Shown in pieces: positions 1 through 64,000 of a DNA stretch of 64,000 nt. The stretch is taken from assembly GCA_950295325.1 (NCBI GenBank), contig OX485807.1, forward strand, positions 35,060,440-35,124,439, read 5' to 3'. Origin of the DNA: Polytrichum commune (Eukaryota > Streptophyta > Polytrichopsida > Polytrichales > Polytrichaceae). Numbering within the stretch: position 1 is the stretch's first letter; every line of letters starts with the position of its first letter. The notes under the pieces were generated by a model. It had not been told where the DNA came from. It was given only the letters and a program-made list of their open reading frames with translations, and ran no database searches. A program made the position numbers and the translations under genes.

Positions 1-2
1 AC

Positions 3-434
3 GTTTTCTTCGTTGGAGACGGGGCCGTGACGTGGAATAGCAAACGACAACAAACGGTGGCTCAATCCACAATGGAGGCGGAGTACATGGCCATGAACCG
101 ATGCACGAGGGAGGCCATTTGGCTAAGGCAACTAATGGAGGATGTAGGTTGTGCACAAGAGGAGGCGACAACCATGATGTGCGACAACCAAGGTTCTATG
201 GCATTAGCTAAGAACCCAACCAACCATGATAGGTCAAAACATATAGATGTGCAACACCATTTTATTAGAGAGAAAATTGAAAACAATGTTGTAGAGCTAG
301 AATATTGTCCAACGCAATATATGGTAGCGGATATTCTTACAAAGGCTTTAGCGAGGGATAGGCATGAGATGTTAAGTGAAATAATGGGGTTGGAGTACAA
401 TGCCACCTCGCAAAGTGGGAGTATTGGAAGGTAG
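3..434 (+). CDS. Ty1/copia polyprotein, 3' end (RNase H domain), partial
   Basis: This is the C-terminal end of a copia-type Pol polyprotein. The frame is open from the window edge, so the start lies outside. Visible landmarks are the TWNSKRQQTVAQSTMEAEY block, which carries a catalytic acidic residue of copia RNase H, the CDNQGSMALAKNP block, and the KHIDVQHHFIREK and ADILTKAL blocks that typically close copia Pol. The frame ends with TAG at 432-434, directly before a TGTTAG LTR start, as expected for a 3' end. The intact frame over 144 codons suggests a fairly recent copy. Everything upstream (gag, integrase, reverse transcriptase) is outside the window. Confidence 0.93.
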   Translation, partial: VFFVGDGAVTWNSKRQQTVAQSTMEAEYMAMNRCTREAIWLRQLMEDVGCAQEEATTMMCDNQGSMALAKNPTNHDRSKHIDVQHHFIREKIENNVVELEYCPTQYMVADILTKALARDRHEMLSEIMGLEYNATSQSGSIGR

Positions 435-613
435 TGTTAGGTTGCATTGGTGACATTGTCCCATATGGGTTGTCAAGGCTGGTCCTAACCTACACATATA
501 AATAAAGGCATAAGGGGAGGAGCTAACTCACTCTCTCCATTGTATGCAACCATTGTGTATTGTGTTCTTGCTTCCTACGCTGATCTCTTTGCTTCTTCCT
601 CTCATTTCTCAAT
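435..613 (+). repeat. Truncated 3' LTR of the copia element
   Basis: The repeat starts TGTTAGG right after a purine-rich tract (AAAGTGGGAGTATTGGAAGG) and contains a TATA-like TATAAATA near 497. Around 613 it runs into antisense gypsy sequence with no CA end and no target duplication, so the LTR is cut by a rearrangement. Confidence 0.75.
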
Positions 614-2064
614 ACTCTTGGGATAGCCATTTCCTCAATAAGCTGAGTAAGGTCTTAGCAACCTTAAAACAAATCTAGAATGAAGTGGTGGTAGTAGTTG
701 GCTAGGCCAACCAATGACCTAAGCTTTTTTTGAGTCAAGGGCCAATTCTCCTCTTGGATTGCGTTGAAATTCTTTATGTTTGTCCACCAACTTCCTTTGT
801 CACCACATGCCTTGAGAACTCAATTTCTTCTTGAGCAAAGTTGCAATTCACTCTTTGGCGGTAACATTTTGAGCAACACATTGGTGAATACATCCTTGTA
901 TCTCACCAACATCCCACAAGTATGGTTTGGGGGAGGCCCATATTTCCTAGCCTCCCCATGAGTTCCTTGGAGTTGCTCCAATTGAACCACGACCATTATG
1001 TTTTTTATTTTTTATTTGGTCCATTAAGACCAAATTCAACTTGGGTCTTCCTACCATAGGAGTCCTTGTCAATTTGAACCTCAATTCTTTGCCATTATGA
1101 CACATCATAATGCACGGCAAGCACACCGGCTTGCACCTCACATCTATCATGTGAGTTTCAAAGAAGGTGGCCTTCACAATGATATGCATTTCATCTATTT
1201 CACATGGTATGAAAGTTTGACAAAAATCTAATGTCCCACATTGAAAGGTTACATGCATCGCGGCCTCCTTTGTTTCATGCGGTTCGCCCTTTCCAAACCG
1301 CACCTTGGTGGGTTTGCCCGCTCTATCAATCGGCAAGCCCCAACTCCCTTGTGAGTTTTGGGCTCAAGAAGGAATGGCTTGCCTCTTTGTCAACACATGA
1401 GACTTGGCCTCGGCTTAAGGCTACTAGCCTTGGCCACAAAGCCATCGTCCAACATTCCGTCCTCGGCAACTTGGCTTGGCTTGGTTCGCAAACCCAACTT
1501 TAAACATTCCGTCGGTGGGACAAATTGGTTTGGTGCCACAAAACCAATTTCTAATAGTTTGTCCGCGGAACAAACATGATTTGCCTTGGTAGCACAAAGC
1601 CACCTTTCACACTTTGTCCGCGGCACGAACATGAATTGCCTTGGTAGGATCAACCCACCTCCCAACATTCCGTCCGCGGCACGACTATGTTTTGCCTTGG
1701 TATAATGGGCCAAACTACTTTCGCCCATTTCTTTGGGACCAATATCGGCTAAAACCCACTTTGTGGTGATGCGCCGCCCAACTTCTTTTCGGGACCATCG
1801 GCTTCAATATTCTTCAAATCTTAAAGATTCCGGATACGTCCTCAAGAAGCTTTGGGGAGTTGAACATGGTATTCACCACCCGCTTTTGAAACCCCATTTA
1901 AAACGATGTGTTTCTTAGCCAACTAGTCAATCTTAGTTGTGCCATTCATTATGGTGGTTAAATCGCACACATAGGCCTAAAAGCCTTGAGTGCCGCATTT
2001 GCACCCATTCCAACTTCACCACATTCTAAGCAATTTGGATTGGAATTTCAATCCAATATACCAC
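614..2064 (-). pseudogene. Degraded Ty3/gypsy internal fragment (RT edge to gag), antisense
   Basis: Read on the minus strand this matches the intact element at 9727-17132, from the RNase H/RT edge back to the start of gag. Recognisable are the protease to RT linker (947-1336) and the gag segment near 2030-2060. The reverse-transcriptase core, including YIDD, is missing: the junction near 845 joins the start of RT to the PR-RT linker. The same junction occurs at about 5553 and 17522. A short tandem array of about 56-bp units lies at 1440-1690. Multiple frameshifts and stops make it non-coding. Confidence 0.8.
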
Positions 2065-2520
2065 TGTCGCGCACCTCTCCATGAGGAGTGCCCGAAACAC
2101 CATGGGCACAAGGGGGACCCCGGAGTGACACCCGGGACTTGTGGCGCCGTTGGTGAGAGGGCCCAAGTGATCCTAGTGTGGGTGAGGGCCCCGGGCGTTG
2201 GGAACGCCTCCCACCCACGAAGACTAGGAGGCACAAGGGTAAGGCCATGAGTTATGCGTGCTCATGGCGTGGTGATTCTAGAATGCTCAAGAACACCTCA
2301 ATCGGAGGTGTGAGCTAGGAGTTATGGCCATTTGAGTGGGGCGCTGTCCCGGGACAGCGCCCTCGTACAGCAGTGCCTGGGAGTGATTCCCGGGACTGCC
2401 AAGGTTCAAACAGGCATAACTTCCTCAAGACTTGCCCAAATGGGGCAAAAGAGGAGTCCATCGGCATCTACGTGAAGCGTAGATGAAGATAGAGTGGTTG
2501 GTTGTTATGATCAGACATCA
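2065..2520 (+). repeat. Gypsy-family LTR, 3'-truncated, plus orientation
   Basis: It starts TGTCGCGCACC and follows the family LTR for about 456 bp, then breaks at GACATCAT and continues as antisense internal sequence. The family palindrome (half-site GGGCGCTGTCCC followed by its complement) is visible near 2340. Confidence 0.85.
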
Positions 2521-4721
2521 TGTTAGCTCGCGGGTAGCACTTTTATGAGCACGCGCCATCACCTTGTCCCCGCCCGGACAAGCCCACAACTAAGAAGTTT
2601 CTTGGTTTTATCCAAGGCCCCTCCTAGCCATGGCCCCAATTACTCGGCTTACCCAACCTAGTTTGGCATATCTATTCCCCCTCTTCCACTAACCAAGCAC
2701 AAGTACAAGACTAGGACCTCATCTCGTACTTTTCTCTTTGCACCACTAAAGTTTGGACTTTATTCCCTCAAGCCAAAGAACAAGTTCATGTTGTGGAGCA
2801 ATTAGCTTCCAAGCTAAGTGTGCTACTAGCGTCTCTCCCCCACTAAAGGAGATTGATGTCCTCATCAATGCCTACGCTTCATTTTATTGGAATGTCTAGC
2901 CTTAGTTTCTTCAAAGTGCTTTACCAATTCCTTGGCGTTCATCATGTCTCTTGCCGCTACCCAAACGGCTTCTTTCTCATGGTATCCTCACCATTTCACC
3001 AAGTAGTCCTTTGTACATTTTCTTTCATTTTCACTTGGTCTTCCTACACTTGAGGATGCCCTCTTACCTCATGTTCCAAATGACCTCCACAAGGTCGGAA
3101 GGTGGCCTAATCACTTGCTTGTGATCGGGCCACAAGGTGTCGTCCTAAAATGACTTTCGTAATGAGACATGAAATGTCGGATGCACTTTGATGTCCGGCG
3201 GTAATTCCAACTTATACATGTCCTTGAACACTTGTTCCACAATGGAAAACGAAGCTCCAATTTTGGACATGAACTTTTGGAGCGAGGCCTTCCGGCTAAG
3301 TGAAGTTGTTCACATTCAACAACACCTTTTGGCCCACCTCATTCTCCACTTCGCGTCTTCTGGCATTTACTAGCACTCCGTAGCACCTTCGGGCTTTCTC
3401 CACCAACAACTTGGTCATCTCCAAGACTTGGTTACCATCCTTGGCCAAGTCCTCACCATCTTGGTTAAACTCTAGTGTTAAATGTGCCCCCTCGAGAGCT
3501 AGGTTAATAGGTTGGAGCGCATCCACTCCATAAGCCACCACGAAAGACCACCCCTTGTGTCGCCAAGTGCGTGGCTACATTGCAATTACACTCCGCTCGA
3601 CCCACATAGTCCGCCCAATCTCCTTGGTCCGCCCCCACCAAGTTCCTCAAGTATTGCTTCAAGTCTCCATTCACACGCTTTGTTTTCCCATCCATTTGGG
3701 AATACACGGCCGTGCTAAACCTTAGTTTCAATACAACCTCCTTAGAGAAATGCATTGAAAATGCACTTGTGAACTTTGGATCTTGATCCCACACAATCAC
3801 TCTTGGCAACCCGTGGTGCCTCAACCATCCTTTGAGAAAAGGCTATGCGGTCTCCAACGCGGTGGCGGTTTCCACAATCGGCACCATGTGTGCCCACTTG
3901 GCAAACCACTCTACCATCAACAAGATGGCATCATACCCATGTGACTCCGGCAAACTTGTGATCAAGTCCATGCACATACTATGCCATGGCGCCGACGGGA
4001 TAGGCAAAGGTTGCAAGAAACCGCCTTGCTTTTGGTAAGAGGCTCGGTTCACTTGGCACTTTGATTCAAGCCTTCACAAAGTGGGCTATATCTTCCTTTA
4101 TGCACCGCCAATGGTACCTCCATGACACCATTCTATGGCGGTTTTTTCTTTCTCCTCTAAGGCCGGCAATAGGACTATCACATTCTTCCTTCAAAACCGA
4201 TAGCCTCAACTTGCCTTGAGGCACATACACCCGACTTTGCTTACACTTGAACGATCCGTCCACCAACTTAACCTCTTCAAGCACCTTGCTCTTGCGAAGC
4301 TCACCTAAAAGCTGTTGTGCCTCGGGGTAGTTAATTTACCCCTCCCGTATCTTGCATCACAAGTTTCCTTTGCCAGCACACATTAGCCACAAGGTTTGGA
4401 TGGTTCTCATTGCTTGGAACTCTTCCGGTCTACTTCGCGCATCCAGCACCACATTTCCACGGTCCGGTTTGTGGACCAAATCCACCTTCGTAAGCGCCAA
4501 ACTATCATGTCACTGCAATGACTTGGCGCTCACTTGCGCTTGTATATGTTAAAATTCTTTTAGGACACATTGTCCATGTAGACCTTTGCTTTGTGCGACC
4601 CCAAATAATATCTCCACATCTTCAAGCAATGCACTACGGCAAAGAAGTTCTTTGTCATGAGTTGGTTGTCTTCTTCGACAACCATCGAGCCTTAAGCCCC
4701 CATATGCAAAGGCCATCCATC

Positions 4722-5345
4722 TTACATTAACAATCCATCATTGGGAAAGTTACTCGCCCCCGTATGCACCTCAAAAGGTTTGTCAAACTCCACAAACTTG
4801 AGCACGGGCGGTGAAGAGAACTTGGTCTTAAGCTCCTTAAAGACTTGGTGGCAAAGCTCGTCCCACTTTTGGGATAGCCATTTCTTGCATAAGTTGGACA
4901 AGGTCGGACAACCATCGAGATTCATGCTCTTATATCCAATGGCCATCCATTTTGCCTCAACATCCGCCAATGCTAAAGTCACTCGCCCCCGTATGCACCT
5001 CAAAAGGTTTGTCAAACTCCGCGAACTTGAGCACGGGCGGCGAAGAGAACTTCGTCTTAAGCTCCTCAATGGCTTGGTGGCACGGCTCATCCCACTCTTG
5101 GGATAGCCATTTCTTGCACAAGCCGGACAAGGTTTGACAACCATGGAGCTTAATGCTCTCATAAGCAATGGTCATCCATCTTGGATCAACATCCGCCAAT
5201 GATAAAGTCCTTCGTCTCCATGTGCACCTCAAAATGCTTATGAAAACCCGGAAACTTAACCACATCTTGTGAAGGGAACTTGCTCTTGAGCTTCTCAAGG
5301 GCTTGGTGACAAGGCTCATCCCACTCTTGGGATAGCCATTTCCTC
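4722..5345 (-). repeat. Tandem 229-bp units from the RT/RNase H junction
   Basis: About three imperfect copies of a unit encoding (antisense) [16 protein letters not shown] and DKPFEVHT. The marker CTCGCCCCCGTATGCACC begins at 4753 and 4982, giving a 229-bp period. The intact element has this segment once, so it was amplified inside a retroelement. Confidence 0.85.
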
Positions 5346-6179
5346 AATAAGTCGAGTAAGGCCCTAGCAACCTTAAAACAAATCTAGAATGAAGTGGTGG
5401 TAGTAGTTGGCTAGGCCAACCAATGGCTTTTTTTTTTTTTGAGTCAAGGTCCAATTCTCCTCTTGGACTGCCTTGAAATTCTTCATGTTTGTCCACCAAC
5501 TTCCTTTGTCACCACATGCCTCAAGAACTAAATTTTTTATTGAGCAAAATTGCAATTCACTTCTTGGCGATAACATTTTGAGCAACACATTGGTGAATAC
5601 ATCCTTGTATCTCACCAACATCCCACAAATATGGTTTGGGGGAGGCCCATCTTTCCTAGCCTCCCCATGAGTTCCTTGGAGTTGCTCAATTTGAACCACG
5701 ACCATTATGTTTACCATATTTCATTTGGTCCATTAAGACCAAATTCAACTTGGGTCCTCCTACCATAGGAGTCCTTGTCAATTTGAACCTCAATTCTTTG
5801 CCATTATGACACATCATAATGCACGGCAAGCACACCGGCTTGCACCTCACATCTATCATGTGAGTTTCAAAGAAGGCGGCCTTCACAATGACATGCATTT
5901 CATCTATTTCACATGGTGTGAAATTTTGACAAAATTCCAATGTCCCACATTGAAAGGTTACATGCATCGCGGCCTCCTTTGTCTCATGCGGTTCGCCCTT
6001 TCCAAACCGCACCTTGGTGGGCTTCACCACTCTACCAATCGGCAAACCCCAACTCCCTTGTGAGCTTTGGGATCATGAAAGAATGCCTTAACTCTTTGTC
6101 AACCATGAGACAAGCCTCCCATTCATTTGAGCCTCAAGGTACAAAATATTTGGCCTCGGCTTAAGGCTACTAGCCTTGG

Positions 6180-6510
6180 CCACAAATCCATCGTCCAACA
6201 TTTGGTCCTCGGCAACTTGGCTTGGCTTGGTCCGCAAAGCCAACTTTAAACATTTTGTCCGCGGGACAAATTGATTTGGTGCCACAAAACCAATTTCTAA
6301 TAATTTGTCCGCAAAACAAACATGTTTTGCCTTGGTAGCACAAAGCCACCTTCCCACACTCCGTCCGCGGCTCAAACATGAATTGCCTTGGTAGGACAAA
6401 CCCACCTTCCAACATTCCGTCCGCGGCACAAGTATGATTTGCTTTGGAAGCATAAAGCCACCTTTCAACATTCCGTCCGCGGCACCAACATGTTTTGCCT
6501 AAGTAAAATG
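6180..6510 (-). repeat. 56-bp tandem array inside gag
   Basis: The marker GTCCGCGG or a close variant recurs near 6306, 6362, 6418 and 6474, a 56-bp period. Related arrays occur at 1440-1690 and 18160-18310. The intact element has a single unit near 14945, so the array belongs to the degraded subfamily. Confidence 0.75.
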
Positions 6511-7164
6511 GACCAAACAATTTGCACTCATTTCTTTGGGACCTACTTTGGCTAAAGCCACTTGTGGTGATGCGCCGTCGAACTTCTCTTTGGGACCATC
6601 GGCTTCAATGCTCTTGGAAACTTGATGGTCCCCACCATGTCCTCAAGAAGCCTTGGGGACTTAAACAAGGCATCCACCACCCGCTTTTAAAACCCCACCT
6701 AAAAGGATGTATTTCTTAGAAAGTTCGTCCGTTTTAGGTGTATCCTTCATTTGTGCGTTTGAATAGCGCACATAGGCCTGAAGAGGCCCCGGGTGCCTCA
6801 TTAGCACCAAATTCATTCCAACATCAATACCTTCCAAGCATTTCGAATTGGAATTTCAATCCAACATTAATGCCCTCCAAGGTTTTGGGTGCTTTCGGTA
6901 TTCTAGGCCCCAAATGTTCTTTGGGGTTTGCGGGAGCCCTTTTCAAAGCACTCCTCCATTTTCCTTACCAAATCCACCCTCATGCCCACCATTGTCATTA
7001 GAACCAATGGTATGGTCAAATTCCATTTGCACATGATCCTTGTTCCAATTTGAGCCTCACAACCTTTTGGAAACCCCGGGCTCACCATCATAACCCGCAT
7101 TTTTGATACCCATGTTTCCCTCAAAGTGCGAGCTCAAAACTTGGAACCCTGCTCTGATACCAAG

Positions 7165-8138
7165 TGTCGCAACCCTTGCTAGCCCCCCTTGACAATCTTG
7201 CCAATTTTCAATTCTAGCAAAGGTTACGAGCGCTAACCATTCGCATTCCGCCATGCTAATGGATAGCTCCTCTTACCCCGGACCAATAGTTCATAGGAGG
7301 GAACCAACCCTCCTACTTTGCTTTCGGGACTCATCCCTTAATCGGTAACCCATTTCCCCAATGTGGACTTCCATCCATGGAAGTCCAATCTTATGTTGAT
7401 CATCGCGTTGCCGGAGCAACACTACAACAACCCGAACCATACTAGGCAACTATGGCCTCACAATAGGCCAAAGCCCATGGAGGCCTTGCCGTTCGGCCTC
7501 GGGTGGGTGAGGCCACACCACCTCACCCATATAAGCCTCTAGGACTCTACGCGGGGCCCCTACCCCACCGTCAACCAACCTCTTGTCTCTCTACCAAGAG
7601 CTGGGGCCAAGTGGACATTTTCCCTTAGCTGCTGGGCCTAGAACCCCCCCTGCAGCTTCAGACCATCATAACTTCCTTGTATGATGTCTGATTCCAGCAA
7701 CCAACCACTCTGTCTTCATCTACGCTTCACGTAGATCCCTATGGACTCCTCACTTGCCCCATTCGGGCAAGTGCTGAGGAAGTTATGCCTGTTTGAACCT
7801 TGGCAGTCCCGGGAATCACTCCCAGGCACTGCTGTACCAGGGCGCTGTCCCGGGACAGCGCCCCACTCAAATGGCCATAACTCCTAGCTCACACCTCCGA
7901 TTGAGGTGTTCTTGAGCATTCTAGAATCACCACGCCATGAGCTACGCATAGCTCATGGCCTTACCCTTGTGCCTGCTAGTCTTCGTGGATGGGAGGCGTT
8001 CCCAACGCCCGGGGACCTCATCCACACTAGGATCACTTGGGCCCTCTCACCAACGGCGCCACAAGTCCCGGGTGTCACTCCGGGGTCCCCCTTGTGCCCA
8101 TGGTGTTTCGGGCACTCCTCATGGAGAGGTGCGCGACA
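7165..8138 (-). repeat. Gypsy LTR (974 bp), 5' LTR of the antisense element
   Basis: On the plus strand it runs from TGTCGCAACCC to GGTGCGCGACA, so it has TG...CA ends within a short TGTCGC/GCGACA inverted repeat. It abuts the primer-binding site at 7148-7163. A TATA-like CCCATATAAGCC lies near 7527. No 5-bp duplication can be paired because the partner LTR is missing. Confidence 0.88.
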
Positions 8139-8869
8139 ACGGGCGTCTAAAAACACTTGCTCTCAAGCTCCTCAAAGACTTGGTGGCAAGGCTCATCCCA
8201 CTCTTGGGATAGCCATTTCTTCTACAAGTCGGATAAGGTCGGATAACCATCAAGCTTAACGCTCTCATATGTAATGGCCATCCATCTTACATTAACCATC
8301 TGCCAATGGCAAAGTCACTCGCCTCCCCCGTATGCACCTCAAAAGGTTTGTCAAGCTCCGCGAACTTGAACACGGGTGGCAAAGACAATTTTGTATTAAG
8401 CTCCCCAAAGACTTTGGGGCAAGGCTCATCCCACTCTTGAGATAGTCATTTCTTTCATAGGTCGCACAAGGTTTGACAACCTTTAAGCTTAATACTCCCA
8501 TATATGCAATGGGCATCCATCTTGGATCAACATCCGCCAATGGTAAAGTCACTCGCCCCCGTATGCACCTCAAAAGGTTTGACAAATTTCGCAAACTTGA
8601 GTACGGGCGGCGAAGAGAACTTGGTCTTAAGCTCCCCAAAGACTTGGAGACACGGCTCAACCCACTCTTGGGATAGCCATTTCTTTCACAAGTCGCATAA
8701 GGTTCGGCAACCATAGAGCTTAATGCTCCCATAAGCAATGGTCATCCATCATGAATCAACATCCGCCAATGGTAAAGTCACTCGCCCCCGTATGCACCTC
8801 AAAAGGTTTGTCAAAGTTCGCGAACTTAAGCACGGGCGGCGAAGAGAACTTGTTTTTGAGCCCCCCAAA
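8139..8869 (-). pseudogene. Antisense gypsy pol relic built of 229-bp units
   Basis: About three units of the RT/RNase H segment; the marker CTCGCCCCCGTATGCACC starts at 8552 and 8781. It continues beyond the nested LTR and element at 17255. The reading frame shifts between units because 229 is not a multiple of three, so no long product is possible. Confidence 0.8.
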
Positions 8870-9726
8870 TGTCGCAACCCTTGCTAGCCCCTCCTTGACC
8901 ATCTTGCCAATTTTCAATTCTAGCAAAGGTTACGAGTGGCTAACCCTTCGCATACCGCCATGCTAATGGTTAGCTCCTCTAACCCCGGACCAATAGTTCA
9001 TAGGAGGGAACCAACCATCCTACTTTGCTTTTGGGACTCACCCCTTAATCGGTAACCCATTTCCCCAATGTGGACTTCCATCCATGGAAGTCCAATCCTA
9101 TGTTGATCATCGCGTTGCCGGAGCAACACTACAACAACCCGAACCATACTAGGCAACTATGGCCTCACAATTGGCCAAATCCCATGGAGGCCTTGCCGTT
9201 CGGCCTCGGGTGGGTGAGGCCACACCACCTCACCCATATAAGCCTCTAGGACTCTACGCGGGGCCCCTACCCCACCGTCAACCAACCTCTTGTCTCTCTA
9301 CCAAGAGTTGGGGCCAAGTGGACATTTTCCCTTAGCCACTGGGCCTAGAAGCCCCCACAGCTTCAGACCATCATAACTTCCTTGTATGATGTCTGATGCT
9401 AACACTTGACCACTCCATCTTCATCTACGCTTCACGTAGATGCCGATGGACTCCTCACTTGCCCCATTCGGGCAAGTGGTGAGAAAGTTATGCCTGTTTG
9501 AACCTTGGCAGTCCCGGGAATCACTCCCAGGCACTGCTGTAGCAGGGCGCTGTCCCGGGACAGCGCCCCACTCAAATGGCCATAACTCCTAGCTCACACC
9601 TCCGATTGAGGTGTTCTTGAGCATTCTAGAATCACCACGCCATGAGCTACGCATAGCTTATGGCCTTACCCTTGTGCCTCCTAGTCTCCGTGGGTGGGAG
9701 GCGTTCCCAACGCCCGGGGCCCTCAC

Positions 9727-10669
9727 TGTCGCGACCCTTGCTAGTTTTTCTCCACTTAGCTCAATCGCTTTCCAACTCTAGCAAGTGTCCCGAGCGCTAA
9801 CCTGCACATCCCACGCACATGCATGGTTAGCTCCCAAAACCGCGGACCTTCAATCCCATATTTGGTCACCAAACCCTCCTACACATGCATTCGGGACTCT
9901 TTCCCCTTAGTAGGTAACCCATCGCTAAGGTGGACTTCCATCCATGGAAGTCCACTCCCTACTTGGTCATAGTGTTGCTAGGACAACACTACAACCACCC
10001 GGAGCACATTGCCAAGTATGCTCCGGGGGGGGGGTCGGTCGGCAAAGCCGCCTCACCCATATAAGCCTCTAGGACTTTTGGCGGGGCCCCTCCCCCACCG
10101 TCAACATCCCTTTTGTCTCTCTACCAAGAGTTGGGGCCAAGTAGACATTTTCCCTTAGCCGCTGGGTCTAGAAGCCTCCCTGCAGCTTCAGACCTTCATA
10201 ACTTCCACGTGCGGTCTCTGAATCTAACAACCAACCACTCTATCGTCATCTACATTTCACGTAGATCCCTATGGACACCTCACTTGCCCTATTCGGGCAA
10301 GTATTGAGGAAGTTATGCCTGTTTAAACCTTTGCAGTCCCGGGAGCCACTCCCAGGCCCCTGCTGTTCCAGGGCGCTGTCCCGGGACAGCATCCCACTCA
10401 AAGTGCCATATCTCCTAGCTCACACCTCAGATTGAGGTGTTCTTTAGCATTCTAGAATCGGGACGCCATAAGCTACTCATAGCTTATGGCTTTACCCTCA
10501 TGACTCCTAGTCTTTGTGGGTGGGAGGCGTTCTAAACGCCCGGGGCCCTCACCCACCTTAGGATCACTTGGTCCCTCTCACCAATGGCGTCACAAGTCCC
10601 GGGTGTCACTCCGGGGTCCCCCTTGTGCCCATGGTGTTGCGGGCACTCCTCATGGAGAGGTGCGCGACA
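9727..10669 (-). repeat. 3' LTR of the intact gypsy element (943 bp)
   Basis: It starts TGTCGCGACCC and ends GGTGCGCGACA on the plus strand, and matches 16189-17132 throughout except for one base in a G-run near 10025. Confidence 0.95.
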
Positions 10670-10686
10670 CTCACCCCCACCAAATG
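10670..10686 (-). promoter_or_regulatory. Polypurine tract
   Basis: On the minus strand TTTGGTGGGGGTGAG directly precedes the 3' LTR, the position of the plus-strand DNA primer. The same tract precedes the LTRs at 19547-20539 and 30453. Confidence 0.8.
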
Positions 10687-11497
10687 GAGTCGATGCCCTC
10701 ATCGACTATACTTATAGTCGGGCACACCAATTCTCAAGTTGCCATCCTCTCTTGGTGTGGCATTGTGTTTTCTTTAGGGCGCTACCCCCACAATGCATCT
10801 TCAAATTTGGCAAAGTCTCAAAGGTGTCGATCCTAGGTGGTCCGTTTAGGAAAACCCCGGACATCTTGTCCAAGGACCTAAACTACACTAGACTCACCTA
10901 CTTTGAGACTTACTTGGGTGACCCTTCCTTTGGGGCCACCCAAGTTAGGCTCCACTAGCCTAACTCTATCATTTTGACACAACTAGGTTGGACCTCAACG
11001 CTTCTACTAAGTTGCCTCGGTTGCCACTCCGAGATGGCTTTCCTTTGTTAAGCCACGTCTCGATCGCACGGGGGTGATGCCAAGTCCCGCCCGACTTGGC
11101 TCCCACTTTGCTCTTTCGAGACATGGGTTCATGACGCCCATGCGCCAACTCGCATTGGCTCGTGGGTTGCACTTTTATAAGCACGCGCCATCACCTTGCC
11201 CCCGCCCGGACAAGACCATGGCTAAGAGGTTTTTGGTTTTATCCAAGACCCCTCTAAGCCATGGTCCCCATTACTCGGCCTACCCAACCTAGTTTAGCAT
11301 ATATATTCCTCCCTCTTCCACTAACCAAGCACAAGTACAAGACTAGGACCTCATCTTATACTTTTCTCTTTGCACCACTAAAGTTGAACTTTATTGCCTT
11401 AAGCGAAAATGAACAAGTACATAATGTGGGGGACATTGCCTCCAAGTTAAGGGTGCTACTAACATCTCTCCCCCACTAAAGGAGATTGATGTCCTCA

Positions 11498-14400
11498 TCA
11501 ATGCCTACGTTTCCTTTTGTTGGACCCTCTAGCCCTAGTTTCTTCAAAGCGCTTCACTATCTCCTTGGCATTCACCATGTCCCTTGCCGCTACCCAAGTG
11601 GCTTCTTTCTCATGAAACCCCCGCCACTTCACCAAATACTCCTTTCCTTTTCGCTTGTGGTTCCTACACTTGAGGATGCCTTCTACCTCGTACTCCAAAT
11701 GATCTCCTACAAGGTCGGGAGGTGGCCTAATCACTTGCTTACGATTAGGCCATAAGGTGTCTTCCTTGAACGGCTTTAATAGTGAGACATGGAATGTCGG
11801 ATGCACTTTGATCTCGGGCGGCAACTCCAACTTATAAACATCTTTGAAAACTCATTCAACAATCGGAAACGGACCCGCAAATTTTGACATGAACTTTGGA
11901 GTGAGGCCTTCGGGCATTGTGAAGTTTTTCACATTCAACAACACCTTTTGGCCCACCTCATACTCCACTTCGCGTCTTCCGGCATTGACTTGTTTTTCAT
12001 AGCGTTTTTGGGCTTTCTCCAACAACAACTTGGTCTTCTCCAAAACTTGTTCACGCTTTTTGGCTAAGTCCTCACCATCTTGGTTGAACTCTAGTGTTGA
12101 ATGTGCCCCCTCGAGAGCTAGGTCGGCGGGTTGGAGCGGATCCACTCCATAAGCCACCTTGAATGGCGATTGCTTGGTCGCCGAGTGCGTGGCCGCATTA
12201 TAACTAAACTCCGCTAAACCCACATAGTCCGCCCAATCTCGTTGGTCCGCACTCACAAAGTTCCTCAAGTATTGGTTCAAGACTCCATTCACACGCTCGG
12301 TTTGGCCATCCGTTTGGGGATGGAAGGCCGTGCTAAAGGTTAGTTTTGTTCCAACCTTCCTAAAGAAATGCCTCCAAAATGCGCTTGTGAACTTCGGATC
12401 TCGATCGGATACAATCACTCTCGGCAACCCGTGATGCCTCCACCATGCATTGAGAAAGAGCTTTGCGGTCTCCAAAGCGGTTGCCGTTCCCACGGTTGGC
12501 ACCATATGCGCCAACTTACTAAACCGGTCCACCATCACCAAGATGGCATCGTAGCCTCGTGACTCCGGCAAACTCGTGATGAAGTCCATGGACACACTAT
12601 GCCATGGCCCCGGCGGGATAGGCAACGGTTGCAATAAGCCGGCTTGCTTTTGATAAGAGGCTCGGTTTAATTGGCATTTGACACAAGTCTTCACAAAGTG
12701 GGCGATTTCTTCTTTCATGCATGGCCAATAATACCTCCTTGACACCGCCGCTATGGTGGCTTTTTCTCCTCTATGGCCGGCGATGGGACTATCATGTTCC
12801 TCCTCCAAAACCAATAGCCTCAACTTGCCTTGTGGCACATACACCCGACTTTGCTTATACTTGAGCAATCCGTCCACCAACTTGATCTCCTTAAGCGCCT
12901 TGCCTTTGCGAAGCTCGCCTAGAAACACTTGTGCTTCGGGATCGTTGACGTACCCCTCCCTTAACTTACGATGCAAGTCACATTCACCTTTGTACATTAG
13001 CCACAAGCTTTGACTTGTGCCCATTTCTTGGAACTCTTCACGTCTACTTAACGCGTCCGGCACCACATTATCACGGCCCGGTTTGTGGATCAACTCCACG
13101 TTCATAAGCGCCAAGGTATCGTGCCACCGCAATTGCTTGGCGCTCACTTGCGTTTGTGTCTCGAAATACTTCAACGACACGTTGTCCGTGTACACCTTGG
13201 TCTTGTGCAACCCCAAATAATGTTGCCACGTCTTCAAGCAATGTACTACGGCGAAGAGCTCCTTTTCATGAGTTGGCCATCGTCTTTGACAACCATCGAG
13301 TTTCTTGCTCTCATAAGCAATGGGTCGTCCATCTTGCATCAACACTCCGCCAATTGCAAAATCGCTCGCATCCGTATGCACCTCAAAAGGCTTGTCAAAC
13401 TCCGGGAACTTTAGTACGGGCGGCGAAGACAATTTGCTCTTGAGCTCCCAAAAAGCTTGGTGACAAGGTTCGTCCCATTCTTGGGATACCCCTTTCTTCA
13501 ACAAGTCGGACAAAGGCCTAGCAACCTTAGAAAAATCTCGAATGAAGCGGCGGTAGTAATTGGCTAGGCCAAGGAACGACCTAAGCCCTTTTTGAGTCGA
13601 TGGCCGCTTCCATTCTTGAATCGCCTTTACCTTTTTCATGTCCGGCTTAATTCCATCCTTGGTCACCACATGGCCTAAGAACTCAATTTCATTTTGAGCA
13701 AAATCGCTCTTCTCCCCGTTAGCATACAACTTGTTGTCCCTTAGTTTTCGAAGCACCACCTCAAGGTGCCGTGCATGCTCCTCCGCCGTCTTGGAATACA
13801 CCAAGATGTCGTCGATATAGATTATTACGAAATCGTCGGTTTCCTCTCGAAAGATGGTATTCATAAGGGTTGTGAATGTCGAGGGCGCATTACACAACCC
13901 GAAAGGCATCACCAAAAACTCGTAAGACCCATACCTTGTGCGGCACGCCGTCTTTTCAACATCTTCATTCGCGATTCGAATTTGATAATACCCGGATTTT
14001 AAGTCAATACGACTAAAATACTTAGCTCCCGCCAATCGGTCGAAAAGATCATCAATCCGAGGTAGCGGGTAGTTGTTTTTGATAGTCACCTTATTCAAGG
14101 CCCTATAATCGATGCACATGCGTAGCTTGCCATCTTTTTTATCCACAAAGAGCACCGGGGCCCCATATGGTGATTTACTCGGCCTAATGTAACCTCTTGA
14201 TAGCAAGTCATTGAGTTGTTTCTTCAATTCTAGCAACTCTTTTTGGTTCAATCGATAAGGTGCCTTGGACGGTGGCTCGGACCCCGGGATCACCTCGATC
14301 TTGTGATCGACTTCTCTCGTTGGCGGTAACTCTTGGGGCAACTCGTCGGTGAGTACATCCTTGTACCTCCCTAATACATCGCGAATGTGCTTTGGAGGAG

Positions 14401-16138
14401 GCCCATCGGTTTTAGCCTCCTCGTGAGTTCTTTGGTGTTGCTCCATTCGGACCACCACAACCATTTGTACTTTGGACATTCGGTCTATCGAGACCAAATT
14501 CAACTTGCCTCCTCCCGCCATAGGAGTCCTCGTCAACTTTAAAGTCATTTCCTTGCCATTACGACAAACTACAAGCCGCACCGGCTTGCGCCTCACATCC
14601 ACCGTGTGAGTCTCGAAGAAGGTGTCCCCCAAAATGAGGTCCACCTCATCCATTTCACAAAGTGTGAAATTCTCCTTAAACTCCAACGTCCCACACTTTA
14701 AGTTCACGTTCAACGCTACCTCCTTCGTCTCATGCGGCTCGCCCTTTGCGAACCGCACGTTAATGGGCTTGCCCGCTCTACCCGTTGGCAAGCCCAATTC
14801 CTTCGCAAGTTTCGGGCTCATGAAGGAGTGCGTTGCCCCTGTATCAACCAAGCATGAGACATTCCGACCATTGATTTCGGCTTCAAGGAACAAAAGACTT
14901 GGCCTTGGCTTAAGGCTACTAGCCTTGGCCACAAAGCCACCTTCTAGCATTTGGTCGGCGGTACAACCACGATTTGTCTTGACACTCACCTTGTTGTCGG
15001 GGCACGCCGCTTGAAAATGACCAAGTTTGCCACATTTGTGGCACCGCTTGTCCTTCATGTCGCCTCTTTTAATTCCTACATTGGATGGTTTTCCTCCTTG
15101 GTAGCCACCCTTGGTGGAATTTGTCCCGTCGGGTTGTCCTTTGAAATGGTTGGATGGCCCAAATTTCTTGCGCTCTTTGCCTCGAGACATATTTCGACTC
15201 GAGCCGCTTTGTTGTGCGGGGCCGCTTGACTTTCTTTCGGGGCCGTCGGCTTCAATTCTCTCCGCGATCTTAATGATCCCCGCCACGTCCTCGGGAAGCT
15301 TTGGAAACTTGAACAAGGCGTCTACCACCCACTTTTGTAAGCCACCTAAGAAAATGCATCTCTTGGCAAATTCATCCATCTTAGATGTAGCATTCATTTG
15401 GGCGTTAAAATCGCGCACATAGGCCTTAAGGGACCCCGTGTGCCTCATTTGCACCAAGTTCATTCCCTCCCGCAATTCTTGGTACTCCGGCGTGAACCTA
15501 TCAACAAGCAATTCCTTGAAGCCGACCCAAGTCAAGTTTGCCACCAACTCGGGCTCTTGTTCTTTTTTGCTCGTCCACCATTGGAGCGCATGGTCTTTCA
15601 AAAAGGTCACCGCTATGGAGACCTTGTCGTCTTCATCGGGCCTTTGGACATCGTAGTAGTTGTCCATTTCCAATAAAAATTCTTTGACCTTTCTTGCCTT
15701 ACCAAGCCCCGAAAAGGTACTTGGCATATTTACCTTGGCCAACTTCTTTGTTGAAGAAGAAGGCCTAGCCCCTTGCATCATAAGGAGCTCGATCATTTTG
15801 TCTTGGCGAGCTCTCTCGTCCTTGACACGCTTGAGCTCTTGATTCACGGAGTCCATGAACTCAAGCATTTTGAGTTGGAATTTTAATCCAACATCACCAC
15901 CTTCCAAGCTTTCGGGCGCATTTGGAAGTCTAGCCCCCGAATTTTCTTCGAGGTTTTCGGGACCCCTTTCTAGGGACTCCTCCACTTCCTCACCGGTTGC
16001 ACCATCATCCCCACCATTGTTAATAGACTCAATGGCGGGGTCAACATCCTCTTCAACATGATCTTTGTTCCGTTTTGAGCGTCGCAACTTTTTAGAAGTC
16101 CCCGCCTCACCATCGTTACCCGCACGTTTGGTAGCCAT
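11498..16138 (-). CDS. Gypsy Gag-Pol polyprotein with C-terminal chromodomain, one in-frame stop
   Basis: A single frame encodes 1428 residues from ATG at 16138, then TGA at 11852-11854, then about 117 more codons in the same frame. Domains in order are: gag retrotransposon domain (about 150-290), CCHC knuckle [14 protein letters not shown] (about 366), aspartic protease DTGATHSF (about 433), reverse transcriptase with YIDD (about 775), RNase [12 protein letters not shown] (about 920), integrase zinc region ending CVKCQ (about 1150), and integrase core with [18 protein letters not shown] and the [12 protein letters not shown] glutamate. The chromodomain ([20 protein letters not shown]) lies after the TGA. 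Related copies read CAA (27253 region) at the stop position, so TGA is a nonsense change. The chromodomain marks the element as a chromovirus. Confidence 0.93.
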
Positions 16139-16170
16139 CTCTCCTTCAAAGTGCTAGCTCAAAGACGAAA

Positions 16171-16186
16171 CCCTGCTCTGATACCA
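16171..16186 (-). promoter_or_regulatory. Primer-binding site, initiator tRNA-Met type
   Basis: The minus strand reads TGGTATCAGAGCAGGG two bases inside the 5' LTR. TGGTATCAGAGC is the usual plant retroelement primer site complementary to the 3' end of initiator tRNA-Met. Confidence 0.9.
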
Positions 16187-16188
16187 CG

Positions 16189-17132
16189 TGTCGCGACCCT
16201 TGCTAGTTTTTCTCCACTTAGCTCAATCGCTTTCCAACTCTAGCAAGTGTCCCGAGCGCTAACCTGCACATCCCACGCACATGCATGGTTAGCTCCCAAA
16301 ACCGCGGACCTTCAATCCCATATTTGGTCACCAAACCCTCCTACACATGCATTCGGGACTCTTTCCCCTTAGTAGGTAACCCATCGCTAAGGTGGACTTC
16401 CATCCATGGAAGTCCACTCCCTACTTGGTCATAGTGTTGCTAGGACAACACTACAACCACCCGGAGCACATTGCCAAGTATGCTCCGGGGGGGGGGGTCG
16501 GTCGGCAAAGCCGCCTCACCCATATAAGCCTCTAGGACTTTTGGCGGGGCCCCTCCCCCACCGTCAACATCCCTTTTGTCTCTCTACCAAGAGTTGGGGC
16601 CAAGTAGACATTTTCCCTTAGCCGCTGGGTCTAGAAGCCTCCCTGCAGCTTCAGACCTTCATAACTTCCACGTGCGGTCTCTGAATCTAACAACCAACCA
16701 CTCTATCGTCATCTACATTTCACGTAGATCCCTATGGACACCTCACTTGCCCTATTCGGGCAAGTATTGAGGAAGTTATGCCTGTTTAAACCTTTGCAGT
16801 CCCGGGAGCCACTCCCAGGCCCCTGCTGTTCCAGGGCGCTGTCCCGGGACAGCATCCCACTCAAAGTGCCATATCTCCTAGCTCACACCTCAGATTGAGG
16901 TGTTCTTTAGCATTCTAGAATCGGGACGCCATAAGCTACTCATAGCTTATGGCTTTACCCTCATGACTCCTAGTCTTTGTGGGTGGGAGGCGTTCTAAAC
17001 GCCCGGGGCCCTCACCCACCTTAGGATCACTTGGTCCCTCTCACCAATGGCGTCACAAGTCCCGGGTGTCACTCCGGGGTCCCCCTTGTGCCCATGGTGT
17101 TGCGGGCACTCCTCATGGAGAGGTGCGCGACA
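16189..17132 (-). repeat. 5' LTR of the intact gypsy element (944 bp)
   Basis: Identical to 9727-10669 apart from one extra G near 16490. It ends GCGACA at 17132 and is followed by the CTCAC target duplication. A TATA-like CCCATATAAGCC lies near 16518, on the promoter side for minus-strand transcription. Confidence 0.95.
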
Positions 17133-17254
17133 CTCACCCTCACTAGGATCACTTGGGCCCTCTCACCAACGGCGCCACAAGTCCCGGGTGTCACTCCGGG
17201 GTCCCCCTTGTGCCCATGGTGTTTCGGGCACTCCTCATGGAGAGGTGCGCGACA

Positions 17255-18683
17255 AGGCTTGGTGACAAGGCTTGGTGACAAGGCTCATCCCACTCTTGGG
17301 ATAGCCATTTTCCTCAATAAGTTGAATAAGGTCCTAGCAACCTTAGAAAACTCTCGAATGAAGTGGTGGTAGTAGTTGGCTAGGCCAACAAATGACCTAA
17401 GCCATTTTTGAATGAAGGGCCAATTATCCTTTTGGATTGCCTTGACATTCTTCATGTTCGTCCACCAACTTCCTTTGTCACCACATACCTTAAGAACTCA
17501 ATCTCTCGTTGAGCAAAGTTATTTTTCACTCCTTGGCGGTAACTTTTTGGGCAACACATTGGTGAATACATCCTTGTATCTCACCAACATCACACCAATG
17601 TTGTTTGGGGAAGGCCCATCTTTCCTAGCCTCCCCATACGTTCCTTGGAGTTGCTCCAATTGAACCACGACCATTATGCTTTCTATTTTTCATTTGGTCC
17701 ATTAAGACCAAATTCAACTTAGATCCTCCTACCATAGGAGTCCTTGTCAATTTGAACTTCAATTCTTTGCCATTATGACACATCATAATGCACCGCAAGC
17801 ACACCGGCTTGCACCTCACATCTATCATGTGAGTTTCAAAGAAGGCGGCCTTCACAATGACATGCATTTCATCTATTTCACTTGGTGTGAAATTTTGACA
17901 AAAATCCAATGTCCCACATTGAAAGGTTACATGCATCGCGCCTCCTTTGTCTCATGCGGTTTGCCCTTTCCAAACCGCACCTTGGTGGGCTTGCCCGCTC
18001 TACCAATCGGCAAGCCCCAACTCCCTTATGAGTTTTGGGCTCAAGAAGGCATGGCTTGCCTCTTTGTCAACCCATTAGACGTTTGTCCCATTCATTTGAG
18101 CCTCAAGATATAAAATAGTTGGCCTTGGCTTAAGGCTACTAGCCTTGGCCACAAAGCCATCGTCTAACATTTGGTCCTTGGCAACACCATGAGTTTGGCT
18201 TGGTCCGCAAGGCCAACTTTTAACACTCCGTCCGTGGCACAAATATGATCTAGCTTGGTACCACCAAACCACCTTCTGACATTTCGTCCACGGCACGAGC
18301 TAGCATGATTTGCCTTGGTATAATGGGCCAAACTACTTGCGCTCATTTCCTTGGGACCAATATCGGCTAAAACCCACTTTGTGGTGATGCGCCGCCCAAG
18401 TTCTTTTCGGGACCATCGGCTTCAATGTTCTTCAAATCTTAAAGATTCCCGATACGTCCTCAAGAAGCTTTGGGGAGTTGAACATGGTATTCACCACCCG
18501 CTTTTGAAACCCCATCTAAAACGATGTGTTTCTTAGCCAACTAGTCAATCTTAGTTGTGCCATTCATTATGGTGGTTAAATCGCACACATAGGCCTAAAA
18601 GCCTTGAGTGCCGCATTTGCACCCATTCCAACTTCACCACATTCTAAGCAATTTGGATTGGAATTTCAATCCAATATTAATCC
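17255..18683 (-). pseudogene. Antisense gypsy relic, RT edge to gag
   Basis: It continues the relic of 8139-8869 after the nested LTR and is collinear with 614-2064, with the same RT-core deletion junction near 17522. The PR-RT linker is at 17625-17936 and a short 56-bp-type array at about 18160-18310. Gag sequence ends abruptly at 18683, where LTR sequence begins. Confidence 0.8.
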
Positions 18684-19502
18684 AAGACTAGGAGGCATAA
18701 GGGTAAGGCCAAGAGCTATGCGTAGCTCATGGCGTGGTGATTCTAGAATGCTCAAGAACACCTCAATCGGAGGTGTGAGCTAGGAGTTATGGCCATTTGA
18801 GTGGGGCGCTGTCCCGGGACAGCGCCCTGCTACAGCAGTGCCTGGGAGTGATTCCCGGGACTGCGAAGGTTCAGACAGGCATAACTTCCTCATTACTTGC
18901 CTGAATGGCGCAAGTGAGGAGTCCATCGGCATTTACGTGAAGCGTAGATCAAGATGTAGTGGTTGGATGCTGGAATCAGACATCATACAAGGAAGTTATG
19001 ATGGTCTGAAGCTGCTGGGGGCTTCTAGGCCCAGCGGCTAAAGGAAAGTGTCCACTTGGCCCCAACTCTTGGTAGAGAGACAAGAGGTTGGTTGACGGTG
19101 GGGTAGGGGCCCCGCGTGAAGTCCTAGAGGCCTATATGGGTGAGGTGGTGTGGCCTCACCCACCCGAGGCCAAACGGCACGGCCTCCATGGGCATTGGCC
19201 CAATGTGAGGCCATAGTTGCCTAGTATGGTTCGGGTTGTTGTAGTGTTGCTCCGGCAATGCGATGATCAACATAGGATTGGACTTCCATGGATGGAAGTC
19301 CACATCCAAGAAATGGGTTACCGATTAAGGGGTGAGTCCCGAAAGCAAAGTAGGAGGGTTGGTTCCCTCCTATGAACTATAAGGTCCGGGGTAGGAGGAG
19401 CTAACCATTAGCATGGCGGAATGCGAATGGTTAGCGCTCGTAACCTTTGCTAGAATTGAAAATTGTCAAGATTGTCAAGGGGGGCTAGCAAGGGGTGCGA
19501 CA
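18684..19502 (+). repeat. Gypsy LTR lacking its 5' end, plus orientation
   Basis: It begins inside the family LTR at AAGACTAGGAGGC, about 155 bp after the usual start, and ends GGGGTGCGACA. Its 3' neighbour 19503-19546 is a 44-bp sense pol scrap (matching antisense sequence near 5270-5300) wedged before the next LTR. Confidence 0.85.
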
Positions 19503-19546
19503 CTTTGGGAAGCTCAAGAGCAAGTTCCCTTCACAAGATGTGGTTA

Positions 19547-20539
19547 TGTCGCAACCCTTGCTAGCCCCCCCTTGACAATCTTGCCAATTTTCAATTCTAG
19601 CAAAGGTTACGAGCGCTAACCCTTCGCATTCCGCCATGCTAATGGTTAGCTCCTCCTACCCCGGACCTTAAAGTTCATAGGAGGGAACCAACCCTCCTAC
19701 TTTGCTTTCGGGACTCACCCCTTAATCGGGACTCACCCCTTAATCGGTAACCCATTTCCCCAATGTGGACTTCCATCCATGGAAGTCCAATCCTATGTTG
19801 ATCATCGCGTTGCCGGAACAACACTACAACAACCCGAACCATACTAGGCAACTATGGCCTCACATTGGGCCAATGCCCATGGAGGCCGTGCCGTTTGGCC
19901 TCGGGTGGGTGAGGCCACACCACCTCACCCATATAAGCCTCTAGGACTTTACACGGGGGCCCTACCCCACCGTCAACCACCTCTTGTCTCTCCACCAAGA
20001 GTTGGGGCCAAGTGGACATTCTCCCTTAGCAGCTGGGCTAAGAAGCCTCTAGCAGCTTCAGACCATCATAACTTCCTTGTATGATGTCCGGTGCTAGCAA
20101 CCAACCACTCCATCATCATCTACGTTTCACGAAAGATGCCGATGGACTCCTCACTTGCCCCATTTGGGCAAGTTATGAGGACGTTATGCCTCTTTGAACC
20201 TTGGCAGTCCCGGGAGTCACTCCCAGGCACTGCTGCACCAGGGCGCTGTCCCGGGACAGCGCCCCACTCAAATGGCCATAACTCCTAGCTCACACCTCCG
20301 ATAGAGGTGTTCTTGAGCTTTCTAGAATCACCACGCCATGAGCTACGCATAGCTCATGGCCTTACCCTTGTGCCTCCTAGTCTCCGTGGGTGGGAGGCGT
20401 TCCCAACGCCCGGGGCCCTCACCCACACTAGGATCACTTGGGCCCTCTCACCAACGGCGCCACAAGTCCCGGGTGTCACTCCGGGGTCCCCCTTGTGCCC
20501 ATGGTGTTTCGGCCACTCCTCATGGAGAGGTGCGCGACA
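19547..20539 (-). repeat. Gypsy LTR (993 bp), 3' LTR of an antisense copy
   Basis: Runs TGTCGCAACCC to GGTGCGCGACA on the plus strand and is followed by the polypurine-tract complement at 20540. It is longer than other copies because GGGACTCACCCCTTAATCG is duplicated near 19711-19748. Confidence 0.88.
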
Positions 20540-22775
20540 CTCACCCCCACCAAACGGAGTCGATGCCCTCATCGACTATACTTGTAGTCGGTACACCAAT
20601 TCTCAAGTTGCCATCCTCTATGGTGCGGCATTGTGTTTACCTTAAGGCGCGACCCCCACTATGCATCTTCAAGTTTGGCATAGTCCCAAAGGTGTCGTTC
20701 CTAGGTGGTCCGTTAGCGACCTTGGATCTCTCATCCAAGGACCTAACCTACACTAGACCCACCTACTTTGGGACTCATTTGGGTTGCCCCTCCTTTGGGG
20801 CCTCCCCCGTTAGGCTCCACTAGCCTAACATGACACATCTAGGCGAGACCTCAACGCTTCCACTAAGTTGTCTCGGTTGCAACTCCGAGATGGCTTTCCA
20901 TTGTTAAGCCACGCCTCGATCGCACGGGGGTGCTGCCAAGTCCCGCCCGACTCGGTTCCCACTTTGCTCTTTCGAGACATGGGTTCATGACTCCCATGCG
21001 CCAACTCTCGTTAGCTCGCGGGTAGCACTTTTATGAGCACGCGCCATCACCTTGTCCCCGCCCGGACAAGCCCACAATTAAGAAGTTTATTGGTTTTATC
21101 CAAGGCCCCTCCATGCCATGGCCCCCAATTACTCGGCTTACCCAACCTAGTTTGGCATATCTATTCCCCCTCTTCCATTAACCAAGCACAAGTACAAGAC
21201 TAGGACCTCATCTCATACTTTTCTCTTTGCACCACTAAAGTTTGGACTTGATTCCCTCAAGCCAAAGAATAAGTTCATGTTGTGGAGCAATTAGCCTCGA
21301 AGCTAAGTGTGCTACTAGCGTCTCTCCCCCACTAAAGGAGATTGATGTCCTCATCAATGCCTACGCTTCATTTTATTGGAATCCTTAGCCTTAGTTTCTT
21401 CAAAGTGCTTCACCAATTCATTGGTGTTCACCATGTCTCTTGGCGCCACCCAAGCGGCTTCTTTCTCATGGTGTCCTCACCATTTCACCAAGTATTCCTT
21501 TGTACATTTTCTTTCATTTTCACTTGGACTTCCTACACTTGAGGATGCCCTCCTACCTCATGTTCCAAATGACCTCCACAAGGTCGGGACGTGGCCTAAT
21601 CACTTGCTTGTGATCGGGCCACAAGGTGTCGTCCTAAAATGACTTTCGTAATGAGACATGAAATGTCGGATGCACTTTGATCTCGGGCGGTAATTCCAAC
21701 TTATACATGTCCTTGAACACTTGTTCCACAATGGAAAACGAAGCTCCAATTTTGGACATGAACTTTTGGAGTAAGGCCTTTGGGCAAGGTGAAGTTGTCC
21801 ACATTCAACAACACCTTATTGGCTCACCTCATACTCCACTTTGCGTCTTCCGGCATTGATTTGCACTCCGTAGCACCTTCGGGCTTTCTCCACCAACAAC
21901 TTGGTCATCTCCAAGACTTGTTTACCATCCTTGGCCAAGTCCTCATCATCTTGGTTGAACTCTAGTGTTGAATGTGCCCCCTCGAGAACTAGGTTAATAG
22001 GTTGGAGCGCATCCACTCTATAAGCCACCACGAAAGACAACCCCTTGGTAGCCAAGTGCGTGGCTACATTGCAATTACACTCCGCTCGACCCACATAGTC
22101 CGCCCAATTTCCTTGGTCCGCCCCCACCAAGTTCCTCAAGTATTGCTTCAAGACTCCATTCACACGCTCCGATTTCCCATTCATTTGGGAATGCAAGGTC
22201 GTGCTAAACCTTAGTTTCATTCCGACCTCCTTAGAGAAATGCATTGAAAATGCACTTGTGAATTTTGGATCTTGATCCCACACAATCACTCTTGGCAACC
22301 CGTGGTGCCTCAACCATCCTTTGAGAAAAGGCTATGCGGTCTCCAACGCGGTGGCGGTTCCCACAATCGGCACCATGTGTGCCAACTTGGCAAACCGCTC
22401 TACCATCAACAAGATGGCATCATACCCATGTGACTCCGGCAAACTTGTGATCAAGTCCATGCACATACTATGCCATGGCCCCGACGGGATAGGCAACGGT
22501 TGCAAGAAGCCGCCTTGCTTTTGGTAAGAGGCTCGGTTCACTTGGCACTTCATCCAAGCCTTCACAAAGTGGGCTATATCCTTCTTTATGCACCGCCAAT
22601 GGTACCCCCATGACACCATTCTATGGCGGTTTTTTCTTTCTCCTCTATGGCCGGCAATAGGACTATCACATTGTTCCTTCAAAACCGATAGCCTCAACTT
22701 GCCTTGAGGCACATACACCCGACTTTGCTTACACTTGAACAATCCATCCACCAACTTAACCTCTTTGAGCACCTT
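20540..22775 (-). pseudogene. Antisense gypsy relic: 3' UTR, chromodomain, integrase
   Basis: In antisense order it holds the polypurine tract, 3' UTR (to about 21330), a frameshifted chromodomain (21340-21640) and integrase core. The stretch 21816-22313 stays open for 165 residues and includes [18 protein letters not shown] and SERVNGVLKQYL; 22332-22760 covers the integrase zinc region. The fragment is cut at 22775 by an LTR in the opposite orientation. It is the inverted counterpart of 28323-30452. Confidence 0.82.
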
Positions 22776-23749
22776 TGTCGCGCACCTCTCCATGAGGAGT
22801 GCCCGAAACACCATGGGCACAAGGGGGACCCCGGAGTGACACCCGGGACTTGTGGCGCCGTTGGTGAGAGGGCCCAAGTGATCCTAGTGTGGGTGAGGTC
22901 CCCGGGCGTTGGGAGCGCCTCCCATCCACGAAGACTAGGAGGCACAAGGGTAAGGCCATGAGCTATGCGTAGCTCATGGCGTGGTGATTCTAGAATGCTC
23001 AAGAACACCTCAATCGGAGGTGTGAGCTAGGAGTTATGGCCATTTGAGTGGGGCGCTGTCCCGGGACAGCGCCCTGCTACAGCAGTGCCTGGGAGTGATT
23101 CCCGGGACTGCCAAGGTTCAAACAGGCATAACGTCCTCACCACTTGTCCAAATGGGGCAAGTGAGGAGTCCATCGGCATCTACGTGAAGCGTAGATGAAG
23201 ATGTAGTGGTTGGTTGCTGGAATCAGACATCATACAAGGAAGTTATGATGGTCTGAAGCTGCTGGGGGCTTCTAGGCCCAGCGGCTAAGGGAAAATGTCC
23301 ACTTGGCCCCAACTCTCGGTGGAGAGACAAGAGGTTGGTTGACGGTGGGGTAGGGGCCCCGCGTAGAGTCCTAGAGGCTTATATGGGTGAGGTGGTGTGG
23401 CCTCACCCACCCGAGGCCGAACGGCACGGCCTCCATGGGCTTTGGCCCATTGTGAGGCCATAGTTGCCTAGTATGGTTCGGGTTGTTGTAGTGTTGCTCC
23501 GGCAACGCGATGATCAACATAGGATTGGACTTCCATGGATGGAAGTCCACATTGGGGAAATGGGTTACCGATTAAGGGGTGAGTCCCGAAAGCAAAGTAG
23601 GAGGGTTGGTTCCCTCCTATGAACTATTGGTCCGGGGTTAAAGGAGCTAACCATTAGCATGGCGGTATGCGAAGGGTTAGGCACTCGTAACCTTTGCTAG
23701 AATTGAAAATTGGCAAGATGGTCAAGGGGGACTAGCAAGGGTTGCGACA
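22776..23749 (+). repeat. Gypsy LTR (974 bp), plus orientation
   Basis: Starts TGTCGCGCACC and ends GGTTGCGACA. Flanking pentamers (ACCTT and CTTGA) differ, and internal sequence switches orientation across it, so it probably marks a recombination junction rather than a clean insertion. Confidence 0.9.
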
Positions 23750-25575
23750 CTTGAGGTATGTGGTGACAAAGGAAGTTGGTGGACGAACATGAAGAATGTC
23801 AAGGCAATCCAAAAGGAGAATTGGCCCTTGATTCAAAAAGGGCTTAGGTCATTTGTTGGCCTAGCCAATTAGTACCACCACTTCATTCGAGAGTTTTCTA
23901 AGGTTGCTAGGACCTTATTCAACTTATTGAGGAAAATGGCTATCCCAAGAGTGGGATGAGCCTTGTCACCAAGCCTTTGGGGGGCTAAAAAACAAGTTCT
24001 CTTCGCCGCTTGTGCTTAAGTTCGCGGACTTTGACAAATCTTTTGAGGTGCATACGGGGGCGAGTGACTTTAGCATTGGCGGATGTTGAGGCAAAATGGA
24101 TGGCCATTGCACATAAGAGCATGAAGCTCAATGGTTGTCCGACCTTGTCCAACTTATGCAAGAAATGACTGTCCCAAAAGTGGGATGAGCCTTGCCACCA
24201 AGTATTTAAGAAGCTTAACACCAAGTTCTCTTCGCCGCCCGTGCTCAAAGTTTGCGAAATTTGACAAACCTTTTGAGGTGCATACGGGGGCGAGTAACTT
24301 TACCATTGGCGGATGTTGATCCAAGATGGATGCCCATTGGATATGGGAGCATTAAGCTTAAAGGTTGTCAAACCTTGTGCGACTTGTGAAAGAAATGGCT
24401 ATCCCAAGAGTGGGATGAGCCTTGCCCCAAAGTCTTTGGGGAGCTTAATACAAAGTTGTCTTTGCCACCCGTGTTCAAGTTCGCGGAGCTTGACAAACCT
24501 TTTGAGGTGCATACGGGGGGAGCGAGTGACTTTGCCATTGGCGGATGGTTAACGTAAGTTGGATGGCCATTGCATATGAGAGCGTTAAGCTTGATGGTTA
24601 TCCGATCTTATCCGACTTGTGGAAGAAATGGCTATCCCAAGAGTGGGATGAGCCTTGCCACCAAGTCTTTGGGGAGCTTGAGAGCAAGTTCTCTTAGACG
24701 CCCGTGCTCAAGTTCGCGGAGCTTGACAAACCTTTTGAGGTGCATACGGGGGTGAATGACTTTGCCAATGGCGGATTGTTGATTTAAGATGGATGGCCAT
24801 TGCATATGGGAGCATGAAGCTCGATGGTTGTTAAAGAAGACAACCAACTCATGCCAAACAACTTCTTTGCCGTAGTGCATTACTTGAAGATGTGGCGACA
24901 CTATTTGGGGTCGCACAAAGCAAAGGTCTACAAGGACAATGTGTCCTAAAAGAATTTTGACATTCAAGCGCAAGTGAGCGCCAAGTCATTGCGGTGGCAT
25001 GATAGTTTGGCGCTTATGAACGTGGATTTGATCCACAAACCGGACTGTGGAAATGTGGTGCCGGATGCGCGAAGTAGACCGGAAGAGTTCCAAGCAATGA
25101 GAACCATCCAAACCTTGTGGCTAATGTGTGCCGGCGAAGGAAACTTGTGATGCAAGATACGGGAGGGGTAAATTAACTACCCAAAAGCACAAAAGCTTTT
25201 AGGTGAGCTTCGCAAGAGCAAGGTGCTCAAAGAGGCTAAGTTGGTGGACGGATTGTTCAAGTGCAAGCAAAGTTGGGTGTATGTACCACAAGGCAAGTTG
25301 AGGCTATCGGTTTTGAAGGAGGAATTTGATAGTCCTATTGCCGGCCTTAGAGGAGAAAGAAAAAACCGCCATAGAATGATATCATGGAGGTACCATTGGC
25401 GGTGCATAAAGGAAGATAAAGCCACTTTGTGAAGGCTTGAATCAAAGTGCCAAGTGAACCGAGCCTCTTACCAAAAGCAAGGCGGTTTCTTGCAACCGTT
25501 GCCTATCCCGTCGGCGCCATGGCATAGTATGTGCATGGACTTGATCACAAGTTTGCCGGAGTCACATGGGTATGA
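23750..25575 (+). pseudogene. Sense gypsy pol relic: RT edge, 229-bp units, RNase H, integrase zinc region
   Basis: It begins inside RT (the TTGAGGTATGTGGTGAC block), passes about four 229-bp units between 23980 and 24790, RNase H (24830-25180) and the integrase zinc region (25200-25575). Frameshifts and stops are frequent. The reading stops at a TATGA target site and resumes at 26551 after a solo LTR. Confidence 0.82.
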
Positions 25576-26550
25576 TGTCGCGCACCCCTCCATGAGGAGT
25601 GGCCGAAACACCATGGGCACAAGGGGGACCCCGGAGTGACACCCGGGACTTGTGGCGCCGTTGGTGAGAGGGCCCAAGTGATCCTAGTGTGGGTGAGGGC
25701 CCCGGGCGTTGGGAACGCCTCCCAGCCACGGAGACTAGGAGGCACTAGGGTAAGGCCATGAGCTATGCGTAGCTCATGGCGTGGTGATTCTAGAATGCTC
25801 AAGAACACCTCAATCTGACGTGTGAGCTAGGAGTTATGGCCATTTGAGTGGGGCGCTGTCCCGGGACAGCGCCCTGGTACAGCAGTGCCTGGGAGAGATT
25901 CCCGGGACTGCCAAGGTTCAAGCAGGCATAACTTCCTCATTACTTGCCTGAATGGGGCAAGTGAGGAGTCCATGGGCATCTACGTGAAGCGTAGATGAGG
26001 ATGGAGTGGTTGGTTGTTATGATCAGACTTCATACAAGGAAGTTATGATGGTCTGAAGCTGCTGGGGGGGTTCTAGGCCCAGCAGCTAAAGGAAAGTGTC
26101 CACTTGGCCCCAACTCTTGGTAGAGAGACAAGAGGTTGGTTGACGGTGGGGTAGGGGCCCCGCGTAAAGTCCTAGAGGCTTATATGGGTGAGGTGGTGTG
26201 GCCTCACCCACCCGAGGCCAAACGGCAAGGCCTCCATGGGCATTGGCCCATTGTGAGGCCATAGTTGCCTAGTATGGTTCGGGTTGTTGTAGTGTTGCTC
26301 CGGCAATGCGATGATCAACATGGGATTGGACTTCCATGGATGGAAGTCCACATCTAGGAATGGGTTACCGATTAAGGGGTGAGTCCCGAAAGCAAAGTAG
26401 GAGGGTTGGTTTCCCTCCTATGAACTATAAGGTCCGGGGTAGGAGGAGCTAACCATTAGCATGGCGGAATGCGAATGGTTAGCGCTCGTAACCTTTGCTA
26501 AAATTGAAAATTGGCAAGATGGTCAAGGGGGACTAGCAAGGGTTGCGACA
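25576..26550 (+). repeat. Solo gypsy LTR with 5-bp target duplication
   Basis: A 975-bp LTR from TGTCGCGCACC to GGTTGCGACA with TATGA on both sides (25571-25575 and 26551-26555). It interrupts an integrase relic whose two halves rejoin perfectly, so a full element inserted here and later recombined to a solo LTR. Confidence 0.95.
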
Positions 26551-27351
26551 TATGATGCCATCTTGTTGATGGTTGAGCGGTTTGCCAAGTTGGCACACAT
26601 GGTGCCGATTGTGGGAACCGCCACCGCGTTGGAGACCGCAGAGCCTTTTCTCAAAGCATGGTTGAGGCACCACGGGTTGCCAAGAGTGATTGTGTGCCAT
26701 CAAGATCCAAAGTTCACAAGTGCATTTTCAATGCATTTCTCTAAGGAGGTCGGAATGAAACTAAGGTTTAGCACGGCCTTGCATTCCCAAATGGATGGGA
26801 AAGCGGAGGATGTGAATGGAGTCTTGAAGCAATACTTGAGGAACTTGGTGGGGGCGGACCAAGGAGATTTGGCGGACTATGTGGGTCGAGCGGAGTGTAA
26901 TTGCAATGTAGCCACGCACTTGGCTACCAAGGGGTGGTCTTTGGTGGTGGCTTATGGAGTGGATGCGCTCCAACCTATTAACCTAGCTCTCGAGGGGGCA
27001 CATTCAACACTAGAGTTCAACCAAGATGGTGAGGATTTGGTCAAGAATGTAAACAAGTCTTCGAGATGACCAAGTTGTTGGTGGAGAAAGCCTGAATGTG
27101 CTACGAAGTGCAAGTCAATGCCGGAAGACGCGAAGTGGAGAATGAGGTGGGCCAAAAGATGTTGTTGAATGTAAAAAACTTCACTTAGCCGGAAGGCCTC
27201 ACTCCAAAGGTCATGTCCAAAATTGGAGCTTCATTTCCCATTGTGGAACAAGTGTTCAAGGACATGTATAAGTTGGAATTACCGCCCGAGATCAAAGTGC
27301 ATCCAACATTTCATGTCTCATTCCTAAAGCCATTTAAGGACGACACCTTGT
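26551..27351 (+). pseudogene. Sense gypsy relic: integrase core to chromodomain linker
   Basis: It continues 23750-25575. The segment 26551-27069 is open for over 150 codons of integrase core with [18 protein letters not shown], then degrades. The end (27213-27351) encodes [20 protein letters not shown] and gives the glutamine reference for the TGA stop in the intact element. It is cut at 27351 by an LTR. Confidence 0.82.
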
Positions 27352-28322
27352 GTCGCGCACCTCTCCATGAGGAGTGGCCGAAACACCATGGGCACAAGGG
27401 GGACCCCGGAGTGACACCCGGGACTTGTGGCGCCGTTGGTGAGAGGGCCCAAGTGATCCTAGTGTGGGTGAGGGCCCCGGGCGTTGGGAACGCCTCCCAC
27501 CCACGAAGACTAGGAGGCACAAGGGTAAGGCCATGAGTTATGCGTAGCTCATGGCGTGGTGATTCTAGAAAGCTCAAGAACACCTCAATCGGAGGTGTGA
27601 GCTAGGAGTTATGGCCATTTGAGTGGGGCGTTGTCCCGGGACAGCGCCCTGTTACAGCAGTGCCTGGGAGTGATTCCGGGACTGCGAAGGTTCAAACAGG
27701 CATAACTTCCTCAATACTTGCCCGAATGGGGCAAGTGAGGAGTCCATCGGCATCTACGTGAAGCGTAGATGAAGATGGAGTGGTTGGTTGTTATGATCAG
27801 ACATCATACAAGGAAGTTATGATGGTCTGAAGCTGCTGGGCGGTTCTAGGCCCAGCAGCTAAAGGAAAATGTCCACTTGGCCCCAACTCTTGGTAGAGAG
27901 ACAAGAGGTTGGTTGACGGTGGGGTAGGGGCCCCGCGTGAAGTCCTAGAGGCTTATATGGGTGAGGTGGTGTGGCCTCACCCACCCGAGGCCGAACGGCA
28001 AGGCTTCCATGGGCATTGGCCCATTGTGAGGCCATAGTTGCCTAGTATGGTTCGGGTTGTTGTAGTGTTGCTCCGGCAATGCGATGATCAACATGGGATT
28101 GGACTTCCATGGATGGAAGTCCACATCTAGGAATGGGTTACCTATTAAGGGGTGAGTCCCGAAAGCAAAGTAGGAGGGTTGGTTCCCTCCTATGAACTAT
28201 AAGGTCCGGGGTAGGAGGAGCTAATCATTAGCATGGCGGAATGCGAATGGTTAGCGCTCGTAACCTTTGCTAGAATTGAAAATTGGCAAGATTGTGAAGG
28301 GGGGCTAGCAAGGGTTGCGACA
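27352..28322 (+). repeat. Gypsy LTR (971 bp), plus orientation
   Basis: TGTCGCGCACC to GGTTGCGACA. Flanks CCTTG and ATGAT do not match, and the internal sequence jumps back to integrase on the right side, so this LTR joins two element copies. Confidence 0.9.
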
Positions 28323-30452
28323 ATGATAGTCCTATTGCCGGCCATAGAGGAGAAACAAAAAGCCGCCATAGAATGGTGTCAAAGAGGTACCGTTGGCGGT
28401 GCATAAAGGAGGATATAGCCCACTTTGTGAAGGCGTGAATAAAGTGCCAAGTGAACCGAGCCTCTTACCAAAAGCAAGGCGGTTTCTTGCAATTGTCGCC
28501 TATCCCGTCGGCGCCATGGCATAGTATGTGCATGGACTTGATCACAAGTTTGCCGGAGTCACATGGGTATGATGCCATCTTGTTGATGGTAGAGCGGTTT
28601 GCCAAGTTGGCACACATGGTGCCGATTGTGGGAACCGCCACCGCGTTGGAGACCGCATAGCCTTTTCTCAAAGGATGGTTGAGGCACCACGGGTTGCCAA
28701 GAGTGATTGTGTGGGATCAAGATCCAAAGTTCACAAGTGCATTTTCAATGCATTTCTCTAAGGAGGTCGGAATGAAACTAAGGTTTAGCACGGCCTTGCA
28801 TTCCCAAATGAATGGGAAAGCGGAGCATGTGAATGGAGTCTTGAAGCAATACTTGAGGAACTTGGTGGGGGCGGACCAAGGAGATTGGGCGGACTATGTG
28901 GGTCGAGCGGAGTATAATTGCAATGTAGCCACGCATGTGGCTACCAAGGGGTGGTCTTTCGTGGTGGCTTATGGAGTGGATGCGCTCCAACCTATTAACC
29001 TAGCTCTCGAGGGGGCACATTCAACACTAGAGTTCAACCAAGATGGTGAGGACTTGGCCAAGGATGGTAAACAAGTCTTGGAGATGACCAAGTTGTTGGT
29101 GGAAAAAACCCGAAGGTGCTACGGAGTGCAAATCAATGCCGGAAGACGCGAAGTGGAGTATGAGGTGGGCCAATAAGGTGTTGTTGAATGTGGACAACTT
29201 CACCTTGCCCAAAGGCCTTACTGCAAAAGTTCATGTCCAAAATTGGAGCTTCGTTTTCCATTGTGGAACAAGTGTTCAAGGACATTTATAAGTTGGAATT
29301 ACCGCCGGAGATCAAAGTGCATCCGACATTTCATGTCTCATTATGAAAGTCATTTTAGGACGACACCTTGTGGCCCGATCACAAGCAAGTGATTAGGCCA
29401 CGTCCCGACCTTGTGGAGGCCATTTGGAACATGAGGTAGGAGGGCACCCTCAAGTGTAGGAAGCCCAAGTGAAAATGAAAGAAAATGTACAAAGGAATAC
29501 TTGGTGAAATGGTGAGGATACCATGAAAAAGAAACCGCTTGGGTGGCGGCAAGAGACATGGTGAACACCAATGAATTGGTGAAGCACTTTGAAGAAACTA
29601 AGGCTAAGGATTCCAATAAAATGAAGCGTAGGCATTGATGAGGACATCAATCTCCTTTAGTGGGGGAGAGACGCTAGTAGCACACTTAGCTTGGAGGCTA
29701 ATTGCTCCACAACATGAACTTATTCTTTGGCTTGAGGGAATCAAGTCCAAACTTTAGTGGTGCAAAGAGAAAAGTATGAGATGAGGTCCTAGTCTTGTAC
29801 TTGTGCTTGGTTAATGGAAGAGGGGGAATAGATATGCCAAACTAGGTTGGGTAAGCCGAGTAATTGGGGGCCATGGCTTGGAGGGGCCTTGGATAAAACC
29901 AAGAAACTTCTTAGTTGTGGGCTTGTCCGGGCGGGGACAAGGTGATGGCGCGTGCTCATAAAAGTGCTACCCGCGAGCTAACGAGAGTTGGCGCATGGGA
30001 GTCATGAACCCATGTCTCGAAAGAGCAAAGTGGGAACCGAGTCGGGCGGGACTTGGCATCACCCCCGTGCGATCGAGGCGTGGCTTAACAATGGAAAGCC
30101 ATCTCGGAGTTGCAACCGAGACAACTTAGTGGAAGCGTTGAGGTCTCGCCTAGATGTGTCACGTTAGGCTAGTGGAGCCTAACGGGGGAGGCCCCAAAGG
30201 AGGGGCAACCCAAGTGAGTCCCAAAGTAGGTGGGTCTAGTGTAGGTTAGGTCCTTGGATGAGAGATCCAAGGTTGCTAACGGACCACCTAGGAACGACAC
30301 CTTTGGGACTATGCCAAATTTGAAGATGCATTGTGGGGGTCGCGCCCTAAGGTAAACACAATGCCGCACCATAGAGGATGGCAACTTGAGAATTGGTGTG
30401 CCGACTACGAGTATAGTCGATGAGGGCATCGACTCCGTTTGGTGGGGGTGAG
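28323..30452 (+). pseudogene. Sense gypsy relic: integrase, chromodomain, 3' UTR
   Basis: It carries the integrase zinc region and core (28451-29176, with an open stretch of 165 residues at 28679-29176), a frameshifted chromodomain (29350-29640), 3' UTR and polypurine tract (30438-30452). It is collinear with, and inverted relative to, 20540-22680. Confidence 0.83.
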
Positions 30453-31428
30453 TGTCGCGCACCTCTCCATGAGGAGTGGCCGAAACACCATGGGCACAAG
30501 GGGGACCCCGGAGTGACACCCGGGACTTGTGGCGCCGTTGGTGAGAGGGCCCAAGTGATCCTAGTGTGGGTGAGGGCCCCGGGCGTTGGGAACGCCTCCT
30601 ACCCACGGAGACTAGGAGCCATGAGGGTGAGGCCATGAGCTATGCGTAGCTCATGGCGTGGTGATTCTAGAATGCTCAAGAACACCTCAATCGGAGGTGT
30701 GAGCTAGGAGTTATGGCCATTTGAGTGGGGCGCTGTCCCGGGACAGCGCCCTGGTACAGCAGTGCCTGGGAGTGATTCCCGGGACTGCCAGGGTTCAAAC
30801 AGGCATAACTTCCTCACCACTTGCCCGAATGGGGCAAGTGAGGAGTCCATCGGCATCTACGTGAAGCGTAGATGAAGATGGAGTGGTTGGTTTCTGGAAT
30901 CAGACATCATACAAGGAAGTTATGATGGTCTGAAGCTGCTGGGGGCTTCTAGGCCCAGCGGCTAAGGGAGAATGTCCACTTGGCCCCAACTCTTGGTAGA
31001 GAGACAAGAGGTTGGTTGACGGTGGGGTAGGGGCCCCGCGTAGAGTCCTAGAGGCTTATATGGGTGAGGTGGTGTGGCCTCACCCACCCGAGGCCGAACG
31101 GCAAGGCCTCCATGGGCTTTGGCCTATTGTGAGGCCATAGTTGCCTAGTATGGTTCGGGTTGTTGTAGTGTTGCTCCGGCAACGCGATGATCAACATAGG
31201 ATTGGACTTCCATGGATGGAAGTCCACATTGGGGAAATGGGTTACCGATTAAGGGGTGAGTCCCGAAAGCAAAGTAGGAGGGTTGGTTCCCTCCTATGCA
31301 CTATTGGTCCGGGGTTAGAGGAGCTAACCATTAGCATGGCGGTATGCGAAGGGTTAGCCACTCGTAACCTTTGCTAGAATTGAAAATTGGCATGATTGGT
31401 CAAGGGGGGGCTAGCAAGGGTTGCGACA
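30453..31428 (+). repeat. Gypsy 3' LTR (976 bp), plus orientation
   Basis: It directly follows a polypurine tract, starts TGTCGCGCACC and ends GGTTGCGACA. It is the inverted counterpart of the LTR at 19547-20539. Confidence 0.9.
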
Positions 31429-31842
31429 GTGGCACGGCTCATCCCACTCTTGGGATAGCCATGTCTTGCACAAGCCAGACAAGGTTTAACAACCATTGAG
31501 CTTATTGCTCTCATATGCAATGGTCCTCCATCTTGGATCAACATCCGCCAATGGCAAAGTGACTCGCCCCCGTATGCACCTCAAAAGGTTTGGCAAACTC
31601 CGCAAGCTTGAGCACGGGCGGCAAAGACAACTTGCTCTTAAGCTCCCCAATGGCTTGGTGGCACGGCTCATCCCACTCTTGGGATAGCCATTTCTTGCAC
31701 CAGCCGGACAAGGTTCGAAAACCATGGAATTTAATGCTCTCATAAGCAATGGTCATCCATCTTTGATCAACATCCGCCAATGATAAAGTCCTTCGTCTCC
31801 ATGTGCACCTCAAAATGCTTATGAAAACCCGGAAACTTAACC
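31429..31842 (-). pseudogene. Antisense gypsy pol scrap, about two 229-bp units
   Basis: Two units of the RT/RNase H segment on the minus strand, bounded by two plus-oriented LTRs. The marker CTCGCCCCCGTATGCACC begins at 31564. No intact frame. Confidence 0.8.
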
Positions 31843-32320
31843 TGTCGCGCACCTCTCCATGAGGATGTCCACTTGGCCCCAACTCTTGGTAGAGGGACAA
31901 GAGGTTGGTTGACGGTGGGGTAGGGGCCCCGCGTAGAGTCCTAGAGGCTTATATGGGTGAGGTGGTGTGGCCTCACCCACCCGAGGCCGAACGGCACGGC
32001 CTCCATGGGCTTTGGCCCATTGTGAGGCCATAGTTGCCTAGTATGGTTCGGGTTGTTGTAGTGTTGCTCCGGCAACGCGATGATCAACATAGGATTGGAC
32101 TTCCATGGATGGAAGTCCACATTGGGGAAATGGGTTACCGATTAAGGGGTGAGTCCCGAAAGCAAAGTAGGAGGGTTGGTTCCCCTTCTATGAACTATAT
32201 GGTCCGGGGTAAGAGGAGCTAACCATTAGCATGGCGGTATGCGAAGGGTTAGTGCTCGTAACCTTTGCTAGAAAGGAAAATTGGCAAGATTGTCAAGGGG
32301 GCCTAGCAAGGGTTGCGACA
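31843..32320 (+). repeat. Internally deleted gypsy LTR (478 bp)
   Basis: Both LTR ends are present (TGTCGCGCACC and GGTTGCGACA), but about 500 bp are missing between CATGAGGA and TGTCCACTTGG. It is the last gypsy piece; CACTA-derived sequence starts right after it. Confidence 0.88.
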
Positions 32321-32860
32321 AGGCAAGCACAATATCCCTTGTTCGTTGTGCCTGCCAGCATTGCGTATGCGGGGAAATCATGTATACACCACAGCAGCAT
32401 AGCCCGGAGTGTGAACCGCACCTCCCCACGCCAACGTGCAGCGTCATAACACATTACGCCCTCTTCTCATAATTGTCTTAGCTCTTCTATTAGGGGACTG
32501 AGGAAAACATCTATGTTGTCAGCCGTTATGGCATCCGGCCCCGGTATCAATAGCCCCAGCATTATGAAGAAATTCTTTATTGTTAGCCAAGGGGGGATGT
32601 TGTAGTTGAGCAACAAAACAGGGCAGAGGGAGTGTGTGGACCTCTTTTGTGAATGCGGGTTCAGGCCGTCCACGCACAATCCAAGGTGTATGTTCCGGCT
32701 GTCGGCCTCGAAACCCGCATACCTCGCTCTGATATGGTCCCACTGCGGTGAGTCATAAGGTCCGCGCATCTTGCCGTCCGTATTGTTCGCATGCCAGGTC
32801 ATTAAAGCTGCCAGGTGCGGTGTGGAGAACATTCTTCGCAAACGGGGGATGAGGGGGAAG

Positions 32861-33974
32861 CAGGGTTGTCTATCGCGACGTCATGACGGTGTCGTGCCGT
32901 CATGTCGTGCTGTCATGTCGTGCCGTCATGTCGTGCCGTCATGTCGTGTCGTGTCGTGACGGACCCCTCCGTCACGACACAATAGGGTCCACGTAGGGTC
33001 AACATAGGGGGAACGGACTAGGGTGGGTAAAATACTTACCTTCTTGCCAAGGTGGCGTCCTATGTGGCAGAAAACGCCGACGTGGTCGTGGATATGCCTA
33101 GCGCCAGGTAAATCATTTTGCCATTTTGTTTACCATTTTGTTAAAATCAAAGTAGTAAAAAACGACTAAGGAGGGTGTGGGGCGGACGGGGGACGAGGGT
33201 GGGGCGGACGGGGGTGGGGGGGGGGGGGGAACGGAGCGGACGGGGTCGGGAACGGGGGCGGACGGGGGGGGGGGAATTTTTTATTTTTTTTTAAATGGGG
33301 CGGACGGGGAAGGGGGGGCGGGAAAAAAAATTTGGGGCGGACGGGGGAGCGGACGGAGGGGCGGACGGGGGGGGAACGGGGCGCGGACGGGGGGGAACGG
33401 GGCGGACGGGGTTGGTAACGGGGCGGACGGGGGGGAACGGGAGCAGACGGAGGGGGGGAAATTTTTTTTTAAAATGGGGCGGACGGGGAAGGGGGGGGGG
33501 AAAAAAAAAAAAACTGGGGCGGACGGGGGGGAACGGGGCGGACGGGGTTGGGAACAGGGCGGACGGGGTCGGGAACGGGGGCGGACGGAGGGGGGGGAAA
33601 TTTTTTTTTTAAAAAATGGGGCGGACGGGGGAGCGGACGGAGGGGCGGACGGGGGGGAACGGGGGGGGGGGAACGGGGCGTACGGGGTTGGGAACGGAGC
33701 GGACGGGGTCGGGAACAGGGGCGGACGGGGGGGCGGACGGGCTCTAGTAAATTTTTCCCCACTTTACCTTTACTTTGCTGACATATCATCACACGTGGAC
33801 ATTGTAAATCCTACGTGTCTGAATTGGGTTAATGTAATTACACAAAAAAATCGGTAAAATTCAAGTCCGTCAGGATAAAGACAGCATCCGGCATAATATC
33901 GTGACGGATACGTGTCGTGACGGCACGACATTATGCCGGGATTACCCTCCGTCACGACACAATAGACAACCCTG
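32861..33974. mobile_element. Non-autonomous hAT-like element, 1114 bp, in the CACTA transposase
   Basis: Both ends show CAGGGTTGTCTAT inverted repeats followed by diverged CGTSATGACGG-like sequence, and the element is flanked by a perfect 8-bp duplication GGGGGAAG (32853-32860 and 33975-33982). CAGGG termini and 8-bp duplications are hAT hallmarks. The subterminal zones are packed with short GTCATGTCGTGCC and CCGTCACGACAC repeats. It has no transposase; the centre is a G-rich minisatellite. Confidence 0.88.
33170..33745 (+). repeat. G-rich minisatellite (GGGGCGGACGGGG units)
   Basis: Degenerate tandem units of GGGGCGGACGGGG with spacers such as TCGGGAAC, broken by A/T-rich interruptions. 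Long open frames over this stretch on both strands are composition artefacts. The density of G-runs on the plus strand would allow G-quadruplexes. Confidence 0.9.
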
Positions 33975-34581
33975 GGGGGAAGTGCCGTAGAACCTTGTTG
34001 GGCACGCTGGACATGCCCACTGTCTTAAATATGGGAGCGTTGCATAATGGGCATGTCGCCATTTCAGCATACTCGCCTCTGAACAGTACACACCCATTTT
34101 TGCATGCGTCAATCGCGTCGTACTTTAGTCCTAGCCGCAGTAGCATGCGTGTGGCAACCCCCTCACTGCCCGGTAGCGAGTTTGGAGAAGGTAAAATAAC
34201 CTTCGACAACAAGTGGAGCAGTTCGCTGATGCATGCATTTGTCGCTTTGTGCGTACGGCAAACATTCATCAACATCAGTGTCGCATCTAGTTTCGAAACA
34301 TTTGATCCGCAGAAAAGAGGAGTTGAGGACTCAACATGCATGGCTGCCACGCTGCGTCCTCCCGGCTGTCCCCAGTCCTCCTCGCAGCCATCCCTGTCCT
34401 CTGCTTCGTGTTCAAAGCTTCCTTCGCTGTCATCCCCATCGCTTCCACTCTCTGAGTCGCTCCTGCTCCCCAACATGCACTCTGCGTGCCGTACAAACAA
34501 CCAGGGAAGTTATTGTCTCTATCCAATGGCAGCTTCAGTGTGCATCCCACACACAAGTGCCACGTCCTCTAACATATCGAT

Positions 34582-35037
34582 TCAATCACCATCTACAGCA
34601 GTTAAACTGATAACGGATTTGCCATGCAACCCCCCCCCCTCACCTTGGGAACTCCCATCTGCACTGCATTCCGCTTCCAGGCACCCCTCAGTTGCGATCG
34701 GTTCACCTGCCTGGGCAACGTCAGCCCCGTTCTGCTCGATCTCCTGGTCGTCCTCTTCGTTCCCATCCATGGCCGACATGGCCTCCTCGTGCATCACATC
34801 CGCCGCAAGAAATGCATCTCTCACCATCTCTGCAGCACCTCCGTTCACTTGGACGCTCCGATTTCCCCAATCAATTCTTGACATTGGGTCCAGCGCTGCA
34901 TATGCGCTGGACCACTCCTCGTCGGAGCTGTCCCAGTCCTCGCCCTGCCACAAACCAAGTCTGCTTAGGGGGATACAACTTTGCACACCCATGTACTTCT
35001 CCATTTGCCAAACTATGCATGCCACAACACATTCCAA
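34582..35037 (-). CDS. Acidic open frame upstream of the CACTA transposase
   Basis: A 151-residue frame rich in D and E (EDWDSSDEEWSSAYAAL; MSAMDGNEEDDQEIEQNG). It lies on the same strand just upstream of the transposase half at 33975-34500, where CACTA proteins often have a poorly conserved acidic N-terminal region, so it may be an exon or shifted N-terminus of that gene. I recognise no domain. A stop codon and frame change separate it from the transposase frame at 34500. Confidence 0.45.
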   Translation of the reverse strand: MECVVACIVWQMEKYMGVQSCIPLSRLGLWQGEDWDSSDEEWSSAYAALDPMSRIDWGNRSVQVNGGAAEMVRDAFLAADVMHEEAMSAMDGNEEDDQEIEQNGADVAQAGEPIATEGCLEAECSADGSSQGEGGGLHGKSVISLTAVDGD

Positions 35038-35083
35038 ACTTCACCATACATACGTTTCGCACCTATACTGACTCTTGCTTGCA

Positions 35084-36627
35084 CCATGTTCTGTGCATTG
35101 GTATTACAGCGACCCACAAACCCGCCGAAGGACCCTGACTGCCTGCTTAACATCTGCCATTGACTGCCAGCTCGGGACTTACCTGGGGCTGCAGCCTCTG
35201 AAATAAGGCCATCTACAAGAACATCCAGGTGTTTTGAGCAATACCTCAGTCAAGGTCACTTCTCTCCTGCATTGGTTGCACAACATCACAGCCGAATTTG
35301 GGAAACATTCACTCAAATTGTTATATGGCATGTTTTGGCTAAGTTGATTCCTAAGGATTATAGAGCCATTATGTCATCATGTTTGATGAGGTTTTCGTCC
35401 AAAGAGAGAGATCCCAGTGCCTAAAAGGTCTCATGTGCCAAAGGATGTTTAGAATGAGTTGTGAATTTCACTTTGAAATAATATAATACTATCCTTGTGT
35501 AGGAAATGTATTGACATTGGTACTATGTCAATGCACTTTGTGCTTCAAATGGATCTGAGAAGCTCCATGTAGGCATTTCCAAAAGTTACAACTTTCAAAA
35601 TCGATGGATACAGAATGATTGTCAGATTAAGGACAAGGAAATGCCTGCATGTCTTGCTACATGTAGACCTTTGATGCACCCCAAAGTTGCCATCATGGCA
35701 AACCATAGGAGCAAGGCTGGTCATGATTTTGACAGAAAAAATATATAAGGGTAGACAGTCCTAGCAACCACAGATGTTTGACATCCAGCATTGGCTTATC
35801 ATAGAAACTTCACACACAATTGAATAGTCCTTCTCAGTCGTGTAATCCAGCCCTCAAGAACCTTCTATTGAAATCATGTGAAACTATGTCCTTTGAAAAC
35901 GGAAACCCTGATTATTTTGTGTACTGGCAATCACAGTTGTTACTTGTTGGCTGACTGGCAAGACTTGTGGATGGTCTCAAAAATTGTGGTGGTTGCACAT
36001 ATACAAAGACGTTCAGGTAGTTTTTTTCAATTGGTCATAATTGACTTTCACATGCTCTCCCAGTGTCTATACAATCCAACAACCTCCATAACACTGAAGA
36101 TTGTAGCTTCTTGAATATGCGGCAGGTGAAATCTCCGATGTCATGCGGTATGAATATACCACACTTCTGAATTAACATGTTAAGGAGGTTTGGGTTCCTC
36201 AAACATTTCATACTAATCAAGTAGGTTTTGTCTGTATGATTTCATAAAGTAACACCAAATGTTATCCGATCACATGTTCATGTAATTAGTTGTGTTTCAA
36301 GAATTCTTTCGAATTCTTTTGTAGTGGTTACTTTGTCTTCAGTTTGTTTTTTAATCCCCTGATGCTTGGCCCAATGTAACTCAAATGCTATCTCTGAACA
36401 CAACATGCCTTTACATTCATGTCCAATGTTTTCAGCAAAAATCTTGTGGTACTTCAAACATGACACACATGGCATGCCGGAGCGAAACATAAAGTGGTAA
36501 GTGCTCGCACCATGCTCTGTGCGAGCGTATAACAGAGACCCACAACCCCGCCAAAGGACCCTGACTGCCTGCTAAACATCCGGAATGGAGTGCCAGCTCG
36601 GGACTTACCTGGGGCTGCAGCCTCTTC
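35084..36627. repeat. Pair of about 120-bp direct repeats around 1.3 kb of unassigned sequence
   Basis: 35084-35203 and 36506-36627 share GACCCTGACTGCCTGCT, CCAGCTCGGGACTTACC and TGGGGCTGCAGCCTCT. On the minus strand each copy contains an exon end with a consensus donor CCCAG/GTAAGTCC. The 1.3 kb between them (35204-36505) is AT-richer and I see no gene in it. Confidence 0.75.
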
Positions 36628-36961
36628 AATGGATGCCTCCCATAGTCCCTGAGATGCAGTGCGTGTGTTGTTCGTAGCAATGGTTTGCCAAACAGGCACA
36701 GCGAGCACGGGCACCGACTCCTGCATTGCCCGCTCCGCAATGCGTGTTCGGACTCCCTCCGCCACATCTTGGCATCCCTCAACTCTATTCTGCGTGCGTG
36801 TGTTGTGGGAAGTCCCGCACCGCAACTCGCCTCTGACATTTTCTTTATCTGCCCTTGCAGCAATTCTGCGTTTTGTTATTACAGGACTATTTGCCGCTGG
36901 CAGCAATGAAACAATGATCACAGTGTTCACTTCCGCTGTGTGCGAAATGTAGGGCACCTGC
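36609..36961 (-). CDS. Probable exon of a CACTA-associated gene, function unknown
   Basis: This open stretch starts after an acceptor (TTTGTGCAG/G) and ends at a consensus donor (GCCCCAG/GTAAGTCC). It joins in frame to an upstream exon ending at 37452 (AG/GTGAGT): AG plus G gives arginine, then QVPYISHTAEV. It is rich in R, A and E with no recognised domain. Strand and position, upstream of the transposase, fit a second CACTA gene product or a long 5' region of the transposase gene. The exon and splice sites are directly visible; the assignment is inference. Confidence 0.45.
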
Positions 36962-37451
36962 CTGCACAAAGGAAAGGTCGACTAATTAGTTCCATATTTG
37001 GGAGATGTCACGCACAGGAGCTCCCTCTCGAGCGCAGCGGAGTTTAGACAGACATTGCGCCCACTGATGTCGGACCATAACTATCCATGTGTCGCCCGTC
37101 TCACACTATGCAAGACAGGGATGATCACCACCGCTTCACGGTAACAACAGAAGTCTCGTTTGTCAGCTGCGTTTAAGCACAGTGTCCATAGTGTCCACGA
37201 CCCCGCCCATTGCAACAGAGTAGCATAAAGGGTCCGGCAGGCACCGTGACGCTATCCGCCACAGGCCACACAATTTGCCTCCCACTGTGGCCCTACTAGT
37301 CGGCAGTCTTAAATCCCCCCCTACCGCGGACATGCCGACATGCTACCTTCAAGCCCTCTGCGTTTGCAGCTGTGCAAGGACATCTGTGTGGCAAACTCTC
37401 TTAAAGCATGAAACAGAAACGATGGGTGCTTCTTGTGCGTGACACACTCAC

Positions 37452-39102
37452 CTTCTGGGATGTCGTTGTGGCATCAAATAGTTCAACACTTCCGTTGCCC
37501 GCGTCTCCAAGTGGACACACGAAAGTCTAAATCCATCAATCGATCTTGGCAGTTCCGAGAAACCCACCGTCCCGGACGAAGGCGCGTTAAGGCAATTCAC
37601 GGGTTGCATCCGGTCCACGCGCCCCTGTGTATGCAAGTGGGCCCTCACGGCACTCTGTGCGCGGCGTTTGATCCCATCATCTGTGACAAAAACCATGCCC
37701 CCCCCTCGAGGTGTCTCAGAAATCCCCACATTGCAGCAATCTACAGCAGCTGTCGTTGCACAGCGCACAGTTCGATGTCGCGCACCTCTCCATGAGGAGT
37801 GGCCGAAACACCATGGGCACAAGGGGGACCCCGGAGTGACACCCGGGACTTGTGGCGCCGTTGGTGAGAGGGCCCAAGTGATCCTAGTGTGGGCGAGGGC
37901 CCTAGGCGTTGGGAACGCCTCCCACCCACGGAGACTAGGAGGCACAAGGGTAAGGCCATGAGCTATGCGTAGCTCATGGCGTGGTGATTCTAGAATGCTC
38001 AAGAACACCTCAATCAGAGGTGTGAGCTAGGAGTTATGGCCATTTGAGTGGGGCGCTGTCCCGGGACAGCGCCCTGCTACAGCAGTGCCTGGGAGTGATT
38101 CCCGGGACTGCCAAGCTTCAAACAGGCATAACTTCCTCAAGACTTGCCCGAATGGGGCAAGTGAGGAGTCCATCGGCATCTACGTGAAGCGTAGATGGAG
38201 ATGGAGTGGTTGGTTGTTATGATCAGACATCATACAAGGAAGTTATGATGGTCTGAAGTTGCTGGGGGCTTCTAGGCCCAGCGGCTAAGGGAAAGTGTCC
38301 ACTTGGCCCCAACTCTTGGTAGAGAGACAAGAGGTTGGTTGACGGTGGGGTAGGGGCCCCGTGTAGAGTCCTAGAGGCTTATATGGGTGAGGTGGTGTGG
38401 CCTCACCCACCCGAGGCCGAACGGCACGGCCTCCATGGGCATTGGCCCAATGTGAGGCCATAGTTGCCTAGTATGGTTCGGGTTGTTGTAGTGTTGCTCC
38501 GGCAACGCGATGATCAACATGGGATTGGACTTCCATGGATGGAAGTCCACATCTAGGAATGGGTTACCGATTAAGGGGTGAGTCCCTAAAGCAAAGTAGG
38601 AGGGTTGGTTCCCTCCTATGAACTATAAGGTCCGGGGTAGGAGGAGCTAACCATTAGCATGGCGGAATGCGAATGGTTAGCGCTCGTAACCTTTGCTAGA
38701 ATTGAAAATTGGCAAGATTGCTAAGCGGGTTAGCAAGGGTTGCGACACTTCCGTTGCCCGCGTCTCCAAGTGGACACACGAAAGTCTAAATCCATCAATC
38801 GATCTTGGCAGTTCCGAGAAACCCACCGTCCCGGACGAAGGCGCGTTAAGGCAATTCACGGGTTGCATCCGGTCCACGCGCCCCTGTGTATGCAAGTGGG
38901 CCCTCACGGCACTCTGTGCGCGGCGTTTGATCCCATCATCTGTGACAAAAACCATGCCCCCCCCTCGAGGTGTCTCAGAAGTCCCCACATTGCAGCAATC
39001 TACAGCAGCTGTCGTTGCACAGTGCACAGTTCGATGTCGCGACGGTGGCGCATCTCCCTCTCGTCGCCGACGCCGCTGCAAATCTTCAACACAGAACTCC
39101 AA
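37452..39102 (-). pseudogene. Exon of the CACTA-associated gene, disrupted by an LTR and a 288-bp duplication
   Basis: The minus-strand frame starts MEFCVEDLQRRRRREGD near 39102 and runs through TAAVDCCNVGTSETPRGGG, FVTDDGIKRRAQSAVRAHL and NAPSSGTVGFSELPRSIDG to ETRATEV. The 288-bp part 38748-39035 recurs at 37488-37775, separated by a gypsy LTR (37776-38747). The left copy continues to LNYLMPQRHPR and a consensus donor at 37452. Without the LTR and one copy, an uninterrupted exon of about 390 bp remains. No domain is recognised. Confidence 0.5.
37776..38747 (+). repeat. Solo gypsy LTR (972 bp) between duplicated target sequence
   Basis: TGTCGCGCACC to GGTTGCGACA, same family as the cluster at 2065-32320. 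The flanking pentamers TTCGA and CTTCC do not match, but a 288-bp segment is repeated on either side. The undisturbed continuation of the right copy reads TTCGATGTCGCGACGG, so the host already had the LTR start heptamer TGTCGCG at this point. Confidence 0.9.
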
Positions 39103-42100
39103 CTGTCACTGGCCGTTGTGCACGTGGCGCTAATTTCAACCCATTCAACCAGAACATGGCAATCCCCACAATCACCGTCTTCGCTGCGATCGTCAATCGA
39201 CGGAGATGTAGGGGTTCAATGACTGTCCTTCTATGACAGCATGACATGCCTAACGGACACTGCACCTACGCACATTGCTCCTCCGAACTGCAGCCGACAA
39301 CAACTGCCGGGCCCTTCCCGCGTCTTAGGTTTCGACCGCAGTGTTCCAAACTAACATCTGTGCTGCCATATCTTAAACGCTGTTGTCCCCCATCACGGCC
39401 CTAACTACACGGCGCACACAATAAGTTCCTCCTGCGCATGCCCTAGTCCTCGCCAACGGCACCCTTGCGAGCACCACAACACTGCCAACTGCTATTGGTC
39501 TGCCCACCAGGGACGAAATGGGGCGCCCGATTGAATTGTCGATGGGTCGGCGAGCAGTTTGGCCGCACTCTCGACGCAAACATCAAATCTTCCACTATCC
39601 TGTCCAAGATCTGCACAAAGTCCGAACCACCATTGCGTGAAGGCAACAGCCCCAAGAGATGTTCGATGAGGTGAACCAGTGGGCTGCCCCCGGGCTCTGC
39701 CGCAGGGGGGGGGGCGCATTTCGGCCACATGAACCCCCCTGCGTCCGTTTTCAATATTCAGTACACGTATGGTCTTTGTTGGCTCTGTCTGTAGGACAGA
39801 GACTATGCATCAACTTCTTCGTTTCAAGAGCAAATTTCCTAAGCACTTTGCGTTCACATTTGGACATTACTTGTGCTTGTTATTTTTGGTCCACTTTATG
39901 TAACGTGGACTCTCTCTATATATAATTATATATATAATTGCTCCCTAAAATGCATTGAAAGAAACCTAGTTAATTATAGTTATTTCGGCTTTTCTTGATT
40001 ATTCATTTTAAAATTTTCGAGTGATAAATGAGTAGCTTCAATCCTTGACCCGCATTTGGTAAGAAGGTGCCCAAAATCCACGAAATGTTTGGTATAGTGA
40101 ATAACCATGGATTGGCATGAGCAATGTGTACAACCACAATTGTAGTCTTTCATAGTAAAGGACAGCGCCTCACGGTTCTACCGTTTTCTTGTTTTGTATG
40201 TTGCGAACAAAACTCTGCCCATTTGCACACAGAGTTGTATTTGTGTATGTGGCTATGCCACCTGGATTCGTTAGGGAACATGTAATTTGAAGTATTGCAC
40301 TTGTATTTCGCGAAAATTATCATCGCATACACCAATATCATCCTTGGATGGAGTTTGGGGTTTAGGTGTAGGGCGACATGTAGAGTGAACTACAAAGTCC
40401 TCTGCCATTTCGTCCAACTTGTGTGCAAGTCCATGTCCATAAATATACACTATATACATCGATGTCACCATAGGATGGAGTCCATAGTTGGGATAACCTT
40501 GCCCAATGTATATATTCGGCATTCTTGACGTTGGGCCTTGAATGACATCCAATTATTTATTATCATTCAATATCCTGTCGCAATTGAAGTCCTCGCGATA
40601 TTCAAATCGGATTATAGGATCTCCTGTGTATTGAGGGTTGCAATTGCGAGTACAGTTGTGTTACAAAACACATATCCATGGATAGTTCTCCTAATTCAAC
40701 AAATCTTTGTTACATCACCTCCTAACCCCCTCCCATGCTCCTTCGTACTGTGCCCTCCTTTTTGCATACCGGCCACATACGACACCCTCCATATTGGCTC
40801 GCATATTCCCGCAACCACACTTTTTGGTTCCAACCTCGCTATTCTCCATGCATTGCCTCTTTTTGGTGCAACATTTCAACTCCCCGTTTCATGGTATCAA
40901 TTAGCTTTGTAGCGCTAAACATCCTTTCATATATGTTATGTGCACCTAAAATACTTATTTTTCAAGAGGGGAATTGCATTGAAACTTCCTGGACACGTTG
41001 CCTGTCATGCACAACATGGTATTGTGTATTTTATTCGCGTGGACTTCACATGGTTGGTGTTGGCAAATGGTCCTGTCTAATATGTTCCATTCAGTATAAG
41101 TGTCGTTCTATAACCTGCATATGGGTGCGTTGCAGTGGACTACCATTGTTGTATATTGTCTTATTCGTGGACTCATTGTGTCTTGCTGGAAGTGTATTTG
41201 TTTGTGTTCAAGCGGTTTTGAGAAATTATGTCAGAATGTCAATCGCCATTCACAATGGGTGAAGCCCAATCCCTTACATGTCCTATTTCAATATTACCTA
41301 GGAGTAGGGGTGTTTAATTGGAGTTGTGAGTTATAATTTTTTTTTCCGTCTATATTAATTAGGTTTTGGTTTATTTTTATATCCTACTTTGAGGTTGTGC
41401 ATTTCGTGGGTGATAATACATGGCACACTCTAAAAGTTACCGGCCATGTAGGTCATCATCATGCCTATGAACATCCACTCTAGTATTACATGTGTACTAC
41501 ACTTATGTAAAGTTGCTGAAGTGTACCGGAAATGGGTTTGCCTGTCCTAATTGCATGTATGCCAATGTGAGCATGCTTGCCTATGCAACACACAACTAGA
41601 TGATGCCCTATTTTTTCATAACTTTTGTGGGATGGGTTTGCAGTAGGGTCCAACACCAAATCGTTAACTTCAACATAGCCAAAATCTATTAGTTGTGATT
41701 CTTTTTGGAAGGTGAAGGAGTATACTCTACCTAGTCCGAGCCAAATGTATGGAAAAGAGAAGTGTTGGTAATAGCATGCTCCAACACAGGTATTTTACCG
41801 CTTCTGCCACCACCAACTCGTGTTGTGGTCGGCGCATGTAATTTATTGGCGCAAATGGATGTAGTCCTTTCTTACTCACTACTAGCCTATGCCACCTAGG
41901 CAAATCATTCCATGTTGGTAAATGGTAATATGTAAAATGATTGTTATGGTTGATAGATTGTTAATTTCCTCGTTGATGGATGTCAATTGCCCAACACTTG
42001 TATGCTTGTGGTGAGTGTTTGGTACAAAGTCGAGTTGGGGCTTCTGTCCATTGAAAAAAACAAAGTAAAATTGTGGTATTGCTAAAGCTCCCATACTAAG

Positions 42101-45005
42101 GGGAGGAGCATCCAGGTTGCATGTCCTGCCCTCTTTGTATGGGGATGGCGATGAATGTTAGGCGCTTATACCCAGCGATTATGCTTCCGGACATTGCCCA
42201 ACAATTTGGCATGGCTACTTGGCATGCTATATTAAGCCACCATTTAGTAGTCAAACATAGTTCAACTAATTCCAATGAACACATTCATGATGTATGAAAT
42301 CAATTCTCAAACTTCTGTCCAATATTTAGCCCAGAAATTAGGTCAATTAAGGTATGTCATGGATCATGAATGACGGTTGGGGGGGGGGGGATGATACATG
42401 AACTCAACAAACTAAATCGTCTACCCAACTTTAATACCCCTCCCCCAAACTACAGGCACTTCAATCAATACTCCATAATGTGCCTTCGAATCGCTTTTCA
42501 CACACATTTGAAGCATAGGAAAATTGCTAACAAAATTCCACCCCTCTCAAATACCCCCATCGCCCTCATGTGTTGGACAAAATCCCAAGCATGCATCACC
42601 AAATTATGAACCTGACACCACCATAACTCAAATAAGGGATAAGTATGTTGGATTTTTGGTGGCTACCCGCAATTTCATAGCAAAACAACTCAAATAGGTT
42701 TTCTCCAAATAAATGTCGTCAATCACGTCAAGCCAAGTTTGGGGATAGACATGTATATCTTAATAGTGTCCTTGGTAAACTTCTTTTTCTATTTTGTATT
42801 TTCCAATTTGTAGCAGAAGTACTACGTCCCATCCTAAGTTCGTTTTGGACTATGTCACATGACCAAGGCTTTTGAAACAAATTTCATGATTTTTTTGCGA
42901 TCATGGCCTAGGATCAGCAACCGTGAGGACAAGCAATTCTAAACCGTTTTTGGATCGGTCCTTTCTCTTGTGTGTAAATTGGACCTTCATATACAACTCT
43001 TAGAGGCACAACTACACGTTCTATGGGCCTCGCAATATTTAATACTACTTCCCAACCAACACAAGAGTCTAATCTTACAAGGTGTTTGGGACTGCAACCT
43101 GCACATAATGCATCACGCCACAAACAATATGTGATTATGCAATCACATATAACGATGGTGATTACATATTTGTAGCATGTATTTGACTTCGAGTCATTTA
43201 TACAAACCCTAATTTCTACGTGGTTCTTTGTACATATATGTATGCTCTGCTTTAGACACTACAAGTGATAAACATGTTAATTCAATGTGCGATCGAGATT
43301 TTCACTTTACAATAATCTTGGACACCTTAAATTGTGTGACATCTTGCGGCCCATGATGGGGGTCTTCATACTCCACAAAGGCGGATGGCATCGATGCACA
43401 TCCTATATGCCCAAATCCTACAAGTTCTTCCCAAGTCTTAAATCCGTGTTTCCATATTCTTGTGTGTTTAGAAGTATATTGAGTGCGTTATCTCATGTCA
43501 AGGACAAAATCATTATATCATCATATATCAGGTGATGATCAATATACTAAGTTGGTGTTTGCATCCAAGGGTGCTCTCGGCTTGCATTTAAAACCATATT
43601 ATCGTCAATGACATTGACATATTCAAGTGCCAAAAAGAAATGGACTCGATGACTGATTAGGTTTTACATAGAGTCACTTCTCACATAATTAGCTAGACGG
43701 TGCAATGATATTCGGACACGTCCTTCAAGTCAAGCGCTACATCGATGACCAATAATATCCTATTATTTGCACACATGGCTCTCCTAAGCAAGACTTTGAT
43801 ATTGTATGATTTATACGAGTAAAGCTTGTTAACAATTTGCAATCTTAAAGACCTAATTGTGTCGTCGCCATCAATACAACCCGGGTGTCGCCCCTTCCTT
43901 TTGAGGGGTGACCGGGAATTGTTGCTTGTAAGCATATCTCTCATTTGTCCATGTGTAGAATTTCTATTGGTACTCCCTTTATAGATATGTGGTTAATTTA
44001 TTTAAAACATGAGTCACTGTAGTAACATGGAGTTTTTGACCTTGTTCCAATGTTCAATAACGTCAATCAATCAACCTCCAACATTCATATCATGTAAAGA
44101 TATAGTGCATCGACATCAACTAAGTTTTTGCAATTCTCTTCGAGCAACTTGCATGCCGAGCACTTTCATGTGGGGTCGGGGGGCCAATGTATGAGAGCGT
44201 ACATTTCTCTTGTTCTCCAACATGCATGTTCGGATGTGGCAATCCTCGTAATTACCCGTATTGGAGTTGCATGATTGTATTTCATTAGCTAACTATCTTG
44301 AGATTTTAGAGATTTCTTATCAACCTTAAAAAGTAAAAAATTTGGGCAATGTTTGGATAATAAATAAAACATCACCATGGACTTAATTAGTGTACAATAA
44401 AGCAATCCCATGTCCATGCCCATAGTTTTATGGTGATCGTATTATTTTCCATTCAAATGTAAGTTTAGTATGAAGTTTCTAAAACACAGAGGCAACTGAG
44501 TCCCTTTCCTGCATTCTCCTATGGGTCCGGTACTCATGGGTATTCTTAAACCCGGGAAATAGCTGTGTACACTTATGATTGCACACATTCCCGGATACCT
44601 GCCCCGATTACAAATAACTATTTATTGTAACGTAATACGCGTGGGTAGGACAATATGGCGAGTGCGGATGCTAATGTTTGGGGATAACACAATACTTCCA
44701 ATGTAAGCTTGCAATTTGTGGCAATCTTGTGCCACAACAAAGTTAATCGCGAAAATGCTCTGGAGATCAAAAACCACGAGTTTACTTTTTTAACGGCAAC
44801 AAATGTGATTCAACTATCCATGACTTTCAATTTGCAAAATGTTTTTTTTTGCATAAACTGCATTTTTGGTTCATATTTGGAACTCAAGGCGCCAAGTTTA
44901 CATTTAGTCCCGAACTCTCCAATCACGCTATCTCTGCTTCCATAAAATGTGCGCGTATGGGATTTTGTCCGCCTTGGTAACTAGCAGCCTCGATCCCTGA
45001 GCGAG
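39103..45005. other. No supportable gene; mostly AT-rich unassigned sequence
   Basis: From 39103 to about 39760 the DNA is GC-rich like the CACTA region, and a 103-codon minus frame (39443-39754) is unrecognised. From 39900 the sequence is AT-rich with only short frames on either strand. A minus-strand scrap near 43345-43410 reads SAFVEYEDPHHGPQD, faintly like an RNA-recognition motif, but has no supporting context. I see no RNA gene or complete transposon here. Confidence 0.6.
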
Positions 45006-47073
45006 TTATTTACCAAAATCAACCAGAGGACACTCAATAAACCATGGACAAGACTGCAAAGTGGCATAATCCCATATTCTTATCTGGGTTGCCGTAAAAA
45101 TGCAAAGGTCACTAGATTTGTCACCCCATGAAGAGAAACAACTTGGAATGGAGCCCAGGAAGATGGCATTTGAAGCCAATAACTCGTTCTTTATGTACCT
45201 TTGACACAAACTAACAAGTTTATTGAAGTTAGTGAATTAATTACTTCAAGGCAAACTTCAAGCATGCAATGAAATAATAGAAGCTATAAGATAAAAAAAC
45301 AAGATAGAGTACCTGAATACCACTCGTTTGATAGCAATGCCTCCACCAAAAACTTTACCGAGTAGACTAGATTTTATAAATGCATTCATGCCACCAAAAA
45401 AAGGCCGGAATACTTTTGTCCAAAGCATAATGTGCCATTTTTCAATGTACTCAGTAGGCTTAAGTATATGTGCGCTCCAAAAAATCTTGACATTCATTTC
45501 TTTTTCCATATCCTCAAATTGTTTCACAAAACCATCTTCCAACTGCAAAATGACACATATGCATCACAACCATTGAACAAATCATAAAACATTAAAATTT
45601 TGAAATGAAAACACGTAGACATTTAAGGATGAAGGAAAATCTGGGCCCAGAATGACGCTTTGATCAACCATTTTTCAAGTTTTTTTTACTTGATATCTCC
45701 CAATGGGAAGCGCAGAGATTCACGGGACATCTCGTTAGAATTCCACCACCTCAACCATTTGATTTTGAAGATTGATTCCACTGGAGCAGTTGCAATCATT
45801 TGCAATTTCTCTAGGGTCATGGTAGGCTTGAAGTGATTTCCAAAATGTTTATTGATCTCCGAAATAGAATGTGAAAATAGTGAAAAAATCTCATATAGAA
45901 TGCCGAAATGAATGCTACAAAGAAAAACATAATGACTTACCTCATCTAAGAAGTCAAACCCATTGGCTGGATTTGCAACAGCGAGAAGTTTTTTAAATTC
46001 TTTTCCACGAATTGATGATATTGCTTTTTTTGTTGCATTCTGCATGACATCCCAAATACCTTTTGCTCTTCTTGATTGAAGTGGAGTTTTCTCATTGTAT
46101 TTACGATATGTCTCTTGGTCATAGAGGTTATCTCACGCTACATAAACAAAAAAATAAGAATTAGTTAAAGATTCATTAGTAAAAATATCTTCAATAACAA
46201 GGCTCAACATGAATTAGAATACCCACCTTGTATAGAAACTGAGTAAAGACTTCCAAAGTGAGAGTATACCAAGTTCCCTTTCCACCTTTCTTCAAACTCT
46301 TGGTGTATTGATCAGGGGTAAAAAAATCTTTAAATTCCTCCAACTTCCTGATTCCAAAACTTTGGACACGATGGAGCTTGTGAACCAAATTTGTCTTGAC
46401 ATTATCTGATTCCGTAGACCTAAGAGATGTGACAACAAAAATATCAAAGACTTTTATAATTTGAAAATCATAAACCAAAAAATTAAAAAAAAAACACGGA
46501 CCATAAAACATACATGTTCACATCATGCATAGCATTTAGAAGAAGGGCCACCGAACCAGTTGATTCAAGTACGATACAATCAACAGAGTAATGCCAATCT
46601 CTATTTTGAAACGTCTGGGTCTGCTAGATGCGTTCCGCGTCGTTGTCTTCGCCGCCTAGGTCGAGTGTCTCCATGCGGACATCCTCCATCCACGCGGAGG
46701 CCAGCTGGTCCTGCGTAGGGTCCTCTTCGACGTCCATCCTTTGGACACTTGCCGCGTCAATGGGGCTCCCCTACGTGTCCTCCACAATGACCACGTCCGT
46801 GTGTTGCACAATATCATCGCCCTACCTATCTACTACCTTGGGAACGACGGTGAAAGAGGCCGTGTCCCTGTCTGAGGGTCGTCCTACCCTTGAAGGGGGT
46901 GGGGTGAGGACTGCCGAACTTGAAGATTCACGAACGTGCATTCGTAAACCCTCGTCCTCTCTGATGGCCGCCGAGATCGCATCGTGGAAGGTGGCGGTGG
47001 TCGCTTGCACTTCAGGGGGCGGAGGAGTGCCCACCGGCGTTGGGTGGGGTTCAAACTCAATAGTCAACATCAT
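45006..47073 (-). pseudogene. Truncated paralog of the ParB/methylase-like gene
   Basis: Minus-strand exons match 56490-57830 of the plus-strand gene in order: HYSVDCIVLE...LLLNAMHDVN (about 46510-46600), STESDNVKTNLVHKLHRVQS (46230-46420), KKAISSIRGKEFKKLLAVAN (45940-46060), a block ending RESLRFPLGDIK (45686-45830), LEDGFVKQFE...AIKRVVFR (45310-45548) and RYIKNELLASNAIFLG...CPWFIECP (45006-45195). The intron after the AMHDVN block has the same place and phase as in the plus gene. The DGNHR segment and the whole methylase part are absent, a TAA interrupts the frame at 45686-45688, and one donor is lost. The GC-rich frame 46640-47073 may be an unrelated first exon. Confidence 0.75.
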
Positions 47074-47668
47074 TGAGGAATCTTAAATGTTCAAATTTTG
47101 AGCACAGGAACCTTGACTTTGACAATGAATAAGATACACATATGAGGAAAACTCATACTCCTTCAATTGAGATTTGTTAACCATCATATGCTAACCCCGT
47201 GTTTCATATCCTATGAGAAGTAGGCTAGTTGAAAAATGTAACCATTTGCAACCCATCTACCTTCAGTTCATAATTTAACAATCAACTCCTTCCTTGAAGT
47301 GGGAGCAGCCCAACCCCTTCGCCAATGATCGGGGAGATTTTTGGGCATAATCGGTTGAGATCCTAGTGTTTGCAAGTCCAACTAGTTACATGTTAACATC
47401 CTTCGGTTTTCCTTTATTAAATTGGGGTAAATTCTATAGATTCCTCTAAAATGATTGGTAATTTTCATGCAATCTTGAACTTCAGCCGATTATTTCTCAA
47501 ACTCAACTGGTTTATTTGTAACTAACTACCAGTTCTCCCCGATCATAGCGCTTCACCCCGGAGCTTGGGAGTTGTTGGCCACCTTTGGGGGCCCACAACA
47601 CCGGAATTCGCCCCTTGCCCGGACCGGCTCCTTGAAGACTGTATGGTTGGGTCAAAGTTGCTTACTTA
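47074..47668. other. Spacer between the paralog and the 12.4-kb element
   Basis: No gene is visible. ATGATCGGGGAGA near 47325 is repeated in inverted form near 47535 (TCTCCCCGATCAT), about 200 bp apart, a weak foldback. The last bases, CTTA at 47665-47668, form the left target site of the following element. Confidence 0.5.
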
Positions 47669-47695
47669 GGGCCGGTTTAAACCATGGACCATGAA
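47669..47695 (+). repeat. Left terminal inverted repeat
   Basis: GGGCCGGTTTAA followed by ACCATGGACCATGAA. Further ATGGTCC-type subterminal copies follow to about 47757. It is preceded by CTTA. Confidence 0.78.
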
Positions 47696-48120
47696 CTCGG
47701 ACCATGGAAGATGGCCCTTTTCCATGGTCCGACTTGATGGTCCAACTTCCATGGTCTGATTCTTTAAAAAGTCAAGTTACAAAGACTTTGGACTCCTCAC
47801 TACGTGTAAACCAAATGTGGACCAAGAGGAATGACCATCCACCAAAAAGTGAATGTGTTGATTTTTCTTAATATATATCCAAGAAAGGCAATTTTGGGAA
47901 GGAAAAAAAAATCAATTTCGACCATTCTCGTGTCTTTATCTTCTCTATCCCATAAAAAATTCATTAAAATTTTATTATAACATCATTTCTCTACCATGGA
48001 CCCCTACCCTTTCTACTAGAGAACCTCTTTTGCCTCTCCCACCCCAAAACCTGTTGGACCATGTTAATGAATAATGTTGACCTTAAAATATGTCTTTTGG
48101 GGACCTAGAACTTGAGGGAA

Positions 48121-48203
48121 GCTATCTTATGAGCGATGAGCAGTAAGCGGTGAGCGGTGAGCAGTAACACATGAGCAATGAGCAGTATATATGAGCAATG
48201 AAT
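48121..48203 (+). repeat. Left subterminal GAGCRRTGAGC repeat cluster
   Basis: Begins CTATCTTATGAGC and continues as tandem octamer-like units (GAGCGATGAGCAGTAAGC and variants). Its inverted counterpart lies at 59826-59884 with the same CTATCTTATGAGC block, which supports the two ends belonging to one element. Such clusters are typical transposase-binding zones. Confidence 0.75.
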
Positions 48204-48309
48204 CCAAATTTAGTAAAGACACACGGGTTTAGGGTACACAACCACAATTTTGACAAATTAATTGCATATTTTCAATTGTAAATTGCAAGTATTTAAAATG
48301 AAACATAAG

Positions 48310-49120
48310 TGAAAGGGCCCTATTGCCATGGATCATTTAAAGCACTTTCAATACATTGCTGATTTTTATTATAATAATCCAAACAAATACATGTAATTTA
48401 TTGACATCCTTATACATGTAGTTACAACCAACACTTGTACAACTACTCACATTCTACAACAGCAGCAAATTCAAGTAGGTGCATAACCTCATTATACGTA
48501 TATGTAGGTGCCATAATTGTGAGCCACTCAAACCGCTCACGGGTTGAATTAAGGCCCACAATCTACAAAAACAAGGAAATTAGATAATAGAAATTGTCAA
48601 TATGTAGGTAGTTACTAGGTTTTGAGACATCCGCCTGTGGATGCGAGTTGTGTAAGAGACTGGTATTAGGTCTGGATCAACCCGGGTTCGAATCCGGTTG
48701 GTTACATTGACTGGTGCTATCCCAAATTGAGCTAGTGATAAAGCAGGAATAATCTATAGGCGGATACCAAGAAGACATTACTACGCGGATGTGCGTAGAA
48801 TCTTCTTAATTATTTTTTATTTTTAGAAACTTGTTATTATTTATCCGTATGAATAAATGAAACCGCTCACGGTTGGGTGTAGTCTAAATAGAAATGAAGT
48901 TACTGAATCATTTGAAATACTTTCAGTCCATTGCTAATTTTTATTATAATAATCCAAACCAAAACATGTCATTTATTGACATTGAAATATATGTTGTTTA
49001 ATAGAACACTTGCAATACTACTCACATTCTACAATACCAGCAAGTTCAAGTAGTCGCATGACCTCATTATAGGTATATGTAGGTGCATGAATGAACTTGT
49101 CACTCTCGTAATCCACCTTG
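48310..49120 (-). repeat. Tandem duplication of the transposase 3'-terminal exon
   Basis: 48310-48560 repeats 48893-49120. The outer copy reads APTYTYNEVMHLLEFAAVVECE behind a good acceptor (TTTTTGTAG/ATTGTG); the inner copy reads APTYTYNEVMRLLELAGIVECE and is part of the gene. The outer one could act as an alternative last exon. Confidence 0.75.
48601..48833 (+). mobile_element. tRNA-derived SINE-like insertion
   Basis: It contains a near-consensus polymerase III B box (GGTTCGAATCC at 48685-48695) about 40 bp after a degenerate A-box-like GAGTTGTGTAAG, and it ends in a T-rich tail. It lies between the two copies of the duplicated terminal exon. No clear target duplication was found, so the ends are approximate. 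Confidence 0.5.
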
Positions 49121-50326
49121 CACAAAAATCTAAACACATAATAAAGATGTTTACAATACACCCATTTTCCTTTCTTTCCCAATGCATGAGAGGACATTTT
49201 CGTGAAATCCGGGCATGTGCAATGCGGGATGTCGCCAATTGTCACATGGTAGGTGATATCCTGCTTAGAGACAATGTTGATTATCACTCCAAAGCCCGGA
49301 TATGGAATGGCAGTGATCCCAACCACATAGTAACCCTCCATGAGTCCGGCACTCTCCCATTTGTTTTTGTGATCCGCTAGCGGTGCTGTTGGATTACGAC
49401 GCACTGTCTTCCCAAACCTGAATGTAGGGTGGGCATCCGGGTTTGGTGGCATAGAAAAATGCGAGTGAGGGATGGGGAGAGTTGCAATTGTTGAAAGCCT
49501 ACGACGAGGGGACAATGCCTCCCTCTGCTGTAGTTGAAATCCAGCATCTTCAAGTGCCAAAACCTCCTCTCTCGATAGATTGGTACCTATCTTCACCGGC
49601 CACGTGTTGGGTACTATAGGCCAGTCCAACACATATTTCTTCTTACTGCCACTCACACAACGCTTGATGTCGTCAGGGCAAAACCAAAATTCATACTCCA
49701 CATTGTTGGGAGATCGAAATTCCTTCCTGAGCCCTTTGTATGTTGGGGCAGGTGTGCCATGTTTCCCAGTCCCGATTTTAGCATTGCACATAGTCCCTGT
49801 AATGGCCTGCAGTGTCCAACATCGTTTGGCTGAGTTGGGTGGTAATCTTGCAATGTGCCAGTTGGAAGTAAGACAATTAGTCTCTAACACGGATGTAGTA
49901 TGAGCCACACCATGAATTGCAGAACTCAACGATTCCTCTATGCGTTGACGAGTTGCTCGGGTGTTGGGACGAGGAATGGAATAGTTCACTTTGTCGGGTC
50001 GATGAGAGTCACAATCAGCACCCGGTGGTAGGTTGAGTTTGCGTTTGGTGGAACCAAAGAGTTCTGACCCTTCCAATGCACAATCTCTAGTGTTGACGTC
50101 TTCTGCCCCTGGGTAAGACTTCATGGCATCAACCAACATTTTTGGATCTCCACACCTGGCAGCTGCTTTGAGTTTCAAGGAGGCCGAATCAGGACCTTTA
50201 CCATCAGACCCCCCTTTCAACTATGTCCGGTAATTTGCAATTTGCATGAAGGCACGGATCATGTCGTCCACTGTAGCTTCATATAAACAAGTCATCTTGT
50301 TGCCGGACTGTTGGAGCCATTTGTTG

Positions 50327-50793
50327 TGTACAGTCTCTGCAAGGTTGCATGTTGGCATTTCCGCACGCTCTTCTATTGTCATATCCTATGAACAACACAC
50401 AAATACAAGGATAAAACAAACATAAGATAGATTATATATCTAGGTTTGGGTCGTTCGACCCAAAATGGCTGCCACGTTTGGATCGAACGACCCAAACTGC
50501 CTACAAGGTTTGGGTCGAACGACCGAAACTGTTTGCGCAGTTTAGGTCGTTCGACCCAAAATGGCTGCCATGTTTGGGTCGAACGACCGAAACTGTTTGC
50601 GCAGTTTGGGTTGTTCGACCCAAAATGGCTGCCACGTTTGGGTCGAATGACCCAAACTGCATACAAGGTTTGGGTCGAACGACCCAAACTGTTTGTTGTT
50701 TGTTGTGTACAGTCTCTGCAAGGTTGCATGTTGGCATTCCCGCACGCTTTTCTATTGTCATATCCTATGAACAACACAGAAAGACAAAGATAA
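50327..50793 (-). repeat. Duplicated intron-exon boundary flanking palindrome array 1
   Basis: About 90 bp at 50327-50416 (acceptor and first codons DMTIEERAEMPTCNLAETVHNK) are repeated at 50704-50793 (DMTIEKRAGMPTCNLAETVHNK). The copies bracket the array at 50444-50690. The distal copy has no intact exon behind it. Confidence 0.85.
50444..50690. repeat. Palindrome array 1: eight 20-bp palindromes, 32-bp period
   Basis: TTTGGGTCGTTCGACCCAAA, or the form with AA at the centre, begins near 50444, 50477, 50509, 50541, 50573, 50605, 50637 and 50669. Spacers of about 12 bp repeat among themselves (TGGCTGCCACG, CTGTTTGCGCAG, TGCCTACAAGG). The array lies in the transposase intron (50386-50844). The geometry resembles a CRISPR, but the spacers are not unique and this is a eukaryotic transposon, so I do not call it one. 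Confidence 0.92.
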
Positions 50794-52980
50794 GAAAAAT
50801 ATAAGATATATTACATTGAGTAATGAAGTTTGATATGTACTTACAAGTAGCATATGGCCATCCCATTGTCTGTAACGAAAGTGCCAAAATCCCAACCACT
50901 CTGAAAGGCCAAGGATGCCTTCTTCGGAAGCAGCTCCAGATGACAACCACCAAGAACGAATCACATGGTACTTGGTCTCAGCGTCGTCCATTGTTTTCGC
51001 GTCTTTGTAATCCTTGCATATTTGTTTATGTTGAAATTGCAAGGATGGTTTGATATACTTTTGGGTCACCTTATCCAAGCTTGCGGACCAATGGAAAAGA
51101 CATGTACGCTCACGTGCAACAATGGGTAGACTTGGATCACCATCCCCGTAAATCGCCCTCACCGCATTCCAATTAGCTTGAACACTATCAGCCATAAACC
51201 CTTTGAAGTTTACGTTTGGTACACAATTTTCTGCCATGACAGCATTCAAATTTTCCCCAAAGAGAATTTGTGTTGCACCATCTTCAGATTGCATGTCACA
51301 ACACGCAATAGTCAACACTTTACAGTATCGACTGTCGTACACATGGCAAGCCATGGTCGTCCAGTCCTTCAAACGTTTGACATGGTCAAACATAATCCAT
51401 GAATTCTCCATATCCCCACCGACTTGCATCCTCTTTACAAGCTCCACACCACTACCTGGAAGGTCTACAGACATTTTGAACACAAACACTTTGTCCTTTG
51501 ACTGCCCTGGGAACCGACTACCATGGACGAATTTGAAAGCAGAGTGGTCTTTGAGCGCCATAATACTATCCATAGTTCCCATTCCACTACGCAAAAAACG
51601 CTTTGATCCAGATACAAAGTTACGACAATTTGGAGACGCAAGAGTGCTGAATTTGTCCATGACGACCTCTAGGGATGAACCAACCAAGTGATGGCCTTCG
51701 ACATTTGCGGGAGATTTGAGAAGGTAATCGGCCAAGAATTGTTTGCTCGCCGTCATAACTATGGCTGATTTTTTTACTATGGGTGTTTTCAATACTTCAT
51801 TTGCAACGCATTGGTATGCCATGTCCAATGATTCACGGCATGTGCCATTGGCCATAGGGTGATCATGTACACCAAGATGAATGCAAGCCCTGGACATTCC
51901 AACGGATGTGGAGTGGATGTATATGATTCGAGCATTATACAAAGCAATGCACACAGGTGTGGAACGACATACCTTACACTCGACAGTGGACTTAGTAGGG
52001 GGAACAACACCCACAGCAAATGGGATAAGAGTTGAACCGGCCCATTCAGTGTTGTTCCGGAGGCCCCCATTGCGATTCATGTAATCACAGTAGTCATTAT
52101 GACATTCGAGATGACCAGCACAAGTAGAGCGCCGGAAGGACAGTCCAAAGTCATTTTGGATATTCGTGGTTTTGGTGGTGCACCAAGGGTGACCGTCGCA
52201 CATCTTGTCCATGCCGTCCATTGAGCGACCATACGTACTTGGAGCTTTGAGTGCCACAGGAGGCAAGAGAAACAAAACATCACCATTAAAAGAAGATGGT
52301 AAGTACTTGACTTCACGAACATCTATACTGTCAAAATCAATGGATGCAAGATCGGACTTTGATCTTTTTCTTGACTTTGTCAGCTTCAAGGCATCAATCA
52401 TAGTCAACCCTGTAGATGAAGGTGAAGGGTGTAGTGGAGGACGTTGAGAAGGTGAGATTTGGGGAACCACCTTCTTGTACATAAGACCGCAAGGGGATTT
52501 GGCTACATGTATAGGAAGTTGGGAAGGAGTAGAATGAACACTTCTAAATGGAAATGGCGATGTGTTTGAAAGATCAATAGATGCACAAATGTCATCTTCT
52601 GAATCTGATAGCACAAACACACTATCATCAAGGGGTTCCACCTTAACAGATGCGATAGAGGGAATTTGAACTGTGGATGTACCGGATTCGTTTGTCAAAA
52701 TGACAGTTGAAGCTTGCATCTGAGACTCAGAAAGTCCTATCACCCTAAATGAACCAGGTCCTAGGATCCACATAAAACCAACATCAGTTCTATTTTTTGG
52801 AACCAAAATCGTTTCATGCACCTGTCCATTTGCAGAGTACATCTCATGCTTTAAATACATGGTTCCTATCTGGAGGTTGAATCTCAAACTAAGTAAATCC
52901 TCTGAAACACTCACATGACCATCATCTTAGAGTGGCAAGATGAAGGGAACAAAAGATCCATGAGCTCTAATGGTAGCCAT

Positions 52981-53502
52981 AGAAAATCAAAAGAACATAT
53001 GAACAATACATCACAAAAATATGGGGTGAATGTTACTTTTGTATAGAGTTGTGTGAGGAAATGAATGGAAATGAAAACGTGTGATACAATAATGGATGGA
53101 GATGAAAGCGTGTGATACATAGCATCTAATAATACAGAAGTGGACATAACACAATAATAGTCAGGGAATATTTACGAGCAAAATATACACAAAATGGCGT
53201 CAAATACTAAAAATATTGGTAGAAATTTAAAATATATATGTGTGGACTGACGTAGATGTAGAAAGAATTAAAATTGGTTGGAAAAATAAATTATTGATCA
53301 TTATGAATAGAACAAAGTAGGTGTCAGAAAATTTTGGTGGATATAACAAAAATAAACACATAATGACAAATGCGTCGAAATATCTCGCTCATTGAACGCC
53401 AATTACAACATGTGATCATAATATACGCCGGATTTTGTGAGATAGATACATTGGAAGAATAAATGATAGTATCTGATAGAAAACATATCATAGACACCAA
53501 CG
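52981..53502. promoter_or_regulatory. Divergent promoter region between the two element genes
   Basis: The start codons inferred for the two genes face away from each other across about 520 bp of AT-rich DNA. I see no convincing TATA box or other defined site; the role is inferred from gene orientation only. Confidence 0.4.
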
Positions 53503-53904
53503 ATGGTGGACGATGTAGAGAGAACACCCGTGAGGCCGAAGAGAAGACGTAGGAAAGCTTTGTATTTCACTTCCGAGAAAAAGAGGTTCAGACTGAGTGT
53601 GGGAAAGAAGAATGCAAATAAGAAAGGGAAAAGAAACTTGTTGAGTACGGTAGAGGAAACTGTGAAGACACTGGATTTTGATGCGATGGAGGATGATGAA
53701 GGTGCAAAGAGTAAAGAAGATGTAGACGATCGTATATCAGAGTCCGAATTAAAGACGGGTTCAAAGAAGATGACAAACAAAAAGGTAAGTCAGTGCAACG
53801 TTCACATAATTTGACAGTGCATAAGTTGTAAGTTAGGACGGAGAACCTTGTACGCTCACATGTCATGTAGTAGCAATTTATAGAGGTTATAAATTGGAGA
53901 GAAG

Positions 53905-54540
53905 AAACCCTATACGTTAATGCACATGGTATATAACAAAAATTTAGGAAGGCTAGAAGTCAGGAGGAGAACGCAGAGGGTTTATAAGAGCAACTTAGGA
54001 GGCGAGAAGTTGGGAGATAAAACCCTATATGTTAACGCACAGGGTTTATAAGAGCAACTTAGGAGGCGAGAAGTTGGGAGGTAAAACCCTATACGTTAAC
54101 GCACAGGGTTTATAAGAGCAACTTAGGGAGGCCAAAAGTTGGGAGCTAAAACCTTGTGCGTTAACGCACAGGGTTTGTAATAGCAACTTAGGAAGGCCAA
54201 AAGTTAGGAAGGGAAACCCTGTGCGTTAATGCACAGGGTTTGTAAGAGCAACTTAGGAGGCAAAAAGTTGGGAGGAGAAACCCTGTGCGTTAACGCACAG
54301 GGTTTGTAAGCGCAACTTAGGAAGGCCAAAATTCGGAGCTAAAACCCTGTGCGTTAACGCACAGGGTATGTAATAGCAACTTAGGAAGGCCAAAGTTGGG
54401 AGCTAAAACCCTGTGCGTTATCGCACAGGGTATGTAATAGCAACTTAGGAAGGCCATAGTTGGGAGGTAAAACCCTGTGCGTTAACGCACAGGGTTTGTA
54501 AGAGCAACTTAGGAACGCCAAAAGTTGGGAGGTAAAACGA
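53905..54540. repeat. Tandem array with a 22-bp palindrome, about 64-bp period
   Basis: About ten units, each with half-site CCCTGTGCGTT followed by its complement (GTTAAC at the centre), then TTTGTAAGAGCAACTTAGG and AAGTTGGGAG. Palindrome centres fall near 54163, 54227, 54291, 54356, 54420 and 54484. The first units are more degenerate. It lies in intron 1 of the ParB/methylase-like gene. Confidence 0.9.
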
Positions 54541-54959
54541 CTAGGAGAGCCTAAAAGTAAAACAAATATCTATTGTATGAATTTAAATCGATATTCAGAG
54601 CGTAAGACCAAAAAAACTATTCAAAACGGGGTTAGAATGCAAGAAATGAGAAATATGTCTACTCAAGTATTCATGCAATACGTTATAGGAGCTAGAAAAT
54701 GACACAAAATAGCATAATTTTTTTTTTGCCCCGAAACCCAAATCTACGAGGTGGCCCAAAACAAGGAAATAGATAGAAGAATGACAAAAGAAAATGATTT
54801 CAAACCAAAAAAAAATATGAGAAGAATTTTTAGCTACGGAAATTTAGATAATATAGCATATTTTTGTTTTTTTTTGGACCCCATTAGCATTTTTTCCAGA
54901 TTTTACAAGTTTTGGCAAATCTATCAATTCCAGAAAAAAGTTTTTTATAAAATTCATGC

Positions 54960-55085
54960 CTCGGCCCTGTGCGTTAACGCACAGGGTCTATGCGCTAACG
55001 CACAGGCCTTATGCGCTAACGCACAATGGCTAGAAAGTTGCCAGCGCAGACCCTGTGCGTTAACGCACAGGATCTACGCTGACAA
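54960..55085. repeat. Cluster of the same 22-bp palindrome and shortened forms
   Basis: Full palindromes at about 54965 and 55050 and partial TATGCGCTAACGCACA forms between them. TTGCCAGCG and CGCTGACAACTTTCTAG on the two sides pair imperfectly. Another full copy is at about 55628-55650. Confidence 0.8.
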
Positions 55086-55309
55086 CTTTCTAGCGGCTAT
55101 GCGGGGCCACGAAGAGCCACGCTAAATATGGCTGCAGGGACGAGTAGTATAAATTGCCACACCCCCAAAGCATTCAGTTTTTTTTCTCTCATCTGTCGGA
55201 CCTGAGCTCGTCGCTGCAAACTCTCTCATCTACAGGTGCAGTACAAGGTTTGTTTGTGCTTTCGTGATGACAGGGTAATTGCGCATAATCAGGCGTAAAT
55301 TGCGGACAG

Positions 55310-55590
55310 TTTGGGTCGGTCGACCCAAACTGTGAGCATGGTTTGGGTCGGTCGACCCAAATTGTCCGCCTAGTTTGGGTCGGCCGACCCAAACTGTGAG
55401 CATGGTTTGGGTCGGTCGACCCAAACTGTGAGCATGGTTTGGGTCGACCGACCCAAACTGTAAGCATGGTTTGGATCGACCAACCCAAACTGTAAGCATG
55501 ATTTGGTTCAACCGACCCAAACCACGCGTAGAAAGTTTGGGTCGCTCGATCGAAACTGGGTGGACAGTTTGGGTCGTTCGACCCAAACCT
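55310..55590. repeat. Palindrome array 2: nine 20-bp palindromes, 32-bp period
   Basis: TTTGGGTCGGTCGACCCAAA and variants recur every 32 bp (34 bp once), with 12-bp spacers, mostly CTGTGAGCATGG. It shares the palindrome with array 1 but not most spacers. It lies in intron 1 of the ParB/methylase-like gene. Long minus-strand frames over it are artefacts of the repeat. Confidence 0.92.
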
Positions 55591-58500
55591 CGCGCCCAAC
55601 TTTTGTAGACCTGTAGTTGGACACAAAGACCCTGTGCGTTAACGCACAGGGTCTGCCCTTGTAGTTTTGGGGTGAGCGGCCACCGTAATCGTACAATATT
55701 TAGAGGTGCAAATGGCAATGTGTAGAATAATTTTTGTCATTTTTCCCTGTGTTCGTGGTATTATATTGTTATTGTTGTTGGTTTTGTAATGTTATTGCTA
55801 ATGTGTTGCTACTGGTTTTGGAATATTTATGAAACTTATTTCATTTGTTTTAGGACGAATCAATGGATTTGGAGAGAACGACTCTTATTTCGACTGATGA
55901 TGATTCTACAATGCATTCAACTCAAGATCGTCCATCTCAACAGGTTCATCATCATCAGGATATATCGTCAAATCTTCATAATAAGAAAAAGAAAAAAATA
56001 AATGTATTCCTAGATGATTTTGACTCGGATGAAGATAATGATGGTGACAATAAAACCTATCAAGAGAAAGTGTGGGAGCTTACGAACAAACGAAAGGTCA
56101 ATTCCACTTCCACAATTTCTTCAATCCGTGCTGGACCTAATGCTCGCTTGCGTGAACCTTTATGTCGCATGGTTCCTATGCCGATTGTGCGTCCTGCTTT
56201 AAAGGGTGACATTACTATATTGGAGGCTGATTTTTTCAATGGTTATCGTGATGGTGACCGTGTGTTTTATATATCGGCCACCGATTCTAAGGAAAACTTT
56301 CAATTCGTGGATGATGAGGTTCGCGCATCTTGGAGCCCAAATTGGGCTCAAGCCAATGCCCTGTTTGAATGTCAATTGGATACATATTTGTCATTGACGT
56401 CATACAAGAACAAGATGTTTTTTATATGGGATGGAAATCACAGATTTTTTGCTTGGAAAAATTATATTGACCGCGTATATACCGAAGATTATGAACGTCA
56501 TGTCTTCGTGGATTCTGTCATTTTGGCGCCCGAGCTTGACGACATTTCAAGTTTGTTGACTGCTATGCATGACATCAACAAGTAATGTTCTTACCTATTT
56601 TTTTATACTTATTTCTAGTTTATATTTCGTTTTCCAAATTATATCATCATGAATGTAATCAATTTAATTTTTTTTTCAGGTCAACCGAAAATTCTCACGT
56701 ATCCACCAATTTGGTGCATACTTTATATCGGATGCAAAGTATAGGCACCATGCCTTTGACTTCCTTCAAAAAGCAACTGGATCCAAAGAATTATAAACGA
56801 TGTGAGGAGAAGTCCGTTGAAACTTGGTATTCTTTGACAGGACCATTTTTTTGGATTACATGTACAGTGTAAGTTCTTCTACCATTGCTAATATGTGCCT
56901 TAGGTTTATTCATCTTCATTTTACATTACATCTATATGTACTTATAAATATTGACTTTTGTTTGATTTTTCAGCAAGAACTTGCTGAGGCTAGCGATATT
57001 GCTCTCAACCAGTACAATGAAACTCATCCTCTTGAACGGACATCAGACGGAGTTTCAAAAGCAATGTCCGCAGCTGTCAACAAAAAACGTGCATTGTTAT
57101 CTTCTAGTTTTACGAAACAACTAGCGATTGCCGACATCAACCTTACCTCTGCTTTCCTTGAAGAAATTAAGCACCATTGGGGTTCATTTTCGGTGCCTGA
57201 AATGCTACAAGAGAAACTTCATCGTGTTGCTGTCAGTAATGTGGATTCAGAAGTCAAAGTTGGATGGCTCAAGCTTTGGAATGGCTATAGATTTGACAAA
57301 GATGCATTGCATTTCCCGAAATCGCCCCTCTCTGATTCTGCACTTGATGATTGGTTATCAAAGTCTACATATTGGGCACAGTTGGAAAAAAAAGCTATCG
57401 AAGAGCTTCAAAGTATTCTTTCATCTCCTCTTCAGTTGCCTGCAGATGTGCCTACTCTCTCCGAGTATATCCAAACCTGGAAGTTTGCGGCTTTCAATTC
57501 AATATTCTATCGTGAATTCCAAAGCGGAAAAGTTAAAAAACACAACGGTTGGGATGAGCAACCTAATATTGATCTTGCTATGAAACGTGTATTATAGAGG
57601 TACAACCTAATCTTATTATTTTTTTTGATTTTTTTATTCCATTTGTCAAATTGTCATGGAATATTTGACTTACAATATTTGACTTACAATATTTTTGTGG
57701 GTAGGTATTTTCGATATGTTTTGATTCCACATAAATGCGTTATAGGGGAACCTCGTTTTTTCCCAAATTGGCGTGACACTGGTGCAGGAGATTCATGCAT
57801 GTTCACTACTGAGATTTGTTTGGATTGGTCGCTCCCACACTATGAGGATTGTGGTTGGTATCTTGATTGTCCTAAGGATGCATGTCCGTCAAGTGAGAAG
57901 ACAATCCGTCAGATAAATGATGCTAAAAATGTGGATCCTCGTGATACTGCAATTTTGCAAGCACAAATTGTGCAGCTTAAACTTAGAGAGCCAGAACCAA
58001 AAGAGACAAAACGTCGTAAGAGGAAACATGTTCCTGAAACCAAAATACAAGGTCAATCGGAAATTTCACAACATGAAGAATTGCTTGTTCTTTCCAATGA
58101 TTTGGATAAGAATCCACTTGGAGGCGAAAGTTCAAAGTCTGGGTGCGATGTATTGGAATTTTATTACTCCAGCACCTATGACGCTATTCATCGTGCGCCA
58201 ACGGATATTTTGAGAAAAGAGTTATTCATACTGAAGAACTTTCTCACGCTCTCGTTTGCTCGATCTACTGCTGTCAAGAACAAGTCTAAAGGGGTGAATG
58301 TAGGCCCTCCTGAGTGGATCCAATGGCGGGAATTTATTGAAAACGTAAGTATTATTGTTTTGGTATTTTCTCTAATGTTCTTACTTTCATTTGGGTTTTA
58401 TTTTGTGTCTTATATTGTAATATGTTGTGGTATTTCAGTTCAATGACAATCGCGAATTTCATATCATGGGAAGTCCGACTCCCTTTGCTATTGACTTGGT

Positions 58501-59825
58501 TTTTCTGCAATTTTCCGACGGTCTTGACTTCAACCTCTCCAATAAACCTGCTGAAATTCCTCTTTGGAATAAATATGACAAGAACTGGATGGTTGCAACA
58601 ATGTCCTTGTGCAAGTCCATCTTGTCTGATGATGACGTCCTCATAGTATTTTCTGCTATCGATATGCAAACCAAGAAGGTTTTGAATTCAACCTTACACA
58701 ACGGCAACATGAAAGTTCTTAGGACTTTTATTTGCCTCAATTCGTACATGGTGTTCAAGGATCCGGAGTCTCCAACCTACACCGTAAGTATAACACATCA
58801 CAATTGTTTCTATTTAATTATTTTGGTGTTATTTGCATTGTATATAGTTTTAACACAATTTACATTTTTTTGTAGACTCCGGCATTTATGGCTCATCTCT
58901 TGGTAAGGGATTTTACTACCACAAAATCCACGAGACAACCAAACTCCACTTTTTTTGGCACTGGATTGAAAAGAAAAAACTTGCTTTTCAATTTTGTGGA
59001 TGAAAAAAACATGCTTCTTCAAAAATCGGGAAGACCTTGGAGGGGGCCATATCAAAAATCGCCGCATTTTTTTCAAGATCTTATTGAATTGTTTACACCA
59101 TCGAATGGACGCGTTGTTGATTTGACATGTTCCACTGGAGCTTCTATCCTAGCAACACGCGCATGTGGCAGACATCTTCTTGCATTTGAGGGTGATAATG
59201 ACATGTTTGAGCACATATTGAAACCGCTTTTGGAAAACGTTTTGAAAGAGGGATCATCTAAGGAGAATATACAAGATCTCACAAAAGAAGATGATGACCT
59301 CTCGGATGAGGAGATGCTTGAATTTGAGTGTGAGTAAGTTTTAATACAATAAATTTTTATTCAATTCATTCGTTTCATTCAATTCATTGGTTCATTTTTA
59401 TTTTTTCACATTATTTACATGTTTCATCGATTTGATTTCAGGAATACGATTGGAAAGAGGACATGTCTCCCGTTTTGGGCACATAGACAATTCCTACGAA
59501 GTCCAAGCCGTAGCCCGCGTCTCCCATCATATGCCGAGAATGTTGCAATTGCAATGTTGAATCTCGAAGATTCGGATCCAAATGAAGAATCTTGCTATAG
59601 TTCCAAAATCAATTCGCAATGCAAAGGTGCTCGAATATATATAGATGACGAGGCAAAAGATAGTTTCATGTCTAGTGCTACTACTGATGAATAAATTTTT
59701 GGACTTCATGTTGTTTATCCTTCTCAACCCTCTTATTACTAAACCCTAAAATCATCATTTTTAAGGCCACAATTCCACGGTTATAGGATATTGGTGGCCC
59801 TATTACCAAAATTTTCATCTTCCTC

Positions 59826-59884
59826 ACTGCTCATAAGTTACCGCTCATCGCTCACCGCTCATTGCTCACCGCTCATAAGATAGC
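59826..59884 (-). repeat. Right subterminal repeat cluster
   Basis: GCTCACCGCTCATTGCTCACC-type units, ending GCTCATAAGATAG, the complement of the left cluster at 48121-48203. Confidence 0.75.
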
Positions 59885-59998
59885 ACTCCCCCCTAGAACT
59901 TCATGGTCATTCTAACATTTTCTCCTTGATGTAAACCGAAGTCATCCTGAAATGAGTTCAATAACGAATCACAAATTTTATAGGGCCTTGGGACCCAC

Positions 59999-60025
59999 TT
60001 CATGGTCCATGGTGGAAACAACCCC
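59999..60025 (-). repeat. Right terminal inverted repeat
   Basis: TTCATGGTCCATGGT followed by GGAAACAACCCC, then TTA at 60026-60028. It is complementary to 47669-47695 with five mismatches. Confidence 0.78.
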
Positions 60026-60028
60026 TTA

Positions 60029-61234
60029 GGGTGGACGGTGGGCAAATAATGTAATGTAGAATTTACTTTTTGAGGTCTTTATGATGTTTTCCTAATATAT
60101 ATGTCTGTATATATAGGTCTGTATGGATTTCTAGTAAATTCCTACTTAAGTCTTGAGGTATCACACCTATAGTTGTATCACGGAAGACCGTGATCAACAA
60201 TAGGCTAACGGGCTCTCAGTCACGTATGTACTTGGCTACATGCATTATTATTTTATTTTTTAGAATTTATTTATTCTTGAATATTTGATTAATTTGTAGG
60301 ACCTCTCATATTGCAGTGGCTAGGGAAAGGTCATTGTGATGGAATATGGTAGGTATCAGAAGGATAACAAAATTCTATTTTGGGTCAGAATTTGACATAT
60401 ATTATTCAGACTGAATGTGGGGAATGTTCCATGGAACATTGTCAATCCCACATAACATTGTTATGGATCTGAATAATATTATGAAATCATATACTCATTT
60501 GGATCTAATAGGTGTTGATGTGGATTTTTCAAACTTCAAACTACAACCTCACTTCAATGACACACCTACAACATGTCCGTTAAAGGTGGGCAAGGCATTT
60601 ATATTTGTACAAAGATCTACACTAAATTTGGAGTTTAGTGTGCCACCAATTCTATTTGTTTTGCTCAATAGTAGTCGTAAATCGCCCATGCAGTACTACC
60701 AACACTAAATGTAAACCTCACATGATTCGTCATTCCTTGCAAAAAACAAAAAAACTTTAGGCATTATAGATTGGAATCATTAAATCGACCATGTAAGTTG
60801 GTTAAAATGACCATAGAGATGCGCCGCGTGGTCTGTGAGCCCAAAATGGTGCCCACGTGTGGTGATTAACTCTTCGAAACCAATTTTAGTTTGACTTTGA
60901 TGTGTTATGATGATTCACAAAACATAAAAAGAGTGAAGTGTGGTGTGGATTTAACTTTAGGCATTAGGTGGTGTTGTGTGATTATTTCAAGGTTGATTTC
61001 AATAAGAGGATGCCTTGATTATGTGAGTAGGGGGTAAGGTGAGGCAAGGTGAGCTCCGCGGGTTAAATGCCCACTTTTGGATCCACCTTGGTAGTTTAGG
61101 AAGAAGGAAGCTTGGTGGATGGGGATTAGTCCCTACTTTGGAGGAGAGGGTTAAAGGATTGTGATTGGAGGTGCTAATCCTCTCACCCTATCCTCACTTC
61201 TCTCTCCCTCTCTCCCTCTCTCCCTCTTTGCTAC
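60029..61234. other. No supportable gene
   Basis: AT-rich sequence. A perfect 18-bp palindrome AATGTTCCATGGAACATT lies at 60423-60440 and a 97-codon frame at 60415-60708 is unrecognised. A CTCTCC microsatellite lies at about 61200-61226. Confidence 0.5.
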
Positions 61235-61238
61235 TTAA

Positions 61239-62155
61239 CCCCTAAAGGACCGTAAGGCCCCCATGGGGCTTTTGATTGTAGAAAAGTGCAAATTGGATGA
61301 GATTGTTCCAAAGAAGTCCAAATTTGCGGGGAGAGGACCCTAGCTGTTTTTGCGAGATGGATCCAATGGTCTTTTCCGATCAGAAAATGATGAAGGATTG
61401 GATTTTTGGCGAATTCTTTGAGTTTTCAGTTTTGGGCCCAATCTCATTGCTTGGAGACTTCAGAGTCCCATATTTTTTTTTCCACAACTCAAAATTTGAT
61501 GAAAAAAATTCCACATGAGGGTCATAATGTTCTTTACATGTGGTAAAAATTTTAGATGTTTTGGAGCACTTCTAAGGACCGTAAGGCCCCCAGGGGGCTT
61601 TTGATTGTAGAAAAGTGCAAATTGGATGAGATTCCAAAGGAGCCCAAATTTGCGGGGAAAGGACCCTGACTTTTTTTGCAAGATGGATCCAATGGTCTTT
61701 TCCGATCAAAAAATGATGAAGGATTGGATTTTTGGCGAATTCTTTGAGTTTTCAGTTTTTGGGCCCAATCTCATTGCTTGGAGACTTCAGAGTCCCATAT
61801 CTTTTTTTCCACAGCTCGGAATTTGACGAAAAAAATTCCACATGAGGATCATAATGTTCTTTAAATGTGGTAAAAATTTCAGATGTTTTGGAGCACTTCT
61901 AAGCAATCTGATTCCAGCATAAGTACGAAGTACCCCCTGCCCAAACAATTTCCATCAATCTTCTCAACGGTGGCAATTTCTCAGAAATTGTGCGATCTTG
62001 TCGATCTTTTTTTCATAAACAAGCTATGTAAGTCTTCTTTAGTTTCAACGGTGCCGATTGTGAAAATTACCCCACACTAATAAGAAATTGAGCTTGCTAC
62101 AAGAGCTAATCAAGAAAACATGACCTAAGCTAAAACACCCCCGGTCCTTTAGGGG
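61239..62155. mobile_element. TTAA-flanked DNA element, 917 bp
   Basis: Perfect 14-bp inverted repeats CCCCTAAAGGACCG (61239-61252) and its complement (62142-62155) are directly flanked by TTAA on both sides (61235-61238, 62156-62159). TTAA target sites are used by piggyBac and Kolobok elements. There is no transposase; most of the inside is a 329-bp tandem duplication. Superfamily is uncertain. Confidence 0.75.
61245..61904 (+). repeat. Two tandem 329-bp units inside the TTAA element
   Basis: Both units start AAGGACCGTAAGGCCCCC (61245 and 61574) and end GAGCACTTCTAAG. The unit begins within the terminal repeat, so the element end itself was duplicated. Confidence 0.9.
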
Positions 62156-62524
62156 TTAAGGTGTTTTTTCTCTCATTTACCTCTCTCTCCATCAAGCGCT
62201 CTCAAGGGAGCAAGCTCTTAAGAGCTTGAGCCACGTGTGTAGGTTATTAGTTTTAGTGGAGTTAATTAGTTAAGCTCTCCCTCTTAAGTCCTCTCAAGAG
62301 AGGTGAGCTCTTAGAGCTTTGGGCCACGTGTGTGGATTAGTTGATGATGTTAGGTAATTAGTTAGCTTATTAGTCGAAGAAGAAAAGAATTAGCAATTGT
62401 CCGATTAAGCATCTTGAGGGGACTACATTTAAGTGTGTAGCTAAAAGGCTCGCATGTGGGCCTTTGAGCAATTAGGTGATTAGGTGATTAGGTGATTATG
62501 GTGAATTTAGTTCAGCTTGATTGA

Positions 62525-62755
62525 GTCTGGTTGAGGCTAAGCCCTGGTCTGCTGGACTGTGGGATTTTGGTAAGGCTAAGCCCTGGAGCTGCGGACTGTG
62601 GTGGTTCGGTTGAGGCTAAGCCCTGGTCTGCTGGACTGTGGGATTTCGGTAAGGCTAAGCCCTGGAGCTGCGGACTGGGTGGTTTCGGTAAGGCTAAGCC
62701 CTGGTCTGCTGGACTGTGGGATTTCGGCTTAGGCTAAGCCTTGAGCTGCCCGAAG
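62525..62755 (+). repeat. Minisatellite, about 45-bp units in alternating pairs
   Basis: Five or more units starting AGGCTAAGCCCTGG alternate between GTCTGCTGGACTGTGGGATT and AGCTGCGGACTG endings. The 68-codon frame across it (repeated AKPWSAGLWDFG) is a by-product of the repeat. Confidence 0.88.
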
Positions 62756-62986
62756 AGGGATTGATGTGAAGGCATTAAGGCTGGTTATTTGGGGAGCCTA
62801 ACCACATTGTATTAACATGAGAAGCTAGTCAAGGCTGGTTCTAATTAACCATACATTAGTATTTCTAGAAAACATTACATTAGGTGTTTAGACTTGGTAG
62901 TGCAAGCCAAGTAGTTAAGGCCTTAGTTTATTTAGAATCACGTGTGGCCTCAATTGCAATTGTAATTGTGATTAACCATTGAGGGA

Positions 62987-63214
62987 GTGTTTTTCAACAC
63001 TTACGTCCTTTTTGGTAAAACTCGATCACTTATAAAAAAAATGGATAAAGGGGAATACTCTAGCAAGGGCAATGTGAAGGAAAGGGTGATCAAAAGCCAA
63101 AGGGGAATATCCTTGAGAACTTGTGTTGCCAAGGCCGCCGGTTGGACCCTAAAAAAGGCCAACGCGACCACGAGCCAAGAGGCTACTTCTAATAAACAAA
63201 GTGACTCACAATGA
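62987..63214 (+). CDS. Small unrecognised open frame
   Basis: A 75-codon frame with a lysine-rich middle (SLIKKMDKGEYSSKGNVKERVIKSQ). No domain, splice context or neighbour supports it. It may be chance or an exon; I list it with low confidence because its composition looks protein-like. Confidence 0.2.
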   Translation: MFFNTYVLFGKTRSLIKKMDKGEYSSKGNVKERVIKSQRGISLRTCVAKAAGWTLKKANATTSQEATSNKQSDSQ

Positions 63215-63264
63215 CATGAATGCTTAAGGATGTGAAGAAATCAATTGTCACGCTACATACACTA

Positions 63265-63562
63265 CATGTGATTCTCAAGACCATCACCCGGACTAGGACG
63301 CTTAAGGGTGGTGGGTTTGGCCTCACATGGTCACATGACTTGTCGAACTTTGATTTTTCATCGTTCACATGAAGAGAAGCAAGGTATTGTTGTGCTTCCT
63401 CTTTCTTTACATTTCAACTTACAATTAGAATTGGGTCAAAATTTGACAAGTCATGTGACCGCGGACACATCTTTATGGTCGTTTAATCATGTGAGTGGCT
63501 GTGAGGCCAAACCCACCACCCTTAAGCATCCTAGTTCGGGTGATGGTTTTGAGAATCACATG
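63265..63562. repeat. Foldback (inverted repeat) of about 300 bp
   Basis: The left arm from CATGTGATTCTCAAGACC to TGACTTGTCGAACTTTGA (63265-63353) pairs with the complement of the right arm ending at 63562, with few mismatches and one insertion of about 33 bp on the right. Transcription would give a long hairpin. It could be a foldback MITE or an inverted gene-fragment duplication. Confidence 0.85.
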
Positions 63563-64000
63563 CATTCTACTAAAACTGGTAGTAGCCTGAAATGTAACTT
63601 TCGTATCCGGGGATACCCACATTGTTTAAAGTCATGATGCTTTATTAATGCTAGCCTCGTGAATAGATGTAGCGCGGGCCTTCTCAAGAGTCCAACCCGC
63701 GGCCGTAGCTACACATGCCCTTAAGGACATTCCCCTCGGCCCTTTAGTCGTGATTTTCCTTGTCTCAACATTGCGGGAATCCTTCACACTTTCCATCAAC
63801 TCGTGTACTCAGTTTATTTCCTAGTGTGGGTACAAGCGTTAAAAAACGCTATTCTCTATTTTCACAATCCTCACTTCGTGTTGTACTATCTTACTAATGA
63901 CTAATTATCTAAAGTAACATTAAGTAACAACCCAATCAACTAACTATCATTTAGTCCGATATAGCACTACGGCTTCCCCCCTTAATTATCTACCCAAGTC
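63563..64000. other. No supportable gene
   Basis: AT-rich sequence to the window end with no frame, repeat or RNA gene that I can recognise. Confidence 0.5.

Follow-up and report, generated by a model that had tools for sequence, protein, structure and literature searches.

A decayed DNA transposon with a ParB-fold/methyltransferase-like accessory gene and palindromic arrays in its predicted introns

The 64-kb stretch of DNA analysed here (the window) contains a transposon unit of 12,357 bp (~12.4 kb, positions 47669-60025) that encloses two genes. As an earlier note on this DNA had claimed, the unit has matching inverted ends: the 27-bp terminal inverted repeats (47669..47695 on the plus strand and 59999..60025 on the minus strand) agree at 22 of 27 positions. 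A degenerate 27-mer derived from both ends matched only the two termini in the window with up to three mismatches, and the mean number of matches in shuffled sequences (n = 100) was 0.00. The inverted subterminal clusters described in the note were found as well. A 62-bp block of GAGCRRTGAGC-type units (48121..48182, plus strand) has an inverted copy near the right end (59823..59884, minus strand); the two blocks are 87% complementary, with a local alignment score of 84, as compared to at most 32 in 200 shuffles. Both the inverted ends and the subterminal blocks enclose the two genes, which confirms that the element is real. The TTA noted on both sides is present (47666-47668 and 60026-60028), but as a target duplication it is rivalled by CTTAGGG, the longest direct repeat across the junctions (7 bp), whose left (47665..47671) and right (60025..60031) copies, both on the plus strand, overlap the terminal repeats. 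As CTTAGGG extends over both junctions and the element is represented by a single copy, the length of the target duplication is ambiguous (3 bp with symmetric tips versus 7 bp). No second complete copy was seen within the 64-kb window, and the end sequence had no relatives in viral contigs. Rfam yielded 0 matches and NCBIfam none above its cut-off.

The genes in the element are divergent and spliced, in agreement with the note: the long exon of gene A on the minus strand has 53 database relatives, and exons 1-2 of gene B on the plus strand have 57. Gene A, the transposase gene (49018..52980, minus strand), consists of exon 1 (52980-50845), an intron (50844-50386) and exon 2 (50385-49018), and contains premature stops at 52929-52927 (codon 18) and 50223-50221 (codon 767). 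Its predicted fold is nearest to the ISCth4 transposase and displays an IS256/MULE-type DDE core. That gene A encodes a DDE transposase in the IS256/MULE fold class is well supported as a prediction from sequence and modelled structure. Pfam MULE/Mutator profiles did not identify it as such, as a match was found in one of 33 rows (Transposase_mut, E 0.034), and the gene A profile had a single match among PDB sequences (E 0.99), which we regard as chance; the alignment, A1, took in 32 of the 53 matches. TTA combined with GGG ends is a trait of PIF/Harbinger elements. We set this identity aside, as the transposase fold matches ISCth4.

A 118-bp duplicate in gene A (50320..50437, 92% to 50699-50816) carries a second splice acceptor and start of exon 2. 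A 3' fragment of the transposase gene is also duplicated within the element (48446-48628 and 48329-48511 / 48904-49086, copies 83%). Viral contigs contained no relatives of the transposase. A search of genome contigs identified one locus, L001 (CADCWO010000080.1, a contig of 4.1 kb), with a transposase-gene relative that is missing its 5' end and has two open exons separated by a 94-bp intron. Because of this intron we take the contig, which was binned with a cyanobacterium, to be eukaryotic carry-over, and the cyanobacterial MAG bin probably includes eukaryotic contamination. Beyond the element, no transposase relatives were recognised in the rest of the window, where tblastx fragments of L001 scored below 30 bits and were regarded as chance.

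Gene B has seven to eight exons and a predicted product of 1172 codons. Exons 1-4 (55854-56581, 56680-56866, 56974-57599 and 57705-58344) and exons 5-7 (58439-58783, 58876-59333 and 59442-59694) lie on the plus strand, as does a likely exon 0 (53503..53784; 94 codons, basic-rich), which ends in a phase-0 donor (GTAAGT) and is followed by a likely intron 1 (53785..55853). Exon 0 was placed by its open frame and splice phase alone. A premature stop is found at 57595-57597, which is codon 607 with exon 0 counted. The predicted ParB-fold domain, with a DGNHR motif, is encoded in exon 1 (56130..56581, plus strand) and runs on into exon 2. When the predicted structure of a gene B relative was compared to the PDB, ranks 1-29 were all ParB, Noc, KorB, PadC or sulfiredoxin, with one of 59 matches passing E 0.001, and rank 2 in BFVD was a phage DNA methylase (E 1.0e-3). 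This structure comparison upheld the proposal that gene B is ParB-like, as the relative is predicted to adopt the ParB/Srx fold, and membership of exons 1-2 in the ParB/sulfiredoxin superfamily is well supported by the predicted structure together with homology. No Pfam ParB profile matched exons 1-2 at E 1 in 31 rows (DndB matched one relative weakly, E 0.059), and gene B had no Pfam match above the curated cut-off, the best relevant one being N6_N4_Mtase (E 0.093). The single match of the exon 1 profile among PDB sequences (E 0.39) was regarded as chance.

The relatives of exons 1-2 have open frames of 135-327 aa. In the rows with a residue at the respective position, the Asp of DGNHR is conserved in 28/28, the His in 29/29 and the Arg in 22/29; alignments A2 and A3 took in 30 and 37 of the 57 matches. 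As the frames of these relatives remain open, we rejected a dead gene as the whole story. A search with full-length gene B scored 7994 candidates and had no match at E 0.001, because the ORFs in the database are exon-sized. The longest contigs listed for the relatives of gene A and of gene B never coincide in size, and fragments dominate, which makes this weak evidence on the linkage of the two genes in either direction. A decayed relative of gene B is located outside the element, just beyond its left end and in the opposite orientation (45027..46596, minus strand). It covers the end of exon 1, exons 2 and 3 and, weakly, part of exon 4 (E 0.005), with 28-47% identity to exons 2-4 of gene B in the element, and there is no recognised transposase beside it.

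Exons 5-6 of gene B (58439..59333, plus strand) form a DNA-methyltransferase-like region. Exon 6 matched two phage DNA methyltransferase profiles, PHROG 3008 (E 1.6e-5) and PHROG 67 (E 5.5e-5). Exons 5-6 scored 36 bits against a profile of six phage methylases, which is not independent as these had been picked via exon 6, and hhalign gave E 5.4e-8 in a single comparison to three phage methylases that were likewise picked by exon 6 itself. The SAM-binding half, which we take to comprise motifs X and I, resembles DNA methyltransferases, and the X-I part is clear. The glycine-rich motif I is altered. Of the catalytic motif IV, neither [DNS]PP[YFW] nor D-x-P-Y was found at any position of the 1172-codon product of this one broken copy. 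By eye, IDLVFLQFSDG (residue 839) is a candidate, as it occurs about where the phage relatives have VDLILTDLPYG, and GPPEW (residue 808) is another; MAFFT and hhalign aligned neither of them to motif IV. As the product has no standard motif IV, the methylase part may be non-catalytic. Should motif IV indeed have been lost, methyl transfer would be impossible for this copy. Its methyltransferase part is probably a relic that binds DNA or SAM, and less probably an active enzyme. The central claim of the note, that inverted ends bound a single element with both a transposase gene and a ParB/methylase-like one, thus stands, with ParB read from the predicted fold of a relative and methylase-like from profiles.

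In a search of 50,697 phage records with the limit at E 1, exon 1 had no match, and exon 5 had none among phage sequences even with the limit at E 10. Exon 6 matched 61 phage records weakly (the 20 listed reached E 2e-3 at best), and in viral contigs exon 6 and the single proteins P0103 and P0070 had no relatives. We rejected a phage origin by direct homology, as exons 1 and 5 have no phage matches and those of exon 6 are weak.

Palindromic sites of two types are found in the element. TTTGGGTCGNNCGACCCAAA occurs at 17 sites in the 64-kb window (at most three mismatches; expected 0.04) and CCCTGTGCGTTAACGCACAGGG at 11 (at most three mismatches; expected 0.00), all of them within the element. 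All 28 sites are in predicted introns, although for the 20 in the likely intron 1 of gene B this placement depends on exon 0. The gene A intron contains array 1 (50445..50688), with eight TTTGGGTCGNNCGACCCAAA palindromes at an exact spacing of 32 bp. The likely intron 1 of gene B contains array 2 (54023..54494), with eight CCCTGTGCGTTAACGCACAGGG-type palindromes spaced 64-65 bp apart, array 3 (55310..55587), with nine TTTGGGTCGNNCGACCCAAA-type palindromes at a spacing of mostly 32 bp, and single CCCTGTGCGTTAACGCACAGGG-type sites at 54965, 55051 and 55630. Between the two 32-bp arrays, which are more than 4.6 kb apart, the palindrome arms are 93% identical, as opposed to 23% for the centre dinucleotide and 46% for the spacer. 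This contrast was reached by none of 20000 column permutations and none of 31 circular shifts. The 64-bp array provides weaker evidence, with 92% in the palindrome versus 83% elsewhere. The arm-conserved pattern fits a dyad protein-binding site more than a simple satellite, with the proviso that arm conservation is neither independent evidence nor proof of binding, as the array units are related by duplication. Array 1 is located between the two 118-bp copies of the gene A intron-exon border and would be excised if the downstream acceptor were used in splicing. The 94-bp intron of L001 contains no such palindromic site. Perfect palindromes with arms of at least 9 are found mostly outside the element (34/50), predominantly in the Ty3-rich left part of the window.

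Other repeats occur around the element. An intact Ty3-type gag-pol ORF of 1433 aa is found at 11855-16153 (minus strand), and the region from ~2 to 38.5 kb contains integrase-like ORFs of lesser length along with perfect palindromes that recur there, with arms of 11-13. This polyprotein and the intron-bearing genes show that the host is a eukaryote; that it is a plant is plausible, as an impression. Tandem duplications with a period of ~230 bp are located at 4677-5342, 8155-8869 and 23934-24831; by eye, the units of the arrays at 8155 and 23934 are related and resemble the reverse-transcriptase/RNase H part of the local Ty3-type elements. A G-rich array of GGGGCGGACGG units (33159-33857) lies beside an ORF (33952-34509, minus strand) that by eye resembles a CACTA-type transposase fragment and has no Pfam match. 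The right flank contains a 327-bp tandem duplication (61245-61903) and a 39/79-bp array (62529-62773).

The element is best explained as an autonomous-type, cut-and-paste transposon that has by now decayed. As a tentative reading of these analyses, which we prefer while holding it at less than even confidence, its accessory ParB-fold/methyltransferase-like protein would bind the element's own intron arrays against silencing. The ParB part would recognise the intron palindromes and might spread from them as a nucleotide-dependent clamp. At the arrays, the accessory protein could counter or rewrite silencing marks, or mark the element's DNA for the transposase, in a mode akin to the anti-silencing of VANDAL elements by VANC with unrelated proteins. 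We counted against this explanation the single copy, the premature stops in both genes, the gene B relative beyond the ends with no transposase relative recognised there, the common descent of the array units, the small contrast in the 64-bp array, the Pfam scores of gene B below the cut-off, the single PDB match past E 0.001 and the dependence of 20 sites on exon 0. A ParB/parS-like system, in which a ParB-fold protein with a dead methyltransferase as reader loads on centromere-like palindromes, spreads and excludes silencing chromatin, is doubtful. If true, it would represent anti-silencing that is convergent with VANC and built of bacterial or phage partition parts.

The methyltransferase-like exons 5-6 allow another reading, in which gene B of intact copies encodes an active N6-adenine or N4-cytosine methyltransferase that ParB guides to element DNA, with a mark that would help the element to transpose or to evade silencing. 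The available text of one report offers a similar reading for the Ectocarpus protein, which has the same architecture and a proposed binding and modifying role (PMC12477816), and GPPEW could be a changed motif IV. We nevertheless consider this reading unlikely for the protein, given that the product of this copy has neither [DNS]PP[YFW] nor D-x-P-Y and that motif I is altered. It is similarly improbable that the ParB-fold part serves transposition instead of anti-silencing, as a nuclease/NTPase or an end-bridging factor in excision or integration. DNase or NTPase activity is possible for ParB-fold domains, and a ParB-methylase of B. cereus nicks DNA, as stated in the consulted part of PMC5512222; gene B also adjoins the transposase. 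The palindromic arrays, however, are internal and far from the ends, and the subterminal repeats, which are possibly there for the transposase, differ from the palindromes in sequence.

The arrays might also be neutral satellite expansions and gene B a passenger, captured or left over from another element. This would agree with the gene B relative that stands beyond the element ends, with the abundance of other tandem repeats in the window and with the site-free intron of L001. We find it quite unlikely, as distant arrays share palindrome arms and not whole units, exon 1-2 relatives keep both open frames and the Asp and His of DGNHR, and similar genes are found in unrelated algal transposon types. 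That 47669-60025 is an accident of two unrelated neighbouring elements is highly improbable: the one visible copy and the ambiguous target duplication would permit it, but the two genes lie within one set of matching ends and matching subterminal blocks, each pair inverted, and one palindrome family occurs in the introns of both. The palindromes in the introns of both genes are a candidate target for ParB-methyltransferase proteins, in an element with a different transposase class. Such a candidate target opens the proposed role of these proteins to a simple binding assay.

A target duplication of 8-11 bp is given for MULEs in the consulted part of PMC6446971. Compared to MULEs and IS256, the direct repeat here is 3 or 7 bp and there is no Pfam MULE match. 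Gene B resembles phage and bacterial ParB-methylases in its N-terminal ParB fold and methyltransferase-like C-terminus, both predicted, and unlike them it has introns and a long middle region without recognised relatives beyond the gene B family.

A ParB-methylase gene is not unprecedented in such transposons, contrary to the earlier note, as algal cases have been reported (PMC12477816). In the available text of that report, Sola1-1_Ec32 of the brown alga Ectocarpus encodes a protein with ParB and DNA-methyltransferase domains opposite its transposase, green and red algal cases are cited, transposons of unrelated types are described with comparable genes, and the accessory proteins are proposed to bind and modify the DNA of their own element. 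In the element described here, ParB-like and methyltransferase-like regions are likewise combined in one gene opposite the transposase. The two accessory proteins share both domain types and are alike in size (1104 aa there, 1172 predicted codons here), and in both cases the accessory gene is on the strand opposite the transposase in a large DNA transposon. The elements, which we likened by description, differ in that the transposase is of the predicted IS256/MULE fold class here and Sola there, in that the standard motif IV is missing here, and in the intron palindrome arrays, of which the available text makes no mention for Sola1-1_Ec32. The literature searched, with limited terms, yielded no report of an IS256/MULE-type transposase or of palindromic intron arrays beside a ParB-methyltransferase gene. 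Within that literature, the palindromic intron arrays and the different transposase class are new, and the ParB-methyltransferase accessory gene was already known.

The arrangement of the arrays resembles that in VANDAL21. According to the consulted part of PMC5735166, short motifs are amplified there in tandem, both in introns and in upstream regions, and the VANC protein that binds them causes DNA methylation to be lost. As in VANDAL elements, short motifs (28 palindromes) are amplified in noncoding regions here, and both systems combine a DDE element, an accessory gene and short motifs as tandem repeats in introns. The accessory protein here is ParB/methylase-like, unlike VANC, and the proteins are unrelated; a Pfam search at E 1 with exons 1-7 of gene B gave no match to the VANC domains DUF1985 and DUF287. 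Anti-silencing via motif amplification may have more than one origin.
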